Part shown: piece by piece, positions 1 to 62,375 of the stretch | Layout of the letters: the number at the start of each line of letters is the position of its first letter | Numbering within the stretch: position 1 is the first letter of the stretch | From: a virus | Virus record (IMG/VR): IMGVR_UViG_3300025770_000019 | Coordinates: 1-62,375 of that record | Direction: 5' to 3' (one strand) | Length of the DNA stretch: 62,375 bases | Notes under the pieces: model-generated | Told to the model about the DNA's origin: nothing | Database searches by the model: none | The model's input: the letters and a program-made list of their open reading frames with translations, nothing else | Translations under genes and position numbers: made by a program

Positions 1-157
1 GTACGAGCGAGATATGTTTTCTGGACAAAATGCCCCGACATATGAGTGCCGCGCACCCAGAGTAACAACCCAACCCACCACCAAAAAGGAACGACAATGA
101 CAAAGCCAAAGTACAACAAGACACAAGTGAACTTCATCATCTCAAAACTGCGCGAGG
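1..157. repeat. Terminal repeat, left copy
   Basis: Bases 1-157 match 62219-62375 at 156 of 157 positions; the one difference is T at 31 versus C at 62249. The repeat holds a GGACAAAA element (23-30), an ATATG/CATAT inverted pair, the ribosome binding site and the first 20 codons of the gene starting at 97. It shows either a direct terminal repeat or the overlap of a circular or circularly permuted assembly. The mismatch argues against a simple exact k-mer overlap. Confidence 0.95.
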
Positions 158-399
158 CGATCCCGTATTGCCGTCGTGTCGACCAGCGTCAGCCAACCAA
201 AGCAGAGCAGTCTGTGTTGGATCGTGCCGAGGCGATCAGAGTTAAGATCGGTAAGTCTTTGGACGCCGAGTATGCGGCTAGGAACGAGCGTATAGCCAAG
301 CAGCGGGAGTACATTGACGGTGTGGAAGTATCGTTGATGCTCGCTGATGTTGAGTTCGACCTGCCCAAAGCACTCAAGGCGCTGCGAGCAATTAAGTAA
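97..399 (+). CDS. Hypothetical early protein, 100 aa
   Basis: I do not recognise this basic, helical protein. The ATG at 97 is chosen over an upstream in-frame GTG at 46 because AAAGGA lies 8 bases before it. The middle (AEQSVLDRAEAIRVKIG) and the end are Lys/Arg/Glu-rich and look alpha-helical, so a small nucleic-acid or host-protein binder is possible. It is the first gene of the left arm, directly downstream across the circle junction from the repeat-rich control region, a usual place for early host-takeover genes. Its first 20 codons recur at the right end. Confidence 0.75.
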   Translation: MTKPKYNKTQVNFIISKLREAIPYCRRVDQRQPTKAEQSVLDRAEAIRVKIGKSLDAEYAARNERIAKQREYIDGVEVSLMLADVEFDLPKALKALRAIK

Positions 400-426
400 C
401 GCGCCGTAAACAGGGAGACTCAACCC

Positions 427-654
427 ATGAGTAACGACACATTGCGCCTTACTATCATCGAGGCGGCGGGTGACACGTTCGAGGTCAAAGCGAGCAACCC
501 AGAGGACACAGAGCAACCTGCTATTACACTCGCGTATCTCGATGACGAGGACAGTGCGCGTACATGGTGCGTCACGATGCAGTCGAACGTCCGTGCAGGC
601 GCGACGCCGTTGCAGGCATTACGTCGTACGAGTAGGTTTAGATCACAGCAATAG
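427..654 (+). CDS. Hypothetical small protein, 75 aa
   Basis: Starts at ATG 427 with GGGAG ten bases upstream. It is an acidic, beta-looking protein (TLRLTIIEAAGDTFEVKAS) with a basic C-terminus (RRTSRFRSQQ). No family is recognised. It sits 27 bases after the previous gene and is probably co-transcribed with it. The 42-base gap to the next gene shows only a ribosome binding site. Confidence 0.65.
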   Translation: MSNDTLRLTIIEAAGDTFEVKASNPEDTEQPAITLAYLDDEDSARTWCVTMQSNVRAGATPLQALRRTSRFRSQQ

Positions 655-696
655 CAGCACCATAATCACGCTATCTATTCAAATAAGGAGAACGAC

Positions 697-834
697 ATGA
701 ACGATTTTTGCGAGGAATGTGGCAAGACTCTGCAACTAAACCAACTAAGTGCTGAGGGCTACAGATGCGCCGAGTGTGACCCAACTTGCATTGCAGAAGA
801 AGGTCGTGCGCAGGAGGAGAACGAAGATGAGTAG
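697..834 (+). CDS. Zinc-ribbon mini-protein, 45 aa
   Basis: A short gene with a strong AAGGAG site nine bases before ATG 697. It has two CxxC knuckles (FCEECGK at residues 4-10, RCAEC at 23-27) and a further Cys31, then an acidic tail (EEGRAQEENEDE). Such paired knuckles usually bind one zinc ion and act in protein or nucleic-acid contacts. Its stop overlaps the next gene's start (ATG at 827), indicating translational coupling. The exact target is unknown. Confidence 0.75.
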   Translation: MNDFCEECGKTLQLNQLSAEGYRCAECDPTCIAEEGRAQEENEDE

Positions 835-1003
835 CAAGGTCAAAGCGATACAAGGACTGGCAACGATAAACGTGTGTGTATTTGAAGATGTAAATGGGAG
901 TTTGACATTCACACTCAACAACACCTACTCAGTGTCTGATTCTGCACAGTTGTGGAGCGCTATGGAGCTGCTAACCAAAAAGAAAAAGGAGAACGAGATA
1001 TGA
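827..1003 (+). CDS. Hypothetical protein, 58 aa
   Basis: ATG 827 overlaps the stop of the zinc-ribbon gene and is preceded by AGGAGGAG, so this start is preferred over an upstream one that lacks a site. The protein has a beta-rich core (INVCVFEDVNGSLTFTLNN) and a Lys-rich end (LLTKKKKENEI). No family recognised. Its stop overlaps the ATG of the next gene (ATGA), so the three genes are coupled. Confidence 0.7.
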   Translation: MSSKVKAIQGLATINVCVFEDVNGSLTFTLNNTYSVSDSAQLWSAMELLTKKKKENEI

Positions 1004-1482
1004 ATTGGTTTTGGACGTTATTAGACAGATCACTAGACAATCAACGCGAGAACCGCGACCTGTACAAAATAGCAGTGAGCGCCGTCGTGGGATTTTTTAC
1101 GGTGTCAGTGTCAGTCGGAGGGATGGCAATACTATTCCATTATGGGTGGGTCAAAGAGTTCCTTACGGTATCGGCAGTTGCAGTTATAACACTACTCATA
1201 GGTGCGATTGTGTATATACCAGTGAGTGAACAACGGGAAGCCAAGCTGAAGAAAGCGCAAGCAGTGCGTGACAAGTTAGCGCCCACGAATGACGACCCGT
1301 TGGATTGGGTATCTTCTCAGACGACAGCAACCCCAACCCCAACCCCAACCCCCGAGGTGTTCGGAGACGACGACGATAGCTGGCTCGATTGCATGGTTAG
1401 CGAACTTGGCTACAACCGATCCAGCGAACACCATGAAACTTTGGAGGTAAGTGATGTACCACTGGAATCACCGAGTAGTTAA
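1000..1482 (+). CDS. Two-helix membrane protein with TP-repeat linker, 160 aa
   Basis: Starts at ATG 1000 (AAAAAGGAGAACGAG site), overlapping the previous stop. Two hydrophobic helices are visible at about residues 24-46 and 54-73, followed by a charged helix, a TPTPTPTP linker coded by CCAACC-type hexamers (about 1328-1350) and an acidic C-terminal domain (DDDDSW). It is probably an inner-membrane protein with both ends on the same side. Early phage membrane proteins often serve superinfection exclusion or host takeover, but nothing here proves either role. Confidence 0.75.
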   Translation: MNWFWTLLDRSLDNQRENRDLYKIAVSAVVGFFTVSVSVGGMAILFHYGWVKEFLTVSAVAVITLLIGAIVYIPVSEQREAKLKKAQAVRDKLAPTNDDPLDWVSSQTTATPTPTPTPEVFGDDDDSWLDCMVSELGYNRSSEHHETLEVSDVPLESPSS

Positions 1483-1699
1483 GCACCCCGACGGCACACT
1501 CGCTATACATGAGGTGCACTATGACGATGGCATTGACTCAGGCACCAACGAGCCAATAGTCGTGGGCATGAACGCCGATCCACACGTAGCAGCGGAAGGT
1601 ACTATCAGCGAGCTGCGCATGACACTGGACAGGATGCAAGCGTGCCTCGACAAACCGATCATACCCTATGACATATTCAGGGGGGGCAACGATGGGTAA
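1454..1699 (+). CDS. Hypothetical protein, 81 aa
   Basis: ATG 1454 has GGAGG six bases upstream, inside the end of the membrane-protein gene. The N-terminus (WNHRVVKHPDGTLAIHEVHYDDG) resembles short phage proteins of the 'hrvv...dG..aIhEvyyd' type, whose function is not known. The two genes overlap by 29 bases. Likely a small cytosolic early protein. Confidence 0.7.
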   Translation: MYHWNHRVVKHPDGTLAIHEVHYDDGIDSGTNEPIVVGMNADPHVAAEGTISELRMTLDRMQACLDKPIIPYDIFRGGNDG

Positions 1700-2051
1700 C
1701 AGGAAGAAGGGGACGGTAACTACTACGCGTGGTGTTGAGTACACGTACTGGTACGACGAATACCCAAACAAGGAGCCACAACACTCACGCCGCCAGCCCA
1801 TAGCCGAAGCGTGGCGTCGTAAGCACAACAGAGACCGTGTACCCAACGACCCCACTATATATGTGTTCGACCGTGGGTATCGAGTACCACAGATATTTCT
1901 AGCATACAGCCCCGACATGGTGGTGGTGGAGCTTAAGTTGTACGAGCTGCACCGAACGCAAGAGAACTACCCCAAAATTCAGTGGCTTCGTAAGAAGCGC
2001 ACCGAGGACAGAGTAAAAGCTAGACTTACTCAAACACTACCCAACCAGTAA
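1692..2051 (+). CDS. Hypothetical basic protein, 119 aa
   Basis: The start at ATG 1692 is favoured by the GGGGGG site just upstream and by the 8-base overlap with the preceding gene. The protein is rich in Arg, Lys and Tyr (GVEYTYWYDEYPNKEPQHSRRQ) and ends in a basic helix (RKKRTEDRVKARLTQTLPNQ). The RVKARLT ending recalls Lys-Ala-x-Leu motifs in the small proteins at 2928, 3224, 3523 and 7570. No family recognised. Confidence 0.65.
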   Translation: MGNRKKGTVTTTRGVEYTYWYDEYPNKEPQHSRRQPIAEAWRRKHNRDRVPNDPTIYVFDRGYRVPQIFLAYSPDMVVVELKLYELHRTQENYPKIQWLRKKRTEDRVKARLTQTLPNQ

Positions 2052-2061
2052 GGAGAACCAC

Positions 2062-2931
2062 ATGTCAATACAAATAAACGACGGATACGAGTTCAAGGCA
2101 GTCAAGCCACTACATGAGCGCGTTATGTTGGTTAAGAAGTCGACCAAACGACAGCGACAATCCATGCCGGACAAACAGGCGCGTGAACAACTGGCGCGTG
2201 ACACAGGCACCGACGCCGCGACGTGGAATGTGTCGAAGAAAATGTTCACGCGGTCTAAGTTATTCAAGGCTGCGAACACTGCGCTTAACACGTTCGACAA
2301 GTACGTTACTGATCACACGTCTGCCAGCTTAGACGACGGCTTTCGTACACTACCTAGCGTGGACTACATACCGTTTACGCAAGCAGTCAAACCGTTGATT
2401 CAGGACGTAGACGATGCGGCAGCTAACTTCAGTGCTGCGTACGAGAGCGAGGTGATTAACGATATGCGCTGGAACACGCAGTTCAGTCGAGCGGATTACC
2501 CAGCGTTCCCCCCAGAGATAAGCGCCAGCCTTAGCTTCCGGCCTATTGCGTCGAGCGACGTGTTTTACGACACCGTGGACGACGTAGCACGTGCTGCGTA
2601 TGAAGACCACCTTGACCAAGTGGAAGAAGCCGGTAAGCAGGAAGTTATCAGGCGGGTACTCAAGCCACTGGAGCAGACTGTCGCTAGACTGGAGACATAC
2701 ACCGGCGACAAAGGGCAGCGGTGGCACCAAGACGTAGTGGAGAACGCGTACGAAATGCTGGACACGTTGGAGAGTCTGGTCACGGATGGGGACTCTACTA
2801 TCATGCAGCTCCTCGCTGACGTGCGTACCACGTTGCAGCCCTACTGCGACAACGACAAGCTGCGTGACTCTCAACTGGCACGTGACAATGCCAAGCAGGA
2901 CATGGAGAGCATCCTGAGTAAGTTCCAGTGA
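2062..2931 (+). CDS. Hypothetical helical protein, candidate DUF3150-like partner of MoxR/VWA, 289 aa
   Basis: Good AAGGAG site before ATG 2062. The protein is almost wholly helical, with a basic N-terminal third (KKSTKRQRQSMPDKQAREQ), Trp-containing segments and long acidic helices (residues about 150-285). Proteins of the DUF3150 type, helical and of similar length, are often encoded beside MoxR ATPases and VWA proteins; the position of this gene upstream of such a pair suggests it is the third partner. That assignment rests mainly on context and should be tested by profile search. Its stop overlaps the next start. Confidence 0.6.
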   Translation: MSIQINDGYEFKAVKPLHERVMLVKKSTKRQRQSMPDKQAREQLARDTGTDAATWNVSKKMFTRSKLFKAANTALNTFDKYVTDHTSASLDDGFRTLPSVDYIPFTQAVKPLIQDVDDAAANFSAAYESEVINDMRWNTQFSRADYPAFPPEISASLSFRPIASSDVFYDTVDDVARAAYEDHLDQVEEAGKQEVIRRVLKPLEQTVARLETYTGDKGQRWHQDVVENAYEMLDTLESLVTDGDSTIMQLLADVRTTLQPYCDNDKLRDSQLARDNAKQDMESILSKFQ

Positions 2932-3227
2932 TTAGGCGCAAGGTGGGTAAGTTTCACCACCCCGACCTGAAAAGCGTAGGGTGGATAAGCGAGTCTCCCG
3001 ATGTGATGTTCGACGACAACGACACACTGCACGCCATGTCGCTCACGCTCTCCGGTCGAGTGCATGAGGCGAGTGACGACATGATTGATAAGGCACTGAT
3101 TCGCTTACACGTCGAACACGTCAAGGCTAAGCTGCGAGGGCAGACCGAAACCAGTGCGCTAGTCCAACGGTTAGAGGGGGACTTGCTTGCTGAAAGAGCG
3201 CGACGCGGCTGCAAGTTTGAGTCGTGA
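2928..3227 (+). CDS. Hypothetical protein, 99 aa
   Basis: A GTG start at 2928 overlaps the previous stop (GTGA); no strong ribosome site, so translation is probably by coupling. An alternative GTG lies at 2942. The protein has a C-terminal helix with HVEHVKAKLRGQ and LVQRLEGDLLAERARRG. It lies between the DUF3150-like gene and the MoxR gene and is probably part of that operon. No family recognised. Confidence 0.6.
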   Translation: MIRRKVGKFHHPDLKSVGWISESPDVMFDDNDTLHAMSLTLSGRVHEASDDMIDKALIRLHVEHVKAKLRGQTETSALVQRLEGDLLAERARRGCKFES

Positions 3228-3526
3228 GTATGGTTCCCGATCCCGCCGACATTGATAAGCAGATGGCAATCGTTATCGGGGAGTTCGAGAAGGGCACGCA
3301 GCAGACGTTGCGCACACCAACCATCGAACGGACTTACCACAGAATCAAGGCGGCTATGGTCAGAGATAAGCTGGCGGGTAAGACCACAAGTTTAATGGTT
3401 ATGGATTTTTACAACAAACTCAAAGCCGAGTTGGTGAAACGCACGTTAGCCAAGGTCAAAGCCGAGTTGGTGAAACGCACGTTAGCCAAGGGCAGCAGCT
3501 TAACTATGAGGCGATCCGAATCATGA
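3224..3526 (+). CDS. Hypothetical protein with in-frame 12-residue duplication, 100 aa
   Basis: GTG 3224 overlaps the previous stop (GTGA); ATG 3230 is an alternative start. The protein is helical and carries two adjacent copies of KAELVKRTLAK coded by a 36-bp tandem repeat at 3421-3492. The last coding part (GSSLTMRRSES) is basic. Function unknown. The duplication looks recent because the two copies differ at one base only. Confidence 0.6.
   Translation: MSMVPDPADIDKQMAIVIGEFEKGTQQTLRTPTIERTYHRIKAAMVRDKLAGKTTSLMVMDFYNKLKAELVKRTLAKVKAELVKRTLAKGSSLTMRRSES
3421..3492 (+). repeat. 36-bp tandem duplication (two copies)
   Basis: Copy one is 3421-3456 and copy two 3457-3492. They differ only in the final base (T versus G). 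The unit is a multiple of three, so the duplication keeps the reading frame and adds 12 residues. Confidence 0.95.
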
Positions 3527-3756
3527 ACGATGCAAAAGAGTGGCAGGAGCAAGGACTGGAGTTGCGATGGGTGCGCAGCCGCGCGCCGCAGCAACCGACC
3601 GACGTGCTGTTGCAGTTACACGGGGACAAGACGACGCAGTTAGTCAAAGCACGTCTCACAGGTAAGCCAGTAAAGACACTTGAGTCGATAGTGGATGCGC
3701 TGGACAGAGAACTAACCAACCGTGGCATGAGCCACACAACCAAAAAAGAGGAATAA
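3523..3756 (+). CDS. Hypothetical protein, 77 aa
   Basis: ATG 3523 overlaps the previous stop (ATGA). The N-terminal half is WQEQGLELRWVRSRAPQQ; the second half carries KTTQLVKARLTGK followed by a helix, again with the Lys-Ala-x-Leu motif seen in neighbours. It ends five bases before the MoxR gene. Unknown function; the four small genes 2928-3756 may be related helical proteins. Confidence 0.6.
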   Translation: MNDAKEWQEQGLELRWVRSRAPQQPTDVLLQLHGDKTTQLVKARLTGKPVKTLESIVDALDRELTNRGMSHTTKKEE

Positions 3757-3760
3757 ACAA

Positions 3761-4840
3761 ATGGAATCAACCATCGAGTTAAACTACTCATCCATGAAGA
3801 CCGCGATCATGGCGAACGTCGACGCGATTGACATGACGCCAATCATGATCACCGGTGCGCCGGGGTGTGCTAAGACCTCAGTGTGTTTAGACGTAGCGGA
3901 GTCTTACGGCATCCCGCGTAATGTTGCTGAACGCTGTATCTTTCGTCCGTCGTTGCGTGACCCAGTTGACCTTGCCGGGCTTCCGCATAACGAGCGCGAC
4001 GAAGACGGCGTACTGTATACACATTGGGCGGCTAATTCGTTCATCAAGTACGTCAACGACGTTGCTGCTAAGTACGGCATTGCGTTCTTAATAGTCGACG
4101 AGCTACCGCAAGCCGTGACCATGATGCAGAACGCACTGGCAGGGCTGATGCTTGACCGCTTCGTCGGGTCTAACTTCCTGCACGAGCGGGTGTTCCTACT
4201 ATCAACGGGCAATAGGGTGAAGGACAAGGCGGGTGCTGGTCGCATCGTCAGTCAGTTGGGCAACCGAGTGGAACACTTGCCGATGGCGGTCGACATTGAT
4301 GCGTGGGGTAAGCACATGATTGACACCTACGGATTTGATCGTGTCGGTATGTTCGTAGCGTACGTTCGCTTCGAGCCGGGTGTACTGGAGGACATTAACC
4401 CTGATCGAATGGTCAACGGTACGATGCGCTCATGTACAGCAGCAGCGATGATCAACCCTAAGTTGCCTCGCAACATATACCTAGCTAAGTTAGCAGGGCG
4501 CATACCCGAGGGCAGAGCCATGCAGTTCTTGACGTTTCGTGACCTGTTCGATGAGTTGCCCACAGCTGAGGCCATGCGTAACACACCTAAGACTGCCAAG
4601 TTACCGAACGGTAACAGGGGTGCGCTGTTTGCAGCGGCGTCACTTGCGTTCAAGCGATCCGAGGACGAGGCGTCGTTTAACGCAATGGCGAAGTACGTCG
4701 AGCGTATAGCGACAGAGGCGCTGGAGGCAGACATTGAAGCGTTCTTCTACAAGGACATAATGATACACAAGCAAGCGCTTGCCGAGACTAACGTGTTCAT
4801 TGAGTGGGCAACAGGTCGAGGCGCGGAGGTACTGTTATGA
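3761..4840 (+). CDS. MoxR-family AAA+ ATPase
   Basis: A 359-aa ATPase. Walker A is GAPGCAKT at residues 32-39, Walker B is LIVDE with Asp113/Glu114, a sensor-1-like segment follows (FLLSTGNR), and an arginine-finger candidate occurs near QLGNRVEHL. MoxR ATPases act as chaperone-like remodelling motors, usually with a VWA-domain partner. The next gene encodes exactly such a protein and overlaps this one by four bases, so the two are very likely made together. AAA+ remodelling of a host or phage complex is inferred; the substrate is unknown. ATG 3761 has a weak purine-rich site (AAAAAGAGGAATAAACAA). Confidence 0.85.
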   Translation: MESTIELNYSSMKTAIMANVDAIDMTPIMITGAPGCAKTSVCLDVAESYGIPRNVAERCIFRPSLRDPVDLAGLPHNERDEDGVLYTHWAANSFIKYVNDVAAKYGIAFLIVDELPQAVTMMQNALAGLMLDRFVGSNFLHERVFLLSTGNRVKDKAGAGRIVSQLGNRVEHLPMAVDIDAWGKHMIDTYGFDRVGMFVAYVRFEPGVLEDINPDRMVNGTMRSCTAAAMINPKLPRNIYLAKLAGRIPEGRAMQFLTFRDLFDELPTAEAMRNTPKTAKLPNGNRGALFAAASLAFKRSEDEASFNAMAKYVERIATEALEADIEAFFYKDIMIHKQALAETNVFIEWATGRGAEVLL

Positions 4841-6108
4841 CATCAGTAACGGTTAAGACAAAAGAAGGGGCGACGATGCGAGTTAAGCTAGTTGACCGCA
4901 GCGACATACCGGCCACGGTTAAGGTGTTCAGCCGAGCAGCAGCAGACATAATGTGCAACCCGAAGACAGGGTTCTACTCTGCGTTACTCATGCAGGTGCC
5001 GGTGCACTGGACTAGAGACATACCGACAGCCGGTGTGGACATTAAGGCGCGCATGTTCATCAACCCTGACTTCATAGATACACTGGAGTCGTTGGGTAAG
5101 GTGGTGTTCTTGATAATCCACGAGCTTGAGCACTTGCTACGGCTCCACCCCCAACGGGAAGCCAACCGCGACCCTGACAGATGGAACAAAGCGTGTGACG
5201 CGCCGATCAATGCCGACCTTGTTAAAGACAGGATAGGATCGTTCATCATGGGCGGTGTGGACATGCCCGAACACGCTGGACATACAGCAGACCATGTGTA
5301 CAACCTACTACCTGCTAAGAAAGAGGAGGAGGATGGAGATGGAGGTGAAGGCGGACAGGGAGGGGACAACCCCGGTGACGACTCCGGGGGCGACGGCGGT
5401 ATAGGTAGGGACGTGTTCAGTAAGGACTTACTGGAAGGCGGCAAAATGACAGCCAGTGATGTGCAAGCAGCGGAGGCCCACGTTAAGGGAGTAATTGCAG
5501 CAGCAGCTCAGACAGCACGAGTGGCTGGCTCCATGTCGGCAGAGATGCAGCGACGTGTTGACGACATACTCGATGTGAAGACACCGTGGTACGAAGTGCT
5601 TGAACGCTTCATGACTGAGGTATCCCAGAATGATTACTCATGGGCGCGACCTAACAGAAGGTTCGCATCACAGGGGATCGTGCTGCCATCACTGCACAGC
5701 GTAGCTGCGTTAGGTACGGCGGTGCTGATACGTGATGTATCGGGTTCAATTAGTGAGGACGAACACAAGGGAATGGTAGGGCATATTAACGCCATCGGTA
5801 CTAGGTGTATGCCTTCTATCATGCACGTGCTCGACGTGTCTACTGAGGTGCATTACAACCACGAGTTTGAGCCTAGTGACTTTCCCATCAGCCCTGAGAT
5901 ACATGGCCGCGGCGGCACTGACTTAACTGTCGGGTTCGACTACATCAATGAGAAGATTGAGGACGTAGCCATATGTGTCGTACTCACCGACGGGCATACA
6001 CCTTGGCCTAACATTCCACAGGACTACCCTGTAATAGTCGTGTGCACAACGGACGTTGACGTCGAGTACGGCGACGAGGTTGTGAGATACGAAAAGGAGA
6101 CTGGATGA
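4837..6108 (+). CDS. DUF2201-like putative metallopeptidase with VWA domain
   Basis: 423 aa from ATG 4837 (GGAGGT just upstream). The N-terminal half has a zinc-protease-type HELEH motif (His95-His99). An acidic Gly-rich linker (about residues 165-190) separates it from a C-terminal VWA-like domain. The MIDAS residues are visible: D300-V-S-G-S, Thr361 in GGTD, and Asp385 in LTDGH. This architecture matches DUF2201-type proteins paired with MoxR ATPases. The MIDAS should bind a divalent metal and a protein partner; proteolysis is possible but unproven. Stop overlaps the next gene's ATG. Confidence 0.85.
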   Translation: MTSVTVKTKEGATMRVKLVDRSDIPATVKVFSRAAADIMCNPKTGFYSALLMQVPVHWTRDIPTAGVDIKARMFINPDFIDTLESLGKVVFLIIHELEHLLRLHPQREANRDPDRWNKACDAPINADLVKDRIGSFIMGGVDMPEHAGHTADHVYNLLPAKKEEEDGDGGEGGQGGDNPGDDSGGDGGIGRDVFSKDLLEGGKMTASDVQAAEAHVKGVIAAAAQTARVAGSMSAEMQRRVDDILDVKTPWYEVLERFMTEVSQNDYSWARPNRRFASQGIVLPSLHSVAALGTAVLIRDVSGSISEDEHKGMVGHINAIGTRCMPSIMHVLDVSTEVHYNHEFEPSDFPISPEIHGRGGTDLTVGFDYINEKIEDVAICVVLTDGHTPWPNIPQDYPVIVVCTTDVDVEYGDEVVRYEKETG

Positions 6109-6524
6109 TGCCAAGCAGTATTAGGGACGATGAGGAAGTGTACCCTACTATCATCAGGCGGTTCGTTAGAGGCAGCTACACCGTCACGTTAGTATGCGAA
6201 GAAGCTGTGCAGCGTAGGGGGGTTCGCAGAGCGTTCAACCTACGCTGTGATGTGCGGTACAAAGATGCGGACGTCGGTACATACTTCGGCCCCTCGATTG
6301 AGGAAGCTGTTACGCGGGGTGACCTATCGTTCGACCGCACGTTGGGGTCGATCCACGACTACCTGAAGAAGCGCTTCGGGTGTGCAGTAGTGGGCGGTGC
6401 GGTGCGTAACGCTCGCACCAACATAAAACGTGCGGTTAAAGAGAGACTAAAAGGCCGAGTACTTGAGCCTGATTGGGATAGCGAAGGGAAACGATACTTA
6501 ATGAATAGCGATGGGAGACTTTGA
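6105..6524 (+). CDS. Hypothetical protein, 139 aa
   Basis: Starts at ATG 6105 (or ATG 6108), overlapping the VWA gene stop, with AAAAGGAGA upstream. Basic protein with a beta-rich N-terminal part (SYTVTLVCEEAVQRRG) and a basic helical C-terminal part (NARTNIKRAVKERLKGR). Could bind nucleic acid. It may be a further member of the MoxR/VWA operon by coupling, but no family is recognised. Confidence 0.65.
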   Translation: MMPSSIRDDEEVYPTIIRRFVRGSYTVTLVCEEAVQRRGVRRAFNLRCDVRYKDADVGTYFGPSIEEAVTRGDLSFDRTLGSIHDYLKKRFGCAVVGGAVRNARTNIKRAVKERLKGRVLEPDWDSEGKRYLMNSDGRL

Positions 6525-6703
6525 TGGACGAGCTGGATTTAATACTGGATTACTATGTGATCTACCGTAAAGAGGACAACCAACACCTCGTAAACAACTA
6601 TGCAGACTTTCGCAAAGCACTGCGGAAACTAATGCAGGAGGACTGTGATGCACCACAAGCGACGACGACCGAAGAACCGAAGGGCGGGGTGCTTACTCTG
6701 TAA
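6524..6703 (+). CDS. Hypothetical protein, 59 aa
   Basis: ATG 6524 is preferred to an in-frame TTG at 6521 because GGGAG precedes it; it overlaps the previous stop (TGATG). The protein is acidic and aromatic at its start (DELDLILDYYVIYRK) and otherwise helical. No known family. Its end overlaps the 44-codon gene at 6648 in another frame. Confidence 0.6.
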   Translation: MDELDLILDYYVIYRKEDNQHLVNNYADFRKALRKLMQEDCDAPQATTTEEPKGGVLTL

Positions 6704-6779
6704 GCCACATAAGGCTAACGGGTGTAAGCACATTGAGAAGCACAGCGTAAGAAAACGTATGGAGCAGGATAATGGGTGA
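6648..6779 (+). CDS. Small basic Cys/His protein, 43 aa
   Basis: CAGGAGGA stands six bases before ATG 6648. The sequence begins with a run of Arg/Lys (HHKRRRPKNRRAG) followed by CLLCKPHKANGCKH, a compact Cys/His motif that recurs in very small proteobacterial and phage proteins of unknown role. It overlaps the previous gene by 56 bases and the next by 8, so it is easily missed. Probably zinc- and nucleic-acid-binding. Confidence 0.7.
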   Translation: MHHKRRRPKNRRAGCLLCKPHKANGCKHIEKHSVRKRMEQDNG

Positions 6780-6996
6780 TGTAGACCGATATGATAACAA
6801 CCCCGACAACGACGAAGACCCTATGGGCCGATCCGAGTATGGGGAGTGGGTTATGTATGACGATTACCAATCCCTACAGCAGCAGCTAGAGGCGGCAGAG
6901 AAAGAGAATCGAGACATGCGCCGGATTGCTGACTTGAATGATTACACGCAGATTCAGTACAACTATCCACCACTATCAGGGGAGCAGGATGGTTGA
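6772..6996 (+). CDS. Hypothetical acidic coiled-coil protein, 74 aa
   Basis: ATG 6772 follows GGAGCAGGA. The N-terminal third is very acidic (DRYDNNPDNDEDP), then a short coiled-coil (YQSLQQQLEAAEKENRDMRR, about residues 32-52). Overlaps both neighbours by 8 bases. Function unknown. Confidence 0.6.
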   Translation: MGDVDRYDNNPDNDEDPMGRSEYGEWVMYDDYQSLQQQLEAAEKENRDMRRIADLNDYTQIQYNYPPLSGEQDG

Positions 6997-7141
6997 AGTC
7001 GTATTGTATTTCTTTTTAAGTTGTGGGCCGGTGAAGTTTGCATCGTTCGACAGCATGGAGGCGTGCGTAGCAGCACGCGATCAAATCACAGAGTTCGACG
7101 GACTCTGTTTAACTATAGAGCAAGGGGTAACACATGACTGA
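6989..7141 (+). CDS. Hypothetical protein with hydrophobic N-terminus, 50 aa
   Basis: ATG 6989 with GGGGAGCAGG directly upstream. Residues 3-12 (EVVLYFFLSC) are hydrophobic, then SMEACVAARDQI and a short acidic end. It could be exported or membrane-attached. It overlaps the previous gene by 8 bases and the next by 8 bases. No family recognised. Confidence 0.6.
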   Translation: MVEVVLYFFLSCGPVKFASFDSMEACVAARDQITEFDGLCLTIEQGVTHD

Positions 7142-7532
7142 ACTAGTAACCATAAGTGAGGCACAGGCTAAACGTCTGGAGTCTATAGGCGTTCCGGTAC
7201 AGCTGACGTATGCCGTAGATAAGAAAATCATCGACGCGATTGAAGCTGTAGCGGGTCACGCAACACCGAAACGGGCTAAGAAAAAGCAAGGGCGGCACTC
7301 AATGGAGTTTAAGCGCACCGGCAAAAAGCCTAGATTCAACAAAGGGTCTGCGCGGGACAGAGCAATTAAAGTGCTGAACGTAATAATGCCTACTGGCGAC
7401 GTACTAACCAGAGATGATATTCAAGTGGAATTCATTAAACGTGGAGTATGCGACAGGGCGTACGCAGCAGGCGTTATCAGCGAGCTGGTGCAAGCCGGTG
7501 ATTTGAAAGTCACTAGATACAAGGGCGATTAG
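7134..7532 (+). CDS. Hypothetical protein with C-terminal winged-helix-like segment, 132 aa
   Basis: Starts at ATG 7134. The middle is strongly basic (TPKRAKKKQGRHSMEFKRTGKK). The last 65 residues (from about SARDRAIKVLN) alternate helices and end in a possible beta-wing (LVQAGDLKVTRYKGD), which looks like a winged-helix DNA-binding domain. It may therefore be a transcription regulator of the left arm. This is a pattern judgement, not a family match. Confidence 0.65.
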   Translation: MTELVTISEAQAKRLESIGVPVQLTYAVDKKIIDAIEAVAGHATPKRAKKKQGRHSMEFKRTGKKPRFNKGSARDRAIKVLNVIMPTGDVLTRDDIQVEFIKRGVCDRAYAAGVISELVQAGDLKVTRYKGD

Positions 7533-7569
7533 TCGTCTATAAACCCAAGTCCATTAAAGGAGATACACA

Positions 7570-8283
7570 ATGGCAACAGTAAGAGTAACAAACGAGTTGC
7601 GGGACAAAATTAAAAACCTCGCAGTAAAAGCGTTCGACCTAGCGAAGCCAGTGCCAGTGCTTGACCAGCCTGACGTTGTTAGGTTGTGCACCGCCGTAAC
7701 CACCAGTAAGACGGGGCAGGAGATGAACACGATTGCTTCCATGCTGGAGGCTATCTGCGCACGCGGGGGGGCCGTGGGGGGCCAAGCCGAAATGAAGTTC
7801 TTCGGCCTCGATTCGGTGCGCCTCAAGCAGGAAACGCTTGACCACATCAGCGTGTACTTCAAGCGAAAAGGTGATACTAAAGGCCAGCATGTAAACCTTG
7901 AAGTTCCGACGGTGTTCATGGTTGCGGAAGGTAGATGGGGCGGCGGAAGTTCTGATATACATACTGCCATGCTGGACGAGGATGACCACGCCTACTTCGA
8001 CCTCGCGTTTAACAAACTGGCGGACAAGCTAGAAGCGCGAAGTGATGAGTTTAATGCCTACAAGAGCCAAATCGCGCGGTTACTTGACGGGTGCAACACG
8101 TACAAGCAACTGCTTGAAGCGTGGCCTCAAGTCACTGCGTTCACTCCGCAGGAAATACTCGACAGGCACAACGAGAAAGCAGAGAAGCGTAGCCGAGGTA
8201 AGCTGGTGCGGGATGAGATTGAGTTCGACACCGACACCATGAATCAGGTAGCGGTGAAAGCGAAGCTCACTGGCAAGCTGTAA
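7570..8283 (+). CDS. Hypothetical protein, possibly Nmad5-like, 237 aa
   Basis: AAAGGAG precedes ATG 7570. The C-terminal part (NTYKQLLEAWPQVTAFTP) resembles the ending of small phage proteins annotated as 'nucleotide modification associated domain 5', often of similar length; the N-terminus (VRVTNELRDKIKNLAVKAFDLAK) also fits that pattern. Nmad5 has been linked by context, not by assay, to modified phage DNA. The final residues again show VKAKLTGK. It is the last gene before a non-coding control region. Confidence 0.5.
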   Translation: MATVRVTNELRDKIKNLAVKAFDLAKPVPVLDQPDVVRLCTAVTTSKTGQEMNTIASMLEAICARGGAVGGQAEMKFFGLDSVRLKQETLDHISVYFKRKGDTKGQHVNLEVPTVFMVAEGRWGGGSSDIHTAMLDEDDHAYFDLAFNKLADKLEARSDEFNAYKSQIARLLDGCNTYKQLLEAWPQVTAFTPQEILDRHNEKAEKRSRGKLVRDEIEFDTDTMNQVAVKAKLTGKL

Positions 8284-8301
8284 GATTTACTATCATGGGT
8301 T

Positions 8302-8319
8302 GCCCCCCTCTCGGGGGGC
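8302..8319 (+). terminator. GC-rich hairpin after the early operon
   Basis: A 7-bp perfect stem (GCCCCCC, loop TCTC, GGGGGGC) 18 bases after the stop of the gene at 7570. No T-run follows, so it is not a classical Rho-independent terminator; it may pause polymerase or protect the mRNA 3' end. Confidence 0.45.
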
Positions 8320-8360
8320 TGCGCAAGGGGAACAAGCGCACGCGAAATATAGCACACTGC

Positions 8361-8388
8361 TTGCGGTTGTCACACCACATGATATATT
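8361..8388 (+). promoter_or_regulatory. Candidate sigma70 promoter for the replication operon
   Basis: TTGCGG (8361-8366) and TATATT (8383-8388) with a 16-base spacer, upstream of the DNA polymerase gene. It uses host-type boxes, in line with the lack of a phage RNA polymerase gene. Confidence 0.45.
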
Positions 8389-8565
8389 GGTTACTCGGAT
8401 AAGCGGTGAGTGCCGTTAAAACCGCCGCAGTTGAAGGACGTGGTTTTTTGTTGGTGAACCTCCTTTTCCCACGTCTGATTCAACCGTCTAGCTCACGCTA
8501 CGAGCTATAACACCTGCACGTAATGTGGTTTGGTGCGGTTAACTATGCAACTAAGGGGAACAATC

Positions 8566-10503
8566 ATGGCTTTAACGCCAGTGTTTTACGACTTTGAAAC
8601 ATTCTGGTCAGTCGCTCACTCACTATCAAAAATGTCGGGCATTGAGTACGTAATGCACCCCGACACAGAAATCATTTCATGCTCCATCCAAGAAGGGTTT
8701 AACGATACGCCAGTTACATACTTCGGATACGACGACATTGCTGATGCGTTCGCCCACATAGATTGGGACAACGCGTGGGCTATTGCTCACAACAATTCTG
8801 AGTTCGACGCTATGATTCTAGCGTGGCGTTTCCACATTAAGCCTAAGATGTGGGGGTGCACGTTAGCAATGGCACGCCCCGCGTTCACTAAAACTACAGG
8901 CGTGTCGCTCAAGGCACTGGGTAAACACTTCGGCTTAAAGCCTAAAGGTGACTTAGAGGCAACCAACACCAAGGGTAAGAACCTTAAGGACTTCAGTGAC
9001 GATGAACGCGAAGCAATGGCGGACTACAACGACGACGACACTATTATATGTGCGGGGATTTTCCGCAGGTTGCTGCCGACTATACCCAAAGAAGAACTGC
9101 GACTAATAGACTTGACTATACGTATGCTCGTTGACCCGCAGTTCGATGTGAACACTGAGCTGCTAGGCCGGGGGCTTAAAGCTGAACGAGGTCGCAAGAA
9201 GAAGGTGCTACAAGACTTGGTTGACCTTCTCCTGCCGGTTGAAGATCAGGTCAGGCAAAAACTGGAAGGTGTAGACACGCTCGTGTGGCTACAAGGCGAA
9301 CTAAAATCCGCACCCAAGTTCCGCAAAATGCTGGAGTCTCTCAAGGTAGAAGTACCTATGAAAGAGTCGCCCAACACAGGGCGTATGATTCCCGCTCTCG
9401 CTAAGAACGACCAACAGTTCCTCGCACTTAAAGACCATCCTAACGAGTACGTCGTAGCAGCAGTAGAAGCACGACTCGACACACAGTCATCCATCCTTGA
9501 GACACGCATGGACAGGTTCATTAAAGTCGCCAACATGTGCGATGGGAAAATGCCTATTGCCCTGCGTTACTACGGAGCCGACACTACAGGAAGGTTTTCT
9601 GGCACGATGAAACTCAACCAGCAGAACCTAACTCGCGTCGGCCCCGTACCTAAGATCAGCGACGTACTACGCAAATCACTGCGTGCACCGAAGGGGTACA
9701 AGGTGGTGGTTGCTGACCTGAGCGGCATTGAGTTGCGGGTCAACATGTTCTTGTGGCAAGTGCCGTATGCGGTGAAGCTGTTTACGGAACACCCCGACAG
9801 CGCTGACCTATATCGCTACTTCGCGGCTAACGATCTATACCACAAGCACGAGTCAGAGATAACCAAAGCCGAGCGCCAACTAGGTAAGGTATCGCATCTG
9901 GGACTTGGGTTCGGTGCTGGTCATGTGACGTTCCGTGACGTAGCTAAAGTTATGGGCGGCGTTGAACTCACCGAAGCTGAGTCGTTAGACGTAGTAGGTA
10001 AGTACCGTAAGGCCCACCCGCAGATTACACAGGGCTGGCGTAAGTGCCACGGATCGCTAGACCTAATCAAATCAGGGCTACGTGCTGACATTGATCCATG
10101 TGGGTTATGCCACACGTCAGCCGAGGGCATCGTTACACCGAAGGGTACTATCAGGTATCCCGACCTGCGTACTGAGATAGACGGCGGCAATGCTGAGTGG
10201 TGGTACGGTCACGGTCGTAACGAGGCGCGTATCTACGCCGGGAAAATAGACGAGAACATCGTGCAACACCTCGCGCGTAATGTGATCACTGACATTGCCT
10301 TGGACATGCACACTGCGTTCGGTAAGCAGTACCCGCTTGCGCACAGCGTGCACGACGAGCTGGTGTACGTAGTTAAAGACCAAGACGCCGACGAAATACT
10401 TGATACGGTACAAACACGAATGCGCCAGTCACCCGACTGGTGGCCTGAACTGCCGACATGGAGTGAGGGTGACATAGGACAAACTTATGGAGATGCGAAA
10501 TGA
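8566..10503 (+). CDS. Family A DNA polymerase with 3'-5' exonuclease
   Basis: 645 aa from ATG 8566 (AAGGGGAACAATC upstream). The N-terminal 3'-5' exonuclease begins with YDFET (Asp9, Glu11). Polymerase motif A is VVADLSGIELR (Asp384), motif B is R437-QLG-K441-VSH-L445-GLG-F449-G, and motif C is HSVHDE (Asp597, Glu598). There is no 5'-3' exonuclease domain. By alignment to E. coli Pol I, Leu445 stands where Phe762 is, and Phe449 where Tyr766 is. Replicates the phage genome. The stop overlaps the next ATG. Confidence 0.95.
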   Translation: MALTPVFYDFETFWSVAHSLSKMSGIEYVMHPDTEIISCSIQEGFNDTPVTYFGYDDIADAFAHIDWDNAWAIAHNNSEFDAMILAWRFHIKPKMWGCTLAMARPAFTKTTGVSLKALGKHFGLKPKGDLEATNTKGKNLKDFSDDEREAMADYNDDDTIICAGIFRRLLPTIPKEELRLIDLTIRMLVDPQFDVNTELLGRGLKAERGRKKKVLQDLVDLLLPVEDQVRQKLEGVDTLVWLQGELKSAPKFRKMLESLKVEVPMKESPNTGRMIPALAKNDQQFLALKDHPNEYVVAAVEARLDTQSSILETRMDRFIKVANMCDGKMPIALRYYGADTTGRFSGTMKLNQQNLTRVGPVPKISDVLRKSLRAPKGYKVVVADLSGIELRVNMFLWQVPYAVKLFTEHPDSADLYRYFAANDLYHKHESEITKAERQLGKVSHLGLGFGAGHVTFRDVAKVMGGVELTEAESLDVVGKYRKAHPQITQGWRKCHGSLDLIKSGLRADIDPCGLCHTSAEGIVTPKGTIRYPDLRTEIDGGNAEWWYGHGRNEARIYAGKIDENIVQHLARNVITDIALDMHTAFGKQYPLAHSVHDELVYVVKDQDADEILDTVQTRMRQSPDWWPELPTWSEGDIGQTYGDAK

Positions 10504-11171
10504 GTGCCATAACAGCATGGAGTTACAGCGCACTCAATTCGTACGAGACATGTCCGCACCGACACTACCGGCAGCGAGTGAAGAAAGACATCACTGAACC
10601 GGAAGGCGAGGCGCTCAAGTGGGGGAATGAAGTTCACAAAGCACTGGAGCTACGGATACGTGACGGTATCGCGTTACCTAAGACCATGCAGAAGTGGGAA
10701 CCTATGGTAGCCAAATTACTATCACGTACGGGCGACTCAATCGCCGAGCAGGAGCTGTGTCTGAACGAACAACTAGCTGCAACGGGGTGGTGGGATAAAG
10801 ACGCGTGGGTTAGAGCTAAGGTTGACTACATGTTAGTCGATGGCAACAAAGCACTGATGCTTGACTGGAAGACAGGTAAACCCAAGCCAGATCACGACCA
10901 GCTAACACTGTTCGCTGCGTTCGTGTTCCACCACTACCCACAGATAGACACAGTAACAACAGGCTACGTGTGGCTGGCGCACAAGAACAAAATATCTACG
11001 GCGGGGTTTGAGCGCAGTGACTTACCTGACATGTGGGCAGAGTTCTTACCGCGAGTACGACGGTTCAACATAGCGTACGAGCAGGACAAGTGGGAGAAGA
11101 AACCAAGTGGTCTGTGTCGAGCGTGGTGTCCAGTTATAGATTGTGAGTTTAACGGGAAAAATAAGGGGTAA
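10500..11171 (+). CDS. PD-(D/E)XK nuclease (RecB/Cas4-like)
   Basis: 223 aa. Motifs: GNEVHKALE, VRAKVDYM, LDWKTGK (Asp122, Lys124) and a QLTLFA helix. Cys18 near the N-terminus and Cys206, Cys210, Cys215 near the end could hold an iron-sulphur cluster, as in Cas4/AddB-type nucleases, though the spacing differs from the usual CxxC. Likely a DNA exonuclease used in recombination, host DNA breakdown or end processing. Overlaps the polymerase gene by four bases, so both are made together. No cas genes are nearby. Confidence 0.85.
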   Translation: MSAITAWSYSALNSYETCPHRHYRQRVKKDITEPEGEALKWGNEVHKALELRIRDGIALPKTMQKWEPMVAKLLSRTGDSIAEQELCLNEQLAATGWWDKDAWVRAKVDYMLVDGNKALMLDWKTGKPKPDHDQLTLFAAFVFHHYPQIDTVTTGYVWLAHKNKISTAGFERSDLPDMWAEFLPRVRRFNIAYEQDKWEKKPSGLCRAWCPVIDCEFNGKNKG

Positions 11172-11173
11172 AC

Positions 11174-11485
11174 GTGAGCATAAACACGAGGTTGGAAGGG
11201 ACGGGAGTACCGCACGTCGAACTTAGGTTCGAGGGTATTCGGTACGCGGTTAATGAAATGATGACGCAGCAGCAACTGGTGCAGGATGAAGACTTTATAA
11301 AAGCGGTTAACGCTGCACTGGAGCCAGAGAACATTAGACGGTTGGTGCACACACAGGTGCAAAGCGCAGTGCGGCAGCTACTTACGGAGGAAATCGCCAA
11401 CACATTCAAGGTCAGTCAAGTCAGTGAAATAGCACGCGGCATGATTACCGATCAGGTAGTAGCTGCACTTAAGGGGATGAGATGA
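11174..11485 (+). CDS. Hypothetical protein, 103 aa
   Basis: Starts with GTG 11174 behind AAGGGGTAAAC. All-helical, with many Gln and Val (HTQVQSAVRQLLTEEIANTF); may oligomerise. It sits inside the replication operon between two nuclease genes. No family recognised. Its stop overlaps the next ATG. Confidence 0.65.
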   Translation: MSINTRLEGTGVPHVELRFEGIRYAVNEMMTQQQLVQDEDFIKAVNAALEPENIRRLVHTQVQSAVRQLLTEEIANTFKVSQVSEIARGMITDQVVAALKGMR

Positions 11486-11907
11486 ATAGATTTACAGCTT
11501 ACAGAACACTCGACATATCAGACACGCATACCGCCGACCAAGTGAACCCGCCGGACGAGGCGCAGTACGAAGGCATCGTGTTCGACAACGGCAAGTGCGC
11601 CCTTAACTGGCTTACTGCTGTAAGTTCAATCTCGTTGTGGGATTCGTTCGAGGACGCTATGCGTATCCATGGGCACCCAGAGTACGGCACGCGTATTGTG
11701 TTCCACGATAAAGTTTTACCGCTGCCGTGGGAAATGCAGCGCTGTGATTGCTGCTGCGTGACGTGCCACGATGCAAAGCCAGTGCACCACCAACGTATGA
11801 TTGTATGCCCTGTGTGCGGCAACAAACGCTGCCCGAAGGCAAACAACCACGACTACACCTGCACTAACAGTAACAGGTCGGGTCAGGCAGGGAGTGCGTA
11901 CCCATGA
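11482..11907 (+). CDS. Zn-finger phage protein, 141 aa
   Basis: N-terminal half (EGIVFDNGKCALNWLTAVSSISLW) is a small beta fold seen in various phage proteins. The C-terminal half has many Cys/His: CDCCCVTCHDAKPVHH and CPVCGNKRCPKANNHDYTC, then SNRSGQ. The ending 'NKRCPKA..H...CT.SN..GQ' is a common phage motif likely to bind zinc. Role unknown, perhaps nucleic-acid binding during replication. Starts at ATG 11482; overlaps neighbours by four bases on both sides. Confidence 0.75.
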   Translation: MNRFTAYRTLDISDTHTADQVNPPDEAQYEGIVFDNGKCALNWLTAVSSISLWDSFEDAMRIHGHPEYGTRIVFHDKVLPLPWEMQRCDCCCVTCHDAKPVHHQRMIVCPVCGNKRCPKANNHDYTCTNSNRSGQAGSAYP

Positions 11908-12143
11908 ACCTAACAGACGAGCAAGTAGCGTGGTTGCAGGACGACCTACAGCGGAGTAAGCAACAGGCTACGTGGATGCGTGACAACCCAGAGAAGTGCA
12001 CCCCGATAGAGCTGGGGCCAGCAGCGACGTTCCAATTCAAATCCAGCATGACCGACGAGATCAAAATGATTGAGTCAATTATGGAAGACCTAAATGACAC
12101 CGGAAGGGAAAGTAAAGAAGACGATCAAAGCGTGGCTGGTTAA
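11904..12143 (+). CDS. Hypothetical helical protein, 79 aa
   Basis: ATG 11904 overlaps the stop of the Zn-finger gene. Helical, with TDEQVAWLQDDLQRSKQQ at the start and an acidic tail. Its last 50 bases overlap the start of the VRR-NUC gene in another frame. Unknown function. Confidence 0.6.
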   Translation: MNLTDEQVAWLQDDLQRSKQQATWMRDNPEKCTPIELGPAATFQFKSSMTDEIKMIESIMEDLNDTGRESKEDDQSVAG

Positions 12144-12399
12144 ACACAAGGCGTACTACTACATGCCAGTAAGCAACGGCATGGGTCGTGTCGGTGCGCC
12201 TGACTTCATCGTATGTCTAGGCGGTAGGTTCGTCGGTATAGAAACCAAAGCCCCCGGCAAACGCGGCAACGCTACGCCCAACCAACTGAGGGAAATAGAA
12301 TGGATCAACCGAGCAGGCGGTCACGCGTTCGTCGTTGATGATGTCAGTCAGTTAGACGTACTACTACCGTTAGTAAAAGGGGAACAACTTGAAAGTTAG
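12094..12399 (+). CDS. VRR-NUC domain nuclease
   Basis: 101 aa, the usual size of stand-alone phage VRR-NUC proteins. Residues: TPEGKV start (Glu4), VGAPDF (Asp37), GIETK (Glu50, Lys52) and Gln64 in ATPNQ form the PD-(D/E)XK-type active site. In other systems VRR-NUC enzymes cut branched DNA, such as Holliday junctions or flaps. It sits between small replication genes and an SNF2-like helicase, which suggests joint work on recombination or packaging junctions. ATG 12094 lies within the previous gene. Confidence 0.9.
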   Translation: MTPEGKVKKTIKAWLVKHKAYYYMPVSNGMGRVGAPDFIVCLGGRFVGIETKAPGKRGNATPNQLREIEWINRAGGHAFVVDDVSQLDVLLPLVKGEQLES

Positions 12400-13939
12400 C
12401 ACGAAGAACAAAGCAGTGTTGCTGAACCTGCGGAACCCAGAGCAGGTGATGGCAGTCGTACCGAAGCACAAAATCATCCCGTACAAAGGGCAGAACCTAC
12501 TCGCTGTACCGCACGCACTAGAGGTGGTGAAGCTGCTACGCAACATGGGCATCGACGCGCCGAGTCCTATCCGTCACTACTACGACTGGTCAGGGCAGTA
12601 CGATCCGTTCGCAGCACAGCGAGACACCGCAGAGTTTTTAACACTGAACAACCGAGCGTTCGTACTCAACGACTTAGGCACAGGTAAGACATTAGCGTCG
12701 TTGTGGGCGTACGACTACCTGCGAAGTATAGGGCAGGCCACCCGTATGCTTGTCATATCACCGCTATCAACGCTGGAACGTGTGTGGGCCGACGAAATAT
12801 TCAGGCACTTCCCCCACCTAACATTCTCCGTACTTCACGGCACCAAGAAAAAGCGAGTGAAGTTACTCGACCAGAACGTAGACGTGTACATCATCAACCA
12901 CGACGGAGTGAAGGTGATGCAGGACGAGCTGGTTAAGCGCACCGACATTGACTTGATACTGGTCGACGAGATTGCACAGGTGGCTCGTAACGCTGGCACT
13001 GAACGGTGGAGAGCGCTGAAGAAAATTACTAAAGACGCGGCGCGGCTGTGGGGGTTAACCGGCACGCCTATCCCTAACGACCCGACCGACGCATGGGCGC
13101 AGTGCAGGTTAGTAGTACCTGAGAACGTGCCGCCGTACTTCACCCGATTTCGTGACCAAGTGATGCGTCAGTGTGGGCCGTACAAATGGCTACCGAGAGA
13201 CAACGCACTAGACGTAGTACACCGAGCCATGCAACCTAGCATCCGGTTCGACCGGGACGACTGCATAGACCTGCCGCCATTGATGTACGAAACCAGAGAG
13301 ATACCACTAACAACGGTACAGGCGAAGATGTACAAAGACATGCTATCTAAACTCTCCACTGAACACGAGGGGGAGCAGATACAGGCGGTGAATGAGGCGG
13401 TCAAGCTCATGAAGTTGGTTCAGATTGCGTGCGGCACTGCATACAGTTTAGACAGAGAGGTCGTTGTGTTTGAGCCGACCGACCGACTACAAGAGCTGCG
13501 CGACATCATCGCGTCGTCGAACAGCAAGACCATAGTGTTCGTCCCGTTCACAGCGACCGCCGAAATGGTGGCGGCACACTTAGAGCAGAACGGAATTACT
13601 ACAGGGCTTATATACGGGGCCATCAGTAAGAACAAACGCGATGAGGTGTTCAAGGCGTTCCAAAAAGCGGACGACCCACGCGTCATAGTAGCGCAGCCAG
13701 CAGCCATGTCCCACGGACTGACACTCACCGCTGCCAGTACTATCGTATGGTTCGCCCCCGTTACTTCGGCGGAGACTTACGAGCAAGCGAACGCACGAAT
13801 CACCAGACCCGGCCAGAACCACAGCCAGTTGATCGTTAACTTGCAGGGTACACCGGCGGAGTCTCGTATCTACGACCGTCTGAAAGACAAGGCTACGACA
13901 CAAGGTGTGCTGTTAGACCTTATTAAAGGCGTAAAATAA
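12389..13939 (+). CDS. SNF2/DEAD-like superfamily 2 helicase
   Basis: 516 aa. Start is TTG 12389, with AAAAGGGGAACAAC upstream. Walker A LNDLGTGKT (Lys100), motif II VDEIA (Asp193, Glu194), motif III LTGTPIPN, and C-terminal helicase motifs (KTIVFVPF, RVIVAQPAAMSHGLTL, QANARITRPGQ) are all visible. The 'R-x-x-R-x-GQ' ending is typical of SNF2-like proteins. Probably a DNA translocase acting in replication or recombination together with the VRR-NUC enzyme, with which it overlaps by 11 bases. Confidence 0.9.
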   Translation: MKVSTKNKAVLLNLRNPEQVMAVVPKHKIIPYKGQNLLAVPHALEVVKLLRNMGIDAPSPIRHYYDWSGQYDPFAAQRDTAEFLTLNNRAFVLNDLGTGKTLASLWAYDYLRSIGQATRMLVISPLSTLERVWADEIFRHFPHLTFSVLHGTKKKRVKLLDQNVDVYIINHDGVKVMQDELVKRTDIDLILVDEIAQVARNAGTERWRALKKITKDAARLWGLTGTPIPNDPTDAWAQCRLVVPENVPPYFTRFRDQVMRQCGPYKWLPRDNALDVVHRAMQPSIRFDRDDCIDLPPLMYETREIPLTTVQAKMYKDMLSKLSTEHEGEQIQAVNEAVKLMKLVQIACGTAYSLDREVVVFEPTDRLQELRDIIASSNSKTIVFVPFTATAEMVAAHLEQNGITTGLIYGAISKNKRDEVFKAFQKADDPRVIVAQPAAMSHGLTLTAASTIVWFAPVTSAETYEQANARITRPGQNHSQLIVNLQGTPAESRIYDRLKDKATTQGVLLDLIKGVK

Positions 13940-13968
13940 TTGACACCTACGGTACAGTAACCTATATT
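13940..13968 (+). promoter_or_regulatory. Near-consensus sigma70 promoter
   Basis: TTGACA (13940-13945), a 17-base spacer and TATATT (13963-13968) in the 48-base gap after the helicase gene. It would give extra transcription of the SSB-like, HTH and primase genes downstream. It is the best host-type promoter seen in the window. Confidence 0.8.
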
Positions 13969-13987
13969 AAACTTTAAGGGGAACAAT

Positions 13988-14368
13988 ATGCAGCTAGATG
14001 AACTTATCGGTAAGTACATCAAAATCCGTGACGCCAAAGATGCTCTCAAGAAGACGCACTCCGAGGAATTGTCACGGTTCAACAACGCACTCGACAAGAT
14101 AGAGCACTCGCTGCTCGCAGAATTTAATGAAACGGGGCAGGAGTCGGCTAAGACAGCTCACGGCACCGCGTACCGTTCCGTCCGAACATCAGCAAAAGTT
14201 GCTGACCGTGACGCGTTCTTCGACTTCGTTAGGCAGAACGACGCCTACGATTTTCTGGAGAGCCGCGCCAATAAAAACGCCGTGGAAGCCTACATGGAAG
14301 AACATGATGAGCTACCCCCCGGCATTGATGTATCCCGCGTAACAACCATTAACGTACGACGTTCTTAG
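13988..14368 (+). CDS. Conserved-looking phage protein, 126 aa
   Basis: AAGGGGAACAAT lies directly before ATG 13988. The first half is a long charged helix (KYIKIRDAKDALKKTHSEELSRF), then a compact C-terminal domain (DAFFDFVRQNDAYDFLESRANKNAVEAYM, PPGIDVSRVTTINVRR). Similar proteins accompany SSB and Pol genes in other phages, but I know no proven function. First gene behind the strong promoter, so it should be highly expressed along with the SSB-like protein. Confidence 0.75.
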   Translation: MQLDELIGKYIKIRDAKDALKKTHSEELSRFNNALDKIEHSLLAEFNETGQESAKTAHGTAYRSVRTSAKVADRDAFFDFVRQNDAYDFLESRANKNAVEAYMEEHDELPPGIDVSRVTTINVRRS

Positions 14369-14377
14369 GAGAACACA

Positions 14378-15364
<987 letters not shown>

Positions 15365-15375
15365 TGGAGAACTCA

Positions 15376-15699
15376 ATGGAAAGCTTCCAATTTGAGCTGT
15401 TGCGGGAGGCGGGGGTAAAACCCCGCCATATCAGTAGGCTACTAGGCGTGTCTCGTGTCACTGCGTCCAATTGGCTGCGCGGCGTCACACAACCCCACCA
15501 CCTGATACGAGCCAGTGCCGATGAGTTACTAAGCGCTACGCGAGCAGCGATGGAGGACGGGCGACTGCCTGTGCCTGACCAACTTCCTCTGGAAGAACGG
15601 TCTGTGCGTACCGCTGCCACCGTCAAGAAGTACATGCTCAAAGCAAACTGTACTGATGAAAGCACCGATGACGGAGCTAATACTCCAGAACTAACTTGA
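15376..15699 (+). CDS. Small HTH regulator, 107 aa
   Basis: The start at ATG 15376 is chosen because GGAGAACTCA precedes it; an ATG at 15364 overlapping the previous stop lacks a site. A Cro/CI-like helix-turn-helix is visible at residues about 14-36 (VKPRHISRLLGVSRVTASNWLRG). The rest is helical and ends acidic. It probably represses or activates phage promoters. It could be the protein binding the inverted elements of the control region, but that is only a guess. Confidence 0.75.
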   Translation: MESFQFELLREAGVKPRHISRLLGVSRVTASNWLRGVTQPHHLIRASADELLSATRAAMEDGRLPVPDQLPLEERSVRTAATVKKYMLKANCTDESTDDGANTPELT

Positions 15700-15709
15700 T
15701 TCGGTTGCT

Positions 15710-15732
15710 CGGGCTGCTAACGTAGTAGCCCG
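15710..15732 (+). promoter_or_regulatory. Hairpin before primase-helicase gene
   Basis: CGGGCTGCT and AGTAGCCCG form a stem with one mismatch and a 5-base loop, 18 bases before ATG 15751 and just upstream of its AGGAAGGTGG site. It may be an attenuator or an mRNA-stability element. No T-run follows. Confidence 0.4.
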
Positions 15733-15750
15733 GCATCAGGAAGGTGGTAA

Positions 15751-18660
15751 ATGAAAGCATCTGATTTCTTGAAGGCTGTGACGCCTTCTGAGGGGGTGTT
15801 GTTCGCGGCTGTGCCAGTTCGTTTTGAGAAGGACGGACGGACTATAGATTACTTCAAGCATACCGTGTGCTACACCCATGACGACTTAGCACTACAGTGT
15901 AAGGCCATAAGCCAGCAGGGGGACAACGCGTTCTTTGCGCTGGCTAGTTTCAAACAAGAGTCTTACATAGACAAACGCACGAGCAAGAAAAAACAACGCA
16001 CCCAAGAGAACGCAATGCTCGCTAGAAGTATGTGGCTTGACATTGACTGCGGAGAAAACAAACCGTACGCAACTCAGCTAGATGGCATAGCTGCGCTACG
16101 AGCAGGGTTCAAGGCGGCTAAGTTACCAGCCCCTACGTTCACAGTAAGCTCAGGGTACGGCGTCCATGCGTACTGGACGTTCACTAAAGACATACCTAAA
16201 GCCCTGTGGATACCAGTGGCGCAACTATTCAAGGCTGTCATGGACGGCACTGGATTGGTTGCCGATAAAGTCACGGCTAATATTGCGTGTGTGCTGCGGC
16301 CTATAGGCACCAACAATTATAAGCGAGGGGGAACGCAAGAGGTCAGGGTGCTGCACAAAGCCAAGTCTGTCCGCTTCTCTGACTGGGCGCGCGCACTCAA
16401 GAAAGCCAGTGGCGACCTGAAAGTTACGCCCCCAAAGCAAAGACTGACCACTACACTTAACAGCGCACTGAGTGGCGGTATGGATGAGTACCCGCCATCT
16501 GACGCGGAGAAGATCGCAGACAAGTGCGCAGTGCTTAACGAAATGCGTAACTTCAAAGGGTCGACGCACGACGAGCAGCAGTGGTATAGCTGCATTGGGG
16601 TACTCAGACACACAACCCAAGGGGAAGACATAGTTCAGGGGTGGTCAGCAGGTCACCACGACTACGACCCAATCATTACCACGGATAAGATAAAACAGTG
16701 GGAAGATCGAGGGCCGACGCTATGTGACACCATGCGCCAGTTGTTTCCAGCCTGTGCCGACTGCAAAATGAAATGTAATTCTCCAATATCGTTGGGGTAT
16801 CCCGATCCTGAACACCAGACCACCGTTGAGGTTATACAAGACGCCACGGACGAAGTGGTACTAGAAACCCTGCCGCAGTTGCCCGACGGACTGAAAGACG
16901 AGTTCGCATGGGTAGAGGGGCGGGGTTTGATGGCTAGGCTGGAGGATGAAGATGGTAACGTACGCCACGTAGTTGTGTGCTCCCAGTTCCCAGTTCCAGA
17001 GTTCATATTTTACGATAAATTATCCGAAGCCTTCTACGTACGAGTGTCAGCACGAACCGCACCGTACACATGGCAGAGCGGAGACCTTCCACTCGACGTA
17101 GTTCAGCGTGGGGGCGTTAATTTAATAGGAGCACTAGGTGGTAAGTGCGCAGTCACAGTACGTGACGATGGCAGGCTACTGGTGAAGTTTATGAAGACAT
17201 GGGTTGACGTAATACGGCAGAGCACAGACCTGCAAACTATGCGTGACCAAATGGGATGGCAGAAAGATGGGTCGTTCCTACTGGGTAAAACTTTGTACAG
17301 ACCCGACGGTGAGATAAAAGACGTCGTCGTTGCACGGAGCCTAGCGAAGTACGCAGAGTCGCACACACCTAAAGGCGACCGCCAAGCGTTCGTGGACACG
17401 ATTGACAAGCTGTACAACAAACCGAATTATCAGGAGTACCAGTTTCTTTGGTTGGCCTCCTTCGGGTCGCTACTTATCAAGTTCCTGCACTCTCACAACA
17501 TCGGTATAACACTGGCAGCTTACTCACCGGACAGCGGTACAGGTAAGACGTCGGTCGCTAAGGCGGCCATTGCAAACTTCGGCGACCCCAGTGGGTTCGG
17601 CCAACAAGCAGACGGACAAGACGGAGCGACCGAGTACGCCATAACCGTTATGGCAGGGCTGAGACACAACCTACCGATACTTATCGACGAGGTAACTAAC
17701 TGGGAACCCAACAGGCTAGGCAAGTTTCTCTACCGTGTGTGCAATGGTACAGCTAAGGTACAGGGCAGCGCCGACGGTGGGCTACGAGACTCGTCAGCGT
17801 ACAACTGGAACTCAGTTAGTTACATCACCTCGAACTCCCCCCTCGCATCTAAAGTTTCATCCGAAACTAAGAACAGCCAAGCCCAGTTAGCACGACTGTT
17901 CGACATTAAGTTCTACAACAAAGGGTTTGATACGCAGGACTCAGTGCTATTCGAGAAACTGTGGCAGCACTCAGGTAACACAGGCGCTGAGTTCGTTGAA
18001 TACGTAACAGTGAACCAAGACAAGGTGTCTAAGATATGCCACAAGATGCTAGACCGACTGAACAAAAAAGCTGAGGCTAATCAAAGCGCCCGGTTCTGGA
18101 TGATGCTGGCAGCGGCGACGCTAACCGCAGCGCACATCACACGCCAGTTAGACATGCACCAATTCAACATAGATGAGCTGGAGGATTGGACGATACAACG
18201 CATTAAAGAGATTAGGGTGGTGGCAGACAGGTCAGTAGAGTCGGTTGAGGACATGGCGCGGTCGATGATGAGTGACTTCCAGAACGGCATGGTTGTCACG
18301 ACTGATGAGGCTAAACGTGTCACAGACTTCACCCCATTTGCACCGGGGTACGGAGCGCCACGGCAGTCAGTGCGAGGGCGGTACATAGTCAGTACGGGCG
18401 ACATAATGATCCCCGTCGGTATCATACGTAAGTGGTGTGCAGAGAACAGCGTCGACTACAGCGACTTCAGGCGTCGGTTAACGGATAAGAACTGGATGGT
18501 GGACGCTGACTTACGGTACGATGTTGGTAAGGGAACGTCAGTAGCGTCGACGAGATCACGCTGCTGGAAACTAAACTTTGAAAGCGCAGCGCATGTACTG
18601 TCTGTGATTGAACCGGGAGAGAACGATGGTAGCCAAGAAGACCAGCAGCAAGAGCCGTAA
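15751..18660 (+). CDS. AEP primase fused to DUF927-like helicase, 969 aa
   Basis: The N-terminal third is an archaeo-eukaryotic-type primase: WLDID (Asp97, Asp99) and SSGYGVHAYW (His139) are the metal and nucleotide-binding motifs. A PriCT-like helical segment with a Cys cluster (CADCKMKC) follows at about 250-350. The C-terminal half is an ATPase of DUF927 type: Walker A PDSGTGKT (residues 593-600) and Walker B ILIDE. Such fusions prime and unwind the replication fork. Works with the Pol and SSB-like proteins. ATG 15751 has a strong AGGAAGGTGG site. Confidence 0.9.
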   Translation: MKASDFLKAVTPSEGVLFAAVPVRFEKDGRTIDYFKHTVCYTHDDLALQCKAISQQGDNAFFALASFKQESYIDKRTSKKKQRTQENAMLARSMWLDIDCGENKPYATQLDGIAALRAGFKAAKLPAPTFTVSSGYGVHAYWTFTKDIPKALWIPVAQLFKAVMDGTGLVADKVTANIACVLRPIGTNNYKRGGTQEVRVLHKAKSVRFSDWARALKKASGDLKVTPPKQRLTTTLNSALSGGMDEYPPSDAEKIADKCAVLNEMRNFKGSTHDEQQWYSCIGVLRHTTQGEDIVQGWSAGHHDYDPIITTDKIKQWEDRGPTLCDTMRQLFPACADCKMKCNSPISLGYPDPEHQTTVEVIQDATDEVVLETLPQLPDGLKDEFAWVEGRGLMARLEDEDGNVRHVVVCSQFPVPEFIFYDKLSEAFYVRVSARTAPYTWQSGDLPLDVVQRGGVNLIGALGGKCAVTVRDDGRLLVKFMKTWVDVIRQSTDLQTMRDQMGWQKDGSFLLGKTLYRPDGEIKDVVVARSLAKYAESHTPKGDRQAFVDTIDKLYNKPNYQEYQFLWLASFGSLLIKFLHSHNIGITLAAYSPDSGTGKTSVAKAAIANFGDPSGFGQQADGQDGATEYAITVMAGLRHNLPILIDEVTNWEPNRLGKFLYRVCNGTAKVQGSADGGLRDSSAYNWNSVSYITSNSPLASKVSSETKNSQAQLARLFDIKFYNKGFDTQDSVLFEKLWQHSGNTGAEFVEYVTVNQDKVSKICHKMLDRLNKKAEANQSARFWMMLAAATLTAAHITRQLDMHQFNIDELEDWTIQRIKEIRVVADRSVESVEDMARSMMSDFQNGMVVTTDEAKRVTDFTPFAPGYGAPRQSVRGRYIVSTGDIMIPVGIIRKWCAENSVDYSDFRRRLTDKNWMVDADLRYDVGKGTSVASTRSRCWKLNFESAAHVLSVIEPGENDGSQEDQQQEP

Positions 18661-18901
18661 CTACCGAAAAGAGTACGACAACTACCACGGTACGGAGAAG
18701 CAGAAGAAAAACCGTGCTAAGCGTAACGCAGCAAACGAGCTTATGAAGAAAGCTGGAAAGATAAAGAAGGGGGACGGTAACGATGTGGATCACAAAAAAC
18801 CAATGGCTAAGGGCGGCTCCAGTAAGAAGTCGAACCTAGCCGTGAAACCCAAGTCTAAAAACCGTTCGTTCCCCCGCACTAAAAAAGCGAAGACGAAATA
18901 G
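18626..18901 (+). CDS. Small HNH-like basic protein, 91 aa
   Basis: ATG 18626 has GGGAGAG upstream and lies inside the end of the primase-helicase gene; an in-frame TTG at 18608 is less likely. Extremely Lys/Arg-rich, with VDHKKPMAKGGSSKKSNL, which matches the first part of an HNH-type motif (DH..P...GG....NL) but has no full HNH core. Similar small proteins are common in phages at this place. It may bind DNA. It ends one base before the end of the opposing late gene. Confidence 0.75.
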   Translation: MVAKKTSSKSRNYRKEYDNYHGTEKQKKNRAKRNAANELMKKAGKIKKGDGNDVDHKKPMAKGGSSKKSNLAVKPKSKNRSFPRTKKAKTK

Positions 18902-18902
18902 T

Positions 18903-19109
18903 TTAGCTGCGGTTCTTACCTTCGTACCCACCAGCCTGACCGTTGACCGGTTTGATCTCGCCACCGGGCATCACGTTCATCGGTGTGTCGTGGTGCAACG
19001 TAGGTGCTTTACCACCTAGCTGGCCGCAAGTGCCAACTGTAATGACCGGGCCGTGCTTTTTGAACGAGTGGTTTTCGCCGTAGCAACCACCTGCTTTATC
19101 TGCTTTCAT
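18903..19109 (-). CDS. Hypothetical protein, 68 aa (last late gene)
   Basis: ATG 19109 follows AGGAGAACAACA and overlaps the stop of the 2354-aa gene (ATGA). It is rich in Gly and Lys with two Cys (GGCYGENHSFKKHGP, VGTCGQLGG). No family recognised. It may be a minor virion protein as the last gene of the structural arm. Only base 18902 separates it from the + strand operon end. Confidence 0.65.
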   Translation of the reverse strand: MKADKAGGCYGENHSFKKHGPVITVGTCGQLGGKAPTLHHDTPMNVMPGGEIKPVNGQAGGYEGKNRS

Positions 19110-22100
19110 TGTTGTTCTCCTGTTATAAAATCGACTTCGTCGTTGTACCTATCGTACTGCTTGCCACCTCGTAACCCACCAGCTCCGCGATCTCTGCGTG
19201 AGTCTCTACGGTTTTGTAGCGACCGACGCATTGTCTTCGGGGTTATTCGTACCCCCTTCCGCTGATTGTTACGCAGGTTGAACGCTTGAATCTCTTTACG
19301 TACTGCCTGCACGGTGCTACGGTCGCCAACAAGTTTAGCTTGAGCGTACCGCCTCAGCAAGTCACCTCTAACCCCCTCCACAGCCTGCTTTACCTTAGAC
19401 CTACGCATGTTTGCGGTGTAGTAGTCTGACACTTTGGTTGGCGCAAACCCCATGTACTGCATCAGGACGTCAGCAGAGTCGAAGCCCTCTGGCCCTATGA
19501 TCGGTTCGCCTGATCGCTCAGTCAGCCCCTGATCGCTCAGGTTGTAACCCTTGAATAAGTTCTGCACTCCTTTCGCTGGGACTATCTTCTCCAGCCCCTT
19601 CATAAAGCGACCGCCCTCACCGGTAGACGCTGCGTCGACCATTGTGTTCACCCCGTCGTAGGCGTTGACGCCGTACGCAGGTGCTGCACCTAATGCAGCA
19701 ATTATTGTCTCGGCCACCGTCTCTCTAGGCGTCTCGCCCTCACGTCTGAACGGCAGAGCGAACAGTAAATCCCCCATACCAATTCTACGAGATACATCAA
19801 GCCCACCTATCGTTGGCAGTCCGTGCATCATCGCTCGGGCGAAGTCAGCGCCATCTTCTCCACCCCCACCGAACTCGCTCCAAAACTCCCGCAGTGCCAG
19901 CTCCGCGTCAAACGGTTCATCGTCGTCGTCTCCGAACACCTCGGTAGCCAAGTTCGCTAACCATGCAATCGAGCCAGCTAACGGCATACCAGTCATACCA
20001 CCCATAATCCCGGTGGTGGTGAACAGCCCGAACAAAGTATTACGTGCTTCCCGTTGCTCCTGCTTCGTGGCGTTGGAGTTAAACATCGCGTCTTTCATGT
20101 TCTTAGTTATCAGGTACACCATGCCCTGCTGGTACTTCCTGAACTGAAACACGATCTTACCTAGCGCACGTGACCCTGCTACCTCCTGCATGTAACGAGG
20201 TGCGTTCAGTCCTGAGTAGTCGAGCTGTGTTTCGTTCACGCCTTGCAGCGCGTACTCAGTTGCTTGTGCGTGAACCTGCTCAGCACTCAACGTGCTGTCG
20301 CCCTTCAGACGCTTACTCTCCAGACGGTACGAGGCTAAGGCGGTAACGGCTCGGTTGGCGAGTTCGCTAATCCTAACAGGCGTGTTAAGTATTTGTATGT
20401 ACTCACTGTTACGGCTGAACTGACTGGCTATGCCGGAGTCGGAACCACCTTTGGCAACTGCGGACAGGTCGTGCTCGATAGTGATGTCTAGCTTGTTACG
20501 CTCCAGCAGCTCCTGCATCATGCGAGACTCGTTGGCCGGTAGCTTACCTTCCCAGTCAAACTCCATGCGCCAGCCCCCGTTACGGAACCCGCCCTCTTTA
20601 ACCCAATTCGACTTTATTATTTTCCCGGTGTCAGCGTACGCTTTACCTATCGCAGAGGTAGCGCTACGTACGCCATGTCGTGCAGCTAACCACGGAGCCG
20701 TTATCATCGGCACCTGAGACATGTTCGTCGCTATGTACGCTGGAGACAGACCCAAGTGAGCCATGAAGCTGAGCGTCATAAACGAATCAGCGATAGGACT
20801 TTCGTCGTGCTCGTACACCATACCCGCACGGTTGTTAATCTCGTTACGTACTCTGGTCGCTTCCCCTTCGTTTTGGCGAGAACCCATACCACGTATATCT
20901 AGCAGCGCTTCACCAACTTCTTTGGAGTGCTTCATGCGGCTGATCATGTGCGCGTTCTTCACAGCAGAGTCGGAGAACACCTGTCTCATGTCCTTGTCTG
21001 CCCCATGTACGCCCTCTCGCTTAAGCTGGGATTTAGCAGCGGCGTTACCCGGCAACATGTCTGCGTACATGTACTCAAGGATGCCCCGCACTTTACCCTT
21101 GGCATCAGGGGTGAGGTCACTACTGGCAAAGTATTTTTCGATAGCAGCAATGTCTGGAGCGTCCCTAATCTGAGCTTTGTACAGGTCGGTCGACTCTTGG
21201 TAGTAGCTGGCCCCCATCCGCTTCTCTAGCTGGCGCTGGCGTTCACGAGCCTCGTTTACAGTTTTGAACGACTCCGCGATGTAGTGGTTAGGGTCTTTGC
21301 GTAACTGCGCCATCAACGCTTTGTCTTTGCCTACTAACGGCGCTTCGTCGTTAGCGTTCATCAGGGCTTCCAGCTCACTAGACATGCCGACCGTGTAGTA
21401 CTTGTTCAGCCGCTTCAGTGGGAAGTACGGCCCTTTGATCTTCTTCATGGACTCTAAGTCGCCGGTCAGCTTGTCCAAGTTTTGTGGGTTATCCGCAGCG
21501 GCGGCGTCAAGTATCGCGCCCTCCAGTATCGCCACCTTATCGTTGTGCCAGTGAGTGAACTCGTCGCGCACAGTTTCATACAACGTCTTTACGTCGCCGT
21601 CTAACTTGTCAAAGTTCCGCTTGAGCTTCTGCTGCTCCGGTGTTTGTGGAGCATCTTTCGATGGGTCGTACTGCTCCAACGTGGTGTCGATCATCAGCGC
21701 GTTCATAGCTTCTATTTGCTTAGGACGGTCAGACTGAATTGCAGACCACACCTTGTTAACTGAGTGCGCGTCAGCGAGTAGGTCTTTAGACGTTCGCTGT
21801 ATCTTATGAACCGCGTCGACGTAGTTACGAACCTGCGGGAATCCGGATCGGTCTGCTATCTGCTCCAGCGTCAGCCATCCTAGCTTGCCTTTCTCGTACG
21901 CTGTGAATACGCCGGGGAGAGTTTCCTCTACCTTCCACGCTATCTTGTCAGAGATGGCGCTCATCTCTGTGCTGACACGCTCTGAATTTGACTCGCCGAA
22001 CTTAGCCATCGAGATTGGGAGTACGCCTTCCCAGTCGCTTACCGGCTTGAATACTACCTGCCCTTTGTCGTTAAACTCCGTTGTGTATCTACCTGACTTT

Positions 22101-25100
22101 ACTGCGTCGTCCAGTACTTGTATCAGGTCGTCGATGTATTCTTCTGTAGCAGTGCCGTCGGCGATCTTACCGATTAAGTCTTCTCGCCCCATCGCTACGA
22201 TAGGGTTGAGGGTTTGTCCTGAGCGCGACTCATTCTCGTACACGTTTACAGTGGCCTGATCTCCGGCTTCTGTCGTTTGGAACTCATGCGCAGCGTACTG
22301 GCCCATCAGCTCTTTGTTAAGTCTTCGCATCAGCGCGAGAGTTTCTGTCTCACCTACCTCTTTGCCTGCCAGTTTATGGAACCCGTGACGACGCAGCCAC
22401 TGCTTGAACTCACCGACTGCCGCTTTAATGTCGTTCCACAACCCAGCGTTAGTCTTTCGCCCCATAGAGTATGCCATCATCTCCTCGAACAAGACGGCTC
22501 TAGCTCGCAGCAACCCCATGTCGGAGTCGAGGAACTCTTTTTCGTAGTGCAGGAGCGCGTCGCTAACGCCTAACTTATCCGCTAGTGCGAACAGTTTGTC
22601 GCGGCCCATACCGAGACTAACGCTTGCCATGGCACCTGTGCGGTCTGCCCCGAACATAGACGCCGCAGCAACGTGAGTCATTTCATGGAGCACCGTGTCT
22701 TCGATGTCAGCCAAACTTGAGTGCGAATCTGAGACGATGTAGGCCGTGAAGAATGGTTCGTTGCCTGTCTTGAACGTCGTCCTCGTATTCATCACACCGA
22801 ACAGCGTTGCGCCGCCCAGCGCTTGGAACTCCGCTTGAATGTGAGCAGGTAGGTCGGAAAAAGTCTCTACCACCTCTAGCTTCCAACTCCCATTGGCACG
22901 CCAACCTCTGGCACTAGCGATCCTGCTGGCTACCCGCTTCGCAGCTTGTGCAGTCACTCCTGTTTTCTTGCCTTTGGAGGTGCCTTCGTACGCGTACATG
23001 TCCCCCTTCTCCGTGGGGATCACACGCCTAGACTTCTTCGTCGTTATCTTACCGTCGGCCGCTAGTTTTTCTGCGAGTCCTTCGATGGCTTGTTGTTGTG
23101 TCTGGTTTTCAGAAACAGTCGTGTCCCCGAGTCCAGTCTCGCCGGGTTGTTCCTGAGCTGCTTGCTGGCTATCGTCTCGGCTGAGTCGAGCAGACGCTTC
23201 ACTCCGTTGTTCTCTGGCGCGGTCATTTTGTATCTCCTGTAAAGCTCGCTGTGCACTGTTGACCAGACCTCGGGCCGACTGTTCACCTGTAGCAAGCATC
23301 TCAATAACTGTCTGCTGGTAGCCGGGGGTCAGCTCTGCAAACGGCGTCTGCGCAACTCCCTCTGGCTCGTTCTGGGCGGTGCGATCATAAATCGTCTCCC
23401 CCATACTAAGGGTTTCGTCGTTACGGAACGCTTCCAGTAGCTCTACGTGGTTGGCAGCGCTCTCCTCTTGCAGTCGTGCGTTCTCTGCCCTAATTGCTTC
23501 GTCTGACTCTCGGGCGTCTTGCTCCTGCTGGAACTTACCGAACCACTGGCGTTTTTGTGACTTGGACTGCGCCGCCCACTTCTTACCTGTCTGAGTCTCG
23601 AACTCAGTTTTAACCATCTCCGCAACGGCTTCGTTTTCCAGTAGGGCGTCCACTCGCGTCGCGTCGGTAACGTCGAACGCACTTATGCCCGACACCCCCT
23701 TCGTCTCATCTCGTATGGTGAAGCCAGCACCTTCAGCCAACTCCTCTTGAGCGACGGCTTCCACTTCTTCGTCTTGGTTAGCTAGCGCTTGCTCGTCGGC
23801 TACCCCACCTACAAGCTCGGCCTCGTCCACCACATCCTCTTGAGCGGCCTGCTCCGCGTTCATCTCTCGGCGGCGGGTGTTGATCTGGCCCAGTGCGTCG
23901 TACATGTCGACGCCCATAGAAGCCTCGACCTTCCCTCGGATACCTTTCAGGTAGTTGCTCACCGTGTTGCGCTTCATGCCTGTGCGGTCAGCGATGGCTT
24001 TGGGTGATACGTTACTCTTAGAGTTCTTCTTGCTGAGGGAGACTATAGATTCCATCTCGTCGTTCACTGCTGCGTCAAGCAACAGGTTCCAGACAGTTTG
24101 TTCACCATCAGTAAGTCCCATGTCCTGCTGACCCACCTCCAGAACGTCCATCAACTCCGCGTCGGTAGCTTTCACTGGCTCTGCAACAGTCTCAGTGGTC
24201 TGCTGCGCTGCGGGAGCTGCAACCACAACCGGAGCTACGGGGTTTTCTCCGCGCTCAACGATAACCTCACGCACCAGTGCTTTCTTCCACTCGGAAGTCT
24301 TCGCGTTGGTCAGCGTTTCACGCAGCTTAGACAGCGGCACCTCTCGATACCGTAGCAGCATTCGTTGTAGGTCAGCGTTAGGTGACCCGTCTTTAGTGCT
24401 GGCCTTTACCAGTGCTTCTCGCCCCGCCGCAGTCTGAAATATGGGGTCGCTGACAAGGTCTCGTCTTTGCTGCTTCCGCGTGCGCTTAGGCTCGTTCGTC
24501 TTCTTAGCCAGTGCGTCACGAGTAGCTTGGTCCGCTTTCTCCTGCGTGTCCGGAGGTGTAATAGAATCAGGCTCGTCGACGAGGTTCTCAACCTGAGTGG
24601 CCTTCCCTCTACCGGCGCGGCGTTCTATCCTACTGGCTACCGCACCTACAAAATCTCTGTACGCCCCGGTTGAGGGGTCTAGCTCTTGCGTGCTCGTGTT
24701 GCCGTTCGAGTCGGACAGTTTTACGTACGGGTTACCTTCGTACGGAATTGGTAGGAACTTCTCTGGTTGATTTTCGTTGTGCGCCCAGATAGCACGCAGC
24801 TCCATTACCTCCCCTTCTGAAAGGCGGCGCTCGATCTGCGTCTCTTTATCGTTGGCGTAGATTGCAGGTTCACTCGGAGCGTCGTAGGCTGCTTTAACGT
24901 CAGCTTCGCGCTGCTTAGACTGCTCTTTGGTTGGGCGCTTCGGCGTCGACTGATCAATGGCTTCGCCCGGCGTCTGACCATCCAGAATATTCAGCTCTGC
25001 ATCAACTCCGACGGCTTCAAGACGACCAAGTATCACGCGCTGGTTAGCAGCGCTATCTGGAGTGAACTCGACGTCGGGAGTTGTAGGCGGAGGGCTGTTA

Positions 25101-26170
25101 CCTTCGCCATCTCCGGTTATGTCTGTCCCACCTAAATCTGGTTCACGTTGTGGTCGTAACCCACCTACTACACCGCCAGCCAAACCGCCAGCAGCAGCAC
25201 CGGCGAACGCGGCTTGCCATAATTTGTTTCGGTAGTCCTGCTGTTCCTGAAGGTCGTCGTCAAACGCCTGAACCTCAACGTCAGAGCCTAGGTCTTCCAG
25301 CATGGTCTGCCCTGATTCCGTCGCGCCCTCTACTGCAGCCGCCGCACCGAAACCTTTAAGCCCCCGCTTAACAACACCGCCGGAGGTGAGTGCGTCGCCT
25401 AACTTACCGGCCGCACCCTGCGGTAGAAATCGCCCCGCCCCTAGCAAGAACAGGTCACTGGCGAACTCAAGCGAGCCTGCGGCTGTGCCGTAGAACGCAG
25501 CTTTGACGTTATCTACTTCGTCGAGCGTGTTGCCGCGTGCTATCTGTTCTTCACCGGCCTGCCCATACGTAGAACCGAGTCCCTGCCCAATCGCGTTAAC
25601 ACCTAAACCGCCAGCGAACCCGCGCTTAGCAGCTTTCTTAATCTGGTCTTTAGTGGCGTGTTCAGCTAGTTTCTTCAGCCCACCCTTGGCTAGCTGCTTA
25701 CCAGCAAAACCTGCGAGTCCGCCGCCAGCTAGATTAGACAGCCCGAGGGTCGTGTAATACTGTGCAGCATCGACGTAGTCACCGCCGGTGGCCTCGTCAC
25801 TTTGTAGGTGCTCAAGTTCAAACGCGGGACGCTGATGCGCCTGCATCGCCTCCATGCGTTCTTGGTAGGTCTCGAACAGGGCGTCGCGGGTATCAGTAGC
25901 GCCGACAGAGTCAGCGACCAGTGCGCCAACACCTGCGCCCAACCCGACTATCTGGTTACCGTAGGTGCGTATGCCGCGTTGGAAATCCCCGCGTGTGTTT
26001 TCAGGTTCAGGTGCAACCGCTTCGCGTCGTGTACCGCCCATAAGCCCAGCGCGGACAACGTCACGGTTAACCCCTACATCATCAGCATAGCTATTGAGTA
26101 AGTCCTCGTCAGACTGATCAGAAAATTCAGGGTATTGATCTCTGACGTCTTGCAACGAATTGACAGGCAC
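19106..26170 (-). CDS. Giant polyvalent-type internal virion protein, 2354 aa
   Basis: GTG 26170 sits at a TAAGTG junction with the upstream gene (AGGGGTG site). Visible parts: Gly/Ala-rich hydrophobic N-terminal segments (residues about 50-340), a sigma70-region-4-like HTH (about 695-760, MKRNTVSNYL from Met732), Glu/Gln-rich linkers, a zinc-metalloprotease-like HEMTH at 1162-1166 with a downstream EEMMAY (Glu1229-Glu1230), and a C-terminal region like LPD38 of polyvalent proteins with DDDDEPF and a basic tail. Such proteins travel in the virion and are thought to enter the host with the DNA. It could also serve as ejection channel. Confidence 0.8.
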   Translation of the reverse strand: MPVNSLQDVRDQYPEFSDQSDEDLLNSYADDVGVNRDVVRAGLMGGTRREAVAPEPENTRGDFQRGIRTYGNQIVGLGAGVGALVADSVGATDTRDALFETYQERMEAMQAHQRPAFELEHLQSDEATGGDYVDAAQYYTTLGLSNLAGGGLAGFAGKQLAKGGLKKLAEHATKDQIKKAAKRGFAGGLGVNAIGQGLGSTYGQAGEEQIARGNTLDEVDNVKAAFYGTAAGSLEFASDLFLLGAGRFLPQGAAGKLGDALTSGGVVKRGLKGFGAAAAVEGATESGQTMLEDLGSDVEVQAFDDDLQEQQDYRNKLWQAAFAGAAAGGLAGGVVGGLRPQREPDLGGTDITGDGEGNSPPPTTPDVEFTPDSAANQRVILGRLEAVGVDAELNILDGQTPGEAIDQSTPKRPTKEQSKQREADVKAAYDAPSEPAIYANDKETQIERRLSEGEVMELRAIWAHNENQPEKFLPIPYEGNPYVKLSDSNGNTSTQELDPSTGAYRDFVGAVASRIERRAGRGKATQVENLVDEPDSITPPDTQEKADQATRDALAKKTNEPKRTRKQQRRDLVSDPIFQTAAGREALVKASTKDGSPNADLQRMLLRYREVPLSKLRETLTNAKTSEWKKALVREVIVERGENPVAPVVVAAPAAQQTTETVAEPVKATDAELMDVLEVGQQDMGLTDGEQTVWNLLLDAAVNDEMESIVSLSKKNSKSNVSPKAIADRTGMKRNTVSNYLKGIRGKVEASMGVDMYDALGQINTRRREMNAEQAAQEDVVDEAELVGGVADEQALANQDEEVEAVAQEELAEGAGFTIRDETKGVSGISAFDVTDATRVDALLENEAVAEMVKTEFETQTGKKWAAQSKSQKRQWFGKFQQEQDARESDEAIRAENARLQEESAANHVELLEAFRNDETLSMGETIYDRTAQNEPEGVAQTPFAELTPGYQQTVIEMLATGEQSARGLVNSAQRALQEIQNDRAREQRSEASARLSRDDSQQAAQEQPGETGLGDTTVSENQTQQQAIEGLAEKLAADGKITTKKSRRVIPTEKGDMYAYEGTSKGKKTGVTAQAAKRVASRIASARGWRANGSWKLEVVETFSDLPAHIQAEFQALGGATLFGVMNTRTTFKTGNEPFFTAYIVSDSHSSLADIEDTVLHEMTHVAAASMFGADRTGAMASVSLGMGRDKLFALADKLGVSDALLHYEKEFLDSDMGLLRARAVLFEEMMAYSMGRKTNAGLWNDIKAAVGEFKQWLRRHGFHKLAGKEVGETETLALMRRLNKELMGQYAAHEFQTTEAGDQATVNVYENESRSGQTLNPIVAMGREDLIGKIADGTATEEYIDDLIQVLDDAVKSGRYTTEFNDKGQVVFKPVSDWEGVLPISMAKFGESNSERVSTEMSAISDKIAWKVEETLPGVFTAYEKGKLGWLTLEQIADRSGFPQVRNYVDAVHKIQRTSKDLLADAHSVNKVWSAIQSDRPKQIEAMNALMIDTTLEQYDPSKDAPQTPEQQKLKRNFDKLDGDVKTLYETVRDEFTHWHNDKVAILEGAILDAAAADNPQNLDKLTGDLESMKKIKGPYFPLKRLNKYYTVGMSSELEALMNANDEAPLVGKDKALMAQLRKDPNHYIAESFKTVNEARERQRQLEKRMGASYYQESTDLYKAQIRDAPDIAAIEKYFASSDLTPDAKGKVRGILEYMYADMLPGNAAAKSQLKREGVHGADKDMRQVFSDSAVKNAHMISRMKHSKEVGEALLDIRGMGSRQNEGEATRVRNEINNRAGMVYEHDESPIADSFMTLSFMAHLGLSPAYIATNMSQVPMITAPWLAARHGVRSATSAIGKAYADTGKIIKSNWVKEGGFRNGGWRMEFDWEGKLPANESRMMQELLERNKLDITIEHDLSAVAKGGSDSGIASQFSRNSEYIQILNTPVRISELANRAVTALASYRLESKRLKGDSTLSAEQVHAQATEYALQGVNETQLDYSGLNAPRYMQEVAGSRALGKIVFQFRKYQQGMVYLITKNMKDAMFNSNATKQEQREARNTLFGLFTTTGIMGGMTGMPLAGSIAWLANLATEVFGDDDDEPFDAELALREFWSEFGGGGEDGADFARAMMHGLPTIGGLDVSRRIGMGDLLFALPFRREGETPRETVAETIIAALGAAPAYGVNAYDGVNTMVDAASTGEGGRFMKGLEKIVPAKGVQNLFKGYNLSDQGLTERSGEPIIGPEGFDSADVLMQYMGFAPTKVSDYYTANMRRSKVKQAVEGVRGDLLRRYAQAKLVGDRSTVQAVRKEIQAFNLRNNQRKGVRITPKTMRRSLQNRRDSRRDRGAGGLRGGKQYDRYNDEVDFITGEQQ

Positions 26171-27502
26171 TTACTTAACACCCCTGTCAGGGAAGCCATC
26201 CCCCAACATCGTTTTCATTAGTTGGAACTTACCTTTAGCGGGGAGGTTTTCCCAGAACTCCCACCCCGGCTTAATTTCCCCATCGGTATCGTATGCAAAC
26301 TGACCCAGCGAGTCCTCGATGGCTTCGACCCCGTCGATTATGTTCGCGTTAGCCTCGTTGGTGCGTTTCGCACCTTCATTGGCGAGTTCAGCTTCAACAG
26401 CAGCCATCTTCGTGTTGACGTCTTCCATGTACATTGCGGCAACTTCCTTACCCTGCACCTGAGCTTTCATCCAAGCGACGCCCTCGTTGTAGCTACCGCT
26501 GAACACTTCACGAGTGGTTTTACTTTTCTCGTTGTTGGCAGCTATTGTTGTCGCGCCTTCTTCGTCGGTAACTACGTTGTAGTGCCAGCCGGGAGAGAAG
26601 TTCTCGTCATCGCTCCAGATTTTAGCCATGCCTTGTAGCGTGTCGGCCCTGTCCATACGTGCAACGATTGCTGTTTCACCGAGAGCGCGTTGTTTGCCTG
26701 TAGTGCTAGTTTCGTTATCGAGCCACCTATCTTGCACGTCAGCGTGCGCTCCTCGGTACACATCAGACTCCCTGAACGACTCTCGATCACCGTCGTACTC
26801 GCCCCACGCGGCAGACAGTGCGTCGTAGCCAGTGTTGATACGGTTGGTTCGATCCTGCGCTGTGGTAGCTGCGTCGATGTTCTCCGCTCTGGCTAAGTTG
26901 AGAGCGGTCACGCCATTTGCGCTGTTTATGCCCGTCGCAACTTCAGTGGCAGTGAAAGCGTCCTTGTACGCAGTGTTAGACTCAGTGTTATCTTCAACGT
27001 CAGACTGCTTACGTTGAGCCAGCGCATGGGTCAGCCCGAATTGGCGGTCGTTCTCTCGATCCCTATCTAACTGACGTTCAGCGGCGGTTAGTGAGTCTGC
27101 GCGTTGGTACGCGTCGTTCGCCTCGTCAACAAGCCCTCTCGATGCCATAGCATTAGCACGAGCTGACTGGAACTCAGCCTCAGACATAGGTGCACGCGGT
27201 GCTGGCCCTAACCCTTGCACGGGGTTGTTGGGTGACATTGGCCCGGCGTTCGGGCCAGTCTGCAACGGGTTGGGTCTGATAACAGGGGAGGATAGCCCTT
27301 GCTCAGCTCCAAGTGGATTGTTCTTCGCGCTCTCCGCTACGAAATTGTTGTAGTTGTCGTAGTTCTCTTGAGTCTCAGAACGCAACGCACCGATTTCTTC
27401 CTCAACGGCACGTAAATCCCGCTTTCGCCGCGTCGCATTGAACGCATCAATAGCGCCTTCAGCCGATAGTTGACCGGCGCGCATACCTGCTGCGAATCCC
27501 AT
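26171..27502 (-). CDS. Internal virion protein candidate, 443 aa
   Basis: ATG 27502 overlaps the previous stop (TAATG). Almost wholly helical with a Gly/Pro/Asn-rich region at about 75-100 and long Ala/Glu/Asp helices. Located directly before the giant virion protein, where short-tailed phages encode ejection proteins. No enzymatic motifs seen. The role is inferred from position. Confidence 0.65.
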   Translation of the reverse strand: MGFAAGMRAGQLSAEGAIDAFNATRRKRDLRAVEEEIGALRSETQENYDNYNNFVAESAKNNPLGAEQGLSSPVIRPNPLQTGPNAGPMSPNNPVQGLGPAPRAPMSEAEFQSARANAMASRGLVDEANDAYQRADSLTAAERQLDRDRENDRQFGLTHALAQRKQSDVEDNTESNTAYKDAFTATEVATGINSANGVTALNLARAENIDAATTAQDRTNRINTGYDALSAAWGEYDGDRESFRESDVYRGAHADVQDRWLDNETSTTGKQRALGETAIVARMDRADTLQGMAKIWSDDENFSPGWHYNVVTDEEGATTIAANNEKSKTTREVFSGSYNEGVAWMKAQVQGKEVAAMYMEDVNTKMAAVEAELANEGAKRTNEANANIIDGVEAIEDSLGQFAYDTDGEIKPGWEFWENLPAKGKFQLMKTMLGDGFPDRGVK

Positions 27503-28539
27503 TAGGCAACCTCCTCAGTGATCTCAACCATTCGTGAGTTCAGCACAGTGTAGTCAACAAGCTGGAACCCGTCTTCTTCATACACCGCGTTCGGGTACTT
27601 CTTCTCAACTTCGTCAGCCATAAATCCTATGAATGTGCGTGATGGGTCTGTCTTATAGCTGAACTTGTAGAAGTTAAGGTCGAGGCTTTGGTCGTACCGG
27701 TGGAATACAATGTCTTGCTTCAACCGCCGGTCAGAGGGTATTAGCCCCATCGCAGCCCCACCAAGTCCCATCATACCGCCGAACATTGCTCCAGCACGCT
27801 CTTGGTTGTGGCCGTATATTGCTGTTTGGTTACTGGCGACGTTAGACAGCCCTTGAATACCTGTCTGATACCCAGCGTTCATCGTCTGCCCACCAGCGCC
27901 TAGCCCTCGCATATACTGGTCGCCTGCCGCCATGGACGTTCCTGCACCGGCTGACCCTGCGCTGGTAGCTCCTTGGTACGCTGCTGTTGATGCGCCGGGT
28001 AAGTTACGCCCCAAGCCTGCGGCGCTGGTCATGTACGCCTGCCCTCGATTCACAGCCTCAGTGCTTGCTCTAGTCATGGAGTTAGCAGTTGACGCAGATA
28101 GGCCAAGTGCCGCTTGCTGTCGAGCTGCTTGTGCTGCGGGGGAGTTGGGGTTTACGCCGCGAGCAGTGTTGAACCGGCTGAGTTGTCCTTGTGTATTGTC
28201 GAACGCTCTGGCGGAAGCAGCGGCTGCGTCACCTGCCCTACCTTTACGGTAAGAGTCAGTGCTAAAGTTCTGCGCATCGGACACAATTTGCTGCTCGACA
28301 GGACGGAACGTATTCACGTTATAGTCGTAGTAGTCCTGCGCGTGCTGCATCTGCTGATCCTGAGCAGCTATCTGCCCCTGAGCTATGCTCTGTAGGATGG
28401 GACTCAACTCATCGTACTGGCGTTCAGTAAAGTCTATTTGTCTGTTGCCGAGGTCACGCATAACACCCACGGCTTCCCGTGAGACGTTTTCTAGCCCGGT
28501 CATATCAGGCGCGGGTGGATTTGAGGATTTCTTTCCCAT
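27502..28539 (-). CDS. Internal virion protein with C-terminal S74-like chaperone motif, 345 aa
   Basis: ATG 28539 has GGAG seven bases upstream; the in-frame TTG at 28542 is not needed. The first 260 residues are Gln/Ala/Gly-rich helix. The C-terminal 75 residues contain SDRRLK (Ser269, Lys274), then FYKFSYK and GFMADEVEKKYP, the pattern of the peptidase S74 intramolecular chaperone that trimerises fibres and cuts itself off at the Ser/Lys dyad. On a non-fibre protein this is unusual but known in some podovirus-like genomes. Confidence 0.75.
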   Translation of the reverse strand: MGKKSSNPPAPDMTGLENVSREAVGVMRDLGNRQIDFTERQYDELSPILQSIAQGQIAAQDQQMQHAQDYYDYNVNTFRPVEQQIVSDAQNFSTDSYRKGRAGDAAAASARAFDNTQGQLSRFNTARGVNPNSPAAQAARQQAALGLSASTANSMTRASTEAVNRGQAYMTSAAGLGRNLPGASTAAYQGATSAGSAGAGTSMAAGDQYMRGLGAGGQTMNAGYQTGIQGLSNVASNQTAIYGHNQERAGAMFGGMMGLGGAAMGLIPSDRRLKQDIVFHRYDQSLDLNFYKFSYKTDPSRTFIGFMADEVEKKYPNAVYEEDGFQLVDYTVLNSRMVEITEEVA

Positions 28540-28963
28540 CAATATTCTCCAGCCAGCGGGTTGCGTCCGCCGGGGTTAGGACTAATACCTGCATGTCACC
28601 GTCAGTAGCAGCGTCTTTCATTATAAATTCTTCACGAAATCCTAGGTGCTTATCGAATGCGATAACGTCCACCTCGCTCACAGGCACCATGCCGGTAATT
28701 CGCTTTAGTTTACACAGGTTAAAGGCGTAATCACACACAGCGCTAAACAGGGGCACGATTAGCTTCGTCTTAGACCTGATGGCAATGTGCACCAAACAGT
28801 TCCTACCGTTGTAGTTGTTGAACACCACCCCGGCTAGAACTGAGTTATCTTGCATGATACCTATGGCGGAGAACCCGCCCCAGCTCGCGTCCTGCCCGGT
28901 CTGCACGGCAACCCATGTCCCGATAAGGTCTTTACGGTCTAAGACAATACGCGCTTTGTTCAT
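28505..28963 (-). CDS. GNAT-fold-like virion-region protein, 152 aa
   Basis: ATG 28963 overlaps the upstream stop. The pattern of beta strands with GIMQDNSVLAGVVFNNYNGR, KLKRITGMVPVSEVDVIAF and DKHLGFREEFIM resembles an N-acetyltransferase fold with the final 'LGF...' strand. GNAT-like proteins occur in the internal-virion regions of many podoviruses and may be structural rather than catalytic. It overlaps the next gene by 35 bases. Confidence 0.65.
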   Translation of the reverse strand: MNKARIVLDRKDLIGTWVAVQTGQDASWGGFSAIGIMQDNSVLAGVVFNNYNGRNCLVHIAIRSKTKLIVPLFSAVCDYAFNLCKLKRITGMVPVSEVDVIAFDKHLGFREEFIMKDAATDGDMQVLVLTPADATRWLENIDGKEILKSTRA

Positions 28964-29400
28964 TGCGGTGGCACCGGGATGACTACCTCTGACAAAGACT
29001 GGGCATCTTTGTACGTAGTTGGTAGGTCACGTAGTTCTTGGCGGTATGACTGGAACGCTGCAACTTGTTCATCAGATAACGGAGAACCGGGCAGTTGAGT
29101 CCAGTCTGACGCTGTTAGTAGCCTGTCTCGCTGTCGACGTATGCCATCAAGGAGCGCAGCGTTAACCTGTGCAGCGTCTAGCTTCCATGATTTTGTAGCG
29201 TAGTCGAACTCATGGTCGTCACTTGGGCATGGGGGGAGTTGCACAAGTTCGCCGGATACGACCATGAGTTCGTCAACACCTGCAGTCAGTTCCTCGACGA
29301 CGACCGCGTCGCGCTCTTTGATGTTGGCATCCACAGCTGTCCTCGGCCCCGTGACCCAGTCAGTTATACGACCCTCACTGTTATAGAAAAGCGCAATCAT
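28960..29400 (-). CDS. Phage tail assembly chaperone-like protein, 146 aa
   Basis: The C-terminal 65 residues match the pattern of the phage tail assembly chaperone family (Phage_tail_APC): RRQRDRLLTASDWTQLPGSPL, then YRQELRDLPTTY. Such proteins usually aid fibre or tail folding and lie after fibre genes, as here. The N-terminal half is a separate beta-rich domain. ATG 29400 overlaps the preceding stop. Confidence 0.8.
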   Translation of the reverse strand: MIALFYNSEGRITDWVTGPRTAVDANIKERDAVVVEELTAGVDELMVVSGELVQLPPCPSDDHEFDYATKSWKLDAAQVNAALLDGIRRQRDRLLTASDWTQLPGSPLSDEQVAAFQSYRQELRDLPTTYKDAQSLSEVVIPVPPQ

Positions 29401-31682
29401 TTTTTAGCCGCCAGTACGGATATGCTGTAGTTACTCATATATCGCTCATGCGCAGTTGTCTGATTGGGTGGTGGCTGAGTTCGGGCTTTGAGTTGCGCTC
29501 GTGCGTTTATACACCATGTGGGCACTGCTACGAACATAGAGGTGTTAACCACGCCGCCGTACCCATCAGCAAACGAGAACGCTGCCAAACTAAGCGATGC
29601 TGAAGATGCGTATGATATCCACGTCCCAAGGTTACTTTGAAAGTCCACCTGAATGTATATTTCTGCGCTACCTTCGTCTGCGTTACCGCCCCAAACTGGC
29701 CCACCACCAAACTGCACGCGGCCTTGGAGAATTGCATGTGTTGGCCCAGTCGTTATAGCCCACCCACCCATGTCTACTACGCTGCCAATGTTGTTCCATG
29801 CCCCCGTAGAGTTGTAGCCGAGCCACCCACCAACACCGACAGGCACCGTGACTGCGTTGTCGCCTATCTTGAGCGTCGTGACTGCGAGCGCGTCGATGTT
29901 AGCTTCTTTGACGGCAAGCACTGCTATCTTGGCGGTGGTGACTGCAAGGTCTTCCATCTGGGCTGTGCCGACAGCGAGATTTCCGATAGCTGCCTGCCCT
30001 ATAGCAGCGTTGGCTAAGTACGTGGTGAAGTTGGCTGGTGTTATCTGCGAGAGGAATGCGAACCCTTTTAGCTGGTTATCGAATCCAAAGAAATTTGTGT
30101 AGGAGGCATCTGTGAACTTGTACCCACCACTGCCGTCATCCTCGAAAGTGAGGTCTAGCTCATCCTGTGCAGCCTGTGCAGCCTGACCAGCTACGTCAGC
30201 GGTATTCTGCGCAACGCCAGCGACTTGCCCTGCGGCTTCGGCTTCTTGTTGTGCGGCGTCTGCTGCTAACTGCGAGTTACCCGTAGCCAAGTTCATGGCA
30301 TCCAGCACTGTCTGGATAGACGACTGCACCAATGTGCTATCGTAGCCTGAGTCAGACGCTAATAGAATGTCCCCACCCGGCCCACGTATGATGAAAGTGC
30401 CATTATCGACATCGAAGGAAAACCCCGGTGTGCCGACACCATAGCCAACCGATTGCAGGGTTTCTCTTATAAGAGCAGCGTTGATGGTTACACGCCCGTT
30501 CAGAAGTTCTAGCGCAGGAGTAGTCGACCCGAAGCTACGTATTATAAGTTGGGGCTGCGTACTGGTGTATGTAACATTGCCGTCTTCGTCTATGTTCTCT
30601 GTCTGCCCAAGATTAAGAAAGAAGCCAGACCCGGCCTGTGAGTTAGTGAAATTGTAAGACGCTATCTCGCCAGTGCGTATAACGGCTGCGTCAAGGTTCG
30701 CTATCTTACCCGTGGTAATGGAGGCGTCGACTATGTTGGCGAAGTCGATTGCTGCTTCGCCTATCTTGGCGTTGGTTATTGAGGCGTCTTGTATGAACGC
30801 TGACTTAATGTACACACCGGGCGGCACTTCTACGTCGCCAATCATAGTCGGCGTAGTCTGAATGATGAACGGAACACCGTCGAACGCTCCCCACGCACCG
30901 TCGGTATATAGCTTGTACTCGCCCGTATCACTGTTGCGCCAGATATGCCCTTCCACGCCTGTCGGCTGACCCGGCTGGTTATAGTTGGGCGGTGACATCA
31001 GGAAGAAGCGGTTAACGAGTATGCCGAACTCTGTAGTAGTGTCCCCTGTGTCACTGGTAACTGACGCAAGTCCAAAGCCGTTGGCTAAGCCGTTAGCGTC
31101 AACCGTCACCATATAGTTTTCGGCAACGCCGTTCGTTAAGTTGTTCAGGTCTTCTGTAAGCTGGCTCTGACTTATCTGGTCAGTAAGCTCGCTCAATAGC
31201 TCTGTGACGTCGTACGCAGTTTGTGCAGACACCGGGCCGCTGTAAGCGCCGTACACGTTGTTTATGTTTCTGAACCGCACCCAGTAAAAGTACTCGGCGT
31301 TAGTACCGACGTAATCGGAGAACACTGACACATGCCCAGTAAGCGTAGCGATAAGTATCGCGTTGCTGAAGTCGTTATCAACTGACCGCCACACTTCAGT
31401 AGCGCCGTGGCCGTAGTACGTAGGCGTCGTCCACGTTAGCGTTATGAACTCGAACCCTGATGTGGCGGTAAGCCCCACCGGGGTCTCAGGCGTGAACACC
31501 GGCACATCAGAATCACTGTCAGATATGGCACTAACAGCGTCAGTAACTGTAGACGTAAGTTGACTCTCGCGTACCAGCGGATCACCTGCACTGGCGTTAA
31601 GCGCCTCACGAACGCGGTCAAGGAACAGCCGTAAGTCAGGGGGTATCGTAGACGAAACAGTCGGCAGCGAGTCGTTAGGCAC
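29397..31682 (-). CDS. J-like tail fibre protein with FN3/DUF1983-type regions, 761 aa
   Basis: GTG 31682 behind GAGGAA. Residues about 45-155 form a fibronectin III-like domain (PVGLTATSGFEFITLTWTTP). Next comes a region like the C-terminus of siphovirus protein J (EFGILVNRFFLM, PFIIQ, then repeated DASITNAKIGEAAIDFANIVDASIT steps). A coiled Ala/Gln segment and a beta C-terminal domain follow. It probably forms a trimeric central or side fibre contacting the host. Finding a J-type element without a long-tail gene set is notable. Confidence 0.7.
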   Translation of the reverse strand: MPNDSLPTVSSTIPPDLRLFLDRVREALNASAGDPLVRESQLTSTVTDAVSAISDSDSDVPVFTPETPVGLTATSGFEFITLTWTTPTYYGHGATEVWRSVDNDFSNAILIATLTGHVSVFSDYVGTNAEYFYWVRFRNINNVYGAYSGPVSAQTAYDVTELLSELTDQISQSQLTEDLNNLTNGVAENYMVTVDANGLANGFGLASVTSDTGDTTTEFGILVNRFFLMSPPNYNQPGQPTGVEGHIWRNSDTGEYKLYTDGAWGAFDGVPFIIQTTPTMIGDVEVPPGVYIKSAFIQDASITNAKIGEAAIDFANIVDASITTGKIANLDAAVIRTGEIASYNFTNSQAGSGFFLNLGQTENIDEDGNVTYTSTQPQLIIRSFGSTTPALELLNGRVTINAALIRETLQSVGYGVGTPGFSFDVDNGTFIIRGPGGDILLASDSGYDSTLVQSSIQTVLDAMNLATGNSQLAADAAQQEAEAAGQVAGVAQNTADVAGQAAQAAQDELDLTFEDDGSGGYKFTDASYTNFFGFDNQLKGFAFLSQITPANFTTYLANAAIGQAAIGNLAVGTAQMEDLAVTTAKIAVLAVKEANIDALAVTTLKIGDNAVTVPVGVGGWLGYNSTGAWNNIGSVVDMGGWAITTGPTHAILQGRVQFGGGPVWGGNADEGSAEIYIQVDFQSNLGTWISYASSASLSLAAFSFADGYGGVVNTSMFVAVPTWCINARAQLKARTQPPPNQTTAHERYMSNYSISVLAAKK

Positions 31683-33342
31683 TTGCTATTTCCTCACCAG
31701 ACTGTGCTAACACTACGTTGAAAACTTCTTTGTCCCCCACCAGTTCGATCTCCCAATCTCTAGCGAGTATAGAAGGTAGCCTAAACATCACACGGCTAGT
31801 GACCGTCCCTGAGTGTAGCGACGCCCCGTCAGCGAACACCTCGAAGTCCAACGGGTACGACTCCGCCTCCACCTGCATAAACCCGAAACTAACTTCTCTC
31901 GGCAGCGAAAACTTCTTAGACTTCCACGTGTACTCAGACGCAGCGCCGTCACCCCACGCAACGATGCTATTAGCATCATCTACTATGTATAGCTTATCTA
32001 GCCGCAGGTCAGCGAACGCCGCCGTAACTCCAGTGAGGTCAAGCGTCACGGTCTGCCCCGACGGTACGTCGATGATGATCGCGCCGGTAGAGTGGAAGCC
32101 GTAGTACTTCAGGTCGTGCGAGTAGCCGTAAACTGAACTGGGGTCGAGCAGATCGTTCCACTGCTTGTAAGTGAACATAGCCTCCGTTTCGATCACAGAC
32201 CCGCGAGGGCTAACAGAGACTAGCCCGTCAGGGCTGGTGTAGTACACCTTGCCGTTGAGCACTTCAATGCTGCGTTTAGACACACACCCCTGCTCGATAT
32301 CGCCCTCAACCACAGTCATAAGCGCCGGAGTACTGCCCTGTATAAAGTATGGGCGTTCGTTAGTCAGCACCACCAACGTAGTGTCTACCGCAGCCATGCC
32401 GATAATAGGACTGTTGACTGTCAGCGCATAATTAATGGGCCACGCATGAGGAACATAGGGTTCGCAGAAATATACGTCGCGGCCTACAAACCCAGCGACG
32501 ATACCGTTCGCCATGTTGGTCAGCCCCTTCAAGCCGGGGGGTGGTACGTCCCACGTTATGCTGGCTATTTGCTCCCCGAGGACGTTCGCCTCCACGTTAT
32601 CTACGAACGTCTGCTGCGTGACAGGGATTTCGTCAACGAGTAAGAACGTCCCGGCTATGGAACGGTATATGCGCTTAGTCACTTCGACGGACGCCATGCC
32701 GACGTCGGGAGCGCCTGTGGTCAGCGTGTCAATAGTTATCACGCTGTCGGACTCTATGTAGAACTCAACTATGTTTGCGGCCGCAGGAGACGGCGCGGAC
32801 TCCATAGTGCGGCCTGCCTTAGCCCACACATAGGTATACACGTAGGTGCGGTATTCTACCGTTAGTCCGTCAGTTTCCGAGGGGGGTGTTATTGATGCCA
32901 CCGGCGCTAGGGTTGGCTTAGGTACGCCTAGGTTGTATGAGTTTGACGCGCCGTGCAGCGTGCCATGTAAGCTCCCGCCTCCGGACGGAGTGACGAACTC
33001 ATTGTATGTAAACTGCGGTACGAGGAAGTTGTCATCGTTGTCGGTGAAGTAAACAACTTCGTAGTCGTCCCCGATTATCTGCCCACGACAGAAGTCGACA
33101 TCGTTAACAGACGCCATCCACCACGTACCGTCTTCGACGGTGTAGTCCTCGTTGTAGCGGAACAGCGTCTTAGGGTCGATGCCTAGTGTGTATAGGGGGC
33201 TGCCGTAGCTGTATGTAGGCTGCAACGGGCCGCGTCGAGTAGTGTCTACGTTGAGTGCTGTCTGCGACCTATCTTCCGGCAAGTACCGCGCACTCGTCCG
33301 TGGGGAAATCCCACCGAATTTTGATACTTTCAACGCTACCAC
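31675..33342 (-). CDS. Tail nozzle or stabilisation-like structural protein, 555 aa
   Basis: GTG 33342 with GGAGACAACC upstream. Beta-rich, with many Tyr/Val/Thr and repeated 'VYYTSPDGLVSVSPRG', 'VVLTNERPYFIQG' strands that look like a beta-propeller. The N-terminus (KFGGISPRTSARYLPEDRSQTALN) resembles proteins at the distal short tail of podoviruses. Probably closes or extends the tail tube. Assignment is by pattern and context. Confidence 0.6.
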   Translation of the reverse strand: MVALKVSKFGGISPRTSARYLPEDRSQTALNVDTTRRGPLQPTYSYGSPLYTLGIDPKTLFRYNEDYTVEDGTWWMASVNDVDFCRGQIIGDDYEVVYFTDNDDNFLVPQFTYNEFVTPSGGGSLHGTLHGASNSYNLGVPKPTLAPVASITPPSETDGLTVEYRTYVYTYVWAKAGRTMESAPSPAAANIVEFYIESDSVITIDTLTTGAPDVGMASVEVTKRIYRSIAGTFLLVDEIPVTQQTFVDNVEANVLGEQIASITWDVPPPGLKGLTNMANGIVAGFVGRDVYFCEPYVPHAWPINYALTVNSPIIGMAAVDTTLVVLTNERPYFIQGSTPALMTVVEGDIEQGCVSKRSIEVLNGKVYYTSPDGLVSVSPRGSVIETEAMFTYKQWNDLLDPSSVYGYSHDLKYYGFHSTGAIIIDVPSGQTVTLDLTGVTAAFADLRLDKLYIVDDANSIVAWGDGAASEYTWKSKKFSLPREVSFGFMQVEAESYPLDFEVFADGASLHSGTVTSRVMFRLPSILARDWEIELVGDKEVFNVVLAQSGEEIASA

Positions 33343-33351
33343 GGTTGTCTC

Positions 33352-33903
33352 CTAAATTTGTATCCGGTTAGCTACCCACCCGTATAAGAACGATTCGTCC
33401 TTCTCTCGCTGTTCAACTAACGACAAGTAGAACGCACCCTGTACGCAGTTTAGCAGCTTCAGTAATACGTGCGAATCCCTGTGTGTCAGATACCCACCCA
33501 AAGCCGTGAGTGTGCCGCTGCCTATTACTCCATCAGCCTCGATGTCATCATAGAACCCCTGTTTGTTGTTCAGCCCGTTAAGGCACACCTGCAAGAACAT
33601 ACCTGCACGGTGCACACCAGTGTTAACCGCAGTGTCGAACACTTCCATAGCGATGTTGGGGCTTAGCTTTAGGATTACGTCACCGTTAATCTTATCCCAA
33701 TACTCTTTGGTGTATACGTACACAGCTACGTCTTGAGGCATAGCAGTCATGTCACCCTTGTAGCCGTACTGCCTTGCGACGGCTTCAGTAACGCCGAACT
33801 TAGTCGCGCCGCCTGAGTCGTCGCTGTGGTTAGAGTACCCACCCTCAATGCCTATTACGTCGGCTATGATGCCCTCACGTGTTGTTGCGTAGGCACTACT
33901 CAT
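33352..33903 (-). CDS. GH108-family endolysin (N-acetylmuramidase type)
   Basis: 183 aa, the normal length of GH108 lysins with a C-terminal peptidoglycan-binding domain 3. The catalytic EGG motif is Glu20-Gly-Gly, followed by SNHSDDSGGATKFGVT. The second half (NNKQGFYDDIEADGVIGSGTLTAL) is the binding domain. It should hydrolyse murein to release progeny. No signal peptide, so it needs a holin or a similar path; the neighbours upstream supply membrane proteins. ATG 33903 overlaps the previous gene. Confidence 0.9.
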   Translation of the reverse strand: MSSAYATTREGIIADVIGIEGGYSNHSDDSGGATKFGVTEAVARQYGYKGDMTAMPQDVAVYVYTKEYWDKINGDVILKLSPNIAMEVFDTAVNTGVHRAGMFLQVCLNGLNNKQGFYDDIEADGVIGSGTLTALGGYLTHRDSHVLLKLLNCVQGAFYLSLVEQREKDESFLYGWVANRIQI

Positions 33904-34339
33904 AGGTCTTTATCCTGTGTGCTTCTGCTTGGTCAGGGCCGGGGGCCATCTTAGACAGTACGTTAACACCGAAGAACATGAACGTAGGTGTCATCTTACG
34001 CCACTTCGGTACGCGTGCTTTGCAGAGGTCAGTAAACCATTGGTCGATGGCACGTTTCAGTTCACGGTCAGTTGTCTCGTCCCTGTCGCGCCCTTCCCAG
34101 TGATAATGCCTCCACCACAACAAGCCATCATGTATAGCACTTGGCACCATCACCCAGTCATGGTCAGGGAAGGCATTAGCACCGTTCCATGCAAACCCAG
34201 ACTTGAGCGTGATTCCTTTGCGGCTGATCTTGATACGTGCGTCTTCGTAAGGGAACCGCAGCTGGATAGGAAACCACTTAGGGAACGGGTAATGTTCCTT
34301 GGTTTCTACGACGTACTTAAACCCTTCACGGACTTTCAT
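33896..34339 (-). CDS. DUF1353-like protein, 147 aa
   Basis: The start is set at ATG 34339 because AGGGGAAG precedes it; a TTG at 34360 is less likely. The segment GFAWNGANAFPDHDWVMVPSAIHDGL matches the DUF1353 pattern (a 'GF..dgaS.P' strand and an 'AaviHD' helix). The family occurs beside phage lysis genes but has no proven function. The conserved His/Asp suggest a metal site. Overlaps the endolysin and the lipoprotein genes. Confidence 0.7.
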   Translation of the reverse strand: MKVREGFKYVVETKEHYPFPKWFPIQLRFPYEDARIKISRKGITLKSGFAWNGANAFPDHDWVMVPSAIHDGLLWWRHYHWEGRDRDETTDRELKRAIDQWFTDLCKARVPKWRKMTPTFMFFGVNVLSKMAPGPDQAEAHRIKTYE

Positions 34340-34523
34340 CTTCTTCCCCTGCGACTTCAACGGCTACAGAAGTTGGCCCGACCTTGCCGTCGCCAATAGA
34401 AAATTCCGGTTTAACTTTAATCAACCCGCCGAGCGCGGATACCTCGAAGCCCATATCAATCGGTGCCATACCAGCACACCCAGTGAGCATCAAACAAGTG
34501 AGTAGTGTAATCATAGTACGCAT
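34326..34523 (-). CDS. Small lipoprotein, o-spanin candidate, 65 aa
   Basis: ATG 34523 has GGAG seven bases upstream. Signal peptide MRTMITLLTCLMLTGC ends in a lipobox (LTGC, Cys16). The mature part is about 50 residues with a central beta stretch (LGGLIKVKPEFSIGDG) and an acidic end. Between membrane proteins and endolysin, an outer-membrane spanin-like or other lysis role is plausible; it lacks the Pro-rich stretch of classical Rz1. Confidence 0.75.
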   Translation of the reverse strand: MRTMITLLTCLMLTGCAGMAPIDMGFEVSALGGLIKVKPEFSIGDGKVGPTSVAVEVAGEEDESP

Positions 34524-34524
34524 A

Positions 34525-34992
34525 TCAATCTCCGTTGTTAGGGACATATGTAGTTTCGTCGTCGGCGCGGCAGTATTTAACGTAGTGCTTACCATTCTCC
34601 ACTTTGCGCATCAAAATTCTCTGTGTAGTACCCAGTTCCAGTCTGAGTTGCTTTACCTTTTCTCTAAGCGTTTCTACCCCATCTTCATCTTCAGGGCCAC
34701 GTTTCATTGAGGCATCTTCGAACGGTGTCCACTGGTCAAACTGCGAACAAAACGCTGACTGGTGTGCGCTTATTGCGATCTCAGGAGTGTGGCGGCGCTC
34801 CACTGGCTCGGGGGGCGGGAAGTAACGTATGCCTATAGCGACTAACGTCATCGCCAAGAAAATCATGATCGCGTAGTTAGAGGGTATGGCCCACCCATAA
34901 TGCGACGCGAACGGGGCAGCGATGCCCAGCACTAAAACGATCTGCCAGAGTTTCAACCGTTGTAGCAGTTCTGCGATGCTTTTTGCTTCCAC
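34525..34992 (-). CDS. Two-helix membrane protein, holin candidate, 155 aa
   Basis: GTG 34992 forms a TAAGTG junction with the small upstream frame. Hydrophobic helices at about 16-33 and 41-58 are followed by a Pro/charged segment and a C-terminal coiled-coil (DGVETLREKVKQLRLELG). Position in the lysis cassette suggests a holin or antiholin. The long cytosolic tail is larger than in most class II holins. Confidence 0.6.
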   Translation of the reverse strand: MEAKSIAELLQRLKLWQIVLVLGIAAPFASHYGWAIPSNYAIMIFLAMTLVAIGIRYFPPPEPVERRHTPEIAISAHQSAFCSQFDQWTPFEDASMKRGPEDEDGVETLREKVKQLRLELGTTQRILMRKVENGKHYVKYCRADDETTYVPNNGD

Positions 34993-35181
34993 TTACCTGC
35001 GCTCCCATGATCCTTGAGGGTAACACCTGCTCCGCGTCCTTGGATACAGGTCGAAATAGTAACCACCTATCCGACAGTAATCGTAGTGGCTTGTTTGGTT
35101 TATTAAATACATACCGTAGTTGTCTCTGGCCCAGCGCACTCCATGTGCACTCAAGCTGGATGAAAACAGCAGTAGTATTAT
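34993..35181 (-). CDS. Probable secreted 62-aa lysis-cassette protein with ATA start
   Basis: A 62-codon frame fully open between the two lysis genes. It would begin with ATA (35181-35179), overlapping the stop of the upstream gene as other genes here do with ATG or GTG, with AAGGTGA seven bases upstream, and ends in TAA touching the next gene's GTG. The product has a signal-peptide-like start (ILLLFSSSLSAHG), then a Tyr/Arg/Cys-rich body (NQTSHYDYCRIGGYYF, YPRTRSRCYPQGSW). No ATG, GTG or TTG exists at the proper place; the first TTG is codon 10. Real coding is likely; the start codon is uncertain. Confidence 0.6.
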   Translation of the reverse strand: MILLLFSSSLSAHGVRWARDNYGMYLINQTSHYDYCRIGGYYFDLYPRTRSRCYPQGSWERR

Positions 35182-35525
35182 TGCGAATTCACCTTGGCTT
35201 CTATCGACCGTAAAATTGTAAACATTTGCTCGTGGTCACGTTCGTTTTCTTTTTGCAGCAGCTCGCCTATATCACTGGCTTTAATTACGCTTTGTTCTAG
35301 GAGGTCAATCTGGTGGTTAAGTAGGCTGTGGTTGTGGCGCAGCTCTTGTAGGTCGTCACGGCTGGACTCTGTATGCTCGTAGTGGGCGGCGGGACTAGTG
35401 TCGTGGGTGCCAATAGACGCGTCAGCAATCGTGCTAACCTTCGCAAGAACCACAAAAGAGACTGTGGCAGCTACCATTGCCATTAGGTCTAGCGCATCTT
35501 TTAACACAAACTTCTGCCCAAACAC
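35178..35525 (-). CDS. Membrane-anchored coiled-coil protein, spanin/holin candidate, 115 aa
   Basis: GTG 35525 has a full AGGAGGT site. One transmembrane helix (about 13-30, LDLMAMVAATVSFVVLAK) is followed by a soluble region with a coiled-coil (LQELRHNHSLLNHQIDLLEQ to the end). This resembles an inner-membrane spanin or a holin-associated protein. It is the first gene of the lysis cassette after the A+T-richer fibre module. Confidence 0.6.
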   Translation of the reverse strand: MFGQKFVLKDALDLMAMVAATVSFVVLAKVSTIADASIGTHDTSPAAHYEHTESSRDDLQELRHNHSLLNHQIDLLEQSVIKASDIGELLQKENERDHEQMFTILRSIEAKVNSQ

Positions 35526-35550
35526 CTGCTACCTCCTAAACTTAAACACG

Positions 35551-36048
35551 TTATGACAAGTCTCTAATGAGTTTGCCTAAAATTATATTGTCTCTTGTTT
35601 CTTGATCCACCGAAGGTATTGCGCCCTCCGCTAACAAGAGATCAACAAATGCTTGATAACCAGAGGAAGAATCGCAGCATTCAATATTCACATTTCTCGA
35701 AGTTAGAAGATGGTATGTAGCCTCAATCTCCGCTTCCGCTGCTGTCCACGTGCCTCTATCAGCAGAAAGGTCTTCAACAAAATATCGAACATCAATAATT
35801 ATCTGACGGCCAAGAACATGTGCTTTCAAAGATTCGCTAGTATGATCTGACCAAAACACTCGCCCTGTGGGTAGCCCTTCACCATCATCACTTGTCAACT
35901 CAAGAGCATACTCTGGGGCCATATCGCCCCACTCATTAACAACGCTTCGGTAGTCGCCTTTTTCACGTATGCCGCTTACTTCGCCAGCAAACAATCCGGT
36001 AAACCGATTGAACTGAACTATTCCTACGGGTCTCTCAAAAATATTCAT
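35551..36048 (-). CDS. Hypothetical protein in A+T-richer module, 165 aa
   Basis: ATG 36048 overlaps the fibre gene's stop. The sequence (RPVGIVQFNRFTGLFAGEVSGIREKGDYRSV and later AEAEIEATYHLLTSRNVNIECCDS) is not recognised. It may be a chaperone or capping protein for the adjacent fibre. Codons are clearly A/T-richer than in flanking genes, so the pair was probably acquired together. Confidence 0.65.
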   Translation of the reverse strand: MNIFERPVGIVQFNRFTGLFAGEVSGIREKGDYRSVVNEWGDMAPEYALELTSDDGEGLPTGRVFWSDHTSESLKAHVLGRQIIIDVRYFVEDLSADRGTWTAAEAEIEATYHLLTSRNVNIECCDSSSGYQAFVDLLLAEGAIPSVDQETRDNIILGKLIRDLS

Positions 36049-38411
36049 GACATAATCCCCACTTCAAATAAGGCTTGTGTGAAAAGGGCTGTGCTTTCAG
36101 GTTTTGATATGAGCAATTTATTTCCTTTTGAAGCAAAATAATTGACAGTGTTTTGCCACTCACCAACGCTACTGTTTACATATGTTTGTTCAATCAGTCT
36201 TATTGGCCCGTTATATTCTAAGAAGGCTATATCTTCCGAGTCCTGAGTTACGGCACCCTGATCACTAATCTTTATATTTTCAACGCGCTGAAGCTCCACA
36301 TGACTCATATCAAAAGTCCCAACTGTAGGTTTAACTTCGTAAGATTCGTTGTCGTAGACCTGACCGCTATCGGCTTGAACTTCTGTGTACTCAGCTCCCT
36401 GATAAAATTCAAGTTCAGGATCAGTTCGTGTTTGCCCGTCTTGCATAGTTGCGTGATCAATAGTCACGTTAGTCGCACTTTCAGTGCAAGAAATAACCGT
36501 ATCAGTTTTTTCAATCGTTCGCAGAATAGTACAGATGTCGCCATTCATATCAGTATCTTCTTCTACTGCTGTTACATCAGGGTTGGTAGTTGTTCCTGCC
36601 GCCCAGTCTGATCCAGACCCGGATTTTTGATGTATTGCTTGACCTAAGTTCTGGGAGGCAGTCGTGGCGCTGGCTCCAATTAAAACTTCTCCGGCTGTTG
36701 GGGTTAATGCCGTTTTAAACGTATAAACAACACTTCCAATTGTTACCGTATCGCCATTGGAAGGCACCCCGGAAAAGCGAACCATATTCATGGCATATCT
36801 GCCCATTGTCGGGGTCTGGGTAACTCTAGCAACGGGCGATCTTGATATTTTTGTACAAGGTCTGGGAGCGCGGAACATTCCTACCGACCTGTCAGGGGTT
36901 GCCGTGCCTGTTATGTCACTGATAAGAACGAATCCGTAACTAAAGTTAGCATCCTCTTTAAGAATAATCGGATGCGGGTGATTCAAGGTATTGGCAATTG
37001 ATCCATAGTTGTTAATGGCGCTGTTTCCCGTGTCAAGCCCGACTATAAGGCCACGAATATCAATTCCTGCTCTGGCCTCACCTTCTACAAAAACATCCCC
37101 GAACCAATACCTTGTACCATTAATGTAATTGCCCAACATGCTAAGAATCTTAAAGGGGGGGTCATCATAAACTCCAGAGTAATTAAGGTTTGAAGGTGTT
37201 ACTGCCTTTTGAACCCCGTTGCCACCCGTAGCAATGTTGTTGTGGGCAAAAACATCAATCATCCGGCTTTTAACTTCGTCAATATAAATTAACCTGCCTT
37301 TATTTTCGAGAGAACTGTTGCTTGGTTGGTGAAAGTATCCACCCCCTTCTCCCATCAGTCCATATCTGATAGTTATTACCGGAAAGGAAGTCACAATTTC
37401 ACGAATTTGGCTCACATGCCATAGTGTTCCATCATGCTCCATTCTATAAAGCCGCATGTTCGCCTTTGAATTGGCACCAGATCCTGACCCTGTATTTCCT
37501 GTAACGTCTTTACCTTTATTATTTAACGAGGCGTAATGAAGTAAATAAGTAACGTTTAGATTATCAGGGTCTACAAAGTAACAAGTATCACTGGAGTCAG
37601 TAGTGATATTACTTGGCCTGCCCCACGTTTGAACAGTTGCCGCTGCGGTCGTTGCAGTTTCAACGCTGTCAACACTGAAGCCTGCTGTGTCGTAATCAAA
37701 AAAGGAGTAATTAGTACTGTTTTTAAAATATATCCTTTCGTTATCCGTATCGACTCTATAAACCTGAGCTTCGGTAGAGTGTTGAGGCGATATGACGCAA
37801 ATGTTTGTACTTGTTATAGCAAAATCAGCTTTAGCAACTCGAAACATTCTTACATAAGTTGAATTAGCATTCAGAGTAACCATACAAATGTAATACCAAT
37901 AAGACGCATCGTCTTTTAGGTAAGCAGCAAAAACCGCATCTGCCGCGGCGGCGGTGAAAGTACTTTCTCTGTAATCGTAGGTTAGCGCATCAGTGTTTGT
38001 TACGTTTGCTACAGCAACGTAACTCCCTTGAGGGCCGTAACCGGAGCTGGTAGAGTTACCCGCAAACATAAATACTGCATCCTGACCCGGGATTTGATGC
38101 GTAAAAGATAGTTTTGCGTTCAAGTTCAACGTAGTGGTGCTTGGATCACCCCAAGCATAGGGAAGGTCAATAGGGTCAGGAGCGTGAGTCAAAGACTTTA
38201 GATATTCGTCCTGAATACCTTCTGGAGTTGCATAATCTTCTGTCGCGGTCCGAACTCTAGGGCAATGAACATTCCAAGGGACAAGCCTCGAATTGCCCTC
38301 AGAGTCAACCCCAAGAAAAATCTGCGTACCCTGATCTAACTCAAAGTTCGGCAGGCTCACTGCTTTCTTTTTTATTGCTTTCTTTGCTGAACCTGATCCT
38401 AAAACTGCCAT
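36045..38411 (-). CDS. Receptor-binding/fibre-like protein, 788 aa
   Basis: ATG 38411 after GAGGTAT. N-terminal basic segment (SAKKAIKKKAVSLPNF) then a long beta-rich body with propeller-like Tyr/Ser/Asn strands (RVDTDNERIYFKN, VTYLLHYASLNNKG) and a phage-type 'NGDTVTIGSVVYTFK' domain near residue 550. Probably the host-recognition protein at the fibre tip. It follows the 1043-aa fibre gene by three bases. A+T-richer than neighbours, which suggests recent transfer. Confidence 0.65.
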   Translation of the reverse strand: MAVLGSGSAKKAIKKKAVSLPNFELDQGTQIFLGVDSEGNSRLVPWNVHCPRVRTATEDYATPEGIQDEYLKSLTHAPDPIDLPYAWGDPSTTTLNLNAKLSFTHQIPGQDAVFMFAGNSTSSGYGPQGSYVAVANVTNTDALTYDYRESTFTAAAADAVFAAYLKDDASYWYYICMVTLNANSTYVRMFRVAKADFAITSTNICVISPQHSTEAQVYRVDTDNERIYFKNSTNYSFFDYDTAGFSVDSVETATTAAATVQTWGRPSNITTDSSDTCYFVDPDNLNVTYLLHYASLNNKGKDVTGNTGSGSGANSKANMRLYRMEHDGTLWHVSQIREIVTSFPVITIRYGLMGEGGGYFHQPSNSSLENKGRLIYIDEVKSRMIDVFAHNNIATGGNGVQKAVTPSNLNYSGVYDDPPFKILSMLGNYINGTRYWFGDVFVEGEARAGIDIRGLIVGLDTGNSAINNYGSIANTLNHPHPIILKEDANFSYGFVLISDITGTATPDRSVGMFRAPRPCTKISRSPVARVTQTPTMGRYAMNMVRFSGVPSNGDTVTIGSVVYTFKTALTPTAGEVLIGASATTASQNLGQAIHQKSGSGSDWAAGTTTNPDVTAVEEDTDMNGDICTILRTIEKTDTVISCTESATNVTIDHATMQDGQTRTDPELEFYQGAEYTEVQADSGQVYDNESYEVKPTVGTFDMSHVELQRVENIKISDQGAVTQDSEDIAFLEYNGPIRLIEQTYVNSSVGEWQNTVNYFASKGNKLLISKPESTALFTQALFEVGIMS

Positions 38412-38414
38412 ATC

Positions 38415-41400
38415 TTATACCTCGAACCAGCCGACAGTTGCGTCGACGTATATTAGTTGTGTTGAATTTCCTGTGGGAAGGGAGCCATCTTCAGCAGCAG
38501 AGTTAATGTTTTCTCCGTTACGACCAACTGTAACCAACCCGGCACCCGCAGAAGACAAAGTTACAGAGTCTCCACTAGAAGGTGAAGCCGGTAATGCAAT
38601 AGTAAATGGTGACGCACTGTTACAAATGATTTGGTCACCTGCAACAGCCGTATAAGTAGTAGTTTTGATGGACCACGACGACCCGGTTAGGCTGTTTAGT
38701 TTAGAGTGGTCCGCATCAGTAAACACATTGCTGTCTGTAGCTGCGTCTACTGCGGCACGTATCTCCGCGTCGGTTTGATCCGCTGTAGCGCCGTCTTCTA
38801 CGTTAAGTAGCGTTCTAACACTAGCGGGTGTCAATTCTTCTGAATCACCGGAACCCGCCGTTGTCCTACCTAAGATAGTGCTGGTGGCAACGTTTGATAC
38901 TACGTCAACAGCATGGTCTAAGTCGCTAATTTGAGACTCAGTAATCGACAACGCTGCTTCGTGCTGAGTAACGCTAGACTCCGATACGTTGCCTGCGTTT
39001 ATGTCTGTGGCACCTTGGTCTGCCGTCCAGTCGATGTGCTCGTTGGCTACAAACCCTTGGAAGCTGTCGTGGTCTAGCGAAGCCTGCATGTACCCGCCAA
39101 GTACAGAAACGTCTGTCCGCTTAAGCGCACCGCTGTCGTTGAGTAGTAGTTCGTCAGCGTCGACTATGCCTGTCGTTAGCGCAGTCCTGTTCGTAATAGC
39201 AGAAACAGTAAGTGTCGTAGCTCCGTCACTACTGGACGTAACTTCTCCCGTATGGTCTGGGTGACTGTAGTTGTTTGCGTTTGCTACTATACCGTTAAGT
39301 TTTGAATGGTCTGCGTCAGTAAACACATTGCTGTCGGTGGCTGCTTCTACAGCCGCTCTGATTTCAGCATCAGACTGATCAGCTGTGGCATTGGTTTCAC
39401 CCGTGTACCCCAAATCAGCCAGAGTAAGCGTCCGAGTCGCTACCGCACCATTGGCGTCTGTGACGTGCCCTGATGCGTCTGTCGTAACATTGATGTCAAC
39501 GTCAGACACAATGGTCGCACCCGAGAGGAGGCCAGTATCAACATTGATATCATCCCCATTGTATGAGGGATGAGTGTAATCATTAGCCGTTGCAGAACCT
39601 GTATAGCCAAGATTAGCGAGTGTCATCGTCCGCTTGGTCATAGCCGTGATGTGGCCTTCAGAATTTGTCTGAAGCGTATCCAAGACATCCGCACCTGATG
39701 TATCCAAGTTAGTTACTGAATTGATCGGGTGCGTGTAATCATTTGCTGTTGCTGAGCCTGTATAACCAAGGTTAGCCAGTGTCATGGTACGTTTGGACAT
39801 CAATGTAATGTGCCCAGTAGAGTCTGTGTTTAAGACATCCAGTACCTCTGCATTAGCAGTATTGATATTCGTCGTTACGTTGCTTGGATGCGTGTAATTG
39901 TTATACGGACCCAAGTCACTTATCTGACTCTCCGTAATACTCAGCGCAGCTTGATGAGCGGTGACTGCTCCTTCATGAATGGAGCCACCAGTGATGCTCA
40001 CAGAGTTTGAATTCTGTGTAGCGATCGTACCCAGTTCACTGGTTGTCAGCGTCGTGTTAATCCAGACAGCTGCACCTGTGGAAGCGTCCACACAGCGATA
40101 AGCTTCATCGCCCGTTGTGTCAATCCAAACAGAGCCGACTGCAAACGCACCGTTGCCGCCTGTGTTCGCGCCGTCGTCGTCTGCATCTGGCGCTGCCGTA
40201 GCGTCAAACTTACTTGGTGCTGTGTTGTTAAGTTTTGTTTGTACTGCTGTCGCCAGCATTGCCTCGTCAACAGCGTTAGTCTGAATGGTTAAAGCCCCAT
40301 CCCCGCTAGAGACAACATCCCCGCTATGGTTGGGGTGCGAGTAGTTGTTCGCGCTTGTGGCAACTCCGTCTAGCTTAGTCCAGTCTCCCGAAGACATAAC
40401 CCCCGCAAAAGACCCAGTCGCTGCAGTCAGCGTTGCGTTGTCTCCCGCAGTGTTAGTAATAGGAACGGTAGTTGTGGTTCTCGTACCCTGTGCAAGATCA
40501 ACGTCGCCTGACTGTAGCGCGCTATCTGCAGTTGACCCCTGCGCAGCCGTAGCCAGTCCCGCCTCCGCTGGCGTTTGGTTCTTCCATGTATTGTCGCCTG
40601 AGTTATAGGCCAACACTTCGTTATCAGCAGGAGTAGCGATAGTGACGTTGCCCAAGTCGGTCAGACCTTCGCCGGTTATATCCTGTAGCGCAGAATCTGC
40701 TAAAGCACCTTGGGCTGACGACGCTGCGTCGGTAATGCCATACCCTGCGAGAGTCGTTGGTGTGCCGGAAGTAATGTCCGTCCACGCCCAGTTGAGTGCG
40801 GCAGTCTCCGTCTTTGTGTAGGCGTTGGTGATACCGTAACCAGCGACAGTCGTCGGCTTACCCGAAACAATATCGCCCCAGTCCCACGTTAGCGCATCAG
40901 CCTCCGTCTTTGTGTAGGCGTTGGTGATACCGTAACCAGAAATCGTAGTCGGCTTGCTGGTGATGTCAGTCGCCCAGTCCCACGTCAGTGCGTCGACTTG
41001 GGTCTGTGTGTACGTCAGTGCGTCGACTTGGGTCTGTGTGTACGTATTCACAGTCAAGAGTACGTCGGTTATTCCGTAACCATCCCGCGTGGTTGGCGTA
41101 GTAGAAACGTCAGACCAAGGCAGCGTACCGCTAAGCGACGCACCAGTAATCGCACCAGCGGCGTCTATAGAAGCAACAGGCGTTGTACCGCCAATGGTCG
41201 TGCCTGCACCGTCAATCGTACCGCCAGTGATGGCGACGTTATCAGGGGGTGATATGGTAGCACTGGTTATTCGTGCCTCGAACGGGGTGTTGTTGCCCCA
41301 CGCGAAACCTGTCGTACCCTCTTGGGCGCGCACGATGGTCAGAATATTACCGGCTACGTTCGTTACCTGTACGATTTCCCAGCTATCTTCATCGCCGTTG

Positions 41401-41546
41401 CCGTCGAACCCAACGAACGTAGCTAAGTAATAGTCTGTACCGGGATCAGGAAAGTCAGCCGCGCTAACCAGCGTCACAGAAGTTGCGACGTTAGTAATAG
41501 CGCCGTTTGTGACTCCTACCGCGTTGTTTACAAGTATCTGGCCCAT
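38415..41546 (-). CDS. Tail fibre protein with sequence repeats, 1043 aa
   Basis: ATG 41546. The N-terminal part ('NNTPFEARI') and the repeated '[21 protein letters not shown]' units are typical of fibre shafts. Later come repeats '[18 protein letters not shown]' and '[27 protein letters not shown]'. The C-terminal domain ([22 protein letters not shown]) is a common fibre end. Trimeric fibre contacting the next gene's receptor-binding protein is likely. Contains a 30-bp tandem repeat at 40982-41041. Confidence 0.8.
40982..41041 (-). repeat. 30-bp tandem repeat in fibre gene
   Basis: Two perfect adjacent copies (40982-41011 and 41012-41041) coding the ten-residue unit [10 protein letters not shown] twice on the minus strand. 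In frame, likely from recent slippage or recombination. Confidence 0.95.
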
Positions 41547-41549
41547 GCG

Positions 41550-41831
41550 TTAAATCTCTTTTATCTTAAAGATGACTTCGTCCTGAAGCTGACGGCCATC
41601 AGCGGTGTCGACGTCGAGAGTTACTTTGTATTTAACGCCTGCAGTGCCACCAGACACCCAGAACTTAACACGAGGGTCAAACACACCGATTGTGTCCACA
41701 GTAAGCCCGACAGGGTCTACGGATTCAAGAACCGCAGTCTGCACATTGTCGCCATCAGTAAGAAAGTCACCATAGTCAATAGTGTAAGAAAGCCGTTCTG
41801 CTGGCTGCTGTGTGACTGTACCTAACTTCAT
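41550..41831 (-). CDS. Fibre-tail adaptor-like protein, 93 aa
   Basis: ATG 41831 with GGAGAGCCGC. The pattern KLGTVTQQPAERLSYTIDYGDFL, FWVSGGTAGVKYKVTLDV and a final DEVIFKIKEI matches small proteins annotated as phage fibre-tail adaptors. It precedes the main fibre gene, which fits a role in joining the fibre to the tail. Overlaps the previous gene by four bases. Confidence 0.65.
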   Translation of the reverse strand: MKLGTVTQQPAERLSYTIDYGDFLTDGDNVQTAVLESVDPVGLTVDTIGVFDPRVKFWVSGGTAGVKYKVTLDVDTADGRQLQDEVIFKIKEI

Positions 41832-43303
41832 GCGGCTCTCCTAAACACAAACTCTTGTACCGGCCTAACTAGCTCGGATGTGTAAGGTGGACGGATGAAG
41901 GTACGCTCTGGTGGGTCAACAGATTCCGCATTCACTACCTCTAGCGTGTCTACCGCTAAACTTCCAGATAGGATGGTCGTTGGGAACACCTGCAGATATA
42001 CCGCTCCACTACCTGCTATTGTACAATTTGCAGAGTTATCTACAAGCGAGGTTGTTGACAGAGTACGTAAGGCCGTGGAAGTAGTAGACACAGTCACTGT
42101 CGCCGGGTCAGCCTCAGCTATGAGTATACGTTCAGATGTGGCCGTAGCCGACCCTGCGACGCTCAGCGTAGAAGTTACAGGTAAAACGCGAGTCGCTATA
42201 GGCACTACCACAGCAGAGAAAGGCGCTGTTATGCCTGTCGCCACTGTTGTGCGCGTAGTAATTGTGTTCGTAACATCGAGAGTCACCGCCAAGGTAGACA
42301 CGCCTGCCTGAGTAATCGTAGCCTCGGTAAGCGTCACGCTACTGCTACCGCCTATTGGCGAAGAAGAGTACTGCGTAACATACATGTCAGCGGTGGATTC
42401 GAGCGACATAGCTGCATCAGCCTGTGCCTCCCGGCGCATTTTCGCTTCTGACATGTTGAATGTGACACTGGAACTACCTGTCGCAGTGGTGTACGTGGTT
42501 CGCGTTGGCGTGGCTGTCATTGCAACGCTGCATACGACGTCGTCGGGGTCTAGCAGGCTAGACAACAGAGGGTCGACTGTAAACGTCGCCGCTGCAGCCG
42601 GTGTTGACAGTGCCGCTTGGGTTCTAGTGCTGTCTGCGACGGATATCCCAACAGCGTCTATTACGATAATAGCTGTAATAGTCTTGTAGTTTAGGACCAG
42701 ACTATTGTCAGTCGTTACTGACGCTGCGACGTTAATAGTCGCAAACGAATCATATATAGTATCTACGCCTGATTCTGCGTAGACGTTGGCTGTTACAACA
42801 ATACCTACGGTACTCGTAGCTGTCCTGTCGCCTTCTACTGCAGGTATAGCGACAGCCCCTGAAGGGGTCGCTGTAGGGTGCTGAGTTAGTGTGGCGTCGG
42901 CGGTTATTGCTACGCCGACAGGCTCTATGTCAGAGTCCCCGATTTCTTCAGAGGGTATCGCGACTATCCCGCAGGATACCTCTATATCGGCCGCGCCGTA
43001 CGTGTCCCGAAGGATGAACGCGGATATGGTGACTGTAGAATCAAGGTCTGCGGATACAGCGTGTTTCTTCCACGCTGTAGCGTACAGCCCACCAGCAGGT
43101 GTAATTGTTGCCAACGGCCCGTGTGTGAACGTCTGCTGTGCGGTTATCTCAACCGCGCCAGATACGGCAGCTGAGCCGGTTACAACAAACCCGATATTAG
43201 CAAGCGTAAGCCCTACGGTAACACTTATGGATGCTTCCGCAGATATGTAAATGGGAGCAGAAGCACCATTCGCAACTGCACCGTTTGGTACGAAGAAGTT
43301 CAT
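41828..43303 (-). CDS. Thr/Ala/Val-rich structural protein, 491 aa
   Basis: ATG 43303. Low-complexity beta-rich sequence dominated by Thr, Ala, Ser and Val with no Cys-rich or enzyme motif; a C-terminal basic-aromatic segment (RTFIRPPYTSELVRPVQEF). It lies between a minor structural gene and the fibre-adaptor gene, so a tail or decoration role is likely. No family recognised. Confidence 0.6.
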   Translation of the reverse strand: MNFFVPNGAVANGASAPIYISAEASISVTVGLTLANIGFVVTGSAAVSGAVEITAQQTFTHGPLATITPAGGLYATAWKKHAVSADLDSTVTISAFILRDTYGAADIEVSCGIVAIPSEEIGDSDIEPVGVAITADATLTQHPTATPSGAVAIPAVEGDRTATSTVGIVVTANVYAESGVDTIYDSFATINVAASVTTDNSLVLNYKTITAIIVIDAVGISVADSTRTQAALSTPAAAATFTVDPLLSSLLDPDDVVCSVAMTATPTRTTYTTATGSSSVTFNMSEAKMRREAQADAAMSLESTADMYVTQYSSSPIGGSSSVTLTEATITQAGVSTLAVTLDVTNTITTRTTVATGITAPFSAVVVPIATRVLPVTSTLSVAGSATATSERILIAEADPATVTVSTTSTALRTLSTTSLVDNSANCTIAGSGAVYLQVFPTTILSGSLAVDTLEVVNAESVDPPERTFIRPPYTSELVRPVQEFVFRRAA

Positions 43304-43326
43304 GCTACTCTGCCCGGTCGACTAAA

Positions 43327-43758
43327 TTAGTCGAATGTTACAGTTATTGCTCCGATACCGAATGACAGCACGTCCCCCTGCAGCAGCGTTTTAGACGATG
43401 CTAGTGGGGCGTGAAACAACAGGTTACCTGTCGTAATCGCATCGAACACACCAATGTGTGTACAGGTGATTGACGAAGCACCATCGTTAGATGGGAACGT
43501 AATAACCTTTGCGTTTTGGGTTGTGCCGTCAGTCGCGCCCGGTGCATCCCAGCCAGTCTCTTTGCCAGCGCCGCCAGCAGCATCTTGACGCGCGTATGTC
43601 GTCCATGTCGAGGCAGGGTTAACTTCAGTACCGGAACCTGCATCAGTCGGGTCAGACTCGAACAAACCGATGTAGATTGTAGATGGGGCAGAGTACGCGG
43701 GAGTACGGAAGATGTGGTTAACCAACTGTACCTCAAGATAATCTGAAAACTTACTCAT
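43327..43758 (-). CDS. Phage structural protein, tail-fibre-like small family, 143 aa
   Basis: GGAGATATCC precedes ATG 43758. The pattern MSKFSDYLEVQLVNHIFRT, TIYIGLFESDPTDAGSGTEV and the final GDVLSFGIGAITVTFD is that of a small family widely found in phage tail regions. The 131-aa product at 55780 shows a distantly similar layout. Probably a minor virion component. Confidence 0.7.
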   Translation of the reverse strand: MSKFSDYLEVQLVNHIFRTPAYSAPSTIYIGLFESDPTDAGSGTEVNPASTWTTYARQDAAGGAGKETGWDAPGATDGTTQNAKVITFPSNDGASSITCTHIGVFDAITTGNLLFHAPLASSKTLLQGDVLSFGIGAITVTFD

Positions 43759-43776
43759 GGATATCTCCTAGAAGAT

Positions 43777-44472
43777 TTAAGGCGCGTTAGGTGCAGGCGC
43801 GTTCGGGTTAGTAGGTGATTTAGGACCAGCTTGTATGGTAGCCGAAATCTCAATACCGAGGGCATTTGCAAAAGTGCCATAGTGCGCTTGGGCGCGTTGA
43901 GCATTCCCGGCGTACTCGCTGTCCTTCGTATAGGCTCGATATAGAATGTAGTCCTGAATCACGTTTCCGTAGATATCAGGTACGTCGATGTCACCAGTGA
44001 CATCATCCCACGTTGCACCATCGCCCGGCTCCGTCACATCTGCAGGGTACACTGAATAGACAATATCCAGCTTTGCAGAAGTCGTAGCAGGCGGGTACAC
44101 ATAGAAAATGCTGCGATCCCGAGGGTCATACATATAATGCAGAATCTCAGCTGCCTGAGTTATGTCATGCCACTCAGGAGTTTGTGCGTCGAGTATTTCT
44201 CGATTGACCAGTCGTACTGCACGTTTTGTGCTGACTGTGTTGTTACGCACGATCTCAATAAGTTTGGAACCATCACCGGGTAGTGACTGGCGACTACCAG
44301 CTACCAAGGTGATTGTAGAATTTGTAACGAGGGCGTCGGGGCGATACAAAGCAACTTCACGCTGCCCATCGTTTAGATACCTAACCAGTTCATCTACAGG
44401 CCATCGTACTGACGAGTTATCCTGCAGTATGTCAACAGCCCGTCTTATAGTGCTTTGTGCCGAAATTGCCAT
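43777..44472 (-). CDS. Head-tail adaptor (DUF6682-like), 231 aa
   Basis: The N-terminus fits the DUF6682 adaptor pattern: RRAVDILQDNSSVRWPVDELVRYLNDGQREVALYRPDA. Such proteins sit between portal and tail. GAGG for ATG 44472 lies within the upstream gene's end. The product is rich in Pro/Asn at its C-terminus (SPTNPNAPAPNAP). Confidence 0.8.
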   Translation of the reverse strand: MAISAQSTIRRAVDILQDNSSVRWPVDELVRYLNDGQREVALYRPDALVTNSTITLVAGSRQSLPGDGSKLIEIVRNNTVSTKRAVRLVNREILDAQTPEWHDITQAAEILHYMYDPRDRSIFYVYPPATTSAKLDIVYSVYPADVTEPGDGATWDDVTGDIDVPDIYGNVIQDYILYRAYTKDSEYAGNAQRAQAHYGTFANALGIEISATIQAGPKSPTNPNAPAPNAP

Positions 44473-44474
44473 TT

Positions 44475-45107
44475 TTACCTCACGAAAGGTTGTTGTTTGA
44501 CGGATGATGAACCGACAACTCGACCCATGTTACCCTCAATTCTAGCGTTATGACACATAGTGTATGCCGCCGCTTTATGTATGCCTGCGGAAACTAAGTC
44601 GGAGTATGGTTGGCCCGGCGTGGACTTCAGTCGGTACAGGGCACCGTGAGTCAGCGCTTCGTGCCAATAAACAAATAGGTCGTCGTCTAAGTACTTAGCC
44701 CCACGGACAGGTCGCAACACGATAGACATTTCTATCGGGTACACCTTGTCCGGTGCAGGGAACAGGTTGAGCACTACCTCCGACTCGTTCTGCGTTACGT
44801 AGAAGTGGGTCGGGATGGTGTCACTGACGTTATCTTTAACCGGCAGCCCGATTGTCGGTAGCGACTTTAGCTTTTTCCCATTAACCGTCACGTATACTAC
44901 GCGCGAATACTCTTGGTTCGTGGGAATGTCGAAGTCGTACGCCGCTAAACCAGCTTCAGTGTTAACCGAATCCGGCGTGTACCGTATGACAAGCGACTTA
45001 TCACAAAACTCAATCGCCGCGTCAACGAGCGATTGCTCAGCAAAAGGTGCCGGACAAGAAATTACGTGCGGCAGTATTCGCGGGAAAAAGTCAGCTACAG
45101 GCTTCAC
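44475..45107 (-). CDS. Head-tail connector or tail adaptor protein, 210 aa
   Basis: GTG 45107 in a TAAGTG junction. The N-terminus (ADFFPRILPHVISCPAPFAEQSLVDAAIEFCDKS) is like adaptor proteins of podoviruses that attach below the portal. A helical C-terminal part (YSDLVSAGIHKAAAYTMCHNARIEGNMGR) fits the same family. Neighbour of the DUF6682-like gene, so both probably build the neck. Confidence 0.7.
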   Translation of the reverse strand: MKPVADFFPRILPHVISCPAPFAEQSLVDAAIEFCDKSLVIRYTPDSVNTEAGLAAYDFDIPTNQEYSRVVYVTVNGKKLKSLPTIGLPVKDNVSDTIPTHFYVTQNESEVVLNLFPAPDKVYPIEMSIVLRPVRGAKYLDDDLFVYWHEALTHGALYRLKSTPGQPYSDLVSAGIHKAAAYTMCHNARIEGNMGRVVGSSSVKQQPFVR

Positions 45108-45359
45108 TTATTCGTCTTCAAGCCCTACGGGTGGCTCTGGCTCTGGCTCCACGCTAACGATAGGTGGGGCAATGCCGACAGCTTCGCCAGCGTTGTGCTC
45201 AGCCATAAGTTTTTTACCAAGAGCGTTAAGATCGTACTCACCAGTAACTGCATTCTTCGTAGCCATCCACTCAGCTTTGCCGTTGTACCTGTCCAGCCGT
45301 AGCTTATTCAGATGCTCACCGCCACCGAGTAGCTGGCATAGTTCTAAAGGGGTCGTCAT
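45108..45359 (-). CDS. Hypothetical small virion-region protein, 83 aa
   Basis: GGAGATACTG before ATG 45359. N-terminal helix, then RYNGKAEWMATKNAVTGEYD, and a Pro/Glu-rich acidic tail (VEPEPEPPVGLEDE). It is the first gene after the terminator behind the capsid gene. Function unknown, perhaps a head completion factor. Confidence 0.65.
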   Translation of the reverse strand: MTTPLELCQLLGGGEHLNKLRLDRYNGKAEWMATKNAVTGEYDLNALGKKLMAEHNAGEAVGIAPPIVSVEPEPEPPVGLEDE

Positions 45360-45370
45360 TCAGTATCTCC

Positions 45371-45397
45371 AAAAGCGGGGGGTCGAAACCCCCCACC
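45371..45397 (-). terminator. Rho-independent terminator behind the major capsid gene
   Basis: On the minus strand: GGGGGG, loop TTTCGA, CCCCCC, then GC and TTTT. The perfect 6-bp G/C stem (45377-45394) plus T-run fits an intrinsic terminator. It would hold back transcription past the capsid gene, giving more capsid mRNA than adaptor mRNA, as in several phages. Confidence 0.75.
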
Positions 45398-45400
45398 GGG

Positions 45401-45498
45401 TTAGACTTCAATCCATGTAAGGCCGTCGGTGCCGAGCTGCATTAACTCAGTAACAGCGCCAGCCGCTACAGCTATTGCAGCATCAATTACTCGACCAG
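45401..45498 (-). other. Open -1 frame after the major capsid gene, possible frameshift extension
   Basis: In the -1 frame relative to the capsid gene, reading stays open from just upstream of the capsid stop to TAA at 45403-45401, immediately before the terminator. The residues past the capsid stop read VIDAAIAVAAGAVTEL then MQLGTDGLTWIEV, a protein-like string ending before the hairpin. No ATG/GTG/TTG lies at its start and no classical slippery heptamer is evident. T7 makes a minor capsid protein by -1 shift, so this might be similar. Confidence 0.35.
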
Positions 45499-46476
45499 TG
45501 CTACAACTAGCGCCTCTGGCTTAACAACCTTTCGACCGTACACGGCCAACCCACGGACAATGTCGCCAAAGTCTGTCTGGTTACGCAGCGGTTCAGTCTT
45601 ACTGATCGTCATTGCAAAGCTAGTCGCGTGCTTGGTGCCTGCGATCATAGTTCTGCGCTGGTTAGCAGTAGTGGCCCCGCCAGTTGAGGGGTCAGTCAGT
45701 CCAGACACAAGGTCTTTGTTGGCGTCGCCGCGTGGCAGGAGGTTAGAGACGTAGACCGTAAAGCGATCCAACATACCGATTTTACCGGTACGGATGGTGC
45801 TTGACGCATCTCCGGAGAAGTACGCTTGCGCAATGTCCGAACGCATCAGAATCTGACGGTCGTACGGCGTCATAACTAACCAACGTCCATCTTCCGGTAC
45901 GTTCTGCTCATCTAACGCAGCAGACATACGCAGGATACACTCAAGCAGGTTGTTAGCCGTGCTGGTGTCAATAGGCGCGGTTAGAATGCCGAGGTCGTAA
46001 GCAGCAGACAGTGCGCCAGCAGTAGCGCCGGAGTTAGCTGCAGCCGGGCCTTCAGTGACAAAGCAGTTGAAGAAAAATTCATCTTCGATGTTGATCTTCA
46101 TTTGCTTCGCAGCATCGTCAGTGAACATGTTCATCAAGTCCATGTCAGCCTGTTGCGCCAGTACGTCGTTCGTCTGAACACTGAAGTACTTCGCCTGATC
46201 CACCTGCATGTCTTGGTAGATAGGAGTAGGAACCTCAGTAGTTAGGGTCGAACCGGCACCGGTGTAATCCAGAATCGTGATCGACGGCGCGGTACGGATG
46301 CGAATTGTGTCGCCTTTATTCCGCAGCTCACCCTCGTAGTCAGTGTTGGAAATCTCTGACAGCATGGTGTTCTGGTAAAATTTGGCAAGTAGCTTGCCGG
46401 ACCACAGAGTCGGTATAAACGACCCGGTGTACTCAGGCGACGTAGTGAAGTCACCGTTAGTGGGGAATACAGCCAT
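45487..46476 (-). CDS. Major capsid protein (HK97-fold type), 329 aa
   Basis: ATG 46476 with CAGGAGC upstream. The order and patterns (YTGSFIPTLWSGKLLAKFYQNTML, GDTIRIRTAPSI, VDQAKYFSVQTNDV, RWLVMTPYDRQILM, TVYVSNLLP, RTMIAGTKHATSFA and VYGRKVVKPEAL) are typical of the capsid proteins of short-tailed phages. It follows the scaffold gene and is followed by a terminator. Size is in the normal range. It builds the icosahedral shell. Confidence 0.85.
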   Translation of the reverse strand: MAVFPTNGDFTTSPEYTGSFIPTLWSGKLLAKFYQNTMLSEISNTDYEGELRNKGDTIRIRTAPSITILDYTGAGSTLTTEVPTPIYQDMQVDQAKYFSVQTNDVLAQQADMDLMNMFTDDAAKQMKINIEDEFFFNCFVTEGPAAANSGATAGALSAAYDLGILTAPIDTSTANNLLECILRMSAALDEQNVPEDGRWLVMTPYDRQILMRSDIAQAYFSGDASSTIRTGKIGMLDRFTVYVSNLLPRGDANKDLVSGLTDPSTGGATTANQRRTMIAGTKHATSFAMTISKTEPLRNQTDFGDIVRGLAVYGRKVVKPEALVVALVE

Positions 46477-46504
46477 TGTAGGATGCTCCTGTTAAACGAG
46501 TTGG

Positions 46505-47524
46505 TTACCCCTTCACACGATTCTCTGTGTATGCGGAGTCTATTTCAGCTTCAAGTTTTCTAGCTTCCTCTGTGCGACCGTTTGCGTTTAGCTCCATTAC
46601 TTTCAGGAACATTTTCCTGACAGCAGCGTCATTGTAAATTTTTCCGTTAACGCTAGGTGCAGTTGTTGCTGCAGTCGATGTAGTGGAAGGTTGAATCTGA
46701 CTTTCAAGTTCCTTTGAGGGGGTTGGGTCGGGAGTATCAACAGGCTGTTCAGTATCTTTGAACAGTTGAACATAGTGCGCGACGGCTTCTGCGTCGCCTT
46801 CTGCGTAGGCATTTTGTGCCGCACCCATTCGTGGGCCTCTGAGTATAGGGTCTACCTCGTTAAGCCACGCAATCCAACTAGGATTGGTGTTGATTTCTTC
46901 GAAATCAGGGACTAAACGTGCTAAACGCTGCTCAAAAGATTGAGTGGATACCTTATTTTCGGTCTCGCCCTGCTGTTGTTTCAACATGGCGTTCTCGGCT
47001 TCTAAGGCTTCGAACCTCTTAGTGAGGTCGGCGGTCTCCTCGCGTGCAACTTTGCGTTGTACTTCGATCAAGTCCTCGCCAAATTCTTGACGGTCTTCAT
47101 CAGTGACAAGTGACGTACGTTCGACGGACTGCGGCGTCGGGGCCTGCTCTTGTTGCGTAGTCAAGGCAGTAACTTGAGAGTTCAGGGTTTCAATCTGAGT
47201 CTCCAAGTTCTTCACCTGAGAATGCAAGCGAGGCACTTCGGCGTCGTACATACCCTGAAGGGTCTTGTACTTCTGTTTCCAGACAGCGGGGTCGTCGTCA
47301 GTACTTGTCGTAGATGGCTTTTCTGGAGCTGGTTCGACTGGTGCTTCGACCGTAGTTTCGGGCGCTTGCACCTCCGGCGTCGGCGTTGCGGATTGCTCTG
47401 CTTCTGGCGTCACGACCGAAACCTGTGGCTGACTAGCGTCAGTGGGGGTCTGGTCGCCGTACAGATGCTGCTGAATCGCATCGGCTTGGTCGGATTGTTC
47501 TTGAACTTGCTTCGGTAATGCCAT
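46505..47524 (-). CDS. Scaffolding protein, 339 aa
   Basis: AGGAGTAACAG before ATG 47524. Very Gln/Glu/Thr/Pro-rich N-terminal half, then a long coiled-coil (SQVKNLETQIETLNSQVTAL and KRFEALEAENAMLKQQ), then a helical C-terminal end. This composition directly before a capsid gene is the hallmark of a scaffold or core protein that guides prohead assembly and leaves before DNA packaging. Confidence 0.85.
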   Translation of the reverse strand: MALPKQVQEQSDQADAIQQHLYGDQTPTDASQPQVSVVTPEAEQSATPTPEVQAPETTVEAPVEPAPEKPSTTSTDDDPAVWKQKYKTLQGMYDAEVPRLHSQVKNLETQIETLNSQVTALTTQQEQAPTPQSVERTSLVTDEDRQEFGEDLIEVQRKVAREETADLTKRFEALEAENAMLKQQQGETENKVSTQSFEQRLARLVPDFEEINTNPSWIAWLNEVDPILRGPRMGAAQNAYAEGDAEAVAHYVQLFKDTEQPVDTPDPTPSKELESQIQPSTTSTAATTAPSVNGKIYNDAAVRKMFLKVMELNANGRTEEARKLEAEIDSAYTENRVKG

Positions 47525-47601
47525 CTGTTACTCCTAAAGCTCCAACTCTGTTCAACGCTCCTGTTACGGTGTGCGTATTCCATAATGGTTTGCTGGACTA
47601 A

Positions 47602-47847
47602 TCACGGTGTTTCCATCCGTGTTTTTACCTCGTGCGATGTTTCAACCGCGTCGAGGAATGAACGTAGCGCGTAAGCCTGCCCTTGCAGTCTCAACATTCG
47701 ATCTTTGTCCTCAGTTTCAACCAGAGAGGCTGTAACATCTGAGAGCGCAGAGTCGAACAAATCAACTAAGTGGGGCATCCCCTGCTTACAGTCGACGAGC
47801 GACTGTATGTGCTGCGGGTTCGGGTTATGCGTCACGAATAAACTCAT
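47602..47847 (-). CDS. Hypothetical small structural-region protein, 81 aa
   Basis: ATG 47847 with a weak site. The C-terminal helix (DKDRMLRLQGQAYALRSFLDAVETS) follows a pattern common to small proteins beside portal or scaffold genes in phages. Perhaps a scaffold helper. 77 bases without a gene separate it from the scaffold gene; I see no hairpin there. Confidence 0.65.
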   Translation of the reverse strand: MSLFVTHNPNPQHIQSLVDCKQGMPHLVDLFDSALSDVTASLVETEDKDRMLRLQGQAYALRSFLDAVETSHEVKTRMETP

Positions 47848-47856
47848 GGTGCAAAT

Positions 47857-48396
47857 TTATATCAACCCGAGCACTATCGCAACAAGTTCCTCGTCAGTTG
47901 GGTTACGTATTGTCGTTGGAATCATAACGGTCCTAAACGCCATTGAAGCAGCGGTTACAGGGGCGGTTTCCGACCCAGCCATAGGGTCAACTAGCGAACT
48001 ACTAGCGTTAATGTGTGCACTTACTTCGTCTACTGTTGCCCCTGTAAGCGGTGGTAGCGTCTCAGACGACGTCAACAAGCTAAACTGGGGTAGTGCAAGG
48101 ACTACACCCTTAGTAAGCTCAGTTACGTTTGTGCCAGCGAATCTGTCTGGCTGGACAACTATTGGCTCTGGGTATATCGGGCGTAGTGCCGGGTCGGAAG
48201 GTATGACTATAGCGGGGGGTATGATGTCCCACTTAGCGTAGATTTCTGCGAGTACTTCTGGTGTGACAGCAACCCGCTTAAACGGGCGTACAGTGCCGCC
48301 CTCACCTGCGGCTACGAATATACTTGCAGTGCGACCGTGGTGGTTCGACTGAAAATGGTTTGAAGCGAAAAAAGCGCTATTAGCGTGGGCGCTCAC
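47857..48396 (-). CDS. Hypothetical structural-region protein, 179 aa
   Basis: GTG 48396 overlaps the previous stop (GTGA). Beta- and Pro-rich, with ASIFVAAGEGGTVRPFKRVAV and a helical C-terminal part ending LVAIVLGLI. No known family. Sits in the block of fibre-like genes between portal and scaffold. Confidence 0.6.
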   Translation of the reverse strand: MSAHANSAFFASNHFQSNHHGRTASIFVAAGEGGTVRPFKRVAVTPEVLAEIYAKWDIIPPAIVIPSDPALRPIYPEPIVVQPDRFAGTNVTELTKGVVLALPQFSLLTSSETLPPLTGATVDEVSAHINASSSLVDPMAGSETAPVTAASMAFRTVMIPTTIRNPTDEELVAIVLGLI

Positions 48397-49691
48397 GTTA
48401 CATCGCGTCCGGTAATCGTTCTCCCGCCGTTAGCTGCATCATCGCCTGTCACTCGATCTTTTAGGCCATCAGGGGATTTAATTGTATAAGTCCCGTCTGT
48501 CGCCTGTTCCACGTCGCCAGAGGCAACCGCGAGAAGTATCTTGTTAACTTCCTTGAATGTAAACCCGTCGATGTCTTCTGCGAAAAAGTCTACAAGCGTC
48601 TTGTTTATCGTTGCATCATCATTGTAATCAGTCCCGGCAACAAGATCACTCTCATTGTTTACTATACATACGCCTCTTAAATGTGCGTCCCCAAGATCGG
48701 TACATGACGCACTGACGTTGATCTTTCCTGTGTTGAGTCCTATGGTCATATTCGTGCTGGCTGAGGTAAAGTTACTCAACCTGACACCGCCGTTATAGTT
48801 CCGCAGCGTCAAGTCTACTGGCCCTGCTGTCCCATCAAGACTGGGAGACTCGCCCCCCGGCACGAAGGATTGCCCTGAGCTAATGGTTGCCACGCCTCCA
48901 CTGATAAAGCTAATGGTGTTACCTAGTAAGCACTCGGTGGCTGTTCCGTTGAATGCAGTTATCCCTGCTCCTGCTGCGGTGAAAGTGCAACGCTCCATCT
49001 TCAATGAGCCACCAGCTTGGACTCCATCTACAATGCAATCTCTAATAACTACATCGGTCATATCCTGACCGCCCAAATCTATCTCGGCACCTGACCCCTC
49101 CCCTTGCCAAATAGTTATCCCCGGTGCTGCGGTGAACACGATGGGCGACCGTAGACGGAACTTAATGAACCCTTTACTCGTGGCTAGGGTCAACGCGTCA
49201 GCAAGATTGTCACAAGGTACAGCCTCAGTACCTACAGGAAACGCTGTGCCGGGTAGCCCGTTTATAGCGTCAATCACTATCTGCCCGTTGTACTGGTTCG
49301 TTTGGATCAACGCTATCGCTGCAGTAATTGCCTGTGTTACTGGCTGCAAACCAAACACACCGACGGTGTAGGCTCCTGTAGTGGCTAACAGTATCGGCAG
49401 TGATGCGTCCTCGGGTGCTAAGTTACCCGACAGATACACAGACTGATCTTCTTCTGTGGTCTTTAGCCTCCAACCCGTATCGTTCCTTAAGAAGAAGTAC
49501 GCCCCCGCTGTAATGCCGGGGGTCAAGTCGTCACCGCCAATAGTTCTGAACGCTGGCAGATACTTCAGGTTGTCACTTAGGGTAGACCATACCTTCCAAT
49601 CAGAATAGATATCTTCTACGCCTACAGCTAACGCTCCCGAAACAGGAGCCTCCAGCGTAATGATTTTATTGGGTCCATCAAAGGTAGCCAT
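48393..49691 (-). CDS. Structural protein, fibre- or decoration-like, 432 aa
   Basis: ATG 49691 overlaps the previous stop (TAATG). N-terminal ATFDGPNKIITLEAPVSGAL, DIYSDWKVW and ITAGAYFFLRNDTGWRLKT are typical of a family in phage virion regions. Middle part contains a right-handed beta-helix-like run of short strands (IDLGGQDMTDVVIRDCIVDG). C-terminal segment is 'KEVNKILLAVASGD...TIKSPDGLKDR', also known from such proteins. Probably a virion-surface or tail protein. Confidence 0.7.
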   Translation of the reverse strand: MATFDGPNKIITLEAPVSGALAVGVEDIYSDWKVWSTLSDNLKYLPAFRTIGGDDLTPGITAGAYFFLRNDTGWRLKTTEEDQSVYLSGNLAPEDASLPILLATTGAYTVGVFGLQPVTQAITAAIALIQTNQYNGQIVIDAINGLPGTAFPVGTEAVPCDNLADALTLATSKGFIKFRLRSPIVFTAAPGITIWQGEGSGAEIDLGGQDMTDVVIRDCIVDGVQAGGSLKMERCTFTAAGAGITAFNGTATECLLGNTISFISGGVATISSGQSFVPGGESPSLDGTAGPVDLTLRNYNGGVRLSNFTSASTNMTIGLNTGKINVSASCTDLGDAHLRGVCIVNNESDLVAGTDYNDDATINKTLVDFFAEDIDGFTFKEVNKILLAVASGDVEQATDGTYTIKSPDGLKDRVTGDDAANGGRTITGRDVT

Positions 49692-51979
49692 TACAGATTC
49701 TTGTACACCCTGTCTATTCGAGGGGATAGCGGTAAACCCACGTCCCCAGAACTCAAGTCTATAGCATAAAACTCATCTGTCACGTAGCCCAGCGCATGTA
49801 CGCGAACATCTACACTGGTTGTCACGCTTTCGTTTACCGCCAAAGCGAATGTGCCAGAGACTACAGATTCCGACCCGCCCAACTCAGTCTGTGTGCTTGC
49901 ATCAAATATCCGAACCTCTGCCCCATTGGGAACGTTCGTCAATGCTAAGGTGGCGTCATCCAGAATCGTGATCGTACCCCCGTTGGAGGCGAAGCACTTA
50001 GTTGAATCAATGTTCGACGTTCCCGTATTGATCAAGGTCAGCGTGTCTGCTCCCCTCCACTCAAGATGCAATGTGATCAGAGAATCAAACACCTTCTCGT
50101 TCAGGGTCAGCTCAACATCACCACCCCCTGTCTTTGGCTCTATCCGATAAGACAGAGGCCAATCAGGACGTACATCTGCTGTAGCATCCAAGGCAGTCTG
50201 CATTGATGCTTCCGTGGCTGTAACAATGATGTCATCCGGCAAGGCTCCCCGTCTAAACAAGATGTCACGAATCTCGGTGGTCTTATCCAACGCACCTGCA
50301 TTGGTCCCTGCTGAGTTGTCTGACCATGAAGCGAAGTCACTGATGTGTGCATCGTTCATGCCTTGGAACGCAACGTCTGTGCCGCCAATCTCCAAGTTAC
50401 CCCCAGCCTTATTAAAACTGATATCGCCTGAGTGAGCATCCCATGACCCGGTTCCTAAAGGGTTTCCTGTGGACCCCGGCTGCTCTTCACCATCAATAAA
50501 TAGGCGTACTTCTTTCGGGCTTTCTGTCAGTGAGTAACGACCGCATATATGGTACGGCCTGCCTGTGGCTAATTTGAAACTTGACCAGCCCTGCGCGTTA
50601 ATTGCGTTGCCGGGAACGTCAGCTACAGAGAACAATACAACATTGCCAAACCCTACAAAGAAAGCCGCATTCTGAACTCCACCCCCTTCCTCGAACAGAC
50701 TCCCTAGCGCATGTTGAATCTCGTTTAGCTGCAACCAGAACGCCCATGTTCTTTCACTCGACGTAATCGTGATATTCATATTAGGAGACTGAGCGCACTC
50801 GCGTTTGTTCTGATCATTGTCGAAGTTCACGCAATGCGTATTCCCATCAACGATCTCCTGCGTATCGAATGACCATGTACCAACAACGACGGCGATCATG
50901 GGGATAGGTGGACCCGTGTATCCGGTATCGGCATAAGTATTGTTCAGCCGCCAGTAATGGTCGGGCTTCAGTATATCAACGACCGTTGTGTGATATGGGA
51001 GCAGCCCAACAGATATACCTCCAGAAGCAGGGGCTGACACATCTCCAGTGTCGTTGGTTACGACGACATAAAACACAGCATCAATTCCAAGAGCACCTTG
51101 GGTCATGTCTAACTGAATGCTTGTATCTGACCAACTGTCTATAGACTGAGACACCTTAGTTGTACCAGATAAATCGCTCCATATCTCGACCTTGCCGGTT
51201 CCTTGAACAGCCTCAAACCCATCGCCTACAACGGTCACATTGGTCACATTCCAGTCATCGTGAGGTGACAGGCTGAGAACTGTGCCTCCTGTCACATGGA
51301 TGGGCCGAGCTTCATTCAACGCCATCGTATAGGTGTGGTATTCAGGAGTGGTATTCAGCACTGAATGCTGCCAATCAGGAGGGCTGTATGTCTCTACCGT
51401 GTCGCGCTCTATGTCTGCTGTAAAATGGTTTCTATGGTCGTTGGCTGTTCCTGCCCAAACCTGAGTTCTTAACGTGAAACCAGTCGGCGCTGCCGCTGAC
51501 CAGATGTCATCGTGCGTTGCGGCATGAAAACAAATCACGCGAGTATTCGCAGCGATAACCTCAACGCTCGGGTTGGGAGGGTTCGCATCATTCTGAGCGC
51601 TTGCATAGGCAGGGCCTTGGAAAGGTGCTACTTGATCAACACCTCGATAAACAAGCAAACTACCGGACATAGGCTCATTCGTACCGCCGCTATTCCAGTC
51701 AAACGTAGGGTCAGATTCACTAGCCGAGGTTGCGAATTTCCAATAGATAGAAGTCTCTTGGTCACGTCCACCTGTTGTTCTGTTGTACGTGGCTTGCGTC
51801 CAACCATTACTTCCGCCGCCGTCGTCATCCCACGTCTGCTGACCTGTATTCTCTGACTGCTTAACGAACGCAATCATCAGATCATCGGTCGTATGCGTGA
51901 TCGTGGACATATCAAACGTGATGGTCGTAGCGCCAGAGCTATCTTGAGTCTGGCTATCTATAAACGAAGGAACTGCCAT
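49691..51979 (-). CDS. LamG/concanavalin-like virion protein A, 762 aa
   Basis: ATG 51979. An N-terminal domain (about 1-215) is a jelly-roll-like beta domain; an IPT/TIG-like domain follows (VTGGTVLSLSPHDDW). A LamG-like domain at about 340-530 includes DHYWRLNNTYADTG, RTWAFWLQLN and KEVRLFIDGEEQ. The C-terminal 170 residues (TEIRDILFRRGALPDD onward) repeat in the 425-aa protein at 52207. LamG domains bind sugars, so attachment to host or surface glycans is plausible. Confidence 0.75.
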   Translation of the reverse strand: MAVPSFIDSQTQDSSGATTITFDMSTITHTTDDLMIAFVKQSENTGQQTWDDDGGGSNGWTQATYNRTTGGRDQETSIYWKFATSASESDPTFDWNSGGTNEPMSGSLLVYRGVDQVAPFQGPAYASAQNDANPPNPSVEVIAANTRVICFHAATHDDIWSAAAPTGFTLRTQVWAGTANDHRNHFTADIERDTVETYSPPDWQHSVLNTTPEYHTYTMALNEARPIHVTGGTVLSLSPHDDWNVTNVTVVGDGFEAVQGTGKVEIWSDLSGTTKVSQSIDSWSDTSIQLDMTQGALGIDAVFYVVVTNDTGDVSAPASGGISVGLLPYHTTVVDILKPDHYWRLNNTYADTGYTGPPIPMIAVVVGTWSFDTQEIVDGNTHCVNFDNDQNKRECAQSPNMNITITSSERTWAFWLQLNEIQHALGSLFEEGGGVQNAAFFVGFGNVVLFSVADVPGNAINAQGWSSFKLATGRPYHICGRYSLTESPKEVRLFIDGEEQPGSTGNPLGTGSWDAHSGDISFNKAGGNLEIGGTDVAFQGMNDAHISDFASWSDNSAGTNAGALDKTTEIRDILFRRGALPDDIIVTATEASMQTALDATADVRPDWPLSYRIEPKTGGGDVELTLNEKVFDSLITLHLEWRGADTLTLINTGTSNIDSTKCFASNGGTITILDDATLALTNVPNGAEVRIFDASTQTELGGSESVVSGTFALAVNESVTTSVDVRVHALGYVTDEFYAIDLSSGDVGLPLSPRIDRVYKNL

Positions 51980-52207
51980 TTACAAACTACCTCTGGTGTC
52001 TAACACCCACGCATCATAGGCATCCCACATCTTTCGATACAGAATGCCCTCGGCTATCTCTCTGGTGTCGTAATCCACCAACGTCACTTCAACACAGATA
52101 CAAATACTGTCGGGTTCATACCTATCATCATCGTCCAAAGCCCTATCCGCCCACTCAGAATAGAGCTTCCCGTTTTCCTCCCAGTGCTTGATATTATTCT
52201 TATTCAT
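51980..52207 (-). CDS. Hypothetical acidic protein, 75 aa
   Basis: ATG 52207 (in-frame GTG at 52210) overlaps the previous stop and follows AGGAA. Short with WEENGKLYSEWADRALDDDDRY and many aromatic and acidic residues. Lies between two LamG paralogues and may be a chaperone or linker. No family recognised. Confidence 0.6.
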   Translation of the reverse strand: MNKNNIKHWEENGKLYSEWADRALDDDDRYEPDSICICVEVTLVDYDTREIAEGILYRKMWDAYDAWVLDTRGSL

Positions 52208-53484
52208 CACGCAGGATTCCTGTAATTCCTATCAAAGAATTGTGATACCTGTAGCACAACACCCACTGAGGTATCGACACTCTCCAGCCTGATAATATCC
52301 TCGGTCAAGGACACGATCATAATGTCCACCGAGTCCACATAGACAAAGGACTCAAACAAACCGTCGGTTACATTCTCCTCCCCGGCCACCTCTGTGGTCG
52401 TGCCTGCTTCATATACTCGAACCTCCGTGGGGTTCTGTAGCCCTGATATATCAAGCTGCGTCTCATTCTGGACTGTGATCGTACCACCACCCGTGGTGCT
52501 GAATATCGTTGCGTTGCTATTCCTGTCATTCCTCCAGTTCAGTGTCGCTGATCCTGTGTACTGTACGTGAATCGAACTCAGGGGATCAAACGTGATAGCA
52601 ATAGCAGACAACTCAAAGTCGGTGTCGCCTGTGTTGTTTGCCACCCTGATGGCGCAAGGCACATTACCTTTCAGTCCATTGTCTATCAATTCAAGGGCTG
52701 TCTGCATGGCCGACTCTGTGCCTGCGGCTATTGTCTCGGTTGCAAGCACCCCGCCCTCGAACAGTGTCTCTCGTATTTCCGTGTCGGATAGGTCTGCACT
52801 GGCCCCGTCGAACGTAGCCCAATGATTATAATACCCCTCATCGGAACCGCTCATCCGAACAGTACCGCCCCCCACACCTTGACTAGCCGTACCTGCGTCA
52901 CCAAACACAGCAACGCCTCGGGCATCAAGGCTCGCAGTATCTGGTTGTCGGTCAAGAGGGTCGGCGTTGGTCATCTCCACACCATCCACAAACAACTTAA
53001 CCTCGTTGCCGTTGGAGTTCCCTAGGAAGATACCGCACAGGTGGTACGCACGATTAGGCACCATCTCTGGGCCATACACTTGTAGCCCTGTGGGAAAGTT
53101 CGTTGCCTCCACTACTTCGAACACTAAGTTGTTTCCAAAGCCAGCAATGAACTGCCACTTGGTCGTAGTATCACCTTCACCATAGATATGGATTGGCGGT
53201 GGTCGGAAGGAGTCAAACATGAACCAGCCACAGACCGCTTTCTGGGTCTGGGCTGAATTGTTAATGTTAGCTGTAGTGGCAAGCGTGACGCGATCACCAC
53301 GAACAGAGATGCTCCCCTGCGTGTTCGTGGTCATGCAGTTACTTGCGTCCTCTGCAATAGCGGTGCCCGTGTAAAGGACACCACTATCAGTGCCATTCAC
53401 AGCGCCTATCTCATCCAGAGAATCATCCTCAAAAGGGTAATGGTGATCCGCCCCCAGAGTTGCAATATCGTCACGGTATGCCAC
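52207..53484 (-). CDS. LamG/concanavalin-like virion protein B, 425 aa
   Basis: GTG 53484 after AAGGG. The LamG-like domain spans about 10-235 (DHHYPFEDDSLDEIG, KAVCGWFMFDS, NEVKLFVDGVEM). The C-terminal part (TEIRETLFEGGVLATE, SIHVQYTGSATLNWRND, TTGGGTITVQNETQLDISGL) is a paralogue of the end of protein A at 49691. The two genes probably arose by duplication. Confidence 0.75.
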   Translation of the reverse strand: MAYRDDIATLGADHHYPFEDDSLDEIGAVNGTDSGVLYTGTAIAEDASNCMTTNTQGSISVRGDRVTLATTANINNSAQTQKAVCGWFMFDSFRPPPIHIYGEGDTTTKWQFIAGFGNNLVFEVVEATNFPTGLQVYGPEMVPNRAYHLCGIFLGNSNGNEVKLFVDGVEMTNADPLDRQPDTASLDARGVAVFGDAGTASQGVGGGTVRMSGSDEGYYNHWATFDGASADLSDTEIRETLFEGGVLATETIAAGTESAMQTALELIDNGLKGNVPCAIRVANNTGDTDFELSAIAITFDPLSSIHVQYTGSATLNWRNDRNSNATIFSTTGGGTITVQNETQLDISGLQNPTEVRVYEAGTTTEVAGEENVTDGLFESFVYVDSVDIMIVSLTEDIIRLESVDTSVGVVLQVSQFFDRNYRNPA

Positions 53485-53501
53485 CTACAACCCTTCGTGG
53501 T

Positions 53502-55493
53502 TTATGGGTTACTGAAGTTTCTTTCCAATGCCGCAACCAGTGAGGCAGTCAGACCCGTATTGGTGATTGTCCCTGTCGCAATAACGTACTGAGCCAGACT
53601 CAAGCCAATAGCAACAATCGTTACTGGTGCATCGGTACTATCAGAACCCGTTCCGCGCTGAAGGTTTTCATCATACGCAAAGTTGTAGTTCTGAGTCGCG
53701 CCGGGAATAGCCCCAGAGATGTCAGTCGTCGTATCGTCATCAACAATAATGGCGTCAATCGTGCCGTAGTCTCGACCAGAGTTATCACCAGTGTCATCGT
53801 TGGTGAAGAACATGGTGAACACCGCGCCTGCATCGCCTGTCAGGTTAGAGTTGAAGTTCAACGTAACCGTTACAGTCAGCGGGAATGTCTGAGTAACACT
53901 TGAGTTATCTACAAACGCTACCCTGTTCTTGTCTGCGCCTGAGAACGAGTCTACCGTCACACCAGTACCACCTGATCCGACAGGGTTAACCGTCAACTCA
54001 GAAGTGGTCATCGTGTTACCTGTAGATGCCAGTACCAATAGAGGCTCAGCCAGTCGCCCAATAACATCTGCGCCGAAGCTCAAAGCACCGTCGTTGATAT
54101 CTGTAGAGTTCAACAGCCTAGCCGCAACGAATGCGTAAATCTGTTCTGCCGAAGCTGCACCGCCGCCATCTACCTGCGTCACCGAAACATCACCGTCAAT
54201 GATCACACCAAACGCTTTGGTATCACCAAGGACAAAACCATCCCTAGTCTCCGCTACGTTGGTGTAGGCAATACTCATATCGTTGTACGGGGCGATGCCA
54301 CCGTCAGCGTTAGCCTCCGATACCGCAAGGTCAGTAATAACTGGATCAGCAGCTTCTGAAAGCGGGAAACGATAAACTTGGTTGGTGATAGCTGATACAC
54401 CAATGGCTGTCGTAGTCGATTGGTCATAGGTCTTACCAAACACTCGGATACGTGGTGTAAACACCTGAGTCCTGTGGTCAATCGCTATAAGAACAGCTGT
54501 GTCATCTGCGTTTGTCGTGAACGAAGCAGCACCGAAAGTAAGTGTCAGTGTAGCTACTGCCGTTACAACCTCCGTCACATCGTTAGCACCATCTTCAGCG
54601 TTCTGGAATGTTATGCTGTCCCCTACCTTGACACCATCAGCAACCCAGTCTCCTGTTGTGCTAGTCACTGTAGTTGAGGTGGCAAAAGCAATCGTGCCTG
54701 CCCCTGACAAATCAATACCAATAACACTGGCTACCGCCTCGTTAGCAGGCCCGTCGAAGGTCGCGTCAACGATGTCTGCGTCAACCAAAGCTGAATCCCA
54801 GAAACCGTATGTGAAGTCAGATGCGTCAATGTTACCCAGTGTTACCCAACCAAACCGTTGGTTGATCAGGAAGCCGTTTACATCAACTTCGTCCCAACCA
54901 GCAGTACGGATTAGGGCGCGGGTATCAGAAGCACTACTTGTGGCGAGTGTAGATTCCGCCTCATCAATGGGCCTCCATTCGTTGAATTCAAATTGCTCTG
55001 GCGTAATAGCAGTCATGGGGAATGGGAACTTGATCAAATCAGCATCGTTCTTCCATTCCTCTTTCATAAAGGAATATAGCGCCTGACCGAGAACACCATC
55101 GTTAGTCAACTGCGTGACAGAACCGAAGCCGTTGATCAAAGAGAATATCCTGTTCGTTGTATCGAAGTGGATATTTTTCTCATTGGCGTTTGTACCAAAG
55201 ATACGCGCAGTAGCACTAGAGCTATCCGTAATGATGTCGGGCGGTGTACCTGTCAAGGCTTGCTTTGTTACTGAAATAGATGAGGTTGTGGGTGACCCTG
55301 TTACAAGGTACAACCCGTTGTTACTCACGGTTGTAGCATCTCGCAACTCAATATAGTCGCCAGCAGTTACAGCGGGTAGCGAAGCTGAGCCAGTCATCGT
55401 ACCTGTAATGGTAGATACCAGCGTGATAACAAAATCACCGGGGGTAGTTATTGCGCCTTGTGACAGGCCATCTGGATCAATTATTTGCGCCAT
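53502..55493 (-). CDS. Large fibre-like structural protein, 663 aa
   Basis: ATG 55493, weak ribosome site. Begins AQIIDPDGLSQGAITTPGDF with a beta domain (TAGDYIELRDATTVSNNGLYLV), then EWRPIDEAESTLATS, WDEVDVNGFLINQRFGW and Thr/Asp-rich repeats. Sequences of this type occur in phages of marine and other bacteria as tail or appendage proteins. No enzyme motif seen. Confidence 0.65.
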   Translation of the reverse strand: MAQIIDPDGLSQGAITTPGDFVITLVSTITGTMTGSASLPAVTAGDYIELRDATTVSNNGLYLVTGSPTTSSISVTKQALTGTPPDIITDSSSATARIFGTNANEKNIHFDTTNRIFSLINGFGSVTQLTNDGVLGQALYSFMKEEWKNDADLIKFPFPMTAITPEQFEFNEWRPIDEAESTLATSSASDTRALIRTAGWDEVDVNGFLINQRFGWVTLGNIDASDFTYGFWDSALVDADIVDATFDGPANEAVASVIGIDLSGAGTIAFATSTTVTSTTGDWVADGVKVGDSITFQNAEDGANDVTEVVTAVATLTLTFGAASFTTNADDTAVLIAIDHRTQVFTPRIRVFGKTYDQSTTTAIGVSAITNQVYRFPLSEAADPVITDLAVSEANADGGIAPYNDMSIAYTNVAETRDGFVLGDTKAFGVIIDGDVSVTQVDGGGAASAEQIYAFVAARLLNSTDINDGALSFGADVIGRLAEPLLVLASTGNTMTTSELTVNPVGSGGTGVTVDSFSGADKNRVAFVDNSSVTQTFPLTVTVTLNFNSNLTGDAGAVFTMFFTNDDTGDNSGRDYGTIDAIIVDDDTTTDISGAIPGATQNYNFAYDENLQRGTGSDSTDAPVTIVAIGLSLAQYVIATGTITNTGLTASLVAALERNFSNP

Positions 55494-55502
55494 GATTTAT
55501 TC

Positions 55503-55769
55503 TCAGTTTAGGTCAATTTTCCGATTTCTAACCCGGTGAAGGTCAGCGATACGCTGCTCCTCCGTAGTTATAGTCGTCCTCAGCTGATCCACTCCCAGTT
55601 GACCCGACGAGATCATTGCGTCAATCTCACCTAGGGGCTTGGCCCGAATCTGTTCGTCTGTCCATCCTGCCGTTGTCGGCTCTGGCGGTTTTTGTTGTCT
55701 ATCAAGGTCTATGTATGTCACGTCGCCGCCCAATTTTCCGTGCTTTTTCTCAAACTCTGCTTGTTCCAT
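55503..55769 (-). CDS. Hypothetical protein, 88 aa
   Basis: AAGGGGAAGTGT before ATG 55769. Acidic and helical, with EQAEFEKKHGKLGG, WTDEQIRAKPLGEIDAMI and a C-terminal RIADLHRVRNRKIDLN. Between a portal-adjacent gene and a large fibre-like gene. Unknown. Confidence 0.6.
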   Translation of the reverse strand: MEQAEFEKKHGKLGGDVTYIDLDRQQKPPEPTTAGWTDEQIRAKPLGEIDAMISSGQLGVDQLRTTITTEEQRIADLHRVRNRKIDLN

Positions 55770-55779
55770 ACACTTCCCC

Positions 55780-56175
55780 TTAAATTAACATTATCTGTCG
55801 GTCTGGTATAGGCACCTTGAACGGGCCGTTGGTGCTAGTGTACTCCGCGCCCCAGCTACCGACAAACAGTACAGTGTTATTTTTAGATGTATCGTAGATC
55901 ATGTACCCGGCCGCCGTCATCGACGCTTTCGGCCACTCTACGTCACCCCATGTCAGGTACACGCTACCGTCTGTTTCTTCGCATAGTTCACAGTCGGATA
56001 GCTTCATGCCTCCGGACTTGTAGCCGAACCCACTTACCTCGTAGTCGGTCGTATACGCTCTCGTGCCCACACCCAGCTCAGCTTCAGAGCTGAACAAAGC
56101 AATTTTGCAAGTGTCGGTCAAAACTGAACGCATGAACAGCGCTTTAGCTGCTTGTGTTACCCCTGTCTCGATCAT
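55780..56175 (-). CDS. Hypothetical virion-region protein, 131 aa
   Basis: ATG 56175 overlaps the portal gene's stop. Beta-rich (CKIALFSSEAELGVGTRAYTTDYEVSG, VYLTWGDVEWPKASMTAAGYMIYD) with a layout like the small tail-fibre family at 43327. Could decorate the portal vertex or capsid. No firm family. Confidence 0.6.
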   Translation of the reverse strand: MIETGVTQAAKALFMRSVLTDTCKIALFSSEAELGVGTRAYTTDYEVSGFGYKSGGMKLSDCELCEETDGSVYLTWGDVEWPKASMTAAGYMIYDTSKNNTVLFVGSWGAEYTSTNGPFKVPIPDRQIMLI

Positions 56176-58298
56176 CCGTTCTGCCCCGTCGAGACATTAC
56201 GCATGGTATTACCGTCGCGGCCGCCTGCAGGTGAACCGTCGGGGAGAGTCTGGACGCCCTTAGTCCTTGTCGCGCCCGTAACTTGACCCGAATCATCACG
56301 GGAGAAGCTGACGTTATCTGGTGCTGCACCTAAAGCCTCCTGCAGCATCTCTAGCTGCTGTTGCTGTTGCTCAATTACCTGTTGCTGTTGCTCAATTACG
56401 GTCATCTCTCTACGTGTAGGAACAACTTTGTCTACGTTCATGTTCAAGTTGCTCGCCGCGTCGCGCAGTAGTTCAGCCGCGCCGTTCTGCCCGACAATCT
56501 GACTCGCTACCGGGCTGTTCAGAACCAAGTTCAGGAACTCGCTGCGCCGTATAGCCTCAGCCTCTTTCACGACTAGGCTGCTCGCGCCGCGCGCAACAAT
56601 CTGCACGTCGCCGACTAGGTCAGGGTCTTCGTTGTATCTCAAGTTATCATGGTACAGCCGCTCAATGGCGGGGACGATGACGTTCTTGTCGATGTTGTTT
56701 ATGACTTGTTTGATGCCCTTGCCAGCGTTGGAGATCATCATGGAGAGACCTGATGATGTCCGTCCCGCGCCGGGCGTGTGTTCACCGGTCATGTATTTCG
56801 GAATCATCGTGTCTTCGTCAGCTCGGTCTGCAAATTTCTCAAATACCCCCATCAGCTCCTGTGCGTTGCTGGATGGTTGGAAGAAGTCTATGGGCGGCTC
56901 AGTACTATTCATCTCCGCTGATTCAAACTGCCAAATTTTCCATGGGTACAAAGCGGTAATATCTTCGCCGGGTGGCATTCTGCTTACGTTAACACCGACT
57001 TGTGGGCCAGATGATATGCCCATGTTATTCGACATCGCGCGCGCGGTGGCGTTGACCATAGCCTGAGAGTCGCGGCACAGATCAGCAACGCCGTTACCGT
57101 CGACTGAGCCGGGCTTACTCTCGTAGGACGCAATGTAGTAGGGCTTTCGTGCGACGGGGTCGTAGTTCAACACGGCCTTAATCACTGTGTTGCCTATCAA
57201 CCAAATTTCACAGGAGTAGCTCAGGTCTTTATCCGGAACATCAGCCTCAGACATACCCCACTCACGTAGCAGAGAGCCGTTGACCTCATCCCACATCTGG
57301 AGCGCATCAACCGTGTCTTGAGTGTTGACCGCGTAGTACGGGTTTTTACCCTCCGCATCTGCGACTTCAGTGTCGAGCCACAGCCAGTTGGCTAGGTTCC
57401 CACCGCCGAAGTTGGCTAGTACCGACCGTATCGCATCTTCGTTGTATCCGGGAACGCCGATCAGCGCTTGCAGCTCTACGGCTGTCAGCTTGTGTCGCTC
57501 GATGACGTAGCCGTCGTTGATGTCCGACGCCCATGGTGCCCAGTACAACATGAATGGGTTTACCCGCTCCCACTCATTACGAATCACGTCTTGTGGTTTA
57601 AGCTCTCCATTAACCCACTTCATAACTTTGCGCTTACGCTTCATTGGGCCTTTCAGCGCAGCGAACGGGAACGTGACAATGTCATCGAGAAATTCGTTGA
57701 ACGCTTTAATCCAGCCGCCTTCTGCGAGCTGGTCTTCCATCTTAAGCTCCATGCGGTCGACTCGTTCCTCAGAGTCCTCTTTCAGCGCACGTTCCGCTTT
57801 GTCTTTCATGTCGTCTGCTATCTGCCGTAGCTCCTCTGGGGACGGCATTTCTAACCCCGACGACAGCTGCTCCTGCATTTTCCTAGCTAACTCAGCCTGC
57901 AACCCATCTAACAACCCGCCGGGCATCTCCGGTACGGGTGTCGGTTCGATAGACCAAGGCTTGTCGCTGCCATTACCCAACAACGTGTCACGTAACCAGC
58001 TTGTGGCTGCGCGGCACTTCACAGACGTTAGCCGCACAAAAATTTCTGAGCCGCCCTGTTGCGCTATCTGGGATTGTATATCGGGATCATATTCGCCGTT
58101 GCGCTGTCGCAAGCACTGCAGCATTCGTTCTTCTAACTCGCGTCGGGCGTGGAGTGCGTTCTCCCAACGTCTTCGGACGTGCGACGCAAGCCCTTGAATT
58201 TCAGGTTGGGCCTGCAATTCCGCGTTACGTTGCTCAGACTGCCGTTCAAGATCGGATGCGCTTGCAACTGGAATAAGTGCGGCGTATGAATCAGCCAT
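56172..58298 (-). CDS. Portal protein, 708 aa
   Basis: ATG 58298. Size and layout fit podovirus-type portals: N-terminal helices, a central region with YYAVNTQDTVDALQMWDEVNG and a helical stem (RAMSNNMGISSGPQVGVNVSRM), 'TSSGLSMMISNAGKGIKQVINNIDKN', then a Gln-rich coiled C-terminus. It forms the DNA gate at one capsid vertex. It directly follows the terminase large subunit, the usual order. Confidence 0.85.
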   Translation of the reverse strand: MADSYAALIPVASASDLERQSEQRNAELQAQPEIQGLASHVRRRWENALHARRELEERMLQCLRQRNGEYDPDIQSQIAQQGGSEIFVRLTSVKCRAATSWLRDTLLGNGSDKPWSIEPTPVPEMPGGLLDGLQAELARKMQEQLSSGLEMPSPEELRQIADDMKDKAERALKEDSEERVDRMELKMEDQLAEGGWIKAFNEFLDDIVTFPFAALKGPMKRKRKVMKWVNGELKPQDVIRNEWERVNPFMLYWAPWASDINDGYVIERHKLTAVELQALIGVPGYNEDAIRSVLANFGGGNLANWLWLDTEVADAEGKNPYYAVNTQDTVDALQMWDEVNGSLLREWGMSEADVPDKDLSYSCEIWLIGNTVIKAVLNYDPVARKPYYIASYESKPGSVDGNGVADLCRDSQAMVNATARAMSNNMGISSGPQVGVNVSRMPPGEDITALYPWKIWQFESAEMNSTEPPIDFFQPSSNAQELMGVFEKFADRADEDTMIPKYMTGEHTPGAGRTSSGLSMMISNAGKGIKQVINNIDKNVIVPAIERLYHDNLRYNEDPDLVGDVQIVARGASSLVVKEAEAIRRSEFLNLVLNSPVASQIVGQNGAAELLRDAASNLNMNVDKVVPTRREMTVIEQQQQVIEQQQQQLEMLQEALGAAPDNVSFSRDDSGQVTGATRTKGVQTLPDGSPAGGRDGNTMRNVSTGQNG

Positions 58299-58343
58299 AT
58301 ATGGGCCTCAATGCAGTTATTGCGTAGATTGTAACAACACGCG

Positions 58344-59822
58344 TCAAGCATACAAGTATTTAGACTGAACAACCTCTCGGCGGGTCGAGCGTTTCTGCAC
58401 CCCCCTTACCGCCATGTCGATCACGCTATCCGCATATTGGTTCGCGTCGTGGACGTGGGAAAAGCTGTTTTTGTCTGGTGAGTTCTCTAGTTGACCATCG
58501 CGTTTCTTCTTGTATCGGTATCCATAAATAAACCCTTTAACCAGTTTGTCACAGCATGGGTCAATAAGATACATCGCCTCACCGTCGACCTGCGTCGCTA
58601 ACAACCTCTCCACCGCTTGGATTCTGTAGTCTGGTTTGTTCGACGGTGGTTTAACGCACTCATACCCTGCATTACGCAGCGCGTCGACTAACGTCAGCTC
58701 GTTGAGCTGCTGTTTCATAAACCCCGCAGGGTCAGGTGCGCATATCAACTCACACCCCGGATAGTGCTCGGCCACGTGCGGCGTGAGTTTCAGCCGGATG
58801 AACGTCTCTATCCCCATATTATCCGAGGTAATCTCTGACAGGGTCAGCACCCGCCCACGTGGATCGCGCTGCTTAAACACCGCCGACGGCGTCCGCCCGA
58901 AGTCAACCCCTATAATTATTGGGTAGTCAGTCGTTACACTGGCTGCGAGTTTAGTCAGCGGCCCCTTCGCCACATGGAACTCTTTGTTGAACGACTTGTC
59001 GTACACCGGGGTGCCAGCCAGTGAGCGGCCGTACCGACAGCGTAAATACACATCGACAAAATCCTGAGACTTACCGGGTATGATATCCGGGTAATACAGC
59101 GGGTCTAGGTTGTTGTAGTTGTCCGCTTCCGGATTCACGTACCACTCCGCGTCTTGGGCGTCGGGTATCGCTTCCCCTTCAGGACTTTCCCCGAATTGTG
59201 TGTGCCACTCCTCAGCCGAGTACACAGCTGGCGGCTGCATATGGATCGACCAGTTCTTAGGCGGGTTCTCCATCTTGTCAAAGTGCCACGAATCCTGATC
59301 GGGCATGTTCGTATCGAATATAGCGCCTGACCTCGACGGGCCGCCGTCCTTACCCGATGGATACCGCCGGAGCCGCATTAACAGGCCATCACAGACATCT
59401 GGGTGCAGCTCCCGCCACTCATTACCCCAAAGGAACGTCGCTTCCAGTGATAACGCCTTACGTACGTCATCAGGTGTGTCCAAGGCGATGAACATAAATT
59501 CCGCCTTCATTGTCGTGCCGTCCGGAAGCCTTTGATTCACAAAGTACGTTTTGTTCTGCGAGGCGACATACGTGCCCCACTTCCCCGGTGGGAACCAATC
59601 AAAGAATGTTTTCATCGTCGTCGACTTCAACTGGTCAGCCGTGTTCCGGACTATGAGCGACCTCGTTTTCCGCTCCCCATCAGCATTCGGCGCTTGCAGC
59701 ATGGCGAGTTTCATCAGCTCGTGGCTGGCACACACCGATTTCCCCGACCCAACTGGCCCAGCTATAACACGGACATACTTGTTCGACTCCATCATGTCCC
59801 ACATGGTCTGCGTAGTCTGCAT
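58344..59822 (-). CDS. terL: Terminase large subunit, 492 aa
   Basis: ATG 59822 shares a base with the small-subunit stop (TAATG). ATPase domain: Walker A GPVGSGKS (residues 22-29), Walker B region ATFLWGNEW. Nuclease domain begins IIIGVDFGRT with Asp307. It packages DNA into the prohead and cuts it. Ends of the genome are thus generated by this enzyme; the 157-bp terminal repeat may be its product. Confidence 0.92.
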   Translation of the reverse strand: MQTTQTMWDMMESNKYVRVIAGPVGSGKSVCASHELMKLAMLQAPNADGERKTRSLIVRNTADQLKSTTMKTFFDWFPPGKWGTYVASQNKTYFVNQRLPDGTTMKAEFMFIALDTPDDVRKALSLEATFLWGNEWRELHPDVCDGLLMRLRRYPSGKDGGPSRSGAIFDTNMPDQDSWHFDKMENPPKNWSIHMQPPAVYSAEEWHTQFGESPEGEAIPDAQDAEWYVNPEADNYNNLDPLYYPDIIPGKSQDFVDVYLRCRYGRSLAGTPVYDKSFNKEFHVAKGPLTKLAASVTTDYPIIIGVDFGRTPSAVFKQRDPRGRVLTLSEITSDNMGIETFIRLKLTPHVAEHYPGCELICAPDPAGFMKQQLNELTLVDALRNAGYECVKPPSNKPDYRIQAVERLLATQVDGEAMYLIDPCCDKLVKGFIYGYRYKKKRDGQLENSPDKNSFSHVHDANQYADSVIDMAVRGVQKRSTRREVVQSKYLYA

Positions 59823-60361
59823 TATGAAGCCTCAAACAAATTTGACGCTGCCGGGGGTAAAATACTCAACGGCTCCACCTCCTCAAACTCCGCGTCTTGG
59901 ACGTCGACGGTCGTCACTGGAGGGGTCGCAACCCCGAAGTTGTGTACAGCTCCGTCAGGCGCAACGATGTTCAGCACCAATTGCGGCCCGGCTGCTCCAG
60001 TTTCGTCGGTTTTCGGCGGTTCGAGTCCGCCGTATTTCACCAGAGTCTTAAAAGCGTCCAGTTGGGTCGACGCCGGAACATCCGCGTCCGCCATCATATG
60101 AACCACGTTATGAACGGAGTTTGTTACCGCCGACCGGCAGCGGGAGCGGAACGCCGTGCCGTCGTCGTCCACCACCTGCTGGGCAATTCTCATGCGGCGG
60201 GTGAACAGGGGGTCGGTTTCGAGAGCCTGTGCTGTGGCCTCATCAATGTCGTAGTTATCGCATATGTCTACGTACGAGTTTACGCCTACCGCAAGGTCTA
60301 TGAAAAATTCTTCCGGTAGAGATTCGATGGACAGTGCTGGCAGTTGCGTCGTGTCTGTCAC
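59822..60361 (-). CDS. terS: Terminase small subunit candidate, 179 aa
   Basis: GTG 60361 (no strong site) opens the late arm. Helical with DIDEATAQALETDPLFTRRMRIAQQVVDDDG and a helix pair VHNVVHMMADADVPASTQLDAFKTLVKYGGLEPP, then a beta/acidic C-terminal part. Position directly upstream of TerL and the pattern fit a DNA-recognising small terminase. Likely binds the packaging start in the control region. Confidence 0.75.
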   Translation of the reverse strand: MTDTTQLPALSIESLPEEFFIDLAVGVNSYVDICDNYDIDEATAQALETDPLFTRRMRIAQQVVDDDGTAFRSRCRSAVTNSVHNVVHMMADADVPASTQLDAFKTLVKYGGLEPPKTDETGAAGPQLVLNIVAPDGAVHNFGVATPPVTTVDVQDAEFEEVEPLSILPPAASNLFEAS

Positions 60362-60418
60362 GCTAATTTTTGCCTATGCGACGGGTTTGGAACGAGTGTA
60401 ACCCATTTTACGATTTTT

Positions 60419-60437
60419 GGGACAAATATCGGGACAG
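60419..60437 (-). promoter_or_regulatory. 17-bp operator-like element, late-arm copy
   Basis: GGACAAATATCGGGACA (60420-60436) lies 59 bases upstream of the terminase small-subunit start. Its exact reverse complement occurs at 61832-61848. A weak late promoter (TTGTCC at 60424-60419 on the minus strand) would overlap it, so it may be an operator for the late genes. Confidence 0.6.
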
Positions 60438-60723
60438 TTTTTTGGTGATGCGCGCGGCGTACATGAGTTTACGTTATTTTGAAAAAATTCCATTTGGTGT
60501 GAGTGCAACGGGTAATGGGTCAAAGCCCCATCACGGCGCGGGGGCCATCCCCCCCTACCCAGTAGACGACGACGCATTACGACCAAACCCCCTTGGTGAG
60601 ACGACGAGCATGTGCTTCGGCCCCTTGTCCTCTCCGCGAGGATCGACCGCGAGGTCGTGACGAGGCCGAGTTACGCCTGCCCTTGTGAGGATGCTGCGCG
60701 ATACATAGGCACAGCTACGCCCC

Positions 60724-60841
60724 ATGATCACCGTCCCTACAGGCTAGGTGTACCCGATCATACCGGCGGACACATCCGAGAACCGACCGTCAAAGGTCGG
60801 CGTGTGCCTGAGTGTACGCGACGCGATGGGATTGATTCGCG
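60724..60841. ncRNA. Candidate structured non-coding RNA
   Basis: Within about 120 bases: ATGATC/GATCAT pair (60724-60729, 60756-60761), CAGGC/GCCTG (60740-60744, 60806-60810), CGGA/TCCG (60767-60778), a perfect CCGACC-loop-GGTCGG hairpin (60783-60800) and CGCGA/TCGCG (60822-60841). Some pairs exclude others, as in switching RNAs. Strand and function unknown; may also be a protein- or terminase-binding DNA site. Confidence 0.35.
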
Positions 60842-60983
60842 AAAAGCTGCGGAGCCTTGTGCTTAGTGAACGTCAGCGACCCGAGTAATGGCACTGCTAT
60901 GTCTTGTGAGTAGGGGTGTAATAATCGGGCGGATCAACAATGGGATGATGCCTTGGCACGGCTATGCCCATTGTATTATGGAC

Positions 60984-61014
60984 AAACCCTGCACTGATCC
61001 ACCGTGTAGGGTTT
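60984..61014 (+). promoter_or_regulatory. Long-stem hairpin before the 61078 gene
   Basis: AAACCCTGCAC and GTGTAGGGTTT pair over 11 positions with one mismatch, loop of 9 bases. A further AAACCCTAAAC follows near 61046. No T-run, so more likely an operator, leader RNA or pausing site than a terminator. Confidence 0.5.
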
Positions 61015-61077
61015 ACTTGTGTCTATTCATCTGAGTAGGTGCAACTAAACCCTAAACTTAAATGCAAGGAGAGCGAT

Positions 61078-61683
61078 ATGCTCACTACCCAAGAAATCAA
61101 CACCAAAATCACGGGTGTCCGTACTTCTGTCTCTAACCTGCGAACTAACATGCAGGTAGTCTTAGTGAATCTGGCTGGACATACTTACGAGCATGGCGAC
61201 GTGCGTGCAATCAGCGCACTGACTAAACGCCTGCTGGACAACTCACTTCAAGGCGTGGATATCAAGGCTGTTGTCACGTATCTGCGTGACTACTGTTTCG
61301 TGCATCCACAGGAAGATGGAACTGTGAAGCTGAACAAGAAAGCTCGCACTGAAGCTGATTTTGCTGATGGCGACGCTGTTGTGCAGCACCTCATGGCTGA
61401 AGTACCTGCGTGGTATACGAAGGCGCAAACTGTATCGGACGCATTGAAAGACCTGAACGTGCCGAAAAGCATCCTGCGGATTGCTGAAAATGCAGTCAAG
61501 ACAGATAAGGCTGGCAACGTAGCGTTCAACCTCGTTTGTTCACCTCGTGAGCTTGATGAGGCGCTCACTACGCTGGCAACTAACCTGAAGATTCGACGCG
61601 ACAGCGATAACCGTGTCAGCTCGGAGATCAAGGAAGGTCGGCTGATCGAGCAGCGTGAGGAAGGCGTAGCTGTAAACGCCTAA
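61078..61683 (+). CDS. Hypothetical protein encoded alone in the control region, 201 aa
   Basis: AAGGAGAGCGAT before ATG 61078. Helical (NTKITGVRTSVSNLRTNMQVVLVNLAGHTYEHGDV, ISALTKRLLDNSLQGVD), with a charged end. Similar proteins ('INTKI...hAheHGDV...L..rLl') occur in podoviruses, function unknown. It is the only + strand gene at the right end, with its own hairpin leader and a terminator-like hairpin behind it, so it is probably expressed independently and early, perhaps as a regulator. I do not claim a DNA-binding motif. Confidence 0.75.
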   Translation: MLTTQEINTKITGVRTSVSNLRTNMQVVLVNLAGHTYEHGDVRAISALTKRLLDNSLQGVDIKAVVTYLRDYCFVHPQEDGTVKLNKKARTEADFADGDAVVQHLMAEVPAWYTKAQTVSDALKDLNVPKSILRIAENAVKTDKAGNVAFNLVCSPRELDEALTTLATNLKIRRDSDNRVSSEIKEGRLIEQREEGVAVNA

Positions 61684-61694
61684 GCGCCAAGTGT

Positions 61695-61725
61695 GGGGAG
61701 TTTCGGCTCCCCTAGCTTGTTTATG
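61695..61725 (+). terminator. Hairpin terminator behind the 61078 gene
   Basis: GGGGAG, loop TTTCGG, CTCCCC (61695-61712), followed by TAGCTTGTTTA. Strong short stem with UUCG-type loop and a weak T-rich tail, 12 bases after the stop codon. Confidence 0.65.
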
Positions 61726-61769
61726 TGTACTTATACGAGTAGGCATAAACAAGTTACGCAATACGTAAC
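61716..61769. repeat. Inverted repeats at the left edge of the iteron region
   Basis: A perfect 10-bp inverted repeat CTTGTTTATG (61716-61725) / CATAAACAAG (61744-61753), with an 18-base loop. A second one, GTTACG/CGTAAC (61753-61758, 61764-61769), begins on its last base. Confidence 0.8.
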
Positions 61770-61791
61770 GCTGTTGGTGTGTAACGCACTT

Positions 61792-61815
61792 CTGGACAAA
61801 AAGCTGGACAGAAAT
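61792..61815. repeat. 24-bp direct repeat, copy 1
   Basis: Identical to 62080-62103. Each copy holds GGACAAAAA and GGACAGAAA spaced by 12 bases, a paired-site arrangement that could bind a dimer on one helix face. Confidence 0.95.
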
Positions 61816-61831
61816 AGCACGTTTTCAAAAG

Positions 61832-61848
61832 TGTCCCGATATTTGTCC
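61832..61848 (+). promoter_or_regulatory. 17-bp operator-like element, left-arm copy
   Basis: TGTCCCGATATTTGTCC is the exact reverse complement of 60420-60436. Read across the circle junction it points to the early left-arm genes, as the other copy points to the late arm. Confidence 0.6.
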
Positions 61849-62079
61849 AAGCTACAGGCCACTAGAAATCACACTCTTACTTACTTTAGGACAAAAGGAC
61901 ATTTTTATAGAGAGAGAACGATAATATCTAAGTCACCTAGTGCCTTATTGTGTGAAACGCCACTTCATCATTTAGTGGTTCTTTCCTATATACACCCCCC
62001 TTCTCTCCAGATTTCTGTCCATTTGTCCCAAACACGCGTAACACCATGATATATATAAAGAATAACTTGGACAAAAGTG

Positions 62080-62103
62080 CTGGACAAAAAGCTGGACAGA
62101 AAT
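62080..62103. repeat. 24-bp direct repeat, copy 2
   Basis: Exact second copy of 61792-61815; a further GGACAAAA lies 11 bases before it (62069-62076), making a triple site. Confidence 0.95.
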
Positions 62104-62124
62104 GCACCCGCAAATCTGTCCCAA

Positions 62125-62184
62125 TACGCTATACGTGAGCACACAACCACGTTACGCTACTTGTATATATTTACGTATAGCGTA
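62125..62184. repeat. 12-bp inverted repeat
   Basis: TACGCTATACGT (62125-62136) and ACGTATAGCGTA (62173-62184) are perfect reverse complements around a 36-base centre with TTGTATATATTTA. It lies 35 bases before the terminal repeat; possible melting site, operator or end-cutting site. Confidence 0.85.
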
Positions 62185-62218
62185 AACTACACCTACCACA
62201 AACTAGTACGGGAGTAAC

Positions 62219-62375
62219 GTACGAGCGAGATATGTTTTCTGGACAAAACGCCCCGACATATGAGTGCCGCGCACCCAGAGTAACAACCCAACCCACCACC
62301 AAAAAGGAACGACAATGACAAAGCCAAAGTACAACAAGACACAAGTGAACTTCATCATCTCAAAACTGCGCGAGG
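62219..62375. repeat. Terminal repeat, right copy
   Basis: Second copy of bases 1-157 with C at 62249 in place of T31. Joins the iteron region to the first left-arm gene. Confidence 0.95.
62315..62375 (+). CDS. Partial copy of the first left-arm gene
   Basis: The ATG at 62315 corresponds to ATG 97; the first 20 codons are identical and the window then ends. It is the same gene seen through the terminal repeat, not a second gene. Confidence 0.85.
   Translation, partial: MTKPKYNKTQVNFIISKLRE

Follow-up and report, generated by a model that had tools for sequence, protein, structure and literature searches.

A conserved four-gene unit beside the DNA polymerase of a short-tailed bacterial virus may encode a protein-remodeling machine of the replication phase

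What does a short-tailed virus of bacteria do with a MoxR-type ATPase coupled to a VWA protein, and which of the neighboring genes work with this pair? The question is raised by IMG/VR virus record IMGVR_UViG_3300025770_000019, of which we analyzed a stretch of 62,375 nucleotides (the window). Six plus-strand genes lie at 2062-6108, as the original prediction had it; codon usage gives a coding signal in all six and none in the overlapping minus-strand open reading frames. The coordinates of that span were right, but it was drawn too short and missed a conserved Nmad5-like partner at 7570-8283 (Table 1). Stop-start overlaps of four bases, GTGA or ATGA, occur at junctions 2928, 3224, 3523, 4837, and 6105, the one at 4837 being the ATGA shared by the ATPase and VWA genes. 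The three small genes had been described as coupled, and these overlaps bear this out, except that a 4-base gap, not an overlap, separates the third (ending at 3756) from the ATPase gene (starting at 3761). Promoter and terminator scans gave signal no higher than in shuffles, a megablast search of window positions 1-25000 against phages returned zero matches, and the NCBIfam profile search yielded nothing.

Table 1. Features of the unit and its immediate context in the window
Feature	Coordinates	Strand	Length (aa)	Remarks
Helical protein	2062..2931	+	289	Third member of the conserved unit; probable distant kin of DUF3150
Small protein 1	2928..3227	+	99	VKAKLRGQ motif; no relatives found; GTGA overlap; positive coding score
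Small protein 2	3224..3526	+	100	VRDKLAGK motif; no relatives found; coding
Small protein 3	3523..3756	+	77	VKARLTGK motif; no relatives found; coding
MoxR-type AAA+ ATPase	3761..4840	+	359	phrog_1297; N4 gp24 family
DUF2201 protein	4837..6108	+	423	HExxH domain, acidic/glycine linker, VWA with complete MIDAS; N4 gp25 family
Nmad5-like protein	7570..8283	+	237	Fourth component; PF18757; tail VKAKLTGK
DNA polymerase	8530..10503	+		Context, outside the machine; phrog_17 1.3e-55; follows the unit

Judged by its sequence, the product of 3761-4840 is a MoxR-type AAA+ ATPase, as predicted. Walker A (GAPGCAKT, residues 32-39) and Walker B (D113-E114) are where they had been placed, and the protein matches phrog_1297 at 1.1e-44 and N4 gp24 at 2.8e-21 by blastp. 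Residues K38, N151, R169, and R223 are invariant in 34/34 aligned relatives; the last three we take to be sensor 1, the arginine finger, and sensor 2. The window's Walker A carries Ala at a position where 94% of aligned relatives have Gly. The window protein itself reached AAA_5 only below the cut-off (E 0.009), with nothing from hmmscan at 0.1, and of the members of an eight-sequence alignment five matched AAA_5 and three AAA_3. Compared with solved structures, the family profile finds its nearest chains in Midasin (E 5.5e-31), and a CbbQ/NirQ/NorQ protein is also among the solved relatives. As a single seed the window ATPase recovered no relative from either viral or genome contigs. In a PADLOC search, the ATPase of one relative matched mad8 at 0.003.

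The second member of the pair had been credited with HELEH and a complete VWA MIDAS, and both are present. Pfam recognizes DUF2201_N (3.5e-39, 135.5 bits, cut-off 23.2) and DUF2201 (8.8e-16, 58.6 bits, cut-off 26.4), and the protein further matches phrog_1314 (6.7e-81) and, by blastp, N4 gp25 (1.4e-33). HELEH lies at residues 95-99 and the MIDAS comprises DVSGS (300-304), T361, and D385; H95, E96, H99, H104, D300, S302, S304, T361, and D385 are invariant in 52/52 aligned relatives. The HExxHxxxxH zinc-site motif and the MIDAS are intact, and the protein may have protease activity. Compared with solved structures, the VWA profile gave weak sequence matches (best E 0.004). The label "HNH endonuclease" carried by this family in RefSeq and PHROG is unsupported, since Pfam at E<=1 matches DUF2201 families only. 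The original prediction saw the pair correctly but missed its identity with N4 gp24/gp25.

MoxR-VWA pairs are already known; what is new here is a conserved four-gene unit in which the pair is accompanied by helical and Nmad5-like partners. Every unit hit lies on one strand in 169/169 distinct related viral contigs, and the order of the members is nearly fixed. With A for the ATPase, H for the helical, V for the VWA, and N for the Nmad5-like gene, the 86 contigs that offer a full view read AHVN (35), ANVN (34), ANV (14), AV (2), and AHV (1). The association is recovered from each partner. A survey seeded from the VWA protein covered the best 80 of 555 relatives, and the helical family is present in 6/6 of the closest VWA-seeded loci; seeding from the helical gene finds the VWA gene in 17/17 loci and the ATPase in 16/17; and the loci of the best 80 of 107 Nmad5 relatives all contain the ATPase and/or VWA gene, with both in 73 and the other seven cut by a contig end. 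A conserved order of the whole set, which had been named as a check, was found for the ATPase, VWA, and helical genes and not for the small ones. The idea of a MoxR-VWA protein-remodeling machine with a third, helical partner is supported, and the helical gene is conserved with the pair. The partners appear dispensable in some phages, given that N4, XC38, S-TIM61, and MinM2 have the pair without Nmad5 and the N4, XC38, and S-TIM61 stretches also lack the helical family. Such a conserved neighborhood suggests a shared function, and does not of itself say which protein binds which. Our literature search found no paper linking DUF3150, Nmad5, and MoxR-VWA.

The helical protein had been called possibly DUF3150-like. 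Its AlphaFold model (pLDDT 89.8) is matched in structure, with a TM of 0.76 and an E of 7.4e-13, by a viral protein that bears the DUF3150 name, which speaks for the assignment, whereas the Pfam evidence stays below the cut-off: the window protein has no match to PF11348, none of 12 related records exceeds the cut-off, E<=0.1 is reached by 7/38 of the family, the strongest at 3.4e-4, and one near full-length match scores 18.1 bits where 24.9 are needed. It is probably a remote DUF3150 relative. In most related loci the gene sits between those for the ATPase and the VWA protein, and the window alone places it first. The model had no PDB match at E<=0.001; a second structure comparison returned common helical-bundle arrangements only (best Z 10.9, mostly residues 166-289), which we do not count as evidence of kinship. 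Searching phages by tblastn gave none with the window protein and three cyanophage records with that of a relative. ICP2 gp38 was rejected as a member of the family, and homology between the helical and Nmad5 families was likewise rejected (profile comparison probability 1.3%).

The Nmad5-like protein matches PF18757 at 7.9e-07 (29.8 bits, cut-off 27) over profile positions 121-184 of 206 only, and 42 of 70 family members match at E<=0.1. Among the 70 aligned sequences there is no invariant polar residue, and the best conserved catalytic-type residue reaches 83%; a family with no strictly conserved catalytic-type residue, unlike the VWA protein, fits an adaptor or client better than an enzyme. 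Its AlphaFold model is weak (pLDDT 73.6). As a single seed the window protein found no relative in viral contigs, and tblastn with a relative's Nmad5 found none in phages; against genome contigs, Nmad5 relatives identified one MAG contig of 60.8 kb carrying an ATPase, a VWA protein, and two Nmad5. Five named Schitoviridae hold Nmad5 and the ATPase-VWA pair in the same genome, kilobases apart in four of them. This distance counts against a dedicated partnership with the pair, as does the presence in YuA and CN1 of Nmad5 beside base-modification genes and without DUF2201.

Conservation of the three small genes with the pair had been set in advance as a refuting test, and on this point the original prediction failed: phmmer at E<=0.1 detected no homologue among 17,529 open reading frames of related loci, and small protein 3 as a seed found no relative in the viral-contig scan. 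These genes are, on present sequence comparisons, coding and private to the window phage. The motifs VKAKLRGQ, VRDKLAGK, and VKARLTGK are shared with the tail of the Nmad5-like protein, VKAKLTGK. In the gene for small protein 2, positions 3420-3491 form a perfect tandem duplication of 36 bp that keeps the reading frame, and small proteins 1 and 2 show weak similarity (z 4.35, 1/300 shuffles, 66 pairs tested); that the three form one tandem family is only suggestive. The idea that other phages likewise repeat the motif in neighboring small genes did not hold up, as 94 tails tested gave nothing clear.

Where the unit lies bears most directly on its role. Across the 165 loci examined, a DNA polymerase follows downstream on the same strand in all 105 in which one is visible, and terminase (10/10) and portal (3/3) genes lie upstream of the unit on the opposite strand. 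This arrangement places the unit with replication and not with virion assembly, and it points to a replication-phase role. We tentatively favor, at somewhat less than an even chance, the hypothesis that 2062-8283 encodes a phage protein-remodeling machine used in the replication phase together with its adaptors or clients. By analogy with NorQ/NorD, CbbQ/CbbO, RavA/ViaA, and Midasin, the ATPase would form a hexameric ring on which the VWA protein docks, gripping the substrate through its MIDAS; ATP hydrolysis would then pull on or refold the substrate, and the metallopeptidase domain might cut it. The conserved neighborhood suggests that the helical and Nmad5-like proteins serve as dedicated adaptors or clients, not as enzymes, and that the substrate could be a complex, of phage or host origin, active at or close to DNA replication. 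More weakly, the small proteins might compete for, or dock on, the site used by the Nmad5-like tail whose motif they carry.

A more elaborate form of this hypothesis strikes us as possible but rather doubtful. It describes a four-part machine in which the MoxR/VWA-metallopeptidase motor would be fed by interchangeable adaptors: a single gene position is taken either by the helical, DUF3150-like family or by a paralogue of Nmad5, often with a second Nmad5 after it. Nmad5 would then be misnamed and would instead be a replisome-side adaptor or client recognized by its short tail, which the three small proteins would copy to tune or block delivery, and the Nmad5 near CobS/CobT in ICP2 would represent this machine fitted with another motor.

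Among the alternatives, the best surviving is virion assembly, in which the pair would remodel and cleave structural proteins. This role was proposed explicitly in the passage on group 2.2 jumbo phages in PMC7824862, the archaeal virus ATV offers an analogy, and in S-TIM61 the pair adjoins virion genes and Hsp20. We nevertheless regard it as unlikely for the window, because the unit lies in the replication transcription unit with terminase and portal on the opposite strand (13/13 matches) and N4 gp24/gp25 are also upstream of replication genes; moreover, within the KP8 table of PMC6950046, the ATPase and metallopeptidase rows lack the end figure borne by the capsid decoration protein, a figure that we read as virion mass-spectrometry coverage. 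Virion maturation, one of the targets originally suggested, is disfavored by the same location.

The machine might alternatively unfold or cleave a host defense or housekeeping complex early in infection, and its position near the start of the plus-strand unit with small genes upstream, as well as its ATP-driven, protease-like composition, would suit such counter-defense or host takeover. A unit that is near-universal in the examined loci, with a pair that is core in Schitoviridae, would be unexpected for most counter-defense genes, and none of the four window proteins had a PADLOC match, so that we consider this improbable. Scarcely below it we rank metal or cofactor insertion, by which the pair would mature a metalloprotein as NorQD does, with the Nmad5-like protein as client and HExxH handling metal without cutting. 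MoxR-VWA pairs that insert metals are well characterized (PMC13036017 and PMC9976466), and in ICP2 Nmad5 lies near CobT/CobS-type genes, but the 70 aligned Nmad5-like sequences hold no strictly conserved set of His, Cys, Asp, or Glu. Least probable is that the unit supports a DNA hypermodification pathway with Nmad5. The family name suggests it, in YuA Nmad5 has a putative dUMP hydroxymethyltransferase as well as a 5-hmdU DNA kinase for neighbors, and a Dhillonvirus is reported to escape Tmn defense upon nmad5 mutation; against it, nmad5 deletion gave no escape in the same account (PMC11846954), and the window lacks both a thymidylate synthase-type gene and a 5-hmdU DNA kinase. For DUF3150 and Nmad5, both orphan families and the latter linked to Tmn defense sensing, the preferred hypothesis of a replication-phase remodeling machine provides a functional lead.

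Known cellular systems share the motor of the proposed machine: NorQ/NorD, CbbQ/CbbO, RavA/ViaA, and Midasin join a MoxR-class AAA+ ATPase to a VWA partner, as in the window. To our knowledge, none of them has a DUF2201 metallopeptidase domain or an Nmad5 or DUF3150 partner. Closer in architecture is the MoxR and metallopeptidase-vWA pair reported for group 2.2 jumbo phages, which includes the N-terminal metallopeptidase domain; the passage that describes it mentions neither a third nor a fourth partner, and it puts the pair in virion assembly, in contrast to the replication unit of the window (PMC7824862). In Vibrio phage ICP2 (Zobellviridae), ~5 kb of a single strand encodes Nmad5 (5.7e-15), a VWA protein with HECYH, and an ATPase of the AAA_5 type, but its motor pair is of the CobS/CobT type and not DUF2201. 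In Synechococcus phage MinM2 the ATPase, a helical homologue (E 1e-52), and a VWA-like protein share one strand and keep the same order; besides the missing Nmad5, it differs in having three small genes between DUF3150 and VWA that by eye are unlike those of the window. Escherichia phage N4 has the same ATPase and DUF2201 families in the same order and strand as gp24 and gp25, though its stretch is without the helical family and its record without Nmad5. Both proteins appear among the Schitoviridae core proteins in Table 2 of PMC7650795, and we found no stated role for these core genes. The near-fixed order of four genes next to the polymerase suggests a replication-phase role and names partners for testing in N4-like and other phages that can be grown in laboratory strains.

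The pair formed by a MoxR-type AAA+ ATPase and a DUF2201 VWA protein is known and its setting is new: in the window's phage group it belongs to a conserved four-gene unit in the replication region, and the order of this unit is rearranged in the window phage. All six genes originally predicted here are real, with the boundaries first assigned to them, and codon usage backs each while rejecting the overlapping minus-strand ORFs as genes. Four-base GTGA/ATGA overlaps occur at five of six junctions, the junction that ends the VWA gene included. In the window, a 62,375-base virus record of IMG/VR, the plus strand carries the genes for polymerase, helicase and primase, and the minus strand those for terminase, portal, capsid and tail proteins.

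Features of the unit, of the rest of the window and of two other phages
Feature	Coordinates	Observation
Small upstream gene	1451-1699	phrog_21321 match (6.3e-06); relative directly upstream of unit in related loci L023/L024 (5.3e-06)
Helical gene	2062-2931 (+)	289 aa
Small gene 1	2928-3227 (+)	
Small gene 2	3224-3526 (+)	
Duplication in small gene 2	3420-3491	perfect in-frame 36-bp tandem
Small gene 3	3523-3756 (+)	
ATPase	3761-4840 (+)	phrog_1297 (1.1e-44)
VWA protein	4837-6108 (+)	phrog_1314 (6.7e-81)
Nmad5-like gene	7570-8283 (+)	PF18757 family
Repeat arrays in gene 14378-15364	15100-15189	adjoining GCCTGA x8.7 and AAACCG x6.3
2354-aa protein	19106-26170 (-)	DarB-like antirestriction phrog_10089 (2.6e-66)
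Duplication in large gene 38415-41546	40982-41045	perfect 30-bp tandem
MinM2 small-gene trio	L107:7878-8904	three look-alike genes, 111-115 aa, between DUF3150 and VWA
ICP2 Nmad5 region	L190:6001-11173	Nmad5 near CobT/CobS-type genes; HECYH near N-terminus of CobT-type protein

The predicted VWA protein was borne out by a profile match to Pfam DUF2201_N/DUF2201. At E<=1e-5, relatives of the VWA protein and of the ATPase occur in 429 and 485 phage records, respectively; DUF2201-bearing records checked for taxonomy include, listed apart from S-TIM61 and MinM2, the Schitoviridae N4, XC38, 1.097.O, JA-1, pVco-5, PG11 and phi 1. The core-protein table of PMC7650795 includes the pair, and PMC7824862 describes jumbo-phage proteins with the same two-domain architecture, putting forward virion assembly as their role; thus the pair as such was already known. 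Invariant among 52 aligned VWA proteins (the window, 47 IMG/VR representatives, N4, XC38, S-TIM61 and MinM2) are HExxH with H104, N117, D121, N125 and the five MIDAS residues, as are K38, N151, R169 and R223 of the ATPase in 34/34 sequences. Among solved structures, Midasin is nearest to the ATPase profile, with a CbbQ/NirQ/NorQ protein further down the list. The label "HNH endonuclease" for the VWA protein looks like a propagated error, since a Pfam search with the window's version gives no HNH match.

Gene order was compared across 169 distinct contigs pooled from all seeds, after removal of 13 duplicate loci and 5 named phages, and all unit matches are co-stranded in every contig. Because the contigs were picked by likeness to window proteins, the orders in the 86 with a full view describe the window's phage group rather than all phages: ATPase-helical-VWA-Nmad5 (35), ATPase-Nmad5-VWA-Nmad5 (34), ATPase-Nmad5-VWA (14), pair only (2) and ATPase-helical-VWA (1). 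In none of the 169 does the helical gene lie ahead of the ATPase, whereas in the window it does. When the VWA protein alone was the seed, 31 of 39 full-view loci contained the helical gene and 36 the Nmad5 gene; L074 and L084 had neither at the threshold used. Conserved order, one of the checks first suggested, is thus seen for a near-fixed unit of ATPase, helical, VWA and Nmad5-like genes. The three small genes are not part of it: a search of 17,529 ORFs gave no relative of any of them.

The helical protein is probably a remote DUF3150 member. Used as a query, the window sequence matched nothing in phage records; its family is nevertheless present in 6/6 of the closest IMG/VR loci, between the ATPase and VWA genes. 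The family alignment as seed recovered 17 loci, all with the VWA gene and 16 with the ATPase, the exception being cut there by the contig end. Against the DUF3150 likeness originally suggested, the DUF3150 profile does not match the window protein itself, nor, at E<=1, any of 12 related records. In its favor, that profile matches 7/38 family members at E<=0.1 (best 3.4e-4) and aligns nearly full-length with one relative at 18.1 bits, below the cut-off of 24.9. A MinM2 homologue is annotated as DUF3150, and the confident model of the window's helical protein (pLDDT 89.8) matches a DUF3150-named viral model (E 7.4e-13, TM 0.76); it matches no solved structure at E<=0.001.

Where the helical gene is missing, the position between the ATPase and VWA genes is in most loci taken by a different protein, homologous to the window's Nmad5-like product. 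The latter scores 29.8 bits against the Nmad5 profile (cut-off 27), with a third of the profile covered, and 42/70 family members match at E<=0.1. Among the best 80 of 107 loci seeded by nine Nmad5-like sequences, 73 have both partners, 4 the ATPase alone and 3 the VWA protein alone; in these last 7 the contig breaks off <=322 bases from the Nmad5 gene, on the side where the absent partner would lie. Loci L056, L065-L067, L073, L075 and L083 have two Nmad5-like paralogues, one on either side of the VWA gene. Alignment reveals no invariant catalytic set, so that an enzyme is less likely than an adaptor or client. In PMC11846954, a missense change in Dhillonvirus nmad5 leads to escape from Tmn defence and deletion does not, and nmad5 cloning is reported as toxic; this pattern is consistent with a protein acting through contacts.

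The motif [VLI][KR]x[KR]LxG[KQ] occurs in exactly 4/73 products of the window, namely each of the small proteins and the Nmad5-like protein, in its tail. In other loci a single occurrence was seen among 10,546 ORFs, and shuffling yields the motif at 0.00025-0.00065 each. Since it was composed post hoc from the small proteins themselves and no other phage has the same pattern, we treat it as a lead. The duplication in small gene 2 looks recent. MinM2, with its trio, gives another example of three small genes at an ATPase-VWA unit, the second after the window.

The motor, MIDAS and metallopeptidase motifs are intact in the unit. By analogy with other MoxR systems, an ATPase ring may work with the VWA protein as cofactor; its MIDAS would grip a substrate that the HExxH domain would cut, and the helical and Nmad5-like proteins would be adaptors or clients.

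A profile comparison across thirteen records, window included, shows that the Nmad5-DUF2201 link is recurrent but not obligatory. Both occur in the window and five Schitoviridae: in 1.097.O the Nmad5 gene lies between ATPase and VWA, and in JA-1, pVco-5, PG11 and phi 1 it lies kilobases from the pair, adjoining polymerase or other replication genes. ICP2 has Nmad5 with CobT/CobS-type genes, YuA and CN1 have Nmad5 with neither VWA family, and N4, XC38, S-TIM61 and MinM2 have DUF2201 without Nmad5.

Of 165 loci, 105 show a polymerase related to that of the window, always on the same strand and downstream of the unit (median 2.8 kb), whereas terminase (10) and portal (3) are always on the opposite strand and upstream. 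These locations disfavor virion maturation, one of the targets first proposed, for the window's group. N4, whose gp24/gp25 belong to the families of the window ATPase and VWA protein, likewise has the pair ahead of its replication genes. For these reasons we prefer, for this group, a role in the replication phase to the one in virion assembly that has been proposed in print. In S-TIM61, by contrast, the pair adjoins structural genes, and its use may thus differ between phage groups.

Follow-up and report, generated by a model that had tools for sequence, protein, structure and literature searches.

What role is played by a dense array of short repeats in the non-coding DNA of a phage genome? 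The window analysed here, a stretch of 62,375 nucleotides, is a complete IMG/VR record (IMGVR_UViG_3300025770_000019). It belongs to an uncultured podophage, and its portal homologs are found in the HMO-2011 group, in RHph_TM3_14A-type Rhizobium phages and in Pseudomonas phage Rollin. Rightward genes in the first 19 kb are devoted to replication and encode a family-A DNA polymerase (8530-10503), an SNF2 helicase, an exonuclease and a primase-helicase, and leftward genes between 19 and 60 kb serve structure and packaging. The array is located between a gene for a 201-amino acid protein (61078-61683, plus strand, phrog_1448) and the first rightward early gene.

The original prediction described a dense GGACA(A/G)AA array at this place, and the array proved to be real. 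Twelve GGACA cores were found in the ~330-base stretch 61794-62121 (Poisson p 3.6e-10, given that the rate in the rest of the genome corresponds to ~0.9 GGACA per 560 bp), and a thirteenth is present at 62241. Shuffling of the local sequence (n=2000) yielded 0.75 GGACA on average and never more than 4, and 61690-62375 as a whole contains 13 compared to 1.1 expected from the remaining genome. The exact GGACARAA sequence occurs 11 times in the whole window against 3.57 expected, a number reached in 0 of 100 shuffles, and 7 of these 11 matches fall within 61794-62248. The predicted count of at least a dozen copies therefore holds for the GGACA core (13) but not for the exact motif (7 in 61794-62248). 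Isolated matches elsewhere had also been anticipated; exact 8-mers are indeed present at 7602 and 54230, but not at 10478. Sites were confirmed on both strands, with same-strand spacings of 12, 8, 13, 12, 12 and 8 bp, as was the pairing of some of them in 24-bp repeats, with exact copies at 61792-61815 and 62080-62103.

The array stretch is flanked by the 201-aa gene, whose stop codon is at 61683, and by the next start that seems plausible, at position 98 (equivalent to 62316), and to that extent it is gene-free as predicted, although a 118-aa ORF that nothing marks as a gene (61693-62049) overlaps it. Its A+T enrichment is only moderate (56% for the stretch and 61% for its core, compared to 48% for the genome). 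Short sites packed more densely than chance allows, outside coding DNA, are what an iteron origin would be expected to display. Searches of the array region with Rfam and for tRNAs gave no match, nor did direct blastn against cultured phages. Scans of viral contigs with exact 17- and 20-mers returned, outside the phage itself, isolated matches in unrelated contigs that we read as chance, among them one within a terminase gene of contig L009.

The array was originally placed next to a genome junction with a terminal repeat. The ends of the record share an overlap of 157 nt that contains a single mismatch (31 T/62249 C), and contig L003 contains this overlap once and reads on from window position 62375 into 1-1529. 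This places the array inside a circular or concatemeric genome, and the supposed junction is an artefact of where the record was cut rather than a physical end. The array had been said to continue into the terminal repeat, and an iteron is indeed found there at 62241-62248 (plus strand), but 23-30 is the same physical site and not an additional one. GC skew reaches its minimum at 60106 (~60.1 kb), where gene direction also switches, and at third codon positions there is almost no skew; the skew is uninformative with respect to an origin, in either direction.

Motif counts and spacing resolve the array (61790-62125, 12 cores in both orientations) into several parts. On its left side are the first copy of the 24-bp repeat, which consists of two iterons 12 bp apart (61792-61815, plus strand), and another pair 12 bp apart with the sequence GGACAAATATCGGGACA (61832-61848, minus strand). 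An architecture scan identified two tandem pairs with an 8-bp period that face each other, the left one (61889/61897) at 61889-61901 on the plus strand and the right one (62016/62024) at 62016-62028 on the minus strand. They enclose a 114-bp core (61902-62015) that is purine-rich on the left and pyrimidine-rich on the right. Its position and shape are common to the window and to the related records L004, L046, G016 and G029, and we predict that this core is the strand-opening site. To the right are three iterons spaced by 13 and 12 bp that include the second 24-bp copy (62069-62103, plus strand) and a single iteron (62117-62121, minus strand). Farther away, the divergent region that precedes the 201-aa gene contains another pair 12 bp apart (60420-60436, plus strand), which shares the 17-mer of 61832-61848; whether it is a member of the array is uncertain.

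A search of related phages uncovered corresponding arrays in distant relatives, built from different words. In L004, whose counterpart of the 201-aa gene is 36% identical, a dense TAAGACA array directly follows that gene, L046 contains 11 copies of TGGACA in 600 bp, and the equivalent place in other relatives is occupied by TTAGACA, TTGGATA, TAGATTT or TCTAGA. Each word is dense solely in its own array or in arrays of the same class. Among the records read, 26 carry a homolog of the window's primase-helicase gene (15751-18660), and clear arrays were found in 17 of these (G000-G004, G006, G013-G016, G019, G021-G024, G028 and Pseudomonas phage Rollin). The arrays of G020 and RHph_TM3_14A are weak, G005, G017 and G018 have the gene and no clear array, and G007 and G025-G027 are incomplete. 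The predicted arrays of Rollin and RHph_TM3_14A are located at about 250-690 and about 19.4-20.1 kb of their respective records. An array is also present in G029, a fragment without the primase-helicase gene. G021, G022, G023 and G028 have both array and primase-helicase without recognisable portal or terL matches. Conversely, the portal relatives HMO-2011 and CRP-212, which lack the primase-helicase, showed no comparable array in the ~50 kb read of each, a small control set. Roseobacter phage CRP-212 does have five CTCGATC, mostly intergenic (L275:45951-46400), with a score below that of most arrays.

Several other elements were observed in or near the arrays. One, approximately AACCCGCATGNATACTGGGCT, is found in or beside arrays of phages with different words and is rare elsewhere in those genomes (G001:56267, G003:34439, G004:29560, G013:33405, G014:52143, G019:44817, G021:34279, G023:1271 and 1468, G005:2899 and L032 ~4680-4850). 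Another, AAGTC(A/G)TTGATTTTAAAGG, is shared by several arrays (G002:56908, G003:34644, G004:29773, G014:51928, G005:2628 and RHph_TM3_14A L104:8768), with close variants in L039, L046 and G013. In Pseudomonas phage Rollin (L277:1-500), an A+T-rich stretch free of genes contains four palindromic AAAAGGTAGTAACTTACTACCTTTT-type sites that look like operators, next to the TTGCATA array, and phages of the TTGGATA class have repeated GTGTGTATACACAC palindromes near their arrays (L066:4800-5520, the ends of G002, and G003:33951).

The spacing of the sites is much more uniform than their letters. Across dissimilar words there are 59 same-strand steps of ≤40 bp, of which 25 measure 8 bp and 11 measure 12 bp. 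Facing 8-bp tandem sets around a core of ~85-120 bp are present in the window (114 bp), G016, G029, L046 and L004, and the core is wider in G014 and G004. When any 5-mer was allowed, the inward-facing period-8 architecture was detected in 9 of 28 records compared to 0-1 in shuffled genomes; the same scan returned period 9 in 6 records, which may be coding repeats. A constant grammar with varying letters suggests one type of protein assembly whose DNA-reading domains have diverged.

The candidate for that protein is the 969-aa product of 15751-18660 (plus strand), a predicted initiator in which an AEP primase is joined to a DUF927/MCM-like helicase, with a winged helix at the C-terminus. A profile built from 14 members matched SCCmec Cch (5dgk, 3.3e-26), SaPIbov1 Rep (8tch, 9e-23) and a PrimPol (6zp9, 5e-4), and there is a match to Pfam DUF927 with 4.7e-21; by sequence, its helicase domain is homologous to SaPI Rep and Cch. 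The C-terminal region (18286-18657, plus strand; residues ~846-969), the predicted reader of the iterons, was modelled with a helix-helix-strand-strand order and a core pLDDT above 90. Its nearest solved folds are the winged helix of TcpK, whose structure was solved with oriT DNA, SaPIbov1 Rep and Cch. These matches are weak (E 0.09-0.5 overall, 0.13-0.5 for 8tch and 5dgk), and PF18662, the Pfam Cch HTH, matches weakly 7 of 58 homologs (best E 0.0015). The modelled C-terminus is probably a winged-helix DNA-binding domain. The initiator gene is ~16 kb from the array on the circle, and not adjacent to the origin as is rep in SaPIs. In RHph_TM3_14A, the homologous primase-helicase gene EVB41_076 (L104:31240-34323) is publicly annotated as a putative integrase. 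Near the initiator gene of the window, nine CTGAGCC repeats (15102-15213) lie in a proline-rich region of a 328-aa ORF (14378-15364).

Comparisons between genomes indicate that the word tracks the initiator gene and not the portal gene. The portal of G024 is 75-76% identical to those of G013 and G019, yet its sites are TAAGACA, a class also present, alongside TTAGACA, in the array of G016. In the C-terminus of its initiator, G024 shares 75-77% identity with G015 and G016; the portals of these two have only 50-51% identity to that of G024. G005 presents the reverse case, sharing 81-82% portal identity with G001-G004 but having an initiator only 24-25% identical and no TTGGATA array. The C-terminal domain of the window initiator has only ~20-27% identity to the others, and the apparent link between word and C-terminal domain has few independent lineages behind it.

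Could the array instead be a multi-site operator or enhancer, also raised in the original prediction, through which the 201-aa protein or another repressor controls the rightward operon of early genes together with the divergently oriented late genes? The array is upstream of the early genes and near the divergent switch, the matching pair at 60420-60436 is in the divergent region itself, and many sites in both orientations would suit either use. However, lineages that carry an unrelated gene in place of the 201-aa gene still have arrays, and the G029 array is on the 5′ side of that gene. Moreover, promoters are not enriched in the region (2 found compared to 2.2 expected), and facing sites around a core are atypical of operators. 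We consider an operator function unlikely as the main explanation; it may be a second role of the array, alongside that of origin. The 201-aa protein is probably not the binder and was rejected as such, because its model gave no fold match and its gene is not conserved between lineages. Most homologs of this gene do conserve an H-x-Y-E-H-G-D motif.

A pac site to which the small terminase subunit would bind is considerably less probable still. The large terminase gene (58344-59822) is ~2 kb from the array, and repeats occur in some pac sites. However, terL of G015 and G016 is 81-83% identical to that of G013 and G001 while the words differ, such that the site sequence does not follow the terminase, and arrays with the same grammar are present in the phages without terL or portal match. 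We give equally little credence to a partition-like centromere or to host-factor binding sites, since repeated sites in both orientations are also found in centromeres but the words vary between phages and appear to track the initiator, and no partition genes were recognised among the part of the window's genes that was scanned.

We therefore return to the replication origin. The origin reading is favoured because relatives keep the position and geometry of the array with a different word, and because the array accompanies an initiator of the SaPI Rep/Cch family with or without related structural genes; on these grounds the suggestion of origin iterons is better supported than that of an operator. 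We think it very probable that the array is the origin of the phage, started by its own primase-helicase, with both binding and origin activity inferred; it would best be described as an iteron origin of the SaPI/Cch type, carried by a family of podophages. In the mechanism we propose, several copies of the primase-helicase would bind GGACA iterons via the C-terminal winged helix, and the inward tandem sets (61889/61897 and 62016/62024) would position two helicase assemblies in a head-to-head arrangement over the 114-bp core. Opening of this core would be followed by helicase loading, after which the fused AEP primase would prime for the phage family-A DNA polymerase. The outer 12-bp pairs could provide extra binding sites or tune initiation.

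Whether all phages with an AEP-primase/DUF927-helicase share one origin grammar (8- and 12-bp steps, inward tandem sets and a ~100-bp core), with a word that co-diversifies with the winged helix of the initiator, is a question on which we are evenly divided. If they do, these phages would offer a natural, readable code of protein-DNA specificity as well as phage incompatibility groups. Because the word appears to change with the initiator, the recognition rules could be tested by domain and iteron swaps in reporter plasmids. For most tailed phages the origins are unknown, and an origin and initiator can now be predicted for a broad set of uncultured phages that includes two cultured lineages, Pseudomonas phage Rollin and the RHph_TM3_14A-type Rhizobium phages. 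The prediction also links the replication of tailed phages to the initiators of SaPIs and SCCmec.

In the literature searched, we found neither an origin described for HMO-2011-like phages nor a system of the type proposed here. Direct iterons also serve as initiator sites in lambda-type O origins and iteron plasmids, but there DnaB is recruited by initiators that are not themselves helicases, whereas the predicted initiator of the window is itself a primase-helicase. The alpha protein of phage P4 is such a primase-helicase fusion and recognises iterons in both orientations (ori/crr), as proposed for the window; the word and layout of ori/crr are unlike those of the window. The SaPIbov1 Rep/ori system has a self-loading helicase related to DUF927; the C-terminal domain of SaPI Rep binds short origin iterons, and Rep is thought to bind as two hexamers (PMC7581432). 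It differs from the window in the word, layout and number of its iterons, and the window has a primase-helicase fusion, an array ~16 kb from the gene and a tailed-phage rather than a satellite genome. SCCmec Cch is the closest solved sequence match to the window initiator, and Cch2 binds a putative origin at its direct repeats through the C-terminal domain (PMC7581432), but that origin has three 5-nt iterons beside cch2 compared to twelve here, and the primase-polymerase is separate. By sequence, the window helicase is a member of the same family, and the system probably works like the Rep-origin pairs of SaPIs and SCCmec; new with respect to these would be the ~16-kb distance between origin and gene, the number and geometry of the iterons, and the primase fusion.
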